Shown here piece by piece: positions 1 to 44,521 of a stretch of 44,521 nucleotides of DNA. Both the position numbers and the translations under genes were made by a program. Under the pieces are notes generated by a model. The model was given only the letters and a program-made list of their open reading frames with translations, was not told where the DNA came from and ran no database searches. Each line of letters begins with the position of its first letter. The first letter of the stretch is position 1. The stretch is from Gemmatimonadota bacterium (GTDB lineage: Bacteria; Gemmatimonadota; Gemmatimonadetes; Longimicrobiales; Gaopeijiaceae), in the NCBI GenBank assembly GCA_009840215.1, contig VXOC01000021.1, forward strand, positions 1-44,521, written 5' to 3'.

Positions 1-1087
1 CCGCCGCCCCCCGTGCCACCTTCAGCACCTGTCCGTCCGTCGCCGCCGGCTTCACGAACCGCTTGTAGAGATCCTTCGACAGCGAGGTGGAAAGCATGAA
101 GAGGATGGCGTCCGCCGAGCTGATCTCAGCCGAGAGCACGGCGGCCAGACCCAGCAACCCCACCCACGCCGGAACCCCCTCGGTGAGGATCACGGGGAGC
201 GCCGTCTCCGCGTCCTCCAACCCGGGAGCCACGGCATGGGCCACCATCCCGAGCGCCGGCGGCAGAATCGCGAACAGCATGAGTGCGACTCCGCAGGCGC
301 TCACCCCGAGCCGCACGGTCCGAACGTCCCGCGCCCCGAAAATCTTTTGCAGGATCCCGGGCGACACAATGAAGGCCGGGGCCAGCAGGATCAGGTACAT
401 CCACCCGGAGGACCCGTTGCTCATGAGGTCCATCCGTCCCGGCACGGTCCGAGCGTGGTCCAGCACCGCCGAAAGTCCCCCCGCCCCCTCCACCGCCAGC
501 GGCACCGCGATCAGGAAGCCGACCATCAGCACGACCAGCTGCACCAGGTTCACCCACGCCGAGCTCAGCAGTCCCCCCGCGACGAAGTACACCGTCATCA
601 CGACACCCCCCACCACCGCCCCCAGCCAGCGCGGCGCCCCCGCCACCACCTCGAGGATCCACGCCATCGCGATCAGCTGCCCCGCCAGGATCGTGAGCGT
701 GCCGAGCCAGAGCAGCATCGCGATCGCCGCGCGCACCGAGGGCCCGTAGCGGTGCTCCAGGTAGTCGCCGACGGTGCTGAGCGAGTGATCGCGCGCGACT
801 CGCCAAATGCGCGGCCCGAGCCACAGCGCGAGGATGAGGGTGCCGATCCCCGCCGACCCCACCCACCACCACGCGGCGAGCCCGTTTTCGTACCCGAGTC
901 CCGCGGCCCCGACGGTGGAGCCCGCCCCGATGTTCGCCGCAAGCAGCGTCGCGAAGAGGAGCACGGGACCCAGTGCGCGCCCCGCGACGAAGAAGTCGCT
1001 CGTCCCCGAGACCCGGCGCCCTATTGCGAGGCCCACCGCCGTGATGAGGACGACGTAGAGGAGAAGGAACGCCAGGGTGGCGCTCAC
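1..1087 (-). CDS. Sodium:solute symporter (SSS family), C-terminus beyond window
   Basis: A continuous minus-strand reading frame runs from a GTG at 1087 off the left edge. It begins with a hydrophobic helix (FLLLYVVLITAVGLAIG), then the family signatures GTSDFFVAGR and NIGAGSTVGAAGLGY, and alternates hydrophobic and short polar stretches over about 360 residues, as in SSS/SLC5 transporters with 13 or more helices. These proteins carry organic solutes across the inner membrane with sodium; the substrate cannot be read here. The GTG overlaps the stop of the upstream peptidase gene by 4 bases (GTGA, 1084-1087) and has a purine-rich GGGAGGGGG stretch just before it, so the two are probably translationally coupled, and the carried solute may be a peptidase product (inference). 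The C-terminus is missing only because the window ends. Confidence 0.9.
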   Translation of the reverse strand, partial: MSATLAFLLLYVVLITAVGLAIGRRVSGTSDFFVAGRALGPVLLFATLLAANIGAGSTVGAAGLGYENGLAAWWWVGSAGIGTLILALWLGPRIWRVARDHSLSTVGDYLEHRYGPSVRAAIAMLLWLGTLTILAGQLIAMAWILEVVAGAPRWLGAVVGGVVMTVYFVAGGLLSSAWVNLVQLVVLMVGFLIAVPLAVEGAGGLSAVLDHARTVPGRMDLMSNGSSGWMYLILLAPAFIVSPGILQKIFGARDVRTVRLGVSACGVALMLFAILPPALGMVAHAVAPGLEDAETALPVILTEGVPAWVGLLGLAAVLSAEISSADAILFMLSTSLSKDLYKRFVKPAATDGQVLKVARGAA

Positions 1088-2142
1088 CGGCCCCCTCCCG
1101 GCAGGTCACTTACGGCCGGGATTCCCGGCAGGCCGCTCGCGGCCCGAACAGCCCGCACGATGGCCTCGGCCACGACCTCGGCCGCGAGACCACCCACCTG
1201 GCCCACGGTGTAGCCCTCGGCGAGGGCACCGGTGGCCAGGGAGAAGACCGTGTCGCCATCGCTGGGGGTGTGGCTCGGGACGATCGCGCGGGCCAGCCCG
1301 TCGTCCGCCATCTGCGCCACCTTGGCGGCCTCCACCTTCGTGAGGCGCGCATTGGTGGCCACGACGACGATCGTGGTGTTCTCGCGCGGCGACGGAGGCG
1401 GCACCAGGCCCCGCAGGATGCGCCGCGCATCGGCGAAGGACCCGTCCTCGTTGCGCGCCCCCGCGACCACCTGACCGTTGTTCGGGTCGATCACGTCGCC
1501 AACCGCGTTGACCACCGCGAGCGCGCCGACCACCAAGCCGCTCTCCAGCGTGATCGCACTCGTCCCCACACCACCCTTCATGGACCGGCCCATCCCGAGC
1601 ATCTTCCCGACGGTGGCGCCGGCGCCCGCGCCCACACTCCCTTCCGCGACGGGGCCGGTTGTGGCTGCAGCCGCGGCCTGGTAGCCGCAATCGGGACCGG
1701 GCCGCACGCCGGCCACGCGGAGGTCGAAGATGATCGCGCCCGGCACGATCGGAATGACGCCCACACCGGAAATCGGGTAGCCGCGGCCGTTTTCCTCCAG
1801 GTAGCGCACGATACCGTCCCGGGTGGCGAGGCCGGGGGCGCTTCCACCCGCAATGAAGACCGCATCGGGCCCCCGCACGCTGTTGAGGGGATCGAGCAGG
1901 TCGGTCTCCACCGTGCCGGGGGCGCCGCCCCTCTGGTCCACCGACCCCACGGTGCCCTCCGGGGCGATTACGACGGTGCACCCCGTGGGCTCGTCAGGGT
2001 AGGTGAAGTGGCCGACCCGGATGCCTTCCACGGCGGCGATGCCCTCCGCGGCGGCGGAGGTTTGGGCGGTGGCCGGGGCGGGCAGGAGTCCCGCGGCGCA
2101 TGCGCCCACCGCGAGATGCGGCAACCAGCCTCCCCACCGCAT
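1084..2142 (-). CDS. P1-family peptidase (DmpA/BapA-like), exported
   Basis: 352 residues. ATG at 2142 is chosen because it opens a Sec signal peptide (MRWGGWLPHLAVGACAAG, cleavage near ATAQ, residue 27); the frame stays open upstream but that stretch is not protein-like. P1 enzymes are Ntn-hydrolases that self-cleave and act as aminopeptidases or D-esterases. Visible landmarks are GIRVGHFT near residue 40, the glycine-rich VFIAGGSAPGLATRDG near 95-110, and GGVGTS at 190-195, the region that supplies the Ser/Thr nucleophile after self-cleavage. Length matches the family. It overlaps the symporter gene by 4 bases, suggesting one transcript that releases and then imports amino acids or peptides (inference). 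The exact substrate is unknown. Confidence 0.9.
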   Translation of the reverse strand: MRWGGWLPHLAVGACAAGLLPAPATAQTSAAAEGIAAVEGIRVGHFTYPDEPTGCTVVIAPEGTVGSVDQRGGAPGTVETDLLDPLNSVRGPDAVFIAGGSAPGLATRDGIVRYLEENGRGYPISGVGVIPIVPGAIIFDLRVAGVRPGPDCGYQAAAAATTGPVAEGSVGAGAGATVGKMLGMGRSMKGGVGTSAITLESGLVVGALAVVNAVGDVIDPNNGQVVAGARNEDGSFADARRILRGLVPPPSPRENTTIVVVATNARLTKVEAAKVAQMADDGLARAIVPSHTPSDGDTVFSLATGALAEGYTVGQVGGLAAEVVAEAIVRAVRAASGLPGIPAVSDLPGGGR

Positions 2143-2442
2143 GCCGGTTCCGTGGGCGACCTGCCCTGTCACCCGCCCATTGCCAGGTCCCAACCATTTC
2201 CCAACCACTCGGCTCCTCCGGTACTGGGGATCACGCCCGGGCTCGGCACAAACCACCCGGAGCAGAAGATAATGCCATCGGGAACTGGACCGCGCACGGC
2301 AGACAGACTGCGAGCGGCGGCGAACGAATACACTGGACAACGGACGCGGGGGTGATTTGTCCGCGCCGCGTCGCCCCTCCATGCAACCATTTCCCCCATT
2401 GTCGGGTCCAAAAGACCAACAGGAAACGCTTCACCGAGTTTC
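2143..2442. other. Divergent intergenic region, no gene seen
   Basis: About 370 bases separate the P1 peptidase start (2142, minus) from the small secreted protein (2513, plus). Open frames cross it on both strands but show no domain, signal peptide or ribosome-binding site. It must hold the peptidase promoter and any enhancer sites for the sigma-54 promoter at 2443-2458; no clear inverted repeat was recognised. Confidence 0.5.
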
Positions 2443-2458
2443 TGGCACGAAAATTGCT
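2443..2458 (+). promoter_or_regulatory. Sigma-54 (RpoN) promoter
   Basis: The sequence TGGCACGAAAATTGCT, preceded by C, matches the sigma-54 consensus YTGGCACG-N4-TTGCW at every fixed position (-24 GG at 2444-2445, -12 GC at 2456-2457). Transcription would start near 2468-2470, giving a leader of about 45 bases before the ATG at 2513. An AAA+ enhancer-binding activator would be needed; its gene is not in this window. Confidence 0.75.
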
Positions 2459-2512
2459 ACAGGAGTGAACATCGCCGGGAGGGGCCCGGCGGGCAAGAAC
2501 GGGAGAAGGAAA

Positions 2513-2764
2513 ATGAGAACCATACGCTTGAAACGAAGCGGAAACGGTCGGCTGACGGCAGCGGGATTGTTCCTGTCGCTGGGATTGATTCTCGGCGCCG
2601 GCGAAGTCATCGAATCCCGAACGGCAGCGCAGGAGCCGACTGCGCCGAAGCCCGAAGAAGTGGTCGAACCCGTCGACCATCGCTCGCTCGAACAGTCCCC
2701 CGGAGCCACCCGGAGTGTCCACCACAAGGGACACCCACGGTTTGGCCGGACCTTCCAACTGTAG
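2513..2764 (+). CDS. Small secreted protein of unknown function, sigma-54 controlled
   Basis: 83 residues. ATG at 2513 follows AGAAGGAAA, a good ribosome-binding site, so the longer upstream frame is rejected. Residues 1-33 form a signal peptide: a basic start (MRTIRLKRSGNGR), a hydrophobic core (LTAAGLFLSLGLILGAG) and a cleavage site near TAAQ. The mature part is short, rich in Pro/Glu and then His/Arg, with no domain I recognise. It could be a true small exported peptide or the 5' remnant of a longer secreted protein; the perfect sigma-54 promoter and the hairpin 7 bases after its stop favour a real gene. Confidence 0.6.
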   Translation: MRTIRLKRSGNGRLTAAGLFLSLGLILGAGEVIESRTAAQEPTAPKPEEVVEPVDHRSLEQSPGATRSVHHKGHPRFGRTFQL

Positions 2765-2770
2765 CTCTCC

Positions 2771-2820
2771 CCGGCAAATCGCATCGTCGCACGCGGTGCT
2801 CTCCGCGTGCATCTTGCCGG
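2771..2820 (+). terminator. Nested hairpin after the small secreted gene
   Basis: An outer perfect 7-bp stem (CCGGCAA 2771-2777 with TTGCCGG 2814-2820) encloses an inner perfect 8-bp stem (GCACGCGG 2789-2796 with CCGCGTGC 2803-2810, loop TGCTCT). It starts 7 bases after the stop codon at 2764. There is no U-tract, so it is either a terminator of the type common in GC-rich genomes or a 3' RNA structure that stabilises the transcript. Confidence 0.45.
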
Positions 2821-2989
2821 GACCTGCCCACCAACGCGCAGGCCCTCTCCCCCGCCCGCCCCTGCCCCACCGCAAGACCGTCCCGGGACCGCTGGCCATA
2901 CACCCCCGGTCGTGCATACGCTGTAGGTTGAGAGCCGGGTACAACCCGCATCGACCACCACAAACGCCGGAACGCTCCCCGGCCACCCC

Positions 2990-3826
2990 ATGCACGCACT
3001 CCTGAAACGCTTCGCGGGACGCTTCGCCTTCACCCTCACCCTTGTCGTGCTGGAGGCGGCGGGGTGGATCCTCTTCCCGCTGGTCATCGGCCGCGCCATC
3101 GACAGCGTCCTCGCGGACTCGACCCGGGGTCTCTACGAGTTCGCCATACTCGGCATCGTCACGATGGGAATCGCCGTGCTGCGCCGACTGGTGGACAGCA
3201 GGGCGTACGCGCGGATTTATGTCACGCTGGGCGAGGAAATGGCGGAATCGGCCGCCGACAGCAGCACCTCCACCCGCACGGCACGCCTCGGGATGCTCCG
3301 GGAGATCGTCGAGTTCTTCGAGAACTCCCTTCCCGAACTCATCAACAGCGTCATCGGCCTGGCCGGCACGGTGGTGATCCTGGCCGCGCTCAACGTGCCG
3401 GTCTTCCTAGGGTGTCTGGTGGTCGCGCTCGCCACGGTGGTGCTCTACGCCCTGACCGGAGGGCTCACGATCCGCTACAACCAGGGACTCAACGACGAGC
3501 ACGAACGGCAGGTCGACGCCGTCGACAGCGGCGATCCCGCCCGTCTGGCCAAGCACCTCCGCGCCATGATGCGCTGGAACATCCGCCTCTCCGACCTCGA
3601 AGCGGCCAACTTCGGCATCAACTGGGTCTTCATGATCGCCCTGCTGGTCTTCGCGGTGAGCGCGGCCACGACGGAGACGACGGAGTACGGCGCGGTCTTC
3701 GCGATCGTGATGTACGTCTTCCAGTTCGTCGAATCGATGCTGATGTTGCCGTTCTTCTACCAGCAGTGGCTGCGGCTGCGGGAGATTTCGGGGAGGCTGG
3801 CGGAGGCGGAAGGGGAAGAAGGCTAG
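2990..3826 (+). CDS. ABC transporter six-transmembrane-domain protein without ATPase
   Basis: 278 residues with hydrophobic segments near 12-30, 48-63, 115-130, 132-152, 208-222 and 235-255. This matches the stand-alone ABC six-helix membrane family (ABC_membrane_6 type), which lacks a nucleotide-binding domain: no Walker A or ABC signature is present. Partner and substrate are unknown and no ATPase gene is adjacent. ATG at 2990 has no strong ribosome-binding site. The gene ends 3 bases before the stop of the convergent amidohydrolase gene. Confidence 0.75.
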   Translation: MHALLKRFAGRFAFTLTLVVLEAAGWILFPLVIGRAIDSVLADSTRGLYEFAILGIVTMGIAVLRRLVDSRAYARIYVTLGEEMAESAADSSTSTRTARLGMLREIVEFFENSLPELINSVIGLAGTVVILAALNVPVFLGCLVVALATVVLYALTGGLTIRYNQGLNDEHERQVDAVDSGDPARLAKHLRAMMRWNIRLSDLEAANFGINWVFMIALLVFAVSAATTETTEYGAVFAIVMYVFQFVESMLMLPFFYQQWLRLREISGRLAEAEGEEG

Positions 3827-3829
3827 CCG

Positions 3830-5284
3830 TCAGGACCCTCCCTTTTTCGGCAGCGGCACCGCCTGCCCCTCCGGAATCGGCGACTTGTAGGGAACCCCGC
3901 CGATCGTTGCCGCATGCGCCTCCTTCGCGCGCCGCAGCAGCTCCGCATCGAGGATGATCTCGGCGCCCATCAACGCCATCGCCTTCGCCGCCACCTGCGC
4001 CCCCTTGATCGAGCCCGGCGTCCCATGCGACGCGCTCGTCGCCCATGAGTGCCACGGGATGTGCTCGGCCGCAGTGGTCACGCTGAACTCGACGGTCGGC
4101 GCGATGTAGCTCACCTCGGCCACGTCCGATGAGCCGCCCCCGGCGGGAAGTGGCTTGTCGGCCAGGTGGTCGATCGTGTCGCGCAGCCCCGAGGTCTCCA
4201 CCTTGAGGAAGGCCTGCAGCTTGCGGGCGAAGGTCTGGTCGTCTTCGCTGAACTGTGGCGCCCCCACCCGTTCCAGGTTGGCCTGCATGGCCTCCTGCAG
4301 CGGGCGCACCAGCGTGTAGGGGTGGACGCCGGTGATCAGGAAGACTTCGTATTCGGTGCGCGTCATCTTCGCGGCGCCGTCGGCGATGTCCAGGATCCAC
4401 TCGTAGCTCTCCTCGACGGCGGTCCGGGTGGTGTCGCGCACGTAGTACCACACGCGGGCATACTCGGGCACCACGTTCGGCGCATCGCCCGCGTTCGGGA
4501 TCACATAGTGGATGCGGGCACTCGGCTCGACGTGCTCGCGCATCATGTTGACCCCGTGGTTCATGAGCTCAACGGCGTCCAGCGCGCTCCGCCCGTTCCA
4601 GGGGTCGAAGGCGCCGTGCGCAGCCTGGCCGCGAAAGGAGACCTCGAAGTTGTTGAGCGCACGGGCCCGGTTGTTGCTCACGGCGGTCCTCTGGCCCGGG
4701 TGCCACACGATCGAGGCGTCGAGGTCGTCAAAGAGGCCGTCGCGGGCCATGTAGACCTTGCCGACCACGGTCTCCTCGGCGGGGGTGCCGTAAAGGCGGA
4801 CGGTGCCGGGCGTGCCGTGTTCGGCCATCATGCGCTTGACGGCGATGGCGGCGGCCACCGAGGCCGCTCCGAAGAGGTTGTGGCCGCAACCCTGTCCGTG
4901 CGGATGCGCATCCTTGCGCGGGGCGCGCAGGGGCACGGCGGCGTTGCCGATATTAGGGAGCGCGTCATACTCGGCGAGGACGCCCAGGATGGGGCGGCCC
5001 GATCCCCAGGACGCGACGAAGGCGGTGGGCATGCCGGCGACGCCGCGCTCGACGGTGAAGCCTTCGGCCTCAAGGACATCGGCAAGGTACCCGGCGGACT
5101 GGTGCTCCTCCAGCGCGATCTCGGCGAAGTCCCAGAGGCGCGACGACATCTCCGTGACGAGGTCTTCCAGAGCGGTGGCGTGGGCGAGTGCGGACGTCTT
5201 GCCCTCGTCGACGGACTGGGGGGAGGCGGGGACGGGGGGGAGCGTGGCGAGCAGTGTGGCGGTGATGATACCGGCGAGCCTCAT
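3830..5284 (-). CDS. M20-family amidohydrolase/peptidase, exported
   Basis: 484 residues. ATG at 5284 lies 10 bases after a perfect AGGAGG and begins a signal peptide (MRLAGIITATLLATLPPVPA). The product is a zinc-dependent M20/M40-type amidohydrolase, in the group of AbgB (aminobenzoyl-glutamate hydrolase) and N-acyl amino acid amidohydrolases. Landmarks are GVLAEYDALP near residue 110, the metal-ligand region HGQGCGHN near 133, the central dimerisation domain starting at RALNNFEVSFRGQAAHG, and PAGGGSSDVAEVS with a later SWATSASHGTPG. Length and motif order are normal. The substrate is probably an N-acylated amino acid or peptide (family knowledge). The gene stands alone with its own leader. 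Confidence 0.88.
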   Translation of the reverse strand: MRLAGIITATLLATLPPVPASPQSVDEGKTSALAHATALEDLVTEMSSRLWDFAEIALEEHQSAGYLADVLEAEGFTVERGVAGMPTAFVASWGSGRPILGVLAEYDALPNIGNAAVPLRAPRKDAHPHGQGCGHNLFGAASVAAAIAVKRMMAEHGTPGTVRLYGTPAEETVVGKVYMARDGLFDDLDASIVWHPGQRTAVSNNRARALNNFEVSFRGQAAHGAFDPWNGRSALDAVELMNHGVNMMREHVEPSARIHYVIPNAGDAPNVVPEYARVWYYVRDTTRTAVEESYEWILDIADGAAKMTRTEYEVFLITGVHPYTLVRPLQEAMQANLERVGAPQFSEDDQTFARKLQAFLKVETSGLRDTIDHLADKPLPAGGGSSDVAEVSYIAPTVEFSVTTAAEHIPWHSWATSASHGTPGSIKGAQVAAKAMALMGAEIILDAELLRRAKEAHAATIGGVPYKSPIPEGQAVPLPKKGGS

Positions 5285-5398
5285 GGGGTCTGGTCCTCCT
5301 ATCGTCCTGAATCTGTTCGAAGGTGGATTGCGTAGAGACTCCATTATCGCGTAACGGATCGCGATCTGCACGCGCATCGGCACCGGAGGAATTGAATC

Positions 5399-6001
5399 AT
5401 GGCCGCATCGCCTCGACCAAGGCTCCGTTGGGTCCTCGTGTGGAGTACCGCAGCGGCAGGGCTGGCCGGGGTTCCCGCGGAGGCGGCGGCGCAGTCGGGG
5501 GCGAAACACCCGGGTGGGCAGCTCGGGTTGTGGATCGAAGAAGCACGGACGAGCCCGTTTCATGACCTGATGATGTCCGGCAACCTGGCGAAACCGGCCG
5601 CCGAGTCGGCTGTTGACGAGGGGGCGGATGTTCGGGCCACGGTCCGGCCCCCGACGACTCCATTATCGGAATCGCCCGACAACGCGGCATCGTTCGAAAA
5701 GGTATTCGGCTATACCCTGGTCGCGGCGTTCGTCCCCATGGCTGCCGCAATGACGATTGCGTCCGGTTTCAATATCGTCTCGGTTTTCGGTGGGTGGGCG
5801 CTTACCCTTGTCTCGGTTCCCATCGCCGCGACGGCAGCAGGAACCACCAGGGTCCCGGAGACGGTAGTCGGCGCCGTCCTGGGGTTTGTGGCCGGGGCAG
5901 TGGTGGGTGGGGCCTTCGCGTGGGGCCTGGGCGACCTCTGGTACTCGCCCGTCTATGCGGCGACAATGGCCGGCGTCACCGCGGCGATCGCTCCCCGTTA
6001 G
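5399..6001 (+). CDS. Exported membrane protein of unknown function
   Basis: 200 residues from ATG 5399, 7 bases after GGAGGAAT. The N-terminus is a signal peptide (LRWVLVWSTAAAGLAGVPAEAAAQ). A polar, low-complexity stretch (about 35-95) is followed by three or four hydrophobic segments: VFGYTLVAAFVPMAAAM, VFGGWALTLVSVPIAAT, a glycine-rich VGAVLGFVAGAVVGG and YAATMAGVTAAIAPR at the end. The glycine-rich pair resembles small tandem-helix envelope proteins, but no named family is recognised. It is divergent from the M20 gene, with 114 bases between them that must carry both promoters. Confidence 0.7.
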   Translation: MAASPRPRLRWVLVWSTAAAGLAGVPAEAAAQSGAKHPGGQLGLWIEEARTSPFHDLMMSGNLAKPAAESAVDEGADVRATVRPPTTPLSESPDNAASFEKVFGYTLVAAFVPMAAAMTIASGFNIVSVFGGWALTLVSVPIAATAAGTTRVPETVVGAVLGFVAGAVVGGAFAWGLGDLWYSPVYAATMAGVTAAIAPR

Positions 6002-6067
6002 CAGTTAGCCGTCTGCGGGAAGTCGGGGACTCGCGGACCCGGCACATCCGTTACTGTCCGGCGTCAC

Positions 6068-6949
6068 TCAGGTCGTTGAACCATTGGCAGGAACGGAGAC
6101 ACGGTGCGTCGCACTCCCGCATACCCCATCGCCACCCCCGCCATGCTCCTTCCGGCGGTCCTCCTCCTCCCCCTGGCCTGCTCGACCGACTCGCGCAGCC
6201 CGAGCCAGGATCCCACCGCTTCCTCCGACAGTCCCCCCACGTTCCAGGTCGACCCCACCTGACCGCGCGAGCGTGAAGGAATTGCCGAAGCCGTACTTCA
6301 CGGTCGTCCACATCTCCGCCGGTTCGCACTTGACCCAACCAGGACGGAATCGAGTCTTGCGCGCAGCCCCAAGTGCCGCCTGGTCGAATCGGTCCCACCC
6401 GGATCCGGTCTCAATCTTCACTTGCCGGACCGATCCCCGCTCGTCGACGAGGAGCGCCACCGTAGTTTCGCCCCGGCGGTCCCCGGCGTCGAGTCTTTCC
6501 GTCATCCATATTCCAGCGGGATTGGGTGGGAAATCGCAAAGCCGGGGCTCAAAGGATATGGACAGGCTGACCCACACCGGGACCGCATTCCCCCGGTTCC
6601 GGGCCGGCTCGAATCGGTGGACCCGTGCGACGCGCAGTGCCGCCTGGTCCACGGTTTCGTCTTCCGAACCGACGGCGACCCTCACGTCCTCCACTCTTCC
6701 GAGAGCGTCCACCAGCACTTGCACCACGGTGGTGTCTGCGACGCCCTGCTCCATCATTCCCGTGGCGCGGTACTCATTTCTTCGGGCCTGCACGATCTCC
6801 TGGTGGTTGACGATCACCGGCGCGGCGGAGCCGCTGGTCGTCCCGCTGACCGTGGGACCCGAGGCGCATCCGGCCACCACGACGCCCCCGAAAGCCACCA
6901 GCGCCGCCAGTCTCGCCCTGCCGGAAACATCGCAATGTACACTACACAT
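6068..6949 (-). CDS. TonB-like lipoprotein with two TonB_C domains
   Basis: 293 residues from ATG 6949. The N-terminus is a lipoprotein signal (ALVAFGGVVVAGC, lipobox Cys near residue 27). Two TonB C-terminal-type modules follow: QVLVDALGRVEDVRVAVGS...FEPARNRG (about 75-140) and VALLVDERGSVRQVKIETGS...FRPGWVK (about 160-225), each with the D-x-x-G-x-V start and FxPa end of that fold. Such proteins may help transmit energy to outer-membrane receptors, though a lipid anchor instead of a TM helix and missing Pro-rich linker are atypical. The last 60 or so residues (after FGNSFTLAR) are low-complexity Arg/Gly and lie antisense to a truncated lipoprotein gene, so the original stop was probably lost. 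The start codon sits inside a dyad operator (6948-6962). Confidence 0.72.
   Translation of the reverse strand: MCSVHCDVSGRARLAALVAFGGVVVAGCASGPTVSGTTSGSAAPVIVNHQEIVQARRNEYRATGMMEQGVADTTVVQVLVDALGRVEDVRVAVGSEDETVDQAALRVARVHRFEPARNRGNAVPVWVSLSISFEPRLCDFPPNPAGIWMTERLDAGDRRGETTVALLVDERGSVRQVKIETGSGWDRFDQAALGAARKTRFRPGWVKCEPAEMWTTVKYGFGNSFTLARSGGVDLERGGTVGGSGGILARAARVGRAGQGEEEDRRKEHGGGGDGVCGSATHRVSVPANGSTT
6104..6262 (+). pseudogene. 5' remnant of a lipoprotein beta-propeller gene
   Basis: 52 codons from GTG 6104, 5 bases after GGAG. The frame encodes a lipoprotein signal (ATPAMLLPAVLLLPLAC), a Ser/Asp-rich linker and SPPTFQVDPT, then a stop. Exported NHL/6-bladed propeller proteins of this kind of organism typically run on as FQVDPxWPKPLP into the first blade (recalled family knowledge), so this looks like a gene cut just after its leader. 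It lies fully antisense within the implausible tail of the TonB-like gene, so the two were probably joined by a deletion near 6262-6290. Alternatively it is a very short lipoprotein. Confidence 0.45.
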
Positions 6950-6962
6950 GACAAAATGTAAT
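6948..6962 (-). promoter_or_regulatory. Dyad operator over the TonB-like start codon
   Basis: Read on the minus strand, ATTACA-TTT-TGTCAT is an inverted repeat with one mismatch, and the gene's ATG is part of the right arm. It is followed by AGTGTACATTGC. The same arrangement, in the same position relative to the ATG, occurs at 12115-12133, and a relative lies at 40377-40396. A repressor binding here would block both transcription and initiation (inference). Confidence 0.5.
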
Positions 6963-7232
6963 CTTCTTTTTACACTGCGAGCAGACTGAGCGAAGAAACT
7001 GCCACGATACACCTCCGTGCGAATCTCCCGTGGCCGCGAGCCGCCACTCCGGAGCGGGTCTTGGCCACCGGATGCCAGGGTTGTCTTCACCGTTCAGGGC
7101 GACTTTCATCCACGGGACTTCGTCCTTCGGGGCAACAGCCAATATTGCGATTCCCCGGCGACCTTGTCACTCTCTGCATCCTGTCACCTCTGCTTCCTCC
7201 ACCCGTGAATCTCCCACAGGACGACACCTGAC

Positions 7233-10200
7233 ATGAGCCTGGCGACTTTCCTTCCGCGCATTACCCGACCAGCGATGCGCTCCGCCATCATCTCCCTGAC
7301 CATTGCCGCCGCAGCGTTGGCAGGCGACTACCCGCCCCCTCTCGCCGCCCAATCCGTCGACACCCTCGCCTTCAAGGACCTCAGCTACCGCATGGCGGGC
7401 CCCTACCGCGGCGGACGCTCCACCGCCGCCACCGGCTTCCTGAACGACGCCGACCGCTGGCTCATGGGCACCACCGGCGGCGGCGTCTGGGAAACCACCG
7501 ACAACGGAGTCACCTGGGAGAACATCTCCGACGGGTACTTCGGGGGGTCGATCGGCGCGGTCAGGGTGGCCGATTCGGACCAGAACGTGATCTACGTCGG
7601 GGAGGGCTCGGCCTGCATCCGGGGCAACACCTCCACCGGGCGGGGCGCGTGGAAGTCGATGGACGATGGCAGGACGTGGTCGTTCATCGGCCTTCCCGAG
7701 GCGGGGCAGATCCCGCGCATCGAGGTGCACCCGCATGACCATGAACTGGTCTACGTGGCCGCCCTCGGTCACCCCTTCGGCAAGAATCCCGAGCGGGGGA
7801 TCTTCCGCTCTCGCGACGGGGGCGACACCTGGGAGCACGTGCTGGCGCTCAACGACTCGACCGGCGCGTCCGATCTGGCCATGGACATGACCAACCCGCG
7901 CATCCTGTATGCGGGGATGTGGCGGGGGGAGCGGAAGCCGTGGGCGCTGATTTCGGGCGCGGAGGAGGGCGGCGTGTACAAGACGACCGACGGGGGCGAC
8001 ACGTGGACGAAGCTGGGCGGGGGACTCCCCGAGGGCGTTGTGGGGAAGGTCGGCGTGACCGTTTCGCCCGCGGATCCCGACCGGGTGTGGGCGATCATCG
8101 AGGCGGAGCCGGACGGGGGCGTCTACCGCTCCAACGACGGGGGCGCGACCTGGACCCGTACCAACTCGAACAACAACCTGCGGCAGCGCGCCTGGTACTA
8201 CACGCACATCCAGGCCGACCCGGTCGATCCGAACACGGTCTACGCCCTCAACACCCGCCTGTACCGCTCGGTCGACGCCGGCGCGACCTTCGAGATGATC
8301 CCCGTCCCCCACGGCGACGTGCACGACCTGTGGATCCACCCTTCGAACCCCAGCCGGATGGTGGTCGCCAACGACGGAGGCGCACAGGTTACGGTGAACA
8401 ACGGCGAGACCTGGTCGACCTACTACAACCAGCCCACCGCCGAGTTCTACGACGTGATCGTCGACAACGGCTTCCCCTACCGGCTCTACGGGGCGCAGCA
8501 GGACAATACGACCATTTCGGTGCCCGCCTGGTCGGATGTGAACACCCTCTACCCCAAGCAGCACTGGCAGAACGTGGGCGGCTGCGAGACGGGACCGATC
8601 GCCCTGCACCCGGACCACCCGCACATCGTCTACGCCGGGTGCTACGGCGGGGTGATGGACCGTTACGATCTGGATTCCGGACAGCGCCGCAACATCATGC
8701 TGTATCCGCAGCTCCAGCTCGGGATGGCGGCGAAGGATCTTCTGCACCGCTTCCAGTGGGTGTCGCCGATGGTGGTCAGCCGGCATGACCCGACCGTGAT
8801 CTACCACGGGTCGCAGCACGTGAACCGCTCCCGCGACGAGGGCGCGACGTGGGAGACGATCAGCCCGGACCTGACGACGGACAATCCGGCACACCAGGAA
8901 CAGGCGGGCGGGCCGATCAATGCCGACGTGACCGGGGTGGAGATCTACAACGTCGTTTTCTCGATCGCGGAGTCGCCCTTCGACACGAACGAGATCTGGG
9001 CCGGCAGCGACGACGGACGGATGCACATTACGCGTGACGGGGGCGCCGACTGGACCGACATCACGCCGGACGGAATGCCCGAGCTGGGGACGGTGGACGA
9101 GATCGAGCTGTCGGTGCACCGCGCGGGGCGGGCGTACATCGCCGTGCAGCGGTACCGGATCGACGACTTCGACCCCTACATCTTCCGCACCGACGACTTC
9201 GGCGCGTCCTGGACCCAGGTCACCGGCGGCATCCCCGATGGTCATCCCGTGCGCACCGTGCGGGAGGACCCGGGCCGCGACGGCCTCCTCTTCGCGGGCA
9301 CCGAGTTCGGCGTCTTCGTCTCCTTCGACGCCGGCGATTCGTGGCAGAGCTTCCAGCGCAACCTTCCCATCACCCCCGTCACGGGCATGCGCGTGGCCCA
9401 CGACGACCTGATCCTCTCCACGCAGGGACGCTCGTTCTGGATCATGGACGACATTTCGCCGTTGCGTGAGATCGAAGCGGCGGTGGCGGCGGGAACCCAC
9501 CTCTTCCAGCCGCGCGACGTGCGGCGCCTGACCAACGTGGGGACTCCGGGGCTGGCGGAACTGAATCCCGAGCCGCGGGCCCCCGGCGCGCAGATCCACT
9601 ACTACCTGGCCGAGGAGCCGGACGAGGAGGTTCGGATCGAGGTGGTCGATCCACGCGGGGAGGTGGTGCGGACCTTCCACTCGGATTCCGCGGCGGCCGA
9701 AGAGGCGGACGGCGAGCGGATCACGAAGGAGGCCGGGCTGAACCGAATCGCCTGGGCGCTGCACTACGCGGGACCGGAGCTGCCCGAAGGGGCCGTAGTC
9801 TGGGGTTACAGCGGTGGCGTCAAGGCGCCCCCCGGCACCTACACGGTTCGGCTGACCGTGGGCGAGACCATGGCGGAACGGGACTTCGAGCTGCTCCCCG
9901 ACCCGCGCATCCCCGAAGTCACCGCGGCCAGCTACCAGGACCAATTCCGCGTCGCCATACTCGCCCGCGATTCGATCAACTCGATCTCACGGGCCATCGA
10001 CGACCTCGCCGCCATCCGCGCGCAGGTGGAGGAGGTCATGGAACGGGCCCGCGCGGCGGACCAGGAGGACGCACTGCAACCGCTGGCCGACACGCTGACC
10101 GCGAAGTCGACGGGGGTCACCGACGACCTCATGCAGACGCGGAACCGCTCCAACCAGGATCCGATCCGCTTCCCGCCCCGGCTGGACAACCAGTGGCTCG

Positions 10201-10430
10201 AACTGTACGGCCGCGTGACCGGGTCGGACGGCTACATCTCCGGCGGTCCCGAGGGTGCGCCGCACGCGGGAACGATGCAGCGGCTCGAGGACCTGCTGGA
10301 GGAGTGGAACGCCGTGCGCGTTCGCTACCTCGACCTCCTCGAGAACGAGTTGCGCCGCTTCAACGAGGCGGTGGAGCGGCTGGGGCTGCCGGCGGTGGTG
10401 CTGCCGCGGAGAGGGAGGATTGTGAGTTGA
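7233..10430 (+). CDS. Exported sortilin/VPS10-like Asp-box beta-propeller protein
   Basis: 1065 residues. ATG 7233, with AGGACG upstream, gives a long signal peptide; ATG 7275 (MRSAIISLTIAAAALAG) is an equally good start. Some 11 BNR/Asp-box repeats (S/T-x-D-x-G-x-T-W) are visible, such as ETTDNGVTW, KSMDDGRTW, RSRDGGDTW, KTTDGGDTW, RSNDGGATW, RSRDEGATW, TRDGGADW and RTDDFGASW, spread over residues 85-700. They form a beta-propeller like those of sialidases and sortilin VPS10 domains. A C-terminal region (about 780-1065) has a small beta domain (GTYTVRLTVGE) and long helices. Members are very common in Gemmatimonadota and relatives, usually annotated as glycosyl hydrolase on the repeat alone; no catalytic residues are evident, so the function is unknown. 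Confidence 0.88.
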   Translation: MSLATFLPRITRPAMRSAIISLTIAAAALAGDYPPPLAAQSVDTLAFKDLSYRMAGPYRGGRSTAATGFLNDADRWLMGTTGGGVWETTDNGVTWENISDGYFGGSIGAVRVADSDQNVIYVGEGSACIRGNTSTGRGAWKSMDDGRTWSFIGLPEAGQIPRIEVHPHDHELVYVAALGHPFGKNPERGIFRSRDGGDTWEHVLALNDSTGASDLAMDMTNPRILYAGMWRGERKPWALISGAEEGGVYKTTDGGDTWTKLGGGLPEGVVGKVGVTVSPADPDRVWAIIEAEPDGGVYRSNDGGATWTRTNSNNNLRQRAWYYTHIQADPVDPNTVYALNTRLYRSVDAGATFEMIPVPHGDVHDLWIHPSNPSRMVVANDGGAQVTVNNGETWSTYYNQPTAEFYDVIVDNGFPYRLYGAQQDNTTISVPAWSDVNTLYPKQHWQNVGGCETGPIALHPDHPHIVYAGCYGGVMDRYDLDSGQRRNIMLYPQLQLGMAAKDLLHRFQWVSPMVVSRHDPTVIYHGSQHVNRSRDEGATWETISPDLTTDNPAHQEQAGGPINADVTGVEIYNVVFSIAESPFDTNEIWAGSDDGRMHITRDGGADWTDITPDGMPELGTVDEIELSVHRAGRAYIAVQRYRIDDFDPYIFRTDDFGASWTQVTGGIPDGHPVRTVREDPGRDGLLFAGTEFGVFVSFDAGDSWQSFQRNLPITPVTGMRVAHDDLILSTQGRSFWIMDDISPLREIEAAVAAGTHLFQPRDVRRLTNVGTPGLAELNPEPRAPGAQIHYYLAEEPDEEVRIEVVDPRGEVVRTFHSDSAAAEEADGERITKEAGLNRIAWALHYAGPELPEGAVVWGYSGGVKAPPGTYTVRLTVGETMAERDFELLPDPRIPEVTAASYQDQFRVAILARDSINSISRAIDDLAAIRAQVEEVMERARAADQEDALQPLADTLTAKSTGVTDDLMQTRNRSNQDPIRFPPRLDNQWLELYGRVTGSDGYISGGPEGAPHAGTMQRLEDLLEEWNAVRVRYLDLLENELRRFNEAVERLGLPAVVLPRRGRIVS

Positions 10431-10513
10431 GGCGGAGCGGGTGCACCCCCGTTGACCCGGGTTGGGCCTTTTGGGTAGGCTTGGTTTCGTGACTGACAAG
10501 ATGGAGGAGCGTC

Positions 10514-10849
10514 ATGGGAGTCCCCTCGAGCGACCGCATTCAGTACCTCTACAACTCGTCCGGGCGGTGGATTGCCTTTCGGCAGGGCAAGTACGTTTTC
10601 GATACGAAGGGGAAGTGGGTCGGATGGCTTCCCTGGGGGGATGGTCAGGTCGTCGACGTCGAAGGTCGGTACCTGGGGACGATCTATCCGGAAGACCGGC
10701 TCTACCGGACACTGGCACACCGTAAGCGGGGTTACCCGGGCTACCCTGGCTATCCAGGGCGTCCCGGCTATCCGGGGTACCCCGGGTTTGCGGGGCGGTC
10801 GCGCCTACCGCCAGCCACCGCTGATGTCCAGGAACTGACCCCAGGTTGA
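10514..10849 (+). CDS. 4-fold beta flower-like protein with collagen-like GYPG tail
   Basis: 111 residues from ATG 10514, 5 bases after GGAGGAG. The N-terminal 65 residues contain four similar short beta units (IQYLYNSSGRWIAF, KYVFDTKGKWVGWL, GQVVDVEGRYLGTI), the pattern of the 4-fold beta flower domain, a small fold often found beside toxins or nucleases. Residues 72-92 are Gly-Tyr-Pro-Gly repeats, encoded by an imperfect DNA repeat at about 10732-10790. The stop overlaps the next gene's start as TGATG (10847-10851), so the HEPN-like protein is translationally coupled to it. Confidence 0.65.
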   Translation: MGVPSSDRIQYLYNSSGRWIAFRQGKYVFDTKGKWVGWLPWGDGQVVDVEGRYLGTIYPEDRLYRTLAHRKRGYPGYPGYPGRPGYPGYPGFAGRSRLPPATADVQELTPG

Positions 10850-11535
10850 TGGCAAGCAGGTTCGAGTCCTTCCCCGGCGGGTCGTACAATGCTCGTTGCG
10901 ACAAAGCGACTACAATCCTGCGAAACGCGCACCTCACTGCGAGTTCGTTTCTGAGCACCTTTGAGACCACTCGAAGAGCCCGTCGCGCTCGGGGTACGCC
11001 CACTGACCAGGAGCACGATTTGCTCCGAGCGATGCTGACCTTCGCGAGTTCGGGTCTCGATTCGATGATCAAGCAACTCGTGAGGGACGCACTGCCCGAG
11101 GTCATCAACCTTCGCGAGGGGGCTCACGACAAGTTCCAGGGGTTTGTGGAGCGTCGGCTTCGTAGAGGTGACGGCCCGGACTACAGCTTCGTGGCGGCGG
11201 TAATGGCCGACCCCAACCCCCGGAGTCGTCTCGTGAACCGGTTGGTAGGTCACCTGACTTCCAGCAGCCTTCAGTCCGTTGATGAAATCCTCCGTGTTGG
11301 ATCGTACTTCGACATTCCATCATTGAAGCTCATTCCCGACCCGAATTCGGCCAGGAAGATCTTCGTCGCCCGCAATCAGATCGTCCACGAAATGGACATC
11401 GACTTCGATCGTCCGAACCGTAACCGGCGACCGCGCAAAAAAGTGGACATGGTGACGCGCACCCAGGACTTGTTTGCGGTCGCCCATCGATTCCTCACGG
11501 AAGTCGACTCTCAGCTCGACCTGGAACGCGGATAA
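10849..11535 (+). CDS. HEPN-like protein, possible RNase effector
   Basis: 228 residues from ATG 10849; an in-frame TTG one codon earlier is less likely. The protein is mostly helical, with FASSGLDSMIKQLVRDALP near 65-80 and, near residue 175, ARNQIVHEMDID. RNxxVH fits the R-X4-6-H motif that makes the RNase centre of HEPN domains, and the layout (long helices, motif in the last third) resembles RiboL-PSP-HEPN and MAE_28990-type proteins found in toxin-antitoxin and abortive-infection loci. It overlaps the beta-flower gene, which may be its partner or regulator (inference). It could also be a non-catalytic HEPN scaffold. Confidence 0.62.
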   Translation: MASRFESFPGGSYNARCDKATTILRNAHLTASSFLSTFETTRRARRARGTPTDQEHDLLRAMLTFASSGLDSMIKQLVRDALPEVINLREGAHDKFQGFVERRLRRGDGPDYSFVAAVMADPNPRSRLVNRLVGHLTSSSLQSVDEILRVGSYFDIPSLKLIPDPNSARKIFVARNQIVHEMDIDFDRPNRNRRPRKKVDMVTRTQDLFAVAHRFLTEVDSQLDLERG

Positions 11536-11612
11536 CCCCCATCGCGTAGATTAAGACAACGCTGCGCGCACCCCCCCGCGTCAGAGGAGTAACCCGAACA
11601 GGAATCGGCCCC

Positions 11613-11999
11613 ATGGGATTCAAGGACGAATTCAAGCGATACCTCCCCGAGCGGCGGAAGCGCTGCGCGGCCATCATCCACTCCGCGTCGGCGGTTGCGG
11701 CCGGAGCGGCGGGGGTGGCGATGGTTCCCGGTTCCGACTCGGTCGCCATCGCGCCGGTGCAGGTGGCGATGATCACGGCGCTGGCCGACGAGTTCGACAT
11801 CCCCTGGACCGACGGCGCGGTTCGCTCGACCCTCTACGCCACCCTCGGCACGATGGTCGGCAAGGGTGGGGCGAACCTGGTGCTCCGCTGGGTGCCGGTG
11901 TACGGGAACCTGATCAGGGCGGGCGTAGCCGTGAGCGTTACCCAGGCGCTCGGATGGGCGGTGGTGAAGAAGCTGGAGACGGACGGGAGGCTCGTCTGA
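11613..11999 (+). CDS. DUF697-like small membrane-associated protein
   Basis: 128 residues from ATG 11613, with AGGAATCGGCCCC just upstream. After a basic start (KRYLPERRKRC) comes an Ala/Gly-rich hydrophobic stretch (SASAVAAGAAGVAMVPGSDSVAIAPVQVAMITALADEF) and a second one (VYGNLIRAGVAVSVTQALGWAVV). The order resembles DUF697/YcjF-type C-terminal domains, normally attached to a GTPase; here the domain stands alone. Function unknown. It follows the HEPN-like gene by 77 bases on the same strand. Confidence 0.6.
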   Translation: MGFKDEFKRYLPERRKRCAAIIHSASAVAAGAAGVAMVPGSDSVAIAPVQVAMITALADEFDIPWTDGAVRSTLYATLGTMVGKGGANLVLRWVPVYGNLIRAGVAVSVTQALGWAVVKKLETDGRLV

Positions 12000-12114
12000 A
12001 GCGAAGCGGCGGTTGTCTCAGCCCGCGGGGGTGTCGCTTGAAGTCATGAGGGATTCGAGGAGTGATGCATCCAAGGCTGGACCATCTCGCTCAACCGTCT
12101 GCACTGTAAAGACA

Positions 12115-12133
12115 ACATTACATTTTGTAATGT
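12115..12133 (+). promoter_or_regulatory. Perfect dyad operator over the S51 lipoprotein start codon
   Basis: ACATTACA-TTT-TGTAATGT is a perfect 8-bp inverted repeat with a 3-base spacer, and the gene's ATG (12130-12132) lies in the right arm. It sits in a longer block (12103-12147) that ends in the AGTATACT palindrome and TTTTGC and closely resembles the minus-strand block at 6930-6975. AT-rich sequence here contrasts with the surrounding GC-rich DNA. A PadR-, GntR- or MarR-type repressor is the likely kind of binder, but which one is unknown. Confidence 0.6.
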
Positions 12134-13170
12134 CCAGTATACTATTTTGCCGCACCGTACCGGGTTTCATCGTCCTTGCAATCGCCTGTGGCGGCGGCAT
12201 GCCGGGACAGCTCGAACCCGAACCCGTTGATCAATGCCCCGAACCGGGTGAAGGGATCGACATCGGCGGAATCGATGGGACCGGCGCCGACACCGAGCGT
12301 GCACCGACCAGGCGCCTGGTGTTGATGGGGGGCGGTGGCGAAGTCGACTCGGCGGCCCGGCAGTTCGTGGAGGCGGCGGACGGCGGCGATATCGTGATCC
12401 TTCGGGCGACCGGGTCACTCACCAGCTATCCACAGTACTTTTCGGTCACGCTTGCACCGGACCCGGTCCCCGCCACCGTCGTCACCGTGCGCACGACCCG
12501 GCCCGAGTCGGGCGGCGATCCGGCGGTGCTGTGCCGGGTCAACCGCGCCGAGGCGCTGTGGCTCGCGGGAGGCAACCAGTGGCACTACCTCGGTCGCTGG
12601 CCCGACACGCTACACGCGACGTTGGCGGCCGCGACCGCCCGGGGCGTTGCAATGGGCGGTACCAGCGCGGGCGCGGTCGCGCTTGGCGAAGCCGCCTTCG
12701 ACGCGGAGTTCGGGACGGTCACCTCGCTGGAAGCCCTGGCCGATCCGTTGCGGCGCGAAGTGAGCATCAGCATGCCGGTCTTCGCCCAGCCGGAACTCGC
12801 GTCAACGCTGGTGGACAGCCACTTCATGGAGCGCAGGCGCGAGGGAAGGCTTCTCGTGTTCCTGGCGAGGTTCCTGGATGCGCGAGGGGAGGGGCCGGTG
12901 GTGGGGGTGGGGCTGGACGAGGGGGTCGCGCTGGTGATCGAGGACGAGGGGTACGCGGTGTCCTCCGAGGGTACGGGGGGCGCGTGGCTCTACGAAGTCG
13001 CCGGCCCGGCCCAGCTCGCCTCAGGGGTGCCGCTGACCCTGCATGGGATACGGCGTGTCGTGCTGCGCAATGGCGCCGCGGGCGACTGGCCGTTCGACTT
13101 CGAGAACGCGACGGACGCGCGGGTACTCAGGGTGGAGGACGGGGTGGTCATGGTGGGCGAGGCGGGTTGA
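12130..13170 (+). CDS. S51-family (cyanophycinase-like) exported lipoprotein
   Basis: 346 residues from ATG 12130. The signal ends in the lipobox LAIAC. The core is a class-I glutamine-amidotransferase-like fold: RLVLMGGGGEVDSAARQF, GGDIVILRATGS, EALWLAGGNQWHYLG, and the nucleophile elbow GGTSAGAVALGE (Ser near residue 180), followed by ESMP/HFMERRREGRL-type substrate loop residues (VDSHFMERRREGRL). These are the landmarks of cyanophycinase and dipeptidase E serine peptidases. ATG 12130 is preferred over upstream starts because it gives the lipoprotein signal and lies in the dyad shared with the TonB-like gene. It converges with gamma-glutamyltransferase (stops 3 bases apart). Confidence 0.82.
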   Translation: MSSILFCRTVPGFIVLAIACGGGMPGQLEPEPVDQCPEPGEGIDIGGIDGTGADTERAPTRRLVLMGGGGEVDSAARQFVEAADGGDIVILRATGSLTSYPQYFSVTLAPDPVPATVVTVRTTRPESGGDPAVLCRVNRAEALWLAGGNQWHYLGRWPDTLHATLAAATARGVAMGGTSAGAVALGEAAFDAEFGTVTSLEALADPLRREVSISMPVFAQPELASTLVDSHFMERRREGRLLVFLARFLDARGEGPVVGVGLDEGVALVIEDEGYAVSSEGTGGAWLYEVAGPAQLASGVPLTLHGIRRVVLRNGAAGDWPFDFENATDARVLRVEDGVVMVGEAG

Positions 13171-13173
13171 CCG

Positions 13174-14970
13174 CTACCAGGCCACCGCCGCGCTGTTGTT
13201 CCGGTTGTGCGACGCCGCCCTCAATTCCCCCGTCTCCGGATCCCGGCTGACCGCCACCCACAACCCCTCGCCCGCGAGGCGCGCTTCCCACGGATCCAGT
13301 TCCTCGTAGGCGTACCCGGTCCCGTCCAGCACTTCGCGCGGGAAGCCGCCGGCGGGAACCCGGAAGGTGAGCTGGAAAGTCACGGGATCGGTGTTGGGAT
13401 AGAAGAAGTCGGGGGTGTTGATCGCCTCGTCGACGGTCTGGCCGAAGTGCATCACGCCGAGCAGCGCCTGGAAGGTGCGGTGGTGGAGACCCGACCCCAT
13501 CGAGGCGAAGCCGAGGAGCGGCCGGCCGTCGTGGAAGAGGATGCCCGTCTCGGTGGGCGCCGGAAGCCGCGCGCCGGGCTCGAGCCGCGCGATCTGCTGC
13601 TGCTGGAAGGACGCGGGGTCGCCGATGGTGATTCCATCCACAACGATGGCGGTCTTGCCCCAGAGCACCGCGTTGATGCTGTGCGTGATCGCGGCGATGT
13701 TGCCGTCCGCGTCGATCGCGACGACGTCGTCGGAGTGGCCGGGGGTGGCGGGGGCCCACATCCCGAAGGGCAAGCCCGCCTCCATGATCGCCCAGAAGGC
13801 CTCGGCGTGTTCGGGTGTGGCTCGCTGTTCGGGCGTGAAGTCCGGGCCGAAGAGGGCGGTCAGGGTTTCCGGGGGCAGGAAGTCCAGCATGAAGTTGCGG
13901 GTGATGTCGAGCGCTTTGCGCAGCGCGTCCGCGGATTCCGTCCAGTGGCCGTCGTCCACGAGACCCGACGCGGTGGCCAATCGTTGCGCCTCGATCAGGG
14001 CGACACCGCCCGCATTCGGCGGAGGATTGGTGTAGACGGTGTAGCCCCCACCCAGCTCCGCCACCAAAGGCTCCTGCCACAACACCTCGTACGCGGCCAG
14101 GTCCTCGACGGCCATCCGTCCCCCGTCGGCCTGCACCGCCGCCACGGCCTTTTCGGCCCACGGTCCCCGATACATGTAGTCCGTCCCCTGCTCGGCCACC
14201 GCACGCAGCGTCGCGGCCAGCGCGGGCTGGGCGAAAACGTCGCCTTCCATGTACGGCGAACCGTCGTCCTTCAGGAAGGTGGCGTGCGTCTCGGGAAGGC
14301 GCGCCAGGTCCGGCGCGCGGAGCGTCCAGTAGCCGGCCACCTTCTCCGAAACCGGGAACCCGTTCTCGGCCACGTGGATCGCCGGCTTGAAGATCTCCGC
14401 CCACGGCAGCCGTCCGAAGCGCTCGTGCGCCGCGCCCACACCCTTCATGAACCCGCCCACCAACGCCGTGCGCCCGCCCACCTCGGTGCCATACATCCCG
14501 TCGGGTGACGACATGTCGATGCCGCCCGGAATCGTCAGCGGGTCGTCCTCGCCGAGCACGGTGTTCCACTCCGCGTTCATCGTGTGCACCGAGTCCGTGC
14601 CTGCGTCGTAGTACACGAGCGACATGATCCCGAAATAGCTGATCGGGGCACCCGCGGTGAGCGCGACCTGGGCGAGCGCCGCGGTGAGGGCCGCGTCGAT
14701 CGCGCCGCCCCCCTGTTTGAGCGCCTCCAGGCCGGCGCGCGCGGCGAGTCCGTTGTACGCCACGGTGACCGCGCCTCTTTCTCCCGTGGCCACGCCAGCC
14801 TCGGTGCGGTCCACCAGCTGCGCGGCCATGAAGCGGTCGTAGTCGTCGGCCCAGTTCCCGGGGGACAGGTCGGGTGGCTGCGCGGGTGTGTCGTAGCAGC
14901 CCTGAAGCGCCAGCAGGCACGGCAGCACCAACAGGGCTCGCGGTTTCGCTCTGGTCAATTCGTGTTTCAT
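13174..14970 (-). CDS. ggt: Gamma-glutamyltransferase lipoprotein
   Basis: 598 residues from ATG 14970 behind AGGAGAA (8-base spacing). The signal ends in the lipobox LALQGC. GGT cleaves the gamma-glutamyl bond of glutathione and related compounds and transfers or hydrolyses the glutamyl group. Visible landmarks are AARAGLEALKQGGGAIDAAL near 77-95, VYTNPPPNAGGVALIE near 312-325 and the self-cleavage region DADGNIAAITHSIN, with the nucleophile Thr at about 429. Large and small subunits would arise by cleavage before that Thr. The ribosome-binding site is inside the last codons of the upstream helicase gene, whose TGA ends at 14972, one base before this ATG. Confidence 0.9.
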   Translation of the reverse strand: MKHELTRAKPRALLVLPCLLALQGCYDTPAQPPDLSPGNWADDYDRFMAAQLVDRTEAGVATGERGAVTVAYNGLAARAGLEALKQGGGAIDAALTAALAQVALTAGAPISYFGIMSLVYYDAGTDSVHTMNAEWNTVLGEDDPLTIPGGIDMSSPDGMYGTEVGGRTALVGGFMKGVGAAHERFGRLPWAEIFKPAIHVAENGFPVSEKVAGYWTLRAPDLARLPETHATFLKDDGSPYMEGDVFAQPALAATLRAVAEQGTDYMYRGPWAEKAVAAVQADGGRMAVEDLAAYEVLWQEPLVAELGGGYTVYTNPPPNAGGVALIEAQRLATASGLVDDGHWTESADALRKALDITRNFMLDFLPPETLTALFGPDFTPEQRATPEHAEAFWAIMEAGLPFGMWAPATPGHSDDVVAIDADGNIAAITHSINAVLWGKTAIVVDGITIGDPASFQQQQIARLEPGARLPAPTETGILFHDGRPLLGFASMGSGLHHRTFQALLGVMHFGQTVDEAINTPDFFYPNTDPVTFQLTFRVPAGGFPREVLDGTGYAYEELDPWEARLAGEGLWVAVSRDPETGELRAASHNRNNSAAVAW

Positions 14971-14971
14971 G

Positions 14972-17900
14972 TCACTGTTCTCCTGGGAAGGCTCTGGCAG
15001 GTCGGCCGAGCACCTCGAGCAGCTCCGCAACCACTTCGATTTCCCCCTCGTCGTCAGCGCTGATCACGATTGGCTCGAAGTCGGGGTTGACCGGCTCCAG
15101 CGTGATTTCCACATGCCGCCACCCATTCTCGTCCTCGGTCTTTCTGCTTCGATATCGCTTGATCGTGAACCGCTCGCCGGTCTCGGGGTCGATCTCGTCG
15201 GACAACTTCACCAGCAGCGTGCGACCCTGGCGCGACCCGGCCACCGGACGAGCGAACAGACAGTACGAGCCGTCCGGGATCCGGGGATCCATCGACTCGC
15301 CGATCACCTTGGCCACGAACATCCCGTCGCGAAGAGTGCGGCCGGTGTCCAACTCCACCCATTCCCAATCCCGTTCGTCGAGCGAATCGTGAGGATCACC
15401 GAAATCGCCCGCAGCCGCCTTCAGCGGCACCAGCGGTACACACGTCTTGTAGCGGTTTTCGGCCGTCGGCGTCACCAGTCTCAGCTTCGGACGCTGTTGT
15501 GGCCGTGCCGGTTCTTCAGTCGAACCGGCATTCGTGAACCAACTCCGATCCTTCGCCAACTCGCGTCCCTTCCTCCCCTGCCCCAGGTAGATCGCCAAAC
15601 GACGGAAGTGCTTCGCCATCGCATCTTCATCGTCCAGCTCGTTGGCCGGTATCTCGATCACTTCGTAGTCGTTGCCCCGCAGCCAAGCTCGAATGGCCCG
15701 ATCCTTCCTGGCCGTCTCGCGGTTCCCGTGGATGTGTCTGCTCATCCCGTCGAGATAGATGCATACCCCTTTATAGAAGTCGTCGTCCGGGTCGCGGTAG
15801 ATGACGTCCGGTGTCGTGGAGCCCAGCGCTCCGCTCAGCCGAATCCGTTCTCCTCGCACTCCTTCTCCGAAACCGGCTCGCAGGAGCAGATGGCGAAGCT
15901 TCGTTTCGGCCTGGTTGACCGGAACCGCGTCCCCGGAAGGGGAGGATGCCGACTGTTTCGGAGGGATGTCGTGCTGGAAGACGAGCCCCTGGCGCCACTC
16001 CTTCAGCGCATCCAGCGCGACCCGTCGATCGAGCCGGTTATGATAATACGAATTGCGGAAGGTCTGGAGGCAGTCGATGCAGGACGAATCACAAGCGCCT
16101 TCGCAGCTTTCCACCGCCTCGCGGGCGACCTCGACGACCTCGCTAAAGCGCTCGCGCAGGCGGTCCAGCAGGCCTGAGCCTCCGGGCATCGGATCCCACA
16201 GGAGTCCCTGCACCACATCGTTTCCGATCTCCCCGATGACGAGGATCTGCAGGTCCTCCATGTGCATGTCCAGGATCCGCGTGGCGCCGATCCGGAGGGC
16301 CTCGAGCACGCTGTAGGCTTGTGTCGGGTTCGCGCACTCGGGGAGCGAGAGCACGTCGGCCGCAATGTCGGCGTAGAATCCGACCCCGCCCGGTTTGCGC
16401 CCGCAACGCTCTTCGTGCGACTTCCGAAAGCTCTCGCGCTGAGCCTCCGAGGACAGCGGCGACACGCTCTGCCCGCAGATGGCGCAAACCGGGTACCCGA
16501 AGTCGTTTCGGCCCCTGATCACCTCAGAAACGCCGACATTGACGAGACGCATTCGCACACCGCGCCGTAGAAGCAGAGACCGGTCACCCCATCGGTAGGC
16601 CCCACCACCGCTGTGTTGGCCGAGCTCCAAACCGTACACCGCAACACCCAGCTGGAAGCGCAGTTCCTCGTCGTCGGAGATGTGGGAGGTGTGGACAAGA
16701 TCGACGTCGCACACGGCCATCGCGGGCAGGACCTGACTTCCGATTGATGACGACACGCCCGCCGTCGTCTTCTTTACGGCCTGGTGCTCGGCGGACACCT
16801 CGTACCGGGGCATTTCGACGTGTTCGTCGCTGAAGTCCCGGTGGAAGCGGCGGGCGGCGAACCGATGCCCGTTGGCGTAGATGAGGTTGCCCGGGACGTA
16901 TTCGCGGAGCGCGGTGGCCGGGGCTCTCGGAAGTGCGAAGTCCATGGCGCCGTCGAGCCAGAACGGGATCTCCGCCCATGCCACCACATAGCCGCTTTCC
17001 AAGCCGTAGCCGGGCAGGAATCCTTCGGCCGCCAGCACGCTGAAGGTGATCGAGGAATCGTGTCCCTCTGCGTGGCTGCGCCTGGGCTCCCGGCCCTTCA
17101 GTCTGCCGACAAGGCCGTTGCACCGCTTGAAAAGCGCTTCATCCTCGCGATTCAACGTTCCGTGCTTCTCTCGCACGGCGTTCAGACGCTTGATCTGCGC
17201 CATGGCCCAGCGGAGCCGCCGCCGCAATCGCGCCACGACCGCTTCCAACTCGTCCACGAAACGATCCACATGCCGGCGACGCGCCTCGGGCGTCACTACG
17301 TCCGCGTCGGTCTCCGGCCAACCCTGACTGAAAACCGATCGCACTTTGTCGGCCAAATCCGGCGCATTGTGGCGGACAAGCTCCCGCAGCGGCCTGAAAT
17401 CGAAGGGCTCCACCCGGACGACCTCCCCGTCAAACAGGTAGGGCTTGACCCTGCGTGGAATGCAGGTCCCCAGCACTTCGCGTATCTGTTGCCGCTCGGT
17501 CTCCGATCTCGCGGGATCGCCGCCGTACCGGTGAAGAGAGGCGATCACTGTTGCATGGACGTGCTTCGCCACCATGACTTCGTTGCGGAGATTGAACGCC
17601 GGCGGATCGATGCGGCCACCGAGGAGCTTCGGGGGCTCCGCGAAATAGGCGCGGTCGTGCGAAACCGGGCGGCAGTAGGTCATGTTGACCGCCATGCGGT
17701 GTCGGCGTCCGGCGCGACCGGCCCGCTGCCAGTAGTTGGCGGGGAGCGGCGGCACGTTCCGCATCAGGACGGAATCGAGGCGGCCGACATCGATGCCGAG
17801 TTCAAGTGTGGGTGTGCAGACCAGGCTGTTGACGCGGTTCGAGTCCCCCTTGAACCAGTTCTCGAGTTGTTCGCGGCGTTCGTGGGGAACCATGGCGGTG

Positions 17901-20900
17901 TGTTCTTCGGGACGGAGCATCGCGTAGGCTTCGTCAAGGAGCTGAAGGTTGTAGTCGTCCGGGTTCTCGCGGATCCACTTGAGCTCTCCGTCGCAGCGCC
18001 ACGCGGGACAGAGGTTGTGGGGAACTTCGCGGGTGATCGTGCGGCGGCAGTTTCGGCAACGCGCGACGCCGGTGTTCGGGTGCAGCCTGAGGGCGTCCCC
18101 GTTGACCTGGTAGACTCCGTCGAGATTGGGGAGCGCCCCTCCCCTGGCTCCCAGCAGCCGTACCGGCCTGAGGAGGTTCCGCTCGACCAGAAACGCGAAG
18201 AGACCCTCCAGGAAATGGCCGGCCGAATCCTTGGACACGCCCCACTTTCCGGCAATCTGGCGCATCGTGGTGTCGCCGGCGCTGCTCAGCCATTGCATCA
18301 CCCACTTCGCGTCCTCCGTGGGCCCGCGTCGGAGCTTCAATCCCAAAGGCTTGATGAAACCGGGAATGAAACCTTGCTGGACCTCCGGCGAGCCCTCCGC
18401 CCAATACCTCGTGAAGATCTTGAATTCAGGATCCAGCAGTGCTCCCCGGCGGCGGAAATGGTCGAGAACGGCGGCCACGCCGTCCCGAAGACGGTCGGCG
18501 GGGATTCCCAGCCGGAAGGCGTGTTCCTGAATCCAGGGGTGCGAGGGCGAAAGCCCGTCGTACCTCACTCGCATCCGGCCCCAGGGCTCCAAGCCGAGCG
18601 CCTGGCGGGTGGACAGGGTGACTTCGCGCAGGACCTGGATGCGGAGGTACTTCCGGCGCTCCCGCATGTGGCGGCCACCCGACCCCTCGCGGCGCGACAC
18701 CTGCCAGACTTCCGGGAGGAGCGCTCGCGACAGCGCTTCGTCCGCCTCCATGCGGTCATCGAGGTAGCCTGTCAGATCGCCCACCGAACTGCCCGGGTTC
18801 GCGACGATCCCTTCCGCCATCAGCGCCCGGAGCCGGAAGCGGCGAGCGTGATCCTTCATCCACCCCGCCTGGAAGGCCGCGTCCTGGCGGTTGTCGCAGA
18901 AGACGAGCAGTCGCGGCCGCGCCGCGTGATGCACCATGTCCTGGGTCAGGACGTGGACATCCGCCACCGTCACGGCGCGCACCGGCCGGGCCGGCTCGCG
19001 GTAGCGTCCGAACACGCGCCGCCCGTTGGACCCGCACGACAGGCAGCTGGTCAGGATGCCGGGGTTTTTCGGCCTCTGCCGGACCACCTGGAGTTCCACC
19101 GTGTCTCCGCTATGGCCGCAGGAGCGACACCGGTCCATCCGTTCCGGGTGCGCGGCCGCGCACCGGCGGCAGAAGTGGAGAGGCACGGTGCGCGAGGACA
19201 TCGCCGAATCATCGTCGGAACCCGTCTCGCCGATCAGGCGGTCGACCAACACGAGCCGGTTGCCGCCGTTCGTCTCGTCGAGGGATTCCCAGTATCGGCC
19301 GTGTCTGCCGGCTTCTCCGCCTCCAGGATGTTTGCCGGTGAACGAGAAGTCCTTGAGAAAGGCGATGTAGTAGTGCTGGCCGCAGACGGTGCAGGTCGTG
19401 ACGGGAAAGTGAGCGTAGAGGCCGTCGGATTCACTGGATCGCGAGTCCCTTGCGGTCAGGCGCAGCTGGGCGCTTGCCTCGTCCTCCGGAAACGACACCA
19501 CCGCCCCCCCGATGCCACGGACGAATCCGTGGATTACGGGACGCAATAGCGGGCGTTCGTCGTCACGCGCGGCCGCCCCCAGCGTGAGCCAAGCCAAAAC
19601 CTCCGCCTCGGTGACCGGTCTCCCGACAGGCTTCTCGAGCGCATCGGGCAACTCCTCGAGCGGCCTCGGCTCCACGAGCTCCTCGTTCAAACGGAAGACC
19701 AGTTCGTTGCGGGAAAGCGCGGCGTGAAGGGCTGCGGGCCATCCGGTTCCGTCCGGGACATCCAGAGCGCGGCCGGACAGCCGGCGATACACCCGGTTGA
19801 CGGCGGCGCCCGAGGCGTCTTCGTCTTCCACCGCCCGGACGCACTCGTCGAGGATCTTGGAGGGGTCGCCCTGCGGTGTCGGCGGGATCGCGCGGGGGTC
19901 CGCCCAGGTCTCGGCCTCGTAGTCCTCGCCGACCGTTACGACGTCGGTGGCTGGAACGCCGAAGAACCGCGCCGCGAAAGTGCGTGCAGCGTCCGGTTGA
20001 TTGGCGTCGACGATGGTCGCGGAGGTGGCAACGCACCGGGTGTGGCCGGGATCGACGTTGCAGAACGATCTCAGGCGCCGGATCAGGCAGGCCGTCTCTG
20101 CCCCCATGGCGCCCGTGAAGGTGTGGGCCTCGTCGAACACCAGGTAGTCGAGGCGCGCTCCGGCGAACAGTTCGATGTCCTGCTGGCGGGTGAGGAGCAG
20201 TTCGAGCTGCTTGACGTTGGTGAGGAGGATGCGGGGCTGCCTGCCGGGCGTCCGCATGGCCTGGCGGGAGCAGACCTCCTCGGCCGGGTAGACGGTCTCG
20301 CCAAGGCCCCGTGCGCGCGCCTTCTCCACTTCTGCCAGGTAGTCGGCGCTTGTAGATGGGCGGCGGCCAGGCCCCGGCACATCGGCCTCCCGCTCCGGTG
20401 TCTTTCCGACGTAGATGCCGAACGGCACGCCGGTGCCCGCGAGCAGCCCGCGAATCCGAATGAGCTGATCCTCGGCCAGCGCGTTCATCGGGTAGACGAT
20501 TACGGCGCTGATTCCCGGTGCCGCGGACTCGTCCTTCAGGGTGAGGCACCGGCTCACCACCGGGTAGAGGAAGCACTCGGTCTTCCCCGAGCCGGTCCCG
20601 GTGGAAATCAAGGTGGTGCGTCCATCGGCGATCGCCCGGATCGCGCGTTCCTGGTGGCTGTAGAAGTGGGAGATCTTCGATGGGATCCGCTCCGCGAGGT
20701 GGGGATGGATGAGTCCCTCGTCGATCAGTTGCTCTACGGGAGCACCGGCCCGGAAGGGGCGGGATAGGCTGACGTACGGACCGCGGAGGAGGGGTGAGGC
20801 GCGGGTATGGTCGAGCGAGAGGAGACCGCGCATCTGCGCGAGGAGGTGGGGGTCGGAGAAGGGGTAGGCGGTGAGCTGGTAGCGGAGGAAGCTCTTCGCG

Positions 20901-20935
20901 ATCTTCTCGATGTAGGCGACGGGGTTCAGGGCCAT
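14972..20935 (-). CDS. Giant helicase-DUF1998-like protein fused to Vsr-like nuclease and S24 protease (DruE-like)
   Basis: 1987 residues from ATG 20935, which opens a protein-like sequence. Domains: N-terminal SF2 helicase with Walker A STGTGSGKTE (111-120), DEAH box VFDEAH (266-271) and CVATSATI; a cysteine-rich middle (CTVCGQHYY, CRRCAAAH, CRSCGHSG, CLSCGSNGR, CRNCRRT); helicase lobe 2 with TPTLELGIDVG and QRAGRAGRR; a DUF1998-like zinc region ending CEGACDSSCIDCL (about 1450-1650); a Vsr/MTES_1575-like nuclease (about 1675-1790: TTPDVIYRD, VCIYLDGMSRHIHG); and an S24/LexA-like protease (1830-1987) with Ala-Gly at about 1842, catalytic Ser in GESMDP (about 1881) and Lys in FTIKRY (about 1926). 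Size and order resemble Druantia DruE, and the parts match DISARM DrmA+DrmB; the nuclease-S24 tail is unusual. It probably acts on foreign DNA, with the S24 module controlling it by self-cleavage (inference). Confidence 0.88.
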   Translation of the reverse strand: MALNPVAYIEKIAKSFLRYQLTAYPFSDPHLLAQMRGLLSLDHTRASPLLRGPYVSLSRPFRAGAPVEQLIDEGLIHPHLAERIPSKISHFYSHQERAIRAIADGRTTLISTGTGSGKTECFLYPVVSRCLTLKDESAAPGISAVIVYPMNALAEDQLIRIRGLLAGTGVPFGIYVGKTPEREADVPGPGRRPSTSADYLAEVEKARARGLGETVYPAEEVCSRQAMRTPGRQPRILLTNVKQLELLLTRQQDIELFAGARLDYLVFDEAHTFTGAMGAETACLIRRLRSFCNVDPGHTRCVATSATIVDANQPDAARTFAARFFGVPATDVVTVGEDYEAETWADPRAIPPTPQGDPSKILDECVRAVEDEDASGAAVNRVYRRLSGRALDVPDGTGWPAALHAALSRNELVFRLNEELVEPRPLEELPDALEKPVGRPVTEAEVLAWLTLGAAARDDERPLLRPVIHGFVRGIGGAVVSFPEDEASAQLRLTARDSRSSESDGLYAHFPVTTCTVCGQHYYIAFLKDFSFTGKHPGGGEAGRHGRYWESLDETNGGNRLVLVDRLIGETGSDDDSAMSSRTVPLHFCRRCAAAHPERMDRCRSCGHSGDTVELQVVRQRPKNPGILTSCLSCGSNGRRVFGRYREPARPVRAVTVADVHVLTQDMVHHAARPRLLVFCDNRQDAAFQAGWMKDHARRFRLRALMAEGIVANPGSSVGDLTGYLDDRMEADEALSRALLPEVWQVSRREGSGGRHMRERRKYLRIQVLREVTLSTRQALGLEPWGRMRVRYDGLSPSHPWIQEHAFRLGIPADRLRDGVAAVLDHFRRRGALLDPEFKIFTRYWAEGSPEVQQGFIPGFIKPLGLKLRRGPTEDAKWVMQWLSSAGDTTMRQIAGKWGVSKDSAGHFLEGLFAFLVERNLLRPVRLLGARGGALPNLDGVYQVNGDALRLHPNTGVARCRNCRRTITREVPHNLCPAWRCDGELKWIRENPDDYNLQLLDEAYAMLRPEEHTAMVPHERREQLENWFKGDSNRVNSLVCTPTLELGIDVGRLDSVLMRNVPPLPANYWQRAGRAGRRHRMAVNMTYCRPVSHDRAYFAEPPKLLGGRIDPPAFNLRNEVMVAKHVHATVIASLHRYGGDPARSETERQQIREVLGTCIPRRVKPYLFDGEVVRVEPFDFRPLRELVRHNAPDLADKVRSVFSQGWPETDADVVTPEARRRHVDRFVDELEAVVARLRRRLRWAMAQIKRLNAVREKHGTLNREDEALFKRCNGLVGRLKGREPRRSHAEGHDSSITFSVLAAEGFLPGYGLESGYVVAWAEIPFWLDGAMDFALPRAPATALREYVPGNLIYANGHRFAARRFHRDFSDEHVEMPRYEVSAEHQAVKKTTAGVSSSIGSQVLPAMAVCDVDLVHTSHISDDEELRFQLGVAVYGLELGQHSGGGAYRWGDRSLLLRRGVRMRLVNVGVSEVIRGRNDFGYPVCAICGQSVSPLSSEAQRESFRKSHEERCGRKPGGVGFYADIAADVLSLPECANPTQAYSVLEALRIGATRILDMHMEDLQILVIGEIGNDVVQGLLWDPMPGGSGLLDRLRERFSEVVEVAREAVESCEGACDSSCIDCLQTFRNSYYHNRLDRRVALDALKEWRQGLVFQHDIPPKQSASSPSGDAVPVNQAETKLRHLLLRAGFGEGVRGERIRLSGALGSTTPDVIYRDPDDDFYKGVCIYLDGMSRHIHGNRETARKDRAIRAWLRGNDYEVIEIPANELDDEDAMAKHFRRLAIYLGQGRKGRELAKDRSWFTNAGSTEEPARPQQRPKLRLVTPTAENRYKTCVPLVPLKAAAGDFGDPHDSLDERDWEWVELDTGRTLRDGMFVAKVIGESMDPRIPDGSYCLFARPVAGSRQGRTLLVKLSDEIDPETGERFTIKRYRSRKTEDENGWRHVEITLEPVNPDFEPIVISADDEGEIEVVAELLEVLGRPARAFPGEQ

Positions 20936-21120
20936 GGGGTGGGGAGGGCGAGAATCGATGCGGCAAGGTGCCGGTGCGTGGTGCCGAGGAGGAATCTGGT
21001 AGGGGCAATCGGCTGAAGATAGGCCCATTCGTCCATGTATGCGCCCCGGATTCCGCGCGAGGTTGGAGGGGCAGGGCCTCTTCACGGCCGATTCATTCCA
21101 ACTCAACCCGGTCCAAACGG

Positions 21121-22023
21121 TTGGACGACGCTGCCTTCAAGAAACTGTTCTCGCACCCGCGGCTGATCGAGCTTCTCATCCGCCGACACGTGCCAGAATG
21201 GGATGAGGAGATCGAGTACGCGACGCTCGAACGGTGGCCTACCGAATTGATTGACGAACGTCTTCGTCGACGCTATCCCGACATGATGTGGCGCGCCCGC
21301 ACGATCGACGGGACCACGGACATGATCCTGCTGCTGGAGATTCAGGGCAGGCCCGAGCGGCACATGGTCCTGCGCACCACCAGCTACAACGTTCTCGCGG
21401 TCCAGGCGCTGATCGAACACGACAAGGAACTGGGACGAGGCGAGCGGCAACTCGCCGTGGAGTCCCTGGTGCTTCACCACGGGGACAGGCAATGGAATGC
21501 CCCGACCCGCTTGCGCGAACTGTTTCGGGACTCTGCGCCGGATACCTATCGGGTGGTCGAGCCGCTGCCGCCCGACGCGCCGCCACCGGGACCCTTGGAC
21601 CTGCCGCAGATGATACTGGGGCTCGCAGGTGTGGGCGCCGAGACCGACATGATGGAGCATGTGCCGACGCTGCGCCGGGTCGTCGAAGGATGCGGCGACG
21701 AGGACTTCGACCGGTTCATGGCTCGCGGAGTGAAGGCGATGTTACGTTCGAAGGGATTTGACACGGACCAACTGAAGGAGGCGATGACGATGGCCACGGT
21801 GGAGACCGAGTTTCGGCGCGGTTGGGATGCCGTCAGACAAGCGGGCCAACTGACGCTCCTGCGCCGCCAGGCTGCGCGCAAGTTCGGGAGCGGGACCGCC
21901 GAAGAGCTGGAGCGGTTGCTCGCGCGGACCGCGGACGGAGAACAGATGGGTCGAGTGGCAACCGCCATGGTGGACTGTGACGTGGCGGATGACTTTCTGG
22001 CCAGGGTGCGGGGAACCGGGTGA
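21121..22023 (+). CDS. Rpn-family nuclease/Transposase_31-type protein with DUF4351-like end
   Basis: About 300 residues. The recognisable family start is LDDAAFKKLFSHPRLIELL, immediately after a TTG at 21121. The frame stays open back to a GTG at 20968, but that stretch is not protein-like and no start has a clear ribosome-binding site. The PD-(D/E)XK core is visible: E in EIEYATLER, DMMWRARTIDGTTD and the LLLEIQGRPER strand (E-x-Q), then helices, and a C-terminal LTLLRRQAARKFG that fits DUF4351. Rpn proteins are DNA endonucleases linked to recombination and phage defence, often mislabelled transposases. It diverges from the helicase gene 186 bases away, so the two may share control. Confidence 0.8.
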   Translation: MDDAAFKKLFSHPRLIELLIRRHVPEWDEEIEYATLERWPTELIDERLRRRYPDMMWRARTIDGTTDMILLLEIQGRPERHMVLRTTSYNVLAVQALIEHDKELGRGERQLAVESLVLHHGDRQWNAPTRLRELFRDSAPDTYRVVEPLPPDAPPPGPLDLPQMILGLAGVGAETDMMEHVPTLRRVVEGCGDEDFDRFMARGVKAMLRSKGFDTDQLKEAMTMATVETEFRRGWDAVRQAGQLTLLRRQAARKFGSGTAEELERLLARTADGEQMGRVATAMVDCDVADDFLARVRGTG

Positions 22024-22049
22024 AGTGGAAGCCGGTGAGGCGGTGACAA

Positions 22050-22086
22050 CCCTGACGTAACGTTAGGGTCTATTGGGCTGACGTAA
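22050..22086. promoter_or_regulatory. Palindrome and direct repeats upstream of an unknown gene
   Basis: CCCTGACGTAACGTTAGGG (22050-22068) is a near-perfect 19-base palindrome, with mismatches only at the centre and one symmetric pair. Its CTGACGTAA recurs at 22078-22086, 26 bases on, close to a multiple of the helical turn. It lies between the Rpn stop (22023) and the ATG at 22120, so it is more likely a regulator site for the downstream gene than a terminator (no U-tract). Confidence 0.4.
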
Positions 22087-22119
22087 GGTGACCCGGCATG
22101 GAGGGAAGCTATCGGCGGA

Positions 22120-23562
22120 ATGAGTGAGGTAACCGGGGCCCGGTGGATCGATAGGGCCCATGGACTACTGTTGAACGCCGCCTGCAAGCGCGCTTGGGGC
22201 GAGTCGGTCGCAATCGACTCCTTCGATCCAGGCAGTCTCGTTGATGAGCTGCGGCCCGCGATCACCGACGCTCTCGGGGCGGCCGGTGACCGCGACGCGG
22301 TTGCTTCGACATTGCTTGATCTGTATCGAAGGTATGCGGGGTCGGATTCGGACGCGGTTTCCAGGATCTTCCAAGCCTGCCTGTGGACTGGCTCAAGCAC
22401 ATTGCGCGCAGCGTGCGACAAGGCAATCCAGGAGGCTGGTCCAGCCGTGGTCGAGGTTCTCCGAGGTGCCCTGGGAGACGAGACGGACGAGGATGCCGCA
22501 GTCGGCTTCCTGTTCGACGAGTGTCAATCCGCCGTTGACGCGATTCGGCCTTTGGCTAACAGGGTGGAGGCCCTCCGAAACGCTTACAGGCGCGCGGTCA
22601 GGGTGACCGACGATTCCGACGTTCTCGATGCCCTCGCCGATGGCCTGAGGGCCGCTGACCAACACCGGGGACACCAGGCGGCTGAGATTCTCTTCGAGTA
22701 CTATCGCGATGAGGCGGCTCTGGGGATGTCCGGTGATCCGTGGCCACTCCTGGAAGAGCTGATCGAAAGCCTGCAGGAGCATCACGCGGGAGTGGGCAGC
22801 GAAGAGGAGGCTCTGGATGTTCTCATGCGAACCTTGCGAAGAGCGATCGCCGGGGAAGGTGCCTCGTCGCTGTGGGAGGGCTACCAACACCTCTTGGACG
22901 AGAGGGACGAATTCGGAGGATTGGTGAATGCCGAGGCACTGCTGGAGGCGCACGCACGATTGATCCGCTCCGGGCCCGACTCCCAGTGGCTGGTTGACGA
23001 GCTATGCGAGGTGTGCTTCGATATCGCGCATTCGAATGACGACGTGTCGTATCTGCTGCCCGATCGGTTGCAGGTATCCAATGCGTGCATTGCGACGATC
23101 AGGATGGTGATGGCGCCTGCCGATGGGCGCGACGAGCTGCTCCGTGCGTTCCAATTTGCTGTCCCGAGGTGCGGTGATCCCTGGGGTGTTCTTTCCAAGG
23201 CCTGCCGGAAGATCTTGGTCACGGCCGACGGCAAGACGGAGTCGGTGATCGCCGACATCCTCGCGGCGCGTGGTTCCAGCAGCGACGACGGCATCGACCA
23301 CCTGATGTCCACTTATGAAAACGCCCTGTCGGCTCTGAAAGACCCGGAGGTCGAGACGGAACTACTGTACGAAGCCTACGTCGATGCGATTCTCGATGAC
23401 AACGACCCTGGCGACGCCGTGGAGACGCTCGTGCACGGTGCCCGGCGGGCCATCGCGAAAGCAGACGACCCCGAGGCGGCGATCAGGTTGTTTCTCGAAG
23501 GTCTCTCCGTCGAAACGACCGGCTGGCCGCCGCGCACCCCAGCCTGGTTGACCCCCGAGTGA
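22120..23562 (+). CDS. All-helical acidic protein of unknown function
   Basis: 480 residues from ATG 22120. I recognise no family. The sequence is strongly acidic, Ala/Leu/Glu-rich and predicted to be helical throughout, with loosely repeated units of about 45-75 residues ending in motifs such as ALRNAYRRAVRVTDD, VLMRTLRRAIAGEG, LLRAFQFAVPRCGD and LVHGARRAIAKADD. This looks like a helical-repeat solenoid that could bind a protein partner. No catalytic motif, signal peptide or membrane helix is seen. It lies between the Rpn nuclease and the HTH-nuclease giant, so a defence-associated scaffold or sensor role is possible but unproven. Confidence 0.6.
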   Translation: MSEVTGARWIDRAHGLLLNAACKRAWGESVAIDSFDPGSLVDELRPAITDALGAAGDRDAVASTLLDLYRRYAGSDSDAVSRIFQACLWTGSSTLRAACDKAIQEAGPAVVEVLRGALGDETDEDAAVGFLFDECQSAVDAIRPLANRVEALRNAYRRAVRVTDDSDVLDALADGLRAADQHRGHQAAEILFEYYRDEAALGMSGDPWPLLEELIESLQEHHAGVGSEEEALDVLMRTLRRAIAGEGASSLWEGYQHLLDERDEFGGLVNAEALLEAHARLIRSGPDSQWLVDELCEVCFDIAHSNDDVSYLLPDRLQVSNACIATIRMVMAPADGRDELLRAFQFAVPRCGDPWGVLSKACRKILVTADGKTESVIADILAARGSSSDDGIDHLMSTYENALSALKDPEVETELLYEAYVDAILDDNDPGDAVETLVHGARRAIAKADDPEAAIRLFLEGLSVETTGWPPRTPAWLTPE

Positions 23563-23800
23563 GGATTGCGATGCGGATGTGGGCCCGCCTGAGCCGTGCC
23601 CACACAACCTGTCGGTGGTCCTGAACTCAGGGGATAGGGCGGGTGGTCAGCCCCGGCGGCCAGCGTTCGGCTCTAACGGGCTGACTCCTGCCCGCCAACT
23701 CCTCGTCCCCGTCAACGAGACATCGAGCCTCGCCCAGCTTAGCTGCTATTGGGCTACCGAGAGTCAGGCTGAACTCGGGCGCTGGCGTCCGGCACATGTT

Positions 23801-24118
23801 TCAGCGGAGCAGATCGTCCACGTTCTCGGCCAGCACGTGCAGGGCCGAGTAGTCGATGGCGCAGGCGTCGCCGTCGTCGCCGCGCAACTTCACTGACGCG
23901 TCCCACCTGGAGACGCCCGCCTCATCGGCGAACCGCTGGGCTGCCCGCCGGATCGCCTCGACGGGGTTGCTCGCGTCCGGCATGCGGAATGCGAGGCGGC
24001 GATCGATCCCGACCTCGATCCGTCCATCGGCCAGCCGCTCGATCGAAAAGAGGCAGGATGACCAGCCATCGGCGTCCCGGTCGGTAGGAATCGCGATCCC
24101 GCCGCTGATATAACCCAT
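23801..24118 (-). CDS. Small conserved-looking protein of unknown function
   Basis: 105 residues from ATG 24118, about 9 bases after AAGGACGG. It starts with a beta-rich part (GYISGGIAIPTD, SIERLADGRIEVGID) and continues with a helix (NPVEAIRRAAQRFADEAGV), then KLRGDDGDACAID, a mixed alpha/beta layout of about 100 residues. No named domain is recognised. It lies 108 bases downstream of the 1359-aa HTH-nuclease gene on the same strand and may be co-transcribed with it as a partner or immunity factor (inference). Confidence 0.5.
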   Translation of the reverse strand: MGYISGGIAIPTDRDADGWSSCLFSIERLADGRIEVGIDRRLAFRMPDASNPVEAIRRAAQRFADEAGVSRWDASVKLRGDDGDACAIDYSALHVLAENVDDLLR

Positions 24119-24226
24119 TCTGGCCGTCCTTGTCCGTCCGGAGGTGCGTAGAGTCCGCCTGCTCGGGAATCGGGCCGCAAGATGCTTGTTTCGGAGGGAT
24201 TGGAACAGCCTGCTACGGGGTTTCGC

Positions 24227-27200
24227 TCACAGCTCCTCCACCATGTCCGATTGGAAATCCTCCAGCGCGGCCTCGTGACGATACGAGTCCGCGATCTGGC
24301 GCAGCGTCCTCGCTGTTCGGGGGTAGCCCGCGCGGACGGCCACGGCGAAACCGTCATACTTTTCAGCCAGTGCCCGCTCCGCACCACCTCCCGCAGACGG
24401 ATCCTTCGTCACTACTCCACGCGCGTTGTGGACTCCCATGCGGAATCCCCGCTCCAGTTCCGTACTGGCCACATCCTCAATGACTTCCCGGATCACCGCA
24501 CACGGCCACGTCGCATCGGGGTCGTGCGGGCTCGCGCTCAGCATCTGGCCGACCACCTGATGGCCTACGGTGACGCGGCCGGTCCGGGCCAGCGCCGCCA
24601 ACGCCTCCTCCAGCCACCGCCGAAGGCACGCGCGGTCAACCCCACCCCTGTCCCGGCCTCCGGGTATCGTCCTCCATTCCGTGAGTACGGTGTGGCCGCA
24701 CTCGGCCCGTAGCTCGTCCTCCGGGGTCACTACCTCCGGCTCCTCGGTCTCGGCTCGATAGACCAGCGACACGACCTCCACAAAGAAGTCGGGGTCTTCC
24801 GCGAGCAGGCAATGCAGCTCGTTCGGAGGTCTCTGGTGGTGGCGGAGCGCCGGCATCAATTGCCATTCGAGCCGGGCCACTCGTGTCCGGTCGTAGTCGG
24901 CCGACACAAGTGAATCCAGGAGAAAGCCGGCGGAACTGCCGAAATCCCCACTGGGCGAATCGTGATCTCCGCTCGCGGAAGCCGCCGCGGCGAGAACCCT
25001 TGCCACGGTTTCGGGTGATACAACTCCTTTTTCCAATCGGCTTTCGAACGCCAGCAGGTCGGCAGCGACAAAGGGCCGTCCCGCTCCAACCAGGTTCAAC
25101 ACGGCCTCTTCGAGATGCTGGTCCGAGAAATAGCGCTGAGGGATCCTGCGCCAGTAGGCCAACGAGACATCCTCCCCGCAGTTTGCCGCCACCTGCCAGA
25201 TGTGGGGGCGCGTGGGCAGGGCCAAGAGCAGTGCCACCTGTTGTTCGAGCCGGAGCTCCAGATCGTCTCGCCCAAGTTGTCCGATCGTCCACTCGTCGCC
25301 CAAAACCTCGCTTTGGCCGACGACATACCCGAGCGCTAGGCCGGCTAGAGCGCCCTCTTTATCCGCCAAGTGTCGGGAGAGAATCTCGTCCGGGTGCAGC
25401 AGTTCCGGCGGCGTGCGGGCGGCGGCTTTGCCCAACTCGTACGGGTCGGCGACGGCACGAGCCAACGCCCTGAGCTCGTCCGGCCCGCCGCTCTGAAGGA
25501 CTGCCACCACCGCCTCGAGCCTTTCCTTCTCGATTCGCAGCTTCCGTTCCTCCCAAGTGGTCTCGCCCACATCAACACTGTCCGCTGGACGAGGCCGCGG
25601 GGCAAACAACCAGCCGTACAGGGCGACGGGATCGGTGGGAGAAAACCGCTCGCGGACTCCGTCCAGCCGCGCCAGGTACCTCTCCGGCATGGCCCACTTC
25701 GCGGTGCTGTAGGAGCGGTGACGCGCGACGACGCTCCGGAGAGCTTCCCAAATCGCGGCCCGCGCTTCTTCGCCGAGATTGTCCAGGTCGAGGCGCCTGA
25801 GTGCGCCTACTACGAGGTCGTGTTCCCGGCGCGGCAGCGTGTGGAGGTGCTCGAGCAGTCCGGTCCACCGGCGGCCATTCGATCCGGCGGCGTCAAGCAT
25901 CCCCAAGACAACTTCCGACACCGTTCTCATTTGTTCGTCCAGGTCAGCGACCTCGCTGGCATCCGCAGCCCATTCGCGCACCCGCGGTCGCGAAGCCGGG
26001 CGTCCGACGGAGTGCATTTCCGGGAGCATCGACTGCATCACGTGCCAAGCGACGTCGCCGTGAGAGCGGCGCAACCGTCTGAGGACCGCGAGTCTGTCGT
26101 CAAGAGTTGCGGACGTTTGTGGCGACCAGCTTCGGAACACTTCCCTGAGCACTGAGAGCGGACGATAAGCTACCCGGCTACTCGTATTCTCGTCCGGGCG
26201 GAGTTCCGATTCCGGATCGATTCGGTCGAGGCGCGCCAAGACCGGGACGACCCGGCCAAGGTGATCCGGCGACCACGCGAGCACCTCCAGTGCGCGGAGA
26301 AGCCCCGAATGGTAGGCAGATCCGAACATCGGATCACCGGTGGTCACGAAGAGGCTCGCCAACACGGGCTCCGGCTGTTTCAAATCGGCCTCCACTGCGT
26401 CGAGAAAGCAGTCGGGTGCCGCTTCCGCGAGCAGCCGCAGGACACCGGACAGGGATGCCCAAAGCCGCCAATCCTCATTCGCGTTCTCAAGCAGGTTGCG
26501 AACGACCCGCTCCGTAGCGTGGCGGGCCGATGAAATCGCAGTCGGCACTCTACTGCCGCGGGCACCCATGATCGCCAAGCACTTCGCCAGGCCCCCGCGC
26601 AGGAGACCTGAGTACTTGGGCGAATACCCCAATGCTCCCGCCATCCACCGTTGCTCCGGCGGAAGCTCGAACTCCGGGTGAACCGATCCCAGTACAGTCG
26701 TTGCGACCTCCTCCAAGCGTTCGAGATCGTCGTGGCGAATGAACGAACACAGCAGCTCCCACGCGTCACGCGCCGAAACGAGATACCATGCATCGTCCTT
26801 GCGCCTGACCAGCGGATCGCTCCCCCGGCTCCAAGGCAGGAGGGTATCGGCAACTTCCTCGTAGCGTCTCCGTGCGAGCCGCGAGAGGATCTCACGATCG
26901 GGCGAGTCCCGACCGGTTTCCGTGAAGTCCTTCCACGAACCGGCCAGGAGAGCGGGGACCACCCCTCGAGCCACCGCCGGTTTCGACCACTCCGGTCGGC
27001 GGAAACCCGGGCTCGCCGCGATGGAGCGCCGACAGGCAGCAAGACTTCTTCGGGCCAGTCCCGCCATCCTGTATGCGCGGTCGTGGTCGATCCCGGCCTC
27101 CTCCAGCGCTTCGGCCGCGGATTGCCGGTCCAACGGCTCGAGACTAATCACATCGTCCCCCGGTCCCCCGTCGGCTTCGTCCTGGGGTACGACCACGGCG

Positions 27201-28306
27201 TGCCCGGCGCGTGCAGCTGCTGAAGCGAGATCCTCCGGGTTGAAGGTGGGCACCAGGATCAGCGGAGGTTCGGCTGCGGTCAGGCGCCGGAGCGCTTGCG
27301 CCGACTCGATGACCAGGGATCTCGATAGAACGCTCTCGGCTTGATCCGTTCCGAGTTGACGGATGCCGCAATACAACCATGCGATGGCTTCCTCACGGGA
27401 CTCCGTCCGGACGGCGAAGGCCTGACCGCCAACATCTGAAAGCCGCTCATGAAGCTCGGCGACCGCATTTTGCCGCCCCGAAAGGAGAAAACGGGCCGGC
27501 AGAGGGGGACTGGTCGCCTTGGACCAGTGCTCCCAATGGGACCGCAGGTCGCGGGTGCCAGGAGGTATCTTGCCGATCTTGATCGATAGCCACGTGTGAA
27601 CTGCGGGGGCGTCCTCCAGCCATGCGGCCAGATCGTCCGCGTCGTAGACCCTGACATCGTGCCACGGGCCTTGACGGATCTGGTCATTGGCCCACTTCTC
27701 CTTGTCGCGCCAGCGGCGGGGCGTTACGAAGACAAACGTGGAATCCTCAGGGGTAATCGGGGCGGGATCCTGCGTCCGCTTCGTCCAGTTGTCGTCGGCC
27801 GCCGTCTTCGGACGCTTCGCCACGCTCATCTCCCATTCCGAAGCACCGGCAGGCACAAACGGGCTGCCCTCGTCGGCGTGAACGACTCCGTCCCAGCCCG
27901 GGAGCTGGACGCCTTCACCCGCTCGAACGTGGGGCTTGGTCACACCCGCGCCGGTAGCTCGTATCAACCGGCCAACGAGGCGGGGCAGAACACTCTGCGC
28001 CTCCCGACGATCCGCCCATGCCGCAAGGTCGGTTGCGTCGCAGAGCGCGCTGGCCGACGGCGGTAGTCGCGATCCCGTACCATGCCGCTCCGCCGAGCCG
28101 GCTTTCGCCGGGGCGCGCGCCAAGGCCGCATCGATCCGAACCCTGGTTCGGTCCGACACCTCATCCCGATTGACGGCGCGAGAGATGGTCTGTCGGCTGA
28201 CCCGGCTCTCGGACGCCAGTTGAGCTTGGGTCCAACCGACGGCGTCGAGTTGCTGGCGGAGGCTTGCGCCGTAGTCTGGCGCATGGCGAATGGTTCGGTC
28301 GGTCAT
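24227..28306 (-). CDS. HTH-PD-(D/E)XK nuclease-degenerate STAND-helical repeat protein (putative defence)
   Basis: 1359 residues from ATG 28306; the frame runs further upstream, but through an AT-rich promoter. Residues 12-60 are an XRE/LacI-like HTH (WTQAQLASESRVSRQTISRAV). Residues 93-245 form a nuclease-like domain with LPGWDGVV (Asp139), SEWEMSVAKRPK (Glu157/159, Lys164/167) and FVFVTPRRWRDKEKWA, a D-E-K pattern like PD-(D/E)XK enzymes. From 270 (ARFLLSGRQNAVAELHERL) it resembles a STAND NTPase, but the Walker A glycine-lysine loop is missing (VRTESREEAIAW). The remaining 850 residues are helical repeats. I recall similar uncharacterised giants in other bacteria without the HTH. Likely role: infection sensor whose nuclease is the effector, with the HTH repressing its own promoter (inference). 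Confidence 0.78.
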   Translation of the reverse strand: MTDRTIRHAPDYGASLRQQLDAVGWTQAQLASESRVSRQTISRAVNRDEVSDRTRVRIDAALARAPAKAGSAERHGTGSRLPPSASALCDATDLAAWADRREAQSVLPRLVGRLIRATGAGVTKPHVRAGEGVQLPGWDGVVHADEGSPFVPAGASEWEMSVAKRPKTAADDNWTKRTQDPAPITPEDSTFVFVTPRRWRDKEKWANDQIRQGPWHDVRVYDADDLAAWLEDAPAVHTWLSIKIGKIPPGTRDLRSHWEHWSKATSPPLPARFLLSGRQNAVAELHERLSDVGGQAFAVRTESREEAIAWLYCGIRQLGTDQAESVLSRSLVIESAQALRRLTAAEPPLILVPTFNPEDLASAAARAGHAVVVPQDEADGGPGDDVISLEPLDRQSAAEALEEAGIDHDRAYRMAGLARRSLAACRRSIAASPGFRRPEWSKPAVARGVVPALLAGSWKDFTETGRDSPDREILSRLARRRYEEVADTLLPWSRGSDPLVRRKDDAWYLVSARDAWELLCSFIRHDDLERLEEVATTVLGSVHPEFELPPEQRWMAGALGYSPKYSGLLRGGLAKCLAIMGARGSRVPTAISSARHATERVVRNLLENANEDWRLWASLSGVLRLLAEAAPDCFLDAVEADLKQPEPVLASLFVTTGDPMFGSAYHSGLLRALEVLAWSPDHLGRVVPVLARLDRIDPESELRPDENTSSRVAYRPLSVLREVFRSWSPQTSATLDDRLAVLRRLRRSHGDVAWHVMQSMLPEMHSVGRPASRPRVREWAADASEVADLDEQMRTVSEVVLGMLDAAGSNGRRWTGLLEHLHTLPRREHDLVVGALRRLDLDNLGEEARAAIWEALRSVVARHRSYSTAKWAMPERYLARLDGVRERFSPTDPVALYGWLFAPRPRPADSVDVGETTWEERKLRIEKERLEAVVAVLQSGGPDELRALARAVADPYELGKAAARTPPELLHPDEILSRHLADKEGALAGLALGYVVGQSEVLGDEWTIGQLGRDDLELRLEQQVALLLALPTRPHIWQVAANCGEDVSLAYWRRIPQRYFSDQHLEEAVLNLVGAGRPFVAADLLAFESRLEKGVVSPETVARVLAAAASASGDHDSPSGDFGSSAGFLLDSLVSADYDRTRVARLEWQLMPALRHHQRPPNELHCLLAEDPDFFVEVVSLVYRAETEEPEVVTPEDELRAECGHTVLTEWRTIPGGRDRGGVDRACLRRWLEEALAALARTGRVTVGHQVVGQMLSASPHDPDATWPCAVIREVIEDVASTELERGFRMGVHNARGVVTKDPSAGGGAERALAEKYDGFAVAVRAGYPRTARTLRQIADSYRHEAALEDFQSDMVEEL

Positions 28307-28354
28307 TGTGGGGTCTTCGTGGCAGGATGGCGTGGATATGGTTGATGATTGACG

Positions 28355-28390
28355 ATAATAGATGACAAATGTACATGTCAATATTTGACA
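28355..28390 (-). promoter_or_regulatory. Palindromic promoter/operator of the HTH-nuclease gene
   Basis: On the minus strand TTGACA (28381-28376) and TATTAT (28360-28355), 15 bases apart, make a plausible -35/-10 pair, with a leader of roughly 40 bases to the ATG at 28306. Two dyads cover it: TGTCAA-TAT-TTGACA (28376-28390, perfect) and TGACA-N8-TGTCA (28363-28380), with ATGTACAT at the latter's centre. They overlap the -35, as expected for repression, and the gene's own product carries an HTH. Confidence 0.55.
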
Positions 28391-28463
28391 TTCGGAACGG
28401 CAGAGGTCTTGGGATGTGTCGAGCGCCGGCCCCGTCAGACGCTGGACACCCAGTTCCCGGACC

Positions 28464-28793
28464 ATGGGGTCTGAGATTCGGGGGCTCGTGAAGACCGCAA
28501 CGGGATTTGGCTCCCCGGAACTTGTCGACGACGGACCGAGCACCGCACCCTCCAAGCGGATCGCGGCGGCGGTTCCGGAGTACGCGAAGAGAAAGGCGTC
28601 TGCCGGCCCGATCTTCGCCGCCAAGATAGGACTCCCCGTCCTTGCTATCGCGGGGTTGGCGTTTCCGGCGGTGGCTCCAGCGGCTCCGCCGACGCCTGCG
28701 CCTGACCGGGACGACAGCGAGATGTTCGATGGTGCCGACTCGCAGCAACCGGCGGCGGCGATCCGGCAGGGACGCTTCTCGGGATGGTGTTAG
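28464..28793 (+). CDS. Possible small membrane protein, uncertain
   Basis: 109 codons from ATG 28464, divergent from the HTH-nuclease gene. The frame encodes a mixed-charge N-terminus (VPEYAKRKASAGP), one hydrophobic segment (AKIGLPVLAIAGLAFPAVAPAAP) and an acidic tail (PDRDDSEMFDGAD). Codon third positions are moderately GC-rich, below the neighbours. There is no clear ribosome-binding site or known family. It may be a real small protein between two defence units or just an open frame. Confidence 0.35.
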   Translation: MGSEIRGLVKTATGFGSPELVDDGPSTAPSKRIAAAVPEYAKRKASAGPIFAAKIGLPVLAIAGLAFPAVAPAAPPTPAPDRDDSEMFDGADSQQPAAAIRQGRFSGWC

Positions 28794-28903
28794 ATCTGCC
28801 GACGAGGAGGTGATGGGGGCGGGGGGCGGGATCACTGTTCCGTGTCGTCGGGTTGGTTTCGCGCAGCCACCCGCCTCATCGATCGTTCGTGCTTGACAGG
28901 CGA

Positions 28904-28926
28904 CAGAGGCGCCGAGAGCGCCTCTG
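28904..28926. promoter_or_regulatory. Perfect 9-bp inverted repeat before the NYN gene
   Basis: CAGAGGCGC (28904-28912) and GCGCCTCTG (28918-28926) are perfect complements around a 5-base loop, 61 bases upstream of the likely ATG at 28988. A TTGACA lies just before it at 28894-28899. It may be an operator or a leader hairpin controlling the NYN-STAND operon. Confidence 0.4.
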
Positions 28927-28987
28927 GACGGCAGCGTTACTCCCCACCGGTTGCGCCGTCTTCATCATTCCAGCCATCTTGCCGATC

Positions 28988-29707
28988 ATGATCGCCTACT
29001 GTCTCGCAGATCTCTTCAATCTCGGCCTGTGGCCATCCGGCCGCCGACCAAGCTACGCCGATGTGCGCGATGGAATCAGCGACCTCCTGGGGCAGGTCGT
29101 CGGGTCGCTGCCATCCGCCTCCGAGATCACCATCCGACTCTACGGTGGGTGGCATCGACGCGCCTCCGACCCCCCGGTCGACACCCGTCTGATGGTCGCT
29201 CGCGCCATTGACCAAGCCCCGAAACGCCAAGCCACCCACCGGCTCCGGCTACAGCTCGCCGATCGCCCGGTATCGACTCCCGCCCCGCTGATGCTCGGCA
29301 CACTCCGGACGTCGTCTCTGCGGCGCGTCCCTACGGACGTTACACCGTCCACAGATTGCGCCCACTCCGACGATTGCACCCTGTCCGCGTTCCGCTCGTG
29401 GGCGTCCGGCAGTTGTCCCCGCTCGGCCTGCGCCGTCCGACTGCGCGATGTCGCCGAACAACACCGCCAGAAGATGGTCGACACGCTCCTCACAGCCGAT
29501 GCCATGACCATCGCTCACCGACGAATGGCACACGCCATCGTAATCGCAAGTGACGACGACGACATGGTGCCCGCTCTGCTCGCTCTCGTCCCCACACGGG
29601 TGCAGGTGGCGTGTCTCCGTCGATCCCGCCCGCATCTCCGGCATCCTTCTTCATCGTACTACCCCGACATCCTGAACGCCGAAGGTGTCACCATGCGCCA
29701 CTGGTAG
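28988..29707 (+). CDS. NYN-domain (PIN-like) nuclease
   Basis: 239 residues from ATG 28988, which begins directly at the first beta strand of the fold; the frame is open back to a TTG at 28853, but that would add a hydrophobic stretch untypical of NYN proteins. Landmarks are MIAYCLADLFNLGLW (first catalytic Asp, then the Asn), EITIRLYGGWHRR, the helix MVDTLLTADAM (second acidic site) and AIVIASDDDDMVPALLAL, the hallmark S-D-D-D strand of NYN/LabA-like RNases. These are Mg-dependent single-strand nucleases. The stop is 12 bases before the STAND gene, which has its own strong ribosome-binding site, so the two form an operon: NYN as effector, STAND as sensor (inference). Confidence 0.72.
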   Translation: MIAYCLADLFNLGLWPSGRRPSYADVRDGISDLLGQVVGSLPSASEITIRLYGGWHRRASDPPVDTRLMVARAIDQAPKRQATHRLRLQLADRPVSTPAPLMLGTLRTSSLRRVPTDVTPSTDCAHSDDCTLSAFRSWASGSCPRSACAVRLRDVAEQHRQKMVDTLLTADAMTIAHRRMAHAIVIASDDDDMVPALLALVPTRVQVACLRRSRPHLRHPSSSYYPDILNAEGVTMRHW

Positions 29708-29719
29708 GAGGAACGAACG

Positions 29720-31972
29720 ATGCCCACACCTTACCGAATCCATCAGGACATTCGGGCCCGGATCCGACGCGACATCCGGCCATTCGCAGATCCGGGCTCC
29801 GAAGTGCTCAGTGATTCCGACCAACTCTATTGGGAAAAGGACGGCGAAGAACATTTCGCCAGACTTAACGAAGCTCCTGGGGACCTCTTCCCCCGCGTCA
29901 CGATCAACGGCGTCGATATGGCTTACCGAGACTTCCTCGCGAGCGCCTACATGGCCGACCTTCAGCGCCTCGCGGAGTTCATACCGAAGAGCCTGGATCA
30001 TCCCGACGACTACGTTGACACTCGCGCCTCGCTGTCCGGCGACCAGCCCGGCGACAACGCCGATCTTCTCGTCGCCCGCCTCTCCACCGAGGAGCTTCCC
30101 TATGGATCGACTCGCATCGTGCTGGTCCGGGGCGACGCTGGCGCAGGGAAGACAATGGCGCTCAGGAAGATGACCATTGATCGCGCGGCCGACTACCGCA
30201 ATGCCAGCTCTTCCAGACTCTTCTTCTACGTTGATGTTCAGGGCAGGTCCCTCTCCCGCCTCGACGATGCGATGGCCCGCGATCTTCAGGATCTCCGGTC
30301 CCGATTCTCGTACAGCGCAGTGCCCCCGCTGGTACGCAATGGCCTCCTCGTTCCCGTCATCGACGGTTTCGACGAACTACTCGGCAGCGGGGGCTACGAC
30401 GAGGCCTTCTCCTCGCTGGCCGCGTTCATCGCACAACTCGATGGGCGCGGCTCCGTCGTCGCATCAGCCCGTTCGGCGTTCTTCGATTACAACTCCTTTC
30501 GGTCGAACGCCCAGAGATTCGCTCACGACGGCCAGCTGAACTATGAGATCGACGAAGTGACCCTTCAGCCGTGGAACGACGAGGACGCCGACAGATTCAT
30601 CGCTAAGGCGACCGATGATCCGACCGTGGTCACTCGCTTCAACAGTCTCCGGGACGGAATGCCTGAGGCCGAGCTACACCTGCTGCGCAAGCCCTTCTAT
30701 GTCGCCCAGGTTGCCAAGCTTCTCAAGCGCGGCGATAGGATCGCCTCGGACGAGACGATTCTCCACGCGCTCGTCGACCGGTTCATACGGCGCGAACACG
30801 ACAAGCTCCGCGACCGGGACGGCGCGCCGCTGCTGAGCCTCGAAGGCCACAGGATGCTACTCGTTCGACTGTCGGAGGAAATGTGGTGGTTGGAGACCCG
30901 GTATCTCGACGTCGACACGGTCAGGACGTGGGCCGAGCTCGTGCTTGAGGAACTGGATGTTCCCGAAGACAATGCGAGACAGGTCAGGACGAGGGTCGCC
31001 ACGAACCCGTTCTTGACGACTCGCGGATCGAAGAGGGGCGAGCTTCGCTTTGAGCACGAGGTGTTCTACGGCTTTTTCCTCGCCGAACGCCTGACGCATT
31101 TCATCGACAATCGCAGTCCCGAGCTGCGGCGGTTTCTCAACCGGTCGATCCTCGACGACAACGTACTCGAACATGCGATCGCAAGGTATTCGTCCGATGT
31201 GGGCAGCAGCTCGCGGGCCGCCAGCGCCGTCTGCTCGGTCCTGCAGCGTGGAGTGACGGATGGCGTGGCAAGGCAAAACGGTGGCCGCTTGGTCGCGCGG
31301 TTGATCAGAGCCTGTGGGGGGCTGGAATCCGGGCGCACGCTTCGGACACTGTATTTCGATCAGGAGGATTTCGGGGCGGCGACGTTGCGCGACCCTGTCT
31401 TTGTCGGCTGCGATTTCGTCGGTGTCGATTTCACGGGTACTCAGATGCACTCGCCTCGTTTCGCCGAATGCACGTTTCAGGAGCCGAGGGTTGCCATGGA
31501 GCGCACGCGCTTTGCGGATGCGTCGTCGGATCTCGCCAAGATCGTGAAGGGGATCGTTGTGACGAAAAACGGGATCGACGAGCCGTACTACGCGCCGCGG
31601 GATATCGCCAGAATCCTCGTGAAACTGGGCATGGAGTCCACCGGACAGTCGGCCGCAGAGCCGACGTTGACTTCACAACAGGTGGAGAGAAAGATGGTGC
31701 TCGAGAGGTTCCTGGTCCAGATGGAGCGTCGATTCTATGTGGCAACGGAAACCCTGGAGAGATTGTCGGTAGCGCGCGAGTCGGAATGGCCCGAGGTGCG
31801 ACGACTTCTGGAGGACCATCAGCTACTGACGGAGGTGCAGAAGCGGATGTCGGGGCGCCCGAAGCCGTTAATTCGTTTGTCGGTGCCGCCGCGCGTCATT
31901 CGTCAAGGCGAGGACGCGACTAGTGTCGCCGACGGTCGCGTATCGCGATTCTGGGAGGATCTGCTGGGTTAG
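29720..31972 (+). CDS. STAND/NACHT-like NTPase with pentapeptide-type repeats
   Basis: 750 residues from ATG 29720, 7 bases after TAGGAGG. Walker A is GDAGAGKT (138-145) and Walker B LVPVIDGFDELL (210-220), with a sensor-like SARSAFFD near 255, as in NACHT/AAA16-type STAND ATPases. A winged-helix/helical middle (about 330-530) ends in FEHEVFYGFFLAERL. Residues 548-600 (DFGAATLRDPVF, CDFVGVDFTGTQM, FAECTF) form a short pentapeptide-like beta-helix, a common sensor or docking part. The C-terminus is helical. STAND proteins bind a trigger, oligomerise and activate an effector; here the effector would be the NYN nuclease encoded just upstream, since none is fused. The stop overlaps that of the decayed AlbA_2 gene on the other strand. 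Confidence 0.82.
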   Translation: MPTPYRIHQDIRARIRRDIRPFADPGSEVLSDSDQLYWEKDGEEHFARLNEAPGDLFPRVTINGVDMAYRDFLASAYMADLQRLAEFIPKSLDHPDDYVDTRASLSGDQPGDNADLLVARLSTEELPYGSTRIVLVRGDAGAGKTMALRKMTIDRAADYRNASSSRLFFYVDVQGRSLSRLDDAMARDLQDLRSRFSYSAVPPLVRNGLLVPVIDGFDELLGSGGYDEAFSSLAAFIAQLDGRGSVVASARSAFFDYNSFRSNAQRFAHDGQLNYEIDEVTLQPWNDEDADRFIAKATDDPTVVTRFNSLRDGMPEAELHLLRKPFYVAQVAKLLKRGDRIASDETILHALVDRFIRREHDKLRDRDGAPLLSLEGHRMLLVRLSEEMWWLETRYLDVDTVRTWAELVLEELDVPEDNARQVRTRVATNPFLTTRGSKRGELRFEHEVFYGFFLAERLTHFIDNRSPELRRFLNRSILDDNVLEHAIARYSSDVGSSSRAASAVCSVLQRGVTDGVARQNGGRLVARLIRACGGLESGRTLRTLYFDQEDFGAATLRDPVFVGCDFVGVDFTGTQMHSPRFAECTFQEPRVAMERTRFADASSDLAKIVKGIVVTKNGIDEPYYAPRDIARILVKLGMESTGQSAAEPTLTSQQVERKMVLERFLVQMERRFYVATETLERLSVARESEWPEVRRLLEDHQLLTEVQKRMSGRPKPLIRLSVPPRVIRQGEDATSVADGRVSRFWEDLLG

Positions 31973-32939
31973 GGCGGCCCGCCCGGGCTGTAGAGCTCCA
32001 GCCGATCAAAGAACAGGAACGGGCGGATCTTCGAGCCGGACACGGAGTAGTCCCGGTAGGCCACGGCGTTGACGACCGCCGCGTCCACCACCTCGACGTC
32101 GTAAAGGGTGTCTTCGGTGCCGTCGCGGCCGCCCCGCATGGAGTGCATGACGAAGGCGATGCCCACGCCGATCTGGTCCGAGACACGCCCGAAGAGGCGT
32201 TCGGCGCAAACCAGATTGTCGGAGGAAAGCCGGGTGCCGCCGTAGCAGGCGGCCTCGATGTAGGCGGATTGGAGATGCCTCGCCGGGTCCGACGAAAGGG
32301 CAAGCAGCCCCGCGACCGTGGGCCGGTCGACGCCGTCCTCGTCCTGCACGGTCACACGCGCCTTGCGCAGAAGGTTCAGCCACGGGATTCTCTGCGAGCG
32401 CCCGAAGAAGGCCTCCAGCCGGTTCCAGTCGAGACTCTGCACCACCGAGTCGAAGACCTGCTGTTCGTCGAAGATGTGCTCACCGCCACGCTCCCGAAAC
32501 AGCCTCCCCAGCGCAACGGGATCCAGGTCACGCGTGGTTGTGCCCACCCGCTGGTAGTAGCGTCCGCAACTTGTCGCGTGCACATAGAGGCCCCGACCGA
32601 CCTCAGCCAAGAGGATGACCACCTCGCCGCCGCGGGCGGGGACGAGCGCTCGTCTGATGACGGGCCGGATCGGCGGCTCGCAGAGATCCGAGGCGGTTCC
32701 GACCACCCACCGTTCGACCGAATCCAGACTCTCCTTCGGAATCCCCAACGCCGCTCCCGAGTCACCCACCCCGATGAAGAAGGTGCCTCCCTCCGCGTTG
32801 GCGAAGGCGCCCATGTCCGCAGCTGGGCGGTCCCGGTCTGGTCGCAGAACCCGCCGGTCCTGGATGACTACCCGCGTGAACTCCGCGCGGCTGTCCTCAC
32901 CGACGGTCGGCGGAGGATTTGTTCGTCGCTGGCGAACAC
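31969..32939 (-). pseudogene. Decayed AlbA_2/Schlafen-type ATP-binding protein gene
   Basis: The original start appears to be GTG 32939 behind GAGAGGAGAG, encoding VFASDEQILRR; a frameshift near 32905-32915 then moves to the frame that reads VGEDSRAEFTRVV, AADMGAFANAEGGTFFIGVGDSG and on for 281 codons to a stop at 31969. GEDSRxEF and AFANAEGG are the AlbA_2 signature of nucleic-acid-binding proteins common in defence and transcription control. Homologues normally continue after YSPGGLP into a C-terminal ATPase-like part; here PGGPP is followed by a stop that overlaps the STAND stop (31970-31972). So the gene has a shifted 5' end and lost its 3' part at the junction with the NYN-STAND cassette. 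A shorter ORF from ATG 32814 could still make a fragment. Confidence 0.7.
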
Positions 32940-33133
32940 CGCTGTGCTCTCCTCTCGCTGAAGTCGGCTCGCGAATTCGGGAAGGAAGATCGCGGATTGT
33001 GGGCTGTCGGGCGACCCTGGTGGATGGACCGGGATCTTGGTCCCCCCCTGCTCCCCCTGCTCCCGTTGCCTCCGCGCCTATCGTATCGGTATCGTTCTTC
33101 AGGAACGGTCACCCCACCAACAGGAGGCATCCG

Positions 33134-33355
33134 ATGGCCACGCGGCAGGGCCGCGACGACGCTCCGAACCCCGTAGGACGACAGCAGGCCCGAGACGCGC
33201 TCATGAATCAAGCGATGCAGCGTCCCGAGATCCGCACGGTCATGAGGGTCTACGAAGATTGGAAGCGTGCCGACCGAGTTCTGGCCTCTCACTGCTCCAT
33301 AGCTGGCTGGCGGGGCACCGTCAGCGACTGGCCCATCGTCTGCGACGCGGGATAG
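33134..33355 (+). CDS. Small protein upstream of the PIN-like gene
   Basis: 73 residues from ATG 33134 behind AGGAGG (7-base spacing), a strong sign of translation. The middle is a charged helix (RPEIRTVMRVYEDWKRAD) and the end has SIAGWRGTVSDWPIVCD. No family is recognised. The stop is 40 bases before the PIN-like gene on the same strand, the spacing and sizes of an antitoxin-toxin or small-regulator pair, although no DNA-binding motif is evident. Confidence 0.55.
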   Translation: MATRQGRDDAPNPVGRQQARDALMNQAMQRPEIRTVMRVYEDWKRADRVLASHCSIAGWRGTVSDWPIVCDAG

Positions 33356-33394
33356 CTGGAACAGCCAACATGCCGATGTCAAGCGAGAGGTCAG

Positions 33395-34276
33395 ATGCAA
33401 CCACACACAGTCTACCTTGATATGGCGAACTGGATTGCGCTGGCCGAGGGACATGTGGATTCAACTCCATTTGAAAAGGCCATTGCGGACACCTATATTG
33501 TGCCTGTGCTAGGGCTACCCCATTTGCTTGAACTGGCGTCGAACGCCAACACCGGTGGTAGGAAACTTGTAGCAAGCTACATGGACTCCGTCGACCAACT
33601 CGCTTCTATCAAATGGATCAAACACTACTGGGACGTCATCCGGCGAGAAGCGATATCGTGCTTCAAGGAAATGTTCGGGGGCAACTGGGAGCCCCCTGTG
33701 ACGTTTTTCCGTTCGTTCCACGAGACGATGCCTGACGCGGATCGTGCGACAATTATGACCGTCGGGGAAGGCATGCCCCGGAGCATTTCTGAGATGGTTG
33801 ACATTCTCGTAGACCTCAATGAGTTCCGGGAATACCGCACTGACTGTCTCGACTACCCGGACCTCCGCCAACGCATCGTGAGCATACGTAGTGCGAGAGG
33901 AGCCGCGAAACGGTTCACCGACATCGAACTACGCACATGGCTAGCGGAGTTGCTCCCCGAGCGTGTCGATATGTCCTTTGGTCCGGTGGAAATACAGGAT
34001 GACATGCGGAAGAAGTTCGTCGAGTCCGTCGACATTTCGAAGTGCCCGGCGTTTCGCGCGAATTGGGCCTTCCACGAGGGATCCAACCTTGACCACGCCA
34101 CCGCGACCCAGAGTGACATCCCGGACCTATGGCATCTCACTGGTGTCGCGTATTGCGACCTCGCGTTTGCGGACAAACGCACCATCGAGGCTCTCAGAAA
34201 AGGCAACTACGACAAGATGCCCACGGGCAACTCAGGGTTCAAGGGCTGGGCTCAAAGTCTCGGCCCCGTCGGATAG
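33395..34276 (+). CDS. PIN-like domain protein, probable RNase
   Basis: 293 residues from ATG 33395 (GAGAGGTC upstream). The N-terminus, TVYLDMANWIALAEG, gives the first PIN aspartate, LPHLLELASN the glutamate, and the C-terminal SDIPDLWHLTGVAYCDLAFADKRT the paired aspartates and strand of a PIN/VapC-like active site. It is about twice the length of VapC, with a helical insert at 60-200, which fits the larger PIN-like families found in defence islands. These are Mg-dependent RNases. The 73-aa gene upstream may encode its control partner (inference). A non-catalytic role cannot be excluded. Confidence 0.62.
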   Translation: MQPHTVYLDMANWIALAEGHVDSTPFEKAIADTYIVPVLGLPHLLELASNANTGGRKLVASYMDSVDQLASIKWIKHYWDVIRREAISCFKEMFGGNWEPPVTFFRSFHETMPDADRATIMTVGEGMPRSISEMVDILVDLNEFREYRTDCLDYPDLRQRIVSIRSARGAAKRFTDIELRTWLAELLPERVDMSFGPVEIQDDMRKKFVESVDISKCPAFRANWAFHEGSNLDHATATQSDIPDLWHLTGVAYCDLAFADKRTIEALRKGNYDKMPTGNSGFKGWAQSLGPVG

Positions 34277-34319
34277 CTCGCCGCGGTGCGGATCATGCTG
34301 CTGCTCTGGGTAAGTTGCG

Positions 34320-34799
34320 TCAGTTAGCTCTCTTGGACACCCCGGTTGTAAGCATCAGCTTGAATGTGTCGCGATCAACGTCCTTCAGTTGAGAAATCAG
34401 CATATCCGCCTCCTCCAATGCGGTGCCGCGATTCCCCAGGTCCTTGCGTATTTCCAGCAGCAGGCGGGTGAACAGGAGCATTGCTCTTGGGCTATCTGTA
34501 TAAGTGGCCCGCATTAGTTCGTTGTACGCCTGAACTACACCATCAGGAGCCATGAGAACTATTCTGAATACGTGTCTGCGGTGTTCCACCTGCTGGACCA
34601 CTTTCAGAGCTTTCTGGGTTTCCCGAGGGTTTCGGACTCCCGTGAGTATTCGGATATACGGGTCGATCACGCCCATATACGCATCCAAACGAGCTTCCGA
34701 CACTGCTTGCCGATTCCGTTCTTCCCTTTCGTATGCTGACCGGATCAACCATCCTATCGGTCCTGCCAGAACAGCTACTGCGCCGAGTATCCATTCCAT
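34320..34799 (-). CDS. Membrane-anchored cytoplasmic protein of unknown function
   Basis: 159 residues from ATG 34799. An N-terminal helix (ILGAVAVLAGPIGWLI) anchors a mostly helical cytoplasmic part with a coiled-coil-like start (YEREERNRQAVSEARLDAY) and RATYTDSPRAMLLFTRLLLEIRKDLG. No named family is recognised. The AAGGAG ribosome-binding site is inside a small hairpin (34801-34813), which may restrict translation. It converges with the PIN-like gene (44 bases apart) and lies downstream of the methylase gene on the same strand. AT content is higher than in its neighbours, suggesting transfer. Confidence 0.6.
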   Translation of the reverse strand: MEWILGAVAVLAGPIGWLIRSAYEREERNRQAVSEARLDAYMGVIDPYIRILTGVRNPRETQKALKVVQQVEHRRHVFRIVLMAPDGVVQAYNELMRATYTDSPRAMLLFTRLLLEIRKDLGNRGTALEEADMLISQLKDVDRDTFKLMLTTGVSKRAN

Positions 34800-34800
34800 C

Positions 34801-34813
34801 GGAGCAAGGCTCC
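34801..34813 (-). promoter_or_regulatory. Hairpin covering a ribosome-binding site
   Basis: On the minus strand GGAGC-CTT-GCTCC is a perfect 5-bp stem directly upstream of the ATG at 34799, and the AAGGAG Shine-Dalgarno sequence (34815-34810) contributes its GGAG to the stem. Folding would mask the ribosome site, so translation may depend on coupling or on a factor that opens it. Confidence 0.35.
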
Positions 34814-34940
34814 TTTTATGGTGACAGAGGCTATGCTGGGGAACATAATGTCCTCGAATGTGCCGCCGCTACTCCCGTCCTCTCGGGACGGCCCGATGCC
34901 GACAGTGTATGTTGATGTGGGCGATCTGTCGATGGTGCAT

Positions 34941-35312
34941 CTACCCGAAAAGGTCCGTCTGCGGCGGTGGCAGTAACTCCGTCTGGCCCTTGGAAGCGCT
35001 GGGCCCAGGCGAGTATCCCAGTCGGGCCTCCGCCACCCCCCGGAGTTCTCTCGCTTCGGGATTCGAGTAACCGTCATGTTCGTGAACCAGCGGCGCGGTT
35101 TGCACTAGACTCCGGGTGAGGCGCCCGAAGAGGAGGTCATGGTGTTCATCTCCGATAACGATCCGATGGTCGATCAGGCGAGCCAGCAGCTGTGTGTATT
35201 CCTCGCGGCCGAGAAGGTTGCGGGCGTGGAGATGGTATTCGGTCCACGATTCCTCTGCCTTCCGAACGAGCTGCCAGTCGTAGAACCGAGGGCCCAATCG
35301 GCATGCGACAGC
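34941..35312 (-). pseudogene. C-terminal fragment of the Eco57I-type methylase, cut off by an amber codon
   Basis: This stretch continues the methylase frame directly after the TAG at 35313-35315: AVACRLGPRFYDWQLVRKAEE and on for about 120 codons to a natural stop at 34941. Intact relatives, as I recall them, read PQPVASRLGPRFxDWQL here without a break, so the TAG most simply replaces CAG (Gln) by one C-to-T change. A TTG at 35297 could start a separate 118-residue fragment but no ribosome-binding site is evident. Confidence 0.7.
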
Positions 35313-38300
35313 CTAGTGGTCTCGGGCACGGTCGTCGCGGCTGAGACCGTAGTCGGCAAGACGAAGTGTCTCAGGGAGATTCCAGCCTTGGCCGCCGTTT
35401 GTGGCGAGAAAAATCTGAATGCCCTTGCTTCGGTCGCCACCGGCGGCCTGAATCCTGGAGTCGAGGTCCCGGAACGCGACGAGCGTGAGGACGGTGTGGC
35501 GCAGTTCGGGATCCAGCTGTCGATCCAAGCGCCAGAAGCCCTTGGGATTCAGCTGGCTGGCCGTGATTCGGGCGGTGGGCAGGTCGCATTGCTCGAGGAT
35601 GCGGAGAAGGTCCGAGTATGACAGTCCGAATGCGGCGGCAATGGTCGCGTCCAAGATGGCTCGGAGCCGGGCCCGTTCCGCAATCGTGACGTCCGTCGCC
35701 GTGCCCAGGGCTTCCGAGTCGGTTCCCGCGAGTTCGATTGCGGCCGGGGCAAACTCGCGAGCGGTCAAGCAGAGGGCTCGTGTGATCTCCGAAATCACTC
35801 CGGACCGAACAACCTCGGCTCCGAGGGGCAGCAGGGGATTCTGTTCTAGGACGTGATAGTCAAGGTGCAGACCCGTCACGCGGCTTCGCGTGACGAAATC
35901 GGAAACCAGAGAACCGAACACGGCGGTTGCGCCGAGTGTGCGCCGAACGCTACCAAGAGCCAAAACTGGTGCCGAGTGACCACACGGCATCCCCGCGAGA
36001 AACGACCCGATCGCGGTACGAGCGTTCGTCGCCGAACCAATGTTCATATGCGCCACTTTCGGCCGCCACGGATCCTCGACCCGCTCGTAGTAGTCCTCCG
36101 CACTCATCAGGAACTGCGGCTCAATCTGCTTCCTCTGCCACGGAATCTCCCTCCACACCGCCCCCCTCCCCTTCCCGCTCACCCACCCCTTCTCGCTAAA
36201 GTCGAACTGGCCGATCATGCGACCTTCGTACAACGGCAACGCCACATCCTCGATCCCCACCCCCTCCCATATCCACTCCGTCCCGTCCCGCGACAGAATG
36301 ATCCCCGCCGGAACCTCCACCCGCGGCACCGGCAACCGGTCATACGGCGGCTGGGCACACCGCACCGCCCAGTCCGTCCGAGCCACGTCCCCCGGCTTCA
36401 ACAGGTGCCCATGCACGAACCGAGCCTCCGCCTCCCGCCTCTCGGGCCCGGCACTCCCGTCGAACAGCCAATCCTCCAGCTCCACCTCCGCCGGTTCAGG
36501 CCGGTCGGAATCGACGCCCAGCTCCGCCCACAGCTCCTCGATGGGACGCCAGTCCCCCTTCAGCCAGCGGCTGTACTCGTCGGGGCGGTAGCCCTTCTCT
36601 TCCCACTTCGGGCGCGGCGGGAAGAGCTTGGAGTCGTTGGTCATGTGGAACTCGGTCGCGTACTTGATGCCCCACCCGTCGGGCCCATCGTCGCCGAGCA
36701 GCACGGAGTTGGCGTAGATCTTCTCCAGGATCTCCAGATCGCGCCGGGACTGGATTTCGAGGATCGCGCGGCTCTTCGGGCTGAACTGCTCCACCTGTGC
36801 GCGCGTGTAGGGCGTGGCGATATCCTCGGCGCGCTCCCAATCATCGAGGCTCCGGCGCATGAAGGCGGTCCGGATCGCCTCGGTCGAACCGCCCTTCTCG
36901 ACGATGACGGGGTTGAACTTGTAGCTGCGGTGGATCGGGAAGATCTTCGCCCCGTTCTCGATCCCGAACAGCCACTCCCAACGACATCGTCGCAGGAACA
37001 GGGTCCGCAGAGCCCCGGTGCCGTTGTCCGAGTACAGCCCCGACGGAACGAGGAACCCCACCCGGCCACCCTTCCTGGCCAACGCGTGGGCGGATTCGAG
37101 AAACAGCTTGTAGAGGTTCAGGTCGGCCGATCCCTGGTGCCGGAACGGGTGCCGCGGATCCGCGAAACCGGACGAGCGGCGCCGCGCGTCGCGCCATCGG
37201 CGATGGAGCCTCATGTTCCCCTTCCCGAAGTACATCCTGTCCTGACTCTTCGACGTCTTCTCGGGATCGCCGAACGGATTGCGCGCCCGGCCCACAAAAT
37301 TCGACTGGGCACGGAAGTCCCCGCAGTAGTCGAGCCACGCGCGCTCCACGCTCTCGTCATCGAAATACTCCGTCTGCTTCCGCAGCGCCTCCTGCTTCCC
37401 GTAGGAGCGGTAGAGGGGGTCGATGTTGGAGAAGAACTCCATCGACACGGGCTTCGCGATGTCCCACGGCGGATTCCCCACCACCGCATCGAACCCGGCC
37501 CCCGCCTCGCTGAACACATCCGGAAACTCCAGCTCCCAGTGGAAGAAGCGATGCCGCGCAGCGACCTCCTTCGCCACCTCCCGCGTCCCCTCCGGCGGGT
37601 CCGCAAAACTCGTTGGCAGTGGCGCGCACCCGATCTCTTCCGCAGGCCAGAACCAGCACGCGCACCACAGGTCCATCGCCTCCTTCAGCGACCGCCACTC
37701 GCTCGACCCCAGCAGCTCCTCCCGATACACATCCGCCCGCTCCGCCGCATCCTGTACCGGCAGCTCGTGCATGTAGGCCAGCACCCCCATCGCATCCCCG
37801 TGCGCCCCGGCCGCCTTCTCCAGCAGGTCCTCCTGAAACAGCGTCCGGCCTTCGAGGAACCGCTTCATGTCGGGCGTCAACACGTCCTTGTGGAACGCCT
37901 TGATGGCCCTCCCCCGCGCGTTCTTCCCGTAGTGCACCCCGTTCGAGTGGTTCCTGTCGCCCCCCTCCCGGTTCTTCCACGCCATCGCCGGATAGTGCTG
38001 GAACTGGTCGAACCAGGCGCCGACCAGCGCGTTGCCGCACTTGACCTTGTGGTCCAGGAACCCGAACGGGAGCTCGCGGTCCATCGTCTCGATCCAGAGC
38101 GAGAGACGGCAGAGCTCGACCGCCAGCGGATCCAAGTCGACCGCGTAGATGCAGCGCTCGACGACGTGACGGCGCAGGCGGGCCTTCAAGAGCCGCTCGA
38201 ATTCGTCGTCGTCCGGGCGGCAAGGGATCTGCTCGTCGCTCAATCGCTCCCCGTCACCCGCCTCCCCGCCGCGCATGCCGAGCAGCCACACGAGCGACTC

Positions 38301-39848
38301 GTTCGCCCTGGCCTCGCTCCGTCCGTGGCGCTGTAGGGACTCGTACAGCGCGTCAGTCAGGAACCGCAGCGCTGCCAGCACGAAGGAGCCGGACCCGCAC
38401 GCGGGGTCGCAGACCTTGAGCGCAAGGATCTCTTCGGGCCGCTTGGGCGTCCATTCGGAAGACGGGGCCAACAGCACCTCGGACCGCGACTTGCCCCCGG
38501 GCGGATCGTACGCGAGCGGGCGGAGCGTCCGCTGCACGGTCGGCACGGCCAGCCCGGGCCGGGTATAGAAACTCCCGGAACCCTTTCGAGTCCCGCCCCA
38601 GCGCGCCAGGTACCACTCGCCTGGGAGAACCTGCTGGTGCACCAGCCTTCGGGCGGTCGCGGCGAGCTTGCCCTCGTAGGTCAGCCGCCGCTCCGGCGTC
38701 ATCCGGCCCTGCGGCTTCTTCGCCAGCCCCGCAATCTCCACGGCCCGGCGCGCCCACCGCTCCGCCCGCGTCCGATACGTCCGCCGCTCGTCCAGCACCT
38801 CCTCGGCGGGCTCCGACCCGGCCCCGGTCCGACCGTCCTCCACTTCCGGTGCCTCCTCGCAGCCCTCCTCATCGCCCCGTCCCTCGTCCCCAGCACCTTC
38901 GGACTTCATCTTTTCGAAGAGTTCGCGAAGCGCTCGCTTGTCCATGTCCTCCAGGCGCGACAGCGGAAGCGCGGGACGGTCCCCGACGGAGAGAAAGATC
39001 ACCGGGTCCCCCACCGGCGCGGTCTTCAGCTCGTAGTCCAGCAGTCCCTCGTAGACGACGCCGATGTACTCCGAAGACAGGTCGGAGAAGTCCACGGGGA
39101 CGGGCACCCACATTCCCCCCAGTTTCTGCTGTATTCTCGCCCGCGTGCGCATGAGAAGACGCAGCATGTCGTACACCTCCTGGTCGGAGACGCCCCCGCC
39201 GCCGAAGCTCGCGGTCTCGAGGACGTGCAGCGCGCGGGAGACCCCGTCCCCGGCGTCGGGACGCCCTGGGGCGAACAGCTCGCCTCCGTACGCGGCGACC
39301 GGAAGGTCGGGATGATGCGAGCCTTCGTTCACCAGCCGGAAGAGCGCCAGAACGCGCGGCCACGCCCCGTAGGACTCGCTCATGGCGTCGCCCCGGTTCG
39401 CCATGCGCTCAAGCTGGCCGAAGAGCCCGTTCAAGCCGTAGCCCTCGTCGTACACGGTGTTGTCGCGGGGAAGCAGGTCGCGCGACTCCGCGAAGAGCAC
39501 GACGACCGCGCGCATCGCGACCCGGCAGGCCGCGCGGTAGATGTCGGCCGGCGCCACCCCGTCTTCACCCGCCGCGAGCTCCTTCAGCGCCTCGCCGTGG
39601 CTCCTGACCAGGATCTCCACCGCCTCGCGCACGCGCTCCCCGAGCACTTCGGACAGCTCCGCCTGCCCCTTCCGGGTGTCCCGGATGGCCTGGAGCAGCG
39701 GCGAAGCGGCTCCCTCTTCCTCCGGCGTCCAGAGTCTCGGGCACAGAAGCGTCCGCAGGGCCGTGACCTGAGCCGTCAGCTCGCCTTCCTCGAACCAGAG
39801 GTCGGCGTCCCATTCGCACGAGGCGTCGTAGTCGAGACCCGCGAACAC
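35313..39848 (-). CDS. Eco57I/DrmMI-like N6-adenine DNA methylase, core fragment
   Basis: 1511 codons of open frame from a GTG at 39848. Motif I is VCDPACGSGSFVLAALRFL (residues about 465-485) and motif IV FDAVVGNPPWDIAKP (about 780-795), the adenine-N6 methyltransferase pair used in Eco57I-type and DISARM class 1 (DrmMI) enzymes; LKCGNALVG-type and VGFLVPSGLYSDNGTGALR elements follow. In DISARM the methylase marks host DNA. The N-terminal 160 residues are in another frame (39865-40344) because of an extra base in a GGG run at 39863-39865, and the C-terminal 120 are beyond an amber codon at 35313. A repaired gene would span 40344-34941 and encode about 1800 residues. As it stands the enzyme is probably inactive unless the lesions are sequencing errors. 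Confidence 0.85.
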   Translation of the reverse strand: MFAGLDYDASCEWDADLWFEEGELTAQVTALRTLLCPRLWTPEEEGAASPLLQAIRDTRKGQAELSEVLGERVREAVEILVRSHGEALKELAAGEDGVAPADIYRAACRVAMRAVVVLFAESRDLLPRDNTVYDEGYGLNGLFGQLERMANRGDAMSESYGAWPRVLALFRLVNEGSHHPDLPVAAYGGELFAPGRPDAGDGVSRALHVLETASFGGGGVSDQEVYDMLRLLMRTRARIQQKLGGMWVPVPVDFSDLSSEYIGVVYEGLLDYELKTAPVGDPVIFLSVGDRPALPLSRLEDMDKRALRELFEKMKSEGAGDEGRGDEEGCEEAPEVEDGRTGAGSEPAEEVLDERRTYRTRAERWARRAVEIAGLAKKPQGRMTPERRLTYEGKLAATARRLVHQQVLPGEWYLARWGGTRKGSGSFYTRPGLAVPTVQRTLRPLAYDPPGGKSRSEVLLAPSSEWTPKRPEEILALKVCDPACGSGSFVLAALRFLTDALYESLQRHGRSEARANESLVWLLGMRGGEAGDGERLSDEQIPCRPDDDEFERLLKARLRRHVVERCIYAVDLDPLAVELCRLSLWIETMDRELPFGFLDHKVKCGNALVGAWFDQFQHYPAMAWKNREGGDRNHSNGVHYGKNARGRAIKAFHKDVLTPDMKRFLEGRTLFQEDLLEKAAGAHGDAMGVLAYMHELPVQDAAERADVYREELLGSSEWRSLKEAMDLWCACWFWPAEEIGCAPLPTSFADPPEGTREVAKEVAARHRFFHWELEFPDVFSEAGAGFDAVVGNPPWDIAKPVSMEFFSNIDPLYRSYGKQEALRKQTEYFDDESVERAWLDYCGDFRAQSNFVGRARNPFGDPEKTSKSQDRMYFGKGNMRLHRRWRDARRRSSGFADPRHPFRHQGSADLNLYKLFLESAHALARKGGRVGFLVPSGLYSDNGTGALRTLFLRRCRWEWLFGIENGAKIFPIHRSYKFNPVIVEKGGSTEAIRTAFMRRSLDDWERAEDIATPYTRAQVEQFSPKSRAILEIQSRRDLEILEKIYANSVLLGDDGPDGWGIKYATEFHMTNDSKLFPPRPKWEEKGYRPDEYSRWLKGDWRPIEELWAELGVDSDRPEPAEVELEDWLFDGSAGPERREAEARFVHGHLLKPGDVARTDWAVRCAQPPYDRLPVPRVEVPAGIILSRDGTEWIWEGVGIEDVALPLYEGRMIGQFDFSEKGWVSGKGRGAVWREIPWQRKQIEPQFLMSAEDYYERVEDPWRPKVAHMNIGSATNARTAIGSFLAGMPCGHSAPVLALGSVRRTLGATAVFGSLVSDFVTRSRVTGLHLDYHVLEQNPLLPLGAEVVRSGVISEITRALCLTAREFAPAAIELAGTDSEALGTATDVTIAERARLRAILDATIAAAFGLSYSDLLRILEQCDLPTARITASQLNPKGFWRLDRQLDPELRHTVLTLVAFRDLDSRIQAAGGDRSKGIQIFLATNGGQGWNLPETLRLADYGLSRDDRARDH

Positions 39849-39864
39849 CAGCCTCCACTGGCGG

Positions 39865-40344
39865 GCCGTTGGTGACCAGCGCCAGGTGCTCGCCTCCCGA
39901 CCGCAGCCAACCCAACACCCGGCTGACGACCCGCCTGCCGCGGCCGATTCCGATGCGTGCGGTGTCGTCGATGAAGACCGGCAGCGAGGCTCCGCGCGGA
40001 CCGCTCCACAGGTGCCGCGGCTTCACGATCTCGCCAGTGACGGCGCGCCTGCCGCGGGAGGACGGGACACGGCCGCCGCGCTCCCAACTGCCCGACGCCG
40101 GGCCGAACCCGCAAACCTGCTCCAGGACGAACGAAACGAATTCGGACGTGCCCGAGGTCCCGGGCCCATCAACCGCACCGGACAGGACGGCGGCGGCACG
40201 CTGCCTCAGCCTCTGCTCGACCCGGTCGTCCAGCGGCTCCGCCACGTACTTGCGCAAGGCAACGAGCCGGGGGCCGTCCAGCAGCAGGCCGGAGTGGCGG
40301 AGCCTGTTCCAACCGGGAATGGACTCTCCGGACCTGGTGCTCAT
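39865..40344 (-). pseudogene. N-terminal fragment of the Eco57I-type methylase (frameshifted)
   Basis: 160 codons from ATG 40344: GWNRLRHSGLLLDGPRLVALR, later FIDDTARIGIGRGRRVVSRV and EHLALVTNG, all typical of the methylase N-terminus. After NG the frame turns into Arg-rich nonsense. Removing one G from the GGG run at 39863-39865 restores TNGRQWRLVFAGLDYDASCEW, joining it exactly to the 35313-39848 frame. A single-base insertion in a short homopolymer may be a true mutation, a phase-variable site or a read error. Confidence 0.8.
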
Positions 40345-40376
40345 CAGCGCTGGCCGCCTCGCTCGACCGATTCACG

Positions 40377-40396
40377 ATGTAATGAAGACATTACAT
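40377..40396. promoter_or_regulatory. Perfect 8-bp inverted repeat between helicase and methylase genes
   Basis: ATGTAATG-AAGA-CATTACAT is a perfect dyad in the 51-base gap between the DrmD-like stop (40396-40398) and the methylase start (40344). Its CATTACAT arm and the following GTCATGTGGAGTGTACATTTGC match, in order, the operator blocks at 12115 and 6948. It may control the methylase separately from the helicase or be a mobile regulatory repeat. Confidence 0.5.
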
Positions 40397-43300
40397 TAAG
40401 TCATGTGGAGTGTACATTTGCCGCCCCGCGGGCCGGCGATAGGGGGCAGCCTCACCTCGATGGTAACCGGAAACACGCCTGCCTCGCCCGAAAGCGCGAA
40501 GCGGGCGGGAAGCAGGTGATCCAGGATGCGGGTTCGTTCACGCCTCAACTGCTCGCGGATTTCGTCGTAGTGCGCGCGACGGCGCTCGATTTCCGACTCC
40601 TTCTCCTCAATAGAGCGGTCCAGCTTGTCGAGACTGCCCGCCTCGTCGAAGAGCTGGCCTTGTTGCCGCTTGACCTTGAGCGCCTCGATCTCGCGATTCA
40701 GCCGACCCACCGTGGACTGCTCGATCAGGGCTGACACTTCTCCCTCTCGCTGACGGTAGCGCTGGTCCTCGCGCCTCCGGTCCGCGGCCTCATCGGTTCC
40801 CAACTGGTCTCGCAGCCCCCTTGTGAGACCGGCCTGATACTCGCGCAGCCAGCGCTTCAGGTCGCGATCTGCGTCCACGAGCAGGTCGCGGGCGCGGTCC
40901 CAGTCGGCCGGGTTCGTCGTACCTCGCCCCCCACCAAGTGCCGCAAATGACGTATGCGGGAGAGGACGGCCGATTCGCCCGTTCCGCAGCGGAAACGCGA
41001 CGGTCCGCACCCAGTGGTGGAAGCTCTCCCTTAGCTCGTTCACCCCGAGTTCCTCGACACTGAGCAGGATGAGGCCTTCGGCGCCCGGCGGAACCCCGCC
41101 GATCCGCACCGTCCACCGCGACTTCGCGCCCTCGCCGGGATAGCGCAGGCGCGTGAGCAAACCAAGGGCGCGCTTCATCAGCGGATGCGCCAAGTGCATC
41201 AGCAGCGCGTCGGGACGCGTCTTGAACACATCCAGATCTCCAAGCCGCTCAATGAACGGGGCGGGGCCGAACGCAATCTTGCGGACCGGCTCCAGTGCAC
41301 CCGTCGCGCTTGCGGCGGGTCGGCGAACAGATGAGTCGATCACGCTTTTCCACTCCGCAAGCTCGGGATGCCGGATCCTGTACAGATCGGGCTCACCCGC
41401 GTCATCGAGCTGCGGCCGCGGACCCGAGACGGCCATTGCGGCTTCAAGCGTCTCTGCCATGACCGGCGCACTTAGCCCGATGGCGTCGGCCAGCGCCCGG
41501 ATCGCCTCGCCGGCGCCAACCTTCCCGTTGCCGGTCGCTATCGTGGTGTCGAAGCCAGTCATCCGCTCGGCGCGCGCGTTGTCGACCCCGAGGTCCAAGT
41601 CGTTCTGGACGACACCACGATCCTCCCCCACGATCAAACGGCGCCGGACGGCATGGTCGAAGATTTCGTTGGCGGAACCCAGATCCTCGCGGATTCCGTC
41701 GGCCTTGCGGATCACGTAATCCAGGAAGCGGATGTCCGGATCGGCGGTGCTGTCGAAGTGGTGGACGGTCACGTCGCGGGCCTGGCCGTAGCGGTCGAGG
41801 CGGCCGTTGCGCTGTTCCAGCCGCGACGGGTTCCAGGGGCAGTCGTAGTGCAGGAGATAGCGGGCTGTGCGATGCAGGTTGAGTCCTTCGGAAGCCGCAT
41901 CGGTGGCGACCAGGATGCGGACCCGGGCGCCGGGGTCGTTGAAGGCGTCCTTGACGCTCTCGCGCTCCGTGGCGCCCATGCCGCCCGGACCTCCCACCCC
42001 GAACAGCGTCAGGATTCTGTCGGCCGGATACCGGATCCGCAGCCGGTTGGCGAGGTAGTCCAGGGTGGTCTTGTACTCCGTGAAGACGATCAGCCGTTCG
42101 TCGTCCCGGAATCGGCCGTCGCGGCGCAGCAGCCTCTCGATGAGCGCGATCAGCTGGTCGAAGCGGGCGTCGGCGGCGGGCACCTGTTGCGTCGGCGGCG
42201 GTCCGGCGGGATCGAAACCGAGGGCTTCGACGGCGACCTGGATCCGGTCTATCTCTGGCGTGAGGTCGTCGCGGTAATTTCGCAGCCAGCCGCCGACGAC
42301 AGTGGCCGCGGTGGCCTGCCGCTGCTGCGCCTCGCGGTCGTCGCCGGTCTCCTGCCCGAGAACCCGTTCCGCCACCCCCACGTCGGCATCCGAGGCCGTG
42401 CCTTCCTCCATTCCCCGCATGGTACGGTGCCACGAGTCGGCGAACGCGGCCGGACAGGAGAGGAGGCGCTTGCCGAGAACCTCGACGGCGAAGGTCCCGG
42501 CCCGGCGGCGGCCCTGGGTCCCAGTGGCGATGAGTCCTCCTACGGAGCTGCGGAACGTATCGAAGGCGGCGGTCAGTTCCGCTTCGAGGGGATTGCTTGC
42601 GAGGGGGAGTGCTTGCGGTGGCTTCCGCGAGCAAAATCTCGGTCCGGCGGTACCCGCGTTGATGTCGCGCTTCAGCCTCCGTATGACCAGGTCGTCGACA
42701 CGCTTGCGCATCGCCGGGTTCATCTCGCTTGTGCGTGCGAAGCGCACCGGATCCAGCATTTCGAGCAGGCCGGTGAAGGAGCGGGTGTGGCCGTTGTGCG
42801 GGGTCGCGGAAAGGAACAGACGGTGCTCGAAGCGCGGAGCGATGAGCCCGAGCATCCGGCAGAGCTGGCTGTCCTCGCCGAAGGACGCCGGCATGAGGTT
42901 GTGGCATTCGTCCACGATCAGCAGGTCCCATGGGAGATGGGGAGATCCGTCCGGTGTCCTGCACGCGGAAAGAAACTGTTCTTGTACGTCCGGCTGTCGG
43001 AGGTAGTGGAAGGACGCGATTATCCGGCTGAACGAGCGCCATGGGTTGGCGTCGATTCCGAGCCTCCGGCGAAGCTTCTCGGTCGCCTTGCGGTCGACCA
43101 CCTCGAAGGGCAGCGAGAACTTCTCCCAGAGTTCCTCCTTCCACTGGTCCCGGAGCGCGGCCGGCGTGAGAACGAGGACACGGCGGATGCGGCGCCGGAG
43201 CAGGAGCTCGGTGAGGATGAGTCCGGCCTCGACGGTCTTGCCGAGGCCCACGTCGTCCGCGATGAGGAGGCTGACGCGGGGCATCCGCAGGGCCTTCAGA

Positions 43301-43686
43301 AGGGGAACGATCTGGAAGTCTTCGACGCGGACGCCCCCGTGGAAGGGGCTCGCGATGGGTCCGTGGCGCTCCGTGCGGCCTTGGCCGTCGAGACCCAGGT
43401 AGGGGGAGAGGGCGGTCCAGCGCGCCGCCCGCAGCAGGGCGTCGAAATCGGCTGCGGGCATGGGGTCGGTGTCGTAGGGGTCGGGGAGAGCAGTGGGTTC
43501 GAGCAGCGTCCTGTCGGGTTCGAGTTCCCAGAGAAGCCGCTCGGCGGTGGGCGATCCGCCGTCCTGGTATTCGAGGTGGACGAGGTGAACGCGTCCGTTC
43601 TCGCCGTCGAAGGGGGCGACGGAGGTGACCGTGCCGCGGCGGTTGCGGACGGTGGCCAGCATGCCGGGGCGGGGGATGCGGGTCAT
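40396..43686 (-). CDS. drmD: DrmD-like SNF2-family helicase (DISARM-type)
   Basis: 1096 residues from ATG 43686. Motif I is ADDVGLGKT (143-151), motif II DECH (259-262), motif III LFLSATPHNGH, and lobe 2 has LIVFTEYKTTLDYL, ATDAASEGLNLH and PWNPSRLEQRNGRLDRYGQ. This is the Swi2/Snf2 layout. N-terminal residues 1-60 form a small beta domain and the C-terminus (about 900-1060) a charged coiled coil. Size, motif set and position just before an Eco57I-type methylase fit DISARM class 1 DrmD, a translocase that helps recognise unmethylated foreign DNA. No adjacent drmA, drmB or drmC is present, and the methylase partner is broken. The coding frame itself is intact. The symbol is by similarity of arrangement, not a database match. 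Confidence 0.82.
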   Translation of the reverse strand: MTRIPRPGMLATVRNRRGTVTSVAPFDGENGRVHLVHLEYQDGGSPTAERLLWELEPDRTLLEPTALPDPYDTDPMPAADFDALLRAARWTALSPYLGLDGQGRTERHGPIASPFHGGVRVEDFQIVPLLKALRMPRVSLLIADDVGLGKTVEAGLILTELLLRRRIRRVLVLTPAALRDQWKEELWEKFSLPFEVVDRKATEKLRRRLGIDANPWRSFSRIIASFHYLRQPDVQEQFLSACRTPDGSPHLPWDLLIVDECHNLMPASFGEDSQLCRMLGLIAPRFEHRLFLSATPHNGHTRSFTGLLEMLDPVRFARTSEMNPAMRKRVDDLVIRRLKRDINAGTAGPRFCSRKPPQALPLASNPLEAELTAAFDTFRSSVGGLIATGTQGRRRAGTFAVEVLGKRLLSCPAAFADSWHRTMRGMEEGTASDADVGVAERVLGQETGDDREAQQRQATAATVVGGWLRNYRDDLTPEIDRIQVAVEALGFDPAGPPPTQQVPAADARFDQLIALIERLLRRDGRFRDDERLIVFTEYKTTLDYLANRLRIRYPADRILTLFGVGGPGGMGATERESVKDAFNDPGARVRILVATDAASEGLNLHRTARYLLHYDCPWNPSRLEQRNGRLDRYGQARDVTVHHFDSTADPDIRFLDYVIRKADGIREDLGSANEIFDHAVRRRLIVGEDRGVVQNDLDLGVDNARAERMTGFDTTIATGNGKVGAGEAIRALADAIGLSAPVMAETLEAAMAVSGPRPQLDDAGEPDLYRIRHPELAEWKSVIDSSVRRPAASATGALEPVRKIAFGPAPFIERLGDLDVFKTRPDALLMHLAHPLMKRALGLLTRLRYPGEGAKSRWTVRIGGVPPGAEGLILLSVEELGVNELRESFHHWVRTVAFPLRNGRIGRPLPHTSFAALGGGRGTTNPADWDRARDLLVDADRDLKRWLREYQAGLTRGLRDQLGTDEAADRRREDQRYRQREGEVSALIEQSTVGRLNREIEALKVKRQQGQLFDEAGSLDKLDRSIEEKESEIERRRAHYDEIREQLRRERTRILDHLLPARFALSGEAGVFPVTIEVRLPPIAGPRGGKCTLHMT

Positions 43687-43701
43687 GAGGCTACACACAT
43701 A

Positions 43702-43728
43702 CTCATATACTCATATGCTCATATGCTC
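43702..43728. repeat. 8-base tandem repeat upstream of the DrmD-like gene
   Basis: CTCATATA, CTCATATG, CTCATATG and CTC follow one another at 43702-43728, 16 bases upstream of the ATG at 43686. The AT-rich repeats lie where the promoter or leader should be. Slippage could change promoter spacing and so switch expression, but repeat number variation has not been seen here. Confidence 0.55.
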
Positions 43729-43765
43729 CGGTGACGGTTCTGGTGATCGGGACTGGGCGTGGGCA

Positions 43766-44467
43766 CTACTCCGACGCCGGCCGCCGCCCCAGCCACTGCT
43801 CCCACCACTCCAGCTGCACCCACGTCCGATGCACCGTCCGCCACGGCGTCCACCCCCCGTGGTACGAGTCCGGATAGCGCACGAACCTTGCCGGCACCTT
43901 CTGTTTGCGCAGCGCCACGTACATCTGTTCCGCCTCTTCGATGGGGACTCGATGGTCCGATTCGCCATGTACGAACATGGTCGGCGTCGACACCCCCTTT
44001 GCGTGGATGATGGGAGACGAGCGCATCAGGTTCTCCAGTCCGCGCTCCTCCCACGGCGGGCCGTAGAACTCGCTCTCCTTGGTGCGGGGGATGTCGGCCA
44101 CACCGTAGTCGCTGACCCAATTCGATATTGACGCGCCCGCGATGGCGGCCGCGAAGCGGTCCGTCTTCGTGATGACCACGTTGGTCATGTAGCCGCCGTA
44201 GGAGTAGCCGGTCACGCCCATCCGGTCCGTGTCGATGTCGTAGTTGGCGATCGCGTGGTCGACCCCGGCCATGATGTCCTCGTAGTCCTTGAACCCCCAC
44301 CCACCCCACGTCCCCCACCGGAAGTCCTCGCCGTAACCCGTCGAAGCGCGCGGGTTCGTGTAGAGCACCATGTAGCCCCTCGCCGCGAGAAGTTGGCGGT
44401 CGAAGGAGAAGTCGTTGCCGTACGCGCCGTGGGGGCCGCCGTGGATCTGGAGGATCATGGGAAAGCC
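43766..44467 (-). CDS. S9-family prolyl oligopeptidase, C-terminal part
   Basis: About 234 codons are visible; the N-terminal propeller lies beyond the contig end. The peptidase domain shows ILQIHGGPHGAYG (oxyanion region), the nucleophile motif GYSYGGYMT (Ser), VHGESDHRVP (Asp) and YPDSYHGG (His), the full catalytic triad of acylaminoacyl-peptidase/DPP-like S9 enzymes, which cleave short peptides. Upstream of the visible Met (44458) the frame reads H-G-F-P before the poly-G run, so this is a truncated, not a complete, gene. It is transcribed away from the DrmD-like gene's start in the same minus orientation, 79 bases upstream of it. Confidence 0.88.
   Translation of the reverse strand, partial: GFPMILQIHGGPHGAYGNDFSFDRQLLAARGYMVLYTNPRASTGYGEDFRWGTWGGWGFKDYEDIMAGVDHAIANYDIDTDRMGVTGYSYGGYMTNVVITKTDRFAAAIAGASISNWVSDYGVADIPRTKESEFYGPPWEERGLENLMRSSPIIHAKGVSTPTMFVHGESDHRVPIEEAEQMYVALRKQKVPARFVRYPDSYHGGWTPWRTVHRTWVQLEWWEQWLGRRPASE

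Positions 44468-44521
<54 letters not shown>

What the first reader, a model, noticed from the sequence alone, without database searches (positions are those of the whole stretch)
14972..20935. DruE/DISARM-like helicase that carries its own nuclease and a LexA-like self-cleaving switch
Seen: SF2 helicase motifs, several zinc knuckles, a DUF1998-like C-x3-C-x3-C-x2-C cluster (CEGACDSSCIDC), a Vsr-like nuclease region and an S24 domain with the Ser-Lys pair and a candidate Ala-Gly cleavage site in one 1987-residue chain. Known: Druantia DruE and DISARM DrmA/DrmB combine helicase and DUF1998; LexA/UmuD S24 domains self-cleave when bound to RecA filaments. Inference: DNA damage or phage replication could trigger removal of the S24 tail and thus release or alter the nuclease, a defence protein with an SOS-type safety catch. 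I know of no described system with this order.
Basis: partly seen in the sequence, partly recalled or inferred. Interest (0 to 1): 0.88.

Follow-up and report, generated by a model that had tools for sequence, protein, structure and literature searches.

The report
Self-cleaving LexA-type tail on restriction enzymes
A large bacterial anti-phage helicase-nuclease ends in a domain that looks able to cut itself like the SOS repressor LexA, and the same domain sits on several other classes of restriction enzyme, which suggests a portable safety switch.

Summary
Window 14972-20935(-) encodes one 1987-aa chain: YprA-type SF2 helicase, MZB/DUF1998 cysteine cluster, Vsr-like nuclease and an S24 domain. 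S24 identity is firm by sequence: Pfam over cut-off, profile-profile match to LexA/UmuD-like domains (97.8%), and 22 of 22 PDB hits of the 53-tail profile are LexA/cI/UmuD. The host fits ARMADA better than DISARM or Druantia: an SNF2 helicase and a methylase lie on the same strand. The larger result lies beyond the window: this S24 'tail' is a portable module. In 65 tail loci examined, 58 place it with type I R subunits, type III Res-like or other ResIII helicases, type ISP enzymes, Schlafen-group-3 helicases, YprA helicases or an ARMADA-type methylase. Catalytic Ser (65/65), Lys (64/64) and P1 Ala (63/63) are kept. Three YprA relatives lack the tail. Proposed: a built-in restriction-alleviation switch, in which RecA filaments trigger self-cleavage and leave the enzyme with a LexA-like ...AA end open to proteolysis. 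Cleavage, trigger and direction are untested; structure prediction failed. No paper describing the fusion was found in the library searched.

The parts
14972..20935 (-). YprA-family (ArmC-like) helicase - MZB - Vsr-like nuclease - S24 protein, 1987 aa
   Evidence: relatives
20396..20659 (-). DEAD domain stretch, residues 93-180
   Evidence: Pfam 73.2 bits
17702..17896 (-). Helicase_C stretch, residues 1014-1078
   Evidence: Pfam 40.6 bits
16067..16300 (-). MZB (MrfA Zn-binding, DUF1998-type cysteine cluster), residues 1546-1623
   Evidence: Pfam 34.9 bits; cluster at 1611-1622
15569..15982 (-). Vsr-like nuclease region; E, P-D, Y-x-D-G and H invariant in 14 of 14 aligned sequences
   Evidence: no Pfam hit of its own
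15002..15487 (-). S24 (LexA/cI-like) tail, 162 residues as aligned
   Evidence: Pfam; profile-profile; PDB profile search
15407..15412 (-). candidate self-cleavage site Ala1842-Gly1843 in LKAAAG
15293..15295 (-). catalytic serine Ser1881 (GESMDP)
15158..15160 (-). catalytic lysine Lys1926 (FTIKRY)
35313..39848 (-). Eco57I-type DNA methylase (ArmB-like position); frame perhaps broken at its 5' end
   Evidence: PADLOC type IIG model 1245 bits, DrmMI 394.8
40396..43698 (-). SNF2/RapA-like helicase (ArmA/DrmD-like)
   Evidence: NCBIfam DrmD 626 bits, cut-off 610

Best explanation
The gene is the YprA helicase-nuclease of an ARMADA-type anti-phage system that carries a portable S24 domain of the LexA/cI self-cleaving kind. 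Proposed mechanism: the whole protein restricts foreign DNA. [quoted passage not shown] The helicase-nuclease is left with a C-terminus ending ...LKAAA, like the ...VAA end of cleaved LexA and the ...LAA of ssrA (both recalled), and can be removed by ClpXP-type proteases: a built-in form of restriction alleviation. Shown: the domain, its complete catalytic set, its conservation, its spread over several restriction-enzyme classes. Inferred: self-cleavage, RecA as trigger, the off direction, proteolysis.
For: S24 identity; Pfam S24 over cut-off in 17 of the 18 other tail-bearing proteins scanned (L177 not listed at E 0.001). Ser 65/65, Lys 64/64, P1 Ala 63/63, P2 Ala 62/63, P3 A/V/I/L 63/63, P1' Gly 61/63. 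Purifying selection. Tail on 58 of 65 loci is tied to restriction/defence-type motors or a methylase. In an EcoEI-like R subunit the S24 lies within the N-terminal nuclease region, so a cut would split it. Cleaved LexA exposes a ClpXP C-degron (PMC5742171, passages); EcoKI alleviation works by ClpXP although its degron was not found (PMC4231737, abstract and outline). RecA is encoded in the window's genome.
Against: No cleavage was observed. 23 of 29 ordinary S24 controls also read [VI]AA-G, so AA may be only what the protease prefers. In the EcoEI-like R subunits the AA end falls on the small piece. Tail-less relatives (G029, G303, Synechocystis plasmid) suggest that the cleaved core could be an active enzyme. 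PMC11109961 (outline heading) says EcoKI alleviation is not an SOS response function. The window's LexA-like protein looks dead, so an SOS circuit of the usual kind is not shown there. Two DUF3037 hosts are not restriction enzymes. ClpX was not looked for. AlphaFold gave no usable tail model.
Confidence: 0.45

Rival explanations
1. On-switch: the tail restrains the helicase-nuclease, and RecA-triggered cleavage during phage replication or DNA damage releases an active enzyme.
For: Relatives G029, G303 and a Synechocystis plasmid protein end just after the nuclease, as a cleaved product nearly would. DruE engages ssDNA-containing replication intermediates (PMC13192584, start of abstract in listing).
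Against: In the EcoEI-like hosts a cut would split the nuclease region rather than free it. The new end resembles a degradation signal. On a type ISP or methylase host there is no obvious nuclease next to the tail to release.
Confidence: 0.2
2. Docking or pairing device: the S24 domain mainly dimerises the enzyme or carries it to RecA filaments on broken foreign DNA; cleavage is slow or secondary.
For: LexA/UmuD-type S24 domains dimerise and bind RecA filaments (recalled); several hosts are DNA motors whose action depends on meeting a partner (PMC7049714 and PMC4666363, start of abstracts in the listing).
Against: A mere docking role would not need Ser, Lys and the Ala-Gly site, which are kept in nearly every tail that reaches them.
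Confidence: 0.15
3. Passenger: a phage-repressor fragment fused by chance and decaying.
For: Some tails sit on short or truncated frames (L039, L059, L060, L162), L060 has lost the Gly, and tails match phage repressor family phrog_4.
Against: Tail dN/dS 0.10-0.26, catalytic set conserved, same arrangement in Gemmatimonadota and Acidobacteriota, recurrence in genomes sampled from five phyla.
Confidence: 0.04

Closest known systems
ARMADA (Type I-like), YprA helicase ArmC; Bell et al. 2025, PMC12458937 (abstract, Results parts 1-2 of 3 and word search seen)
   Same: YprA-type helicase with fused Vsr-type nuclease, together with an SNF2/BrxHII-like helicase and a DNA methylase.
   Different: S24 tail; not mentioned in that paper's main text (0 hits for S24, LexA, peptidase, protease). 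In the window about 14 kb of other genes separate the methylase from the YprA gene.
Druantia DruE
   Same: YprA-family helicase with DUF1998-type cluster; best PADLOC matches (DruE3 342.9, DruE1 342.6 bits).
   Different: Type III DruE has two PLD domains (PMC12458937); here a Vsr-like nuclease and an S24 tail, beside an SNF2 helicase and a methylase.
DISARM (DrmA/DrmB, DrmD, DrmMI)
   Same: The neighbouring SNF2 helicase passes NCBIfam's DrmD cut-off (626 vs 610); methylase scores with DrmMI.
   Different: In DISARM the DUF1998-type part is a separate gene (PMC12458937); here it is fused. DrmA model only 51.4 bits.
LexA / cI / UmuD (Peptidase S24)
   Same: Ser-Lys dyad, Ala-Gly site and surrounding motifs in register.
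   Different: Here the domain ends or interrupts enzymes of about 700-2000 aa.
Restriction alleviation of type I enzymes by ClpXP (PMC4231737 and PMC11109961 abstracts/outlines; PMC3874165, PMC12707154 passages)
   Same: Would silence a DNA-translocating restriction motor by proteolysis.
   Different: There the protease acts on an untagged translocating HsdR and the degron is unknown; here the enzyme would carry its own cleavable switch.

Membership tests
ARMADA | YprA helicase encoded with an SNF2/BrxHII-like helicase and a methylase | tested here: met
   All three on one contig and strand in the window, G298, G300, G029, G303 and a Synechocystis plasmid; separate contigs in G299 and G301.
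ARMADA | Methylase is PglX-like | tested here: inconclusive
   PglX models give only weak scores (NCBIfam at most 23.3 bits, PADLOC 23.2), best model is type IIG (1245 bits).
ARMADA | C-terminal, predicted active Vsr nuclease on the YprA protein | tested here: met
   By motif only: E, P-D, Y-x-D-G, H invariant in 14 of 14; fold search gave no support.
ARMADA | Falls in the ARMADA clade of the YprA tree; BrxA-like, beta-barrel and MarR-like insertions | not tested
   No reference ARMADA sequences were fetched; inserted domains not modelled.
Druantia | DruE-type YprA helicase | tested here: inconclusive
   PADLOC DruE models are best (342.9 bits) but in 3-5 separate stretches; the 2023 library has no ARMADA model that I saw among the hits.
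Druantia | Type III: PLD nuclease domains at the C-terminus | tested here: not met
   No PLD hit; Vsr-like motifs instead.
DISARM | DUF1998-type part (DrmB) in a gene separate from the helicase (DrmA) | tested here: not met
   MZB lies in the same chain.
Peptidase S24 (LexA-like) | Family profile match | tested here: met
   Pfam 27.1 bits over 23.3; hhalign 97.8%, E 1e-12; PDB profile hits 22 of 22 S24. The first, 4-row profile was weaker: best hit an unrelated reductase at 0.098, LexA at 0.43.
Peptidase S24 (LexA-like) | Ser-Lys dyad and Ala/Cys-Gly cleavage site | tested here: met
   Ser1881, Lys1926, Ala1842-Gly1843.
Peptidase S24 (LexA-like) | S24 fold in three dimensions | tested here: inconclusive
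   Tail pLDDT about 45. LexA chains appear only as weak hits (E 0.2 and above) and not among the 50 listed.
Peptidase S24 (LexA-like) | RecA-stimulated self-cleavage | not testable with these tools
   RecA is encoded in the genome; activity needs an experiment.

The most novel reading that the evidence does not exclude
A single mobile LexA/cI-type self-cleaving domain has been recruited again and again as a damage-responsive self-destruct or alleviation switch by several classes of ATP-dependent restriction enzyme: type I (including an insertion within the nuclease region), type III-like, type ISP, ARMADA helicase or methylase, and Schlafen-group-3 helicases. This would be a general, undescribed layer that ties bacterial immunity to RecA at the protein level, without transcription.
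Probability: 0.4. Interest if true: 0.93.

Novelty: new variant of a known kind. Interest (0 to 1): 0.84.

Why it matters
Restriction enzymes endanger their own host, and how they are silenced after DNA damage is open: the EcoKI degron is unidentified (PMC4231737, abstract). A self-cleaving tail shared by several restriction classes would give one testable answer, would make RecA a direct regulator of immunity at the protein level, and can be tested with one Ser-to-Ala change. It also gives a sequence signature for finding more defence enzymes.

Tried and rejected
DISARM membership: rejected, because the DUF1998-type part is fused. Chance or frame artefact: rejected on conservation and dN/dS. 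Two recalled SOS-box patterns: no excess in the window (3 found, 9.4 expected; 24 found, 18.3 expected, 14 of 100 shuffles as many). Viral contigs and phage records: no relative of the tail found; plasmids: one record, Halomonas, whose tail lies in a frame shifted from its helicase and which carries no gene annotation there. Structure: both AlphaFold jobs too shallow for the tail; fold searches uninformative. A YprA phylogeny with named ARMADA and Druantia references was not built.
Full report
WHAT IS THERE. The frame 14972-20935 on the minus strand encodes 1987 residues without a stop. Pfam finds DEAD (93-180), Helicase_C (1014-1078), MZB (1546-1623) and Peptidase_S24 (1839-1968; 27.1 bits, cut-off 23.3). 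PADLOC's best matches are DruE models (342.9 bits); DrmA reaches 51.4. Positions: Walker A 111-119, DEAH 268-271, C-x3-C-x3-C-x2-C cluster 1611-1622, candidate cleavage site Ala1842-Gly1843, Ser1881, Lys1926. The nuclease region has no listed Pfam match, but E, P-D, Y-x-D-G, H and a later D are invariant in 14 of 14 aligned sequences (14 of the 15 prepared; the window is one of them). One is the Planctomycetota YprA whose C-terminus Pfam calls DUF559.

THE S24 DOMAIN IS GENUINE BY SEQUENCE. An alignment of 53 tails (down to 37% identity to the window's) has the P2 and P1 alanines, Ser, Met and Lys among its 11 invariant columns. It holds 53 of the 66 tail rows: rows that did not span the profile and six others were left out, among them L176, the one tail with Val at P2. 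Against 29 LexA/UmuD-like control domains it gives a profile-profile probability of 97.8%, E 1e-12, with the AAG, SM and K positions in register. The tail profile finds 22 PDB sequences at E<=1: 14 LexA, 4 cI, 4 UmuD, best 4.6e-4. An earlier profile of four tails did worse: its best hit was an unrelated reductase at 0.098, LexA at 0.43. Three of three tails tested match phage repressor family phrog_4 at 1e-10 to 1e-13. Of 18 other tail-bearing proteins scanned with Pfam, 17 pass the S24 cut-off; L177 was not listed at E 0.001. AlphaFold gave no usable tail model from 11 sequences, so the fold is inferred from sequence.

IT IS KEPT BY SELECTION. The fusion is whole in one same-genus genome at 96% identity (G153; L033/G298 is the same contig) and in three Acidobacteriota records at about 66%. 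Tail dN/dS is 0.26, 0.21, 0.21 and 0.10 in the four pairs computed.

THE HOST PROTEIN IS ARMADA-LIKE. The window also holds, on the same strand, an SNF2 helicase (40396-43698; NCBIfam DrmD 626 bits, cut-off 610) and an Eco57I-type methylase (35313-39848; PADLOC type IIG 1245 bits, DrmMI 394.8, PglX models weak). Homologues of the three lie on one contig and strand in G298, G300, G029, G303 and, in broken frames, on a Synechocystis sp. B12 plasmid. In G299 and G301 the SNF2 helicase is on another contig. PMC12458937 (abstract, Results parts 1-2 of 3 and a word search seen) defines ARMADA by this trio and describes a fused, predicted active Vsr nuclease; its main text has no hit for S24, LexA, peptidase or protease. 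Clade placement with reference sequences was not tested.

THE TAIL IS OPTIONAL. YprA relatives at 53% (G029), 66% (G303) and 47% (Synechocystis plasmid) stop just after the nuclease. G303 has a tail on an HsdR-like protein elsewhere in its genome. On a YprA tree of 16 rows the tail needs three changes (quick method).

THE TAIL IS A MOVABLE MODULE. Surveys at E<=1e-15: 4 of 298 genomes of the window's phylum, 5 of 398 of the phylum of G303 (Gammaproteobacteria record), 26 of 297 of the phylum of G300 (Vicinamibacterales record), 15 of 294 of the phylum of G306 (Planctomycetota record) and, with the 53-row profile, 4 of 118 of the phylum of G305 (Nitrospirales record). Each group was centred on a genome known to have a tail, which is counted. 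In some searches at most 9-12 first-look candidates per genome were scored, so counts are lower bounds. I took 65 loci: 18 in hand and 47 fetched. Left out: G777:C321, G953:C171, G1275:C24, G1145:C218, the fragment G139:C124 and the three new hits.

Host parts were clustered by blastp; only representatives were scanned with Pfam. HsdR-like 22; YprA 15; Schlafen-group-3 helicase 8 (7 clustered plus L044, whose tail is in a shifted frame); a ResIII cluster of 6 (three EcoEI-like R subunits, of which L173 was scanned, two HIT-PLD-ResIII helicases, one ResIII helicase); type III Res-like 4 (an N6_N4 methylase lies beside L154, L156 and L177; L155 not checked); type ISP 2; ARMADA-type methylase 1. 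That is 58 of 65. The other seven: two DUF3037 proteins (downstream genes scanned: a mannosyltransferase-like protein, an unidentified one and a transporter), L170 (no host family found) and four short frames (L039, L059, L060, L162). Some of the 58 are fragments (for example L150, L164, L166, L167, L175). In one Planctomycetota locus the YprA helicase lacks the tail and the methylase of the same gene run carries it (L057).

Residues (rows not reaching a position are not counted): Ser 65 of 65, Lys 64 of 64, P1 Ala 63 of 63, P2 Ala 62 of 63, P3 A/V/I/L 63 of 63, P1' Gly 61 of 63 (Ser in L060 and L154). The tail tree (60 rows, quick method, 26 of 57 inner branches weak) needs 16 changes of host class for 10 groups, 9 being the least possible; starred branches force at least two for YprA and three for HsdR.

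DIRECTION OF THE SWITCH. For off: the large fragment would end in [AVIL]AA in 62 of 63 tails, apart from hosts where S24 is not C-terminal. Cleaved LexA exposes a ClpXP C-degron (PMC5742171, passages, citing Neher 2003); EcoKI is alleviated by ClpXP though its degron was not found (PMC4231737, abstract and outline). In L173, L176 and L178 the S24 lies near the N-terminus; in L173 Pfam's HSDR_N begins only at profile position 113, after the S24, so the domain seems to interrupt the nuclease and a cut would split it (that the first part bears the catalytic Glu is recalled). For on: tail-less relatives suggest that the core alone is a complete enzyme. Against reading AA as a degron: 23 of 29 control sites also read [VI]AA-G, and in the EcoEI-like hosts the AA end falls on the small piece. 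[quoted passage not shown] RecA is present in the window's genome. The only other S24 match there is a LexA-like protein whose catalytic Ser reads Arg (genome 94.6% complete).

NOVELTY. Seven library searches bear on the fusion (26, 29, 48, 49, 50, 99, 105; listings seen; three more, 30, 51 and 96, were on Druantia, alleviation and degrons). Word searches in PMC12458937, PMC12839542, PMC10853773, PMC3702460, PMC12707154, PMC3874165 and PMC13192584 found no S24 domain on a restriction or YprA enzyme. The library omits most subscription papers, so this is no proof of novelty. I file the protein as an ARMADA-type helicase-nuclease with a new regulatory tail and give the broad 'portable switch' reading as the most novel case.

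Noticed in passing
L083 (G000:C35:13997-14221): The only other S24-family match in the window's genome is a LexA-like protein in which the catalytic Ser position reads Arg (GDRM) and the usual AAG site is not in place: perhaps a non-cleavable LexA.
   Followed up: partly
window 35313-39848 and 39565-40344: The methylase frame is 1511 aa, against 1796 aa called in the 96% relative (L067), and an overlapping frame starts upstream: the gene may be frame-broken near its 5' end.
   Followed up: no
window 28853-32814: Between methylase and YprA gene lie an NYN-domain protein, a NACHT-pentapeptide protein and a Schlafen AlbA_2 protein: more likely defence genes.
   Followed up: no
window 24227-28624: A 1465-aa protein with only an HTH_3 match and no PADLOC hit; a 96% relative lies beside the YprA gene in G298.
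   Followed up: no
window 20968-22023: Divergent neighbour of the YprA gene is a YhgA-like putative transposase (Transposase_31).
   Followed up: no
L172:5466-9251, L174:5472-9173: HIT domain, PLD-like domain, ResIII helicase and S24 in one chain.
   Followed up: no
L060:8516-12395: A degenerate S24 frame (Ala-Ser at the site) directly precedes an OLD-type ATPase gene and a UvrD-like helicase gene, a Gabija-like order (name recalled).
   Followed up: no
L159:4998-5786, L163:4998-5780: Small DUF3037-S24 proteins beside genes that do not look like defence: an exception to the rule.
   Followed up: partly
L177:853-8813: SNF2 helicase, N6_N4 methylase and ResIII-S24 protein stand in one gene run.
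   Followed up: no
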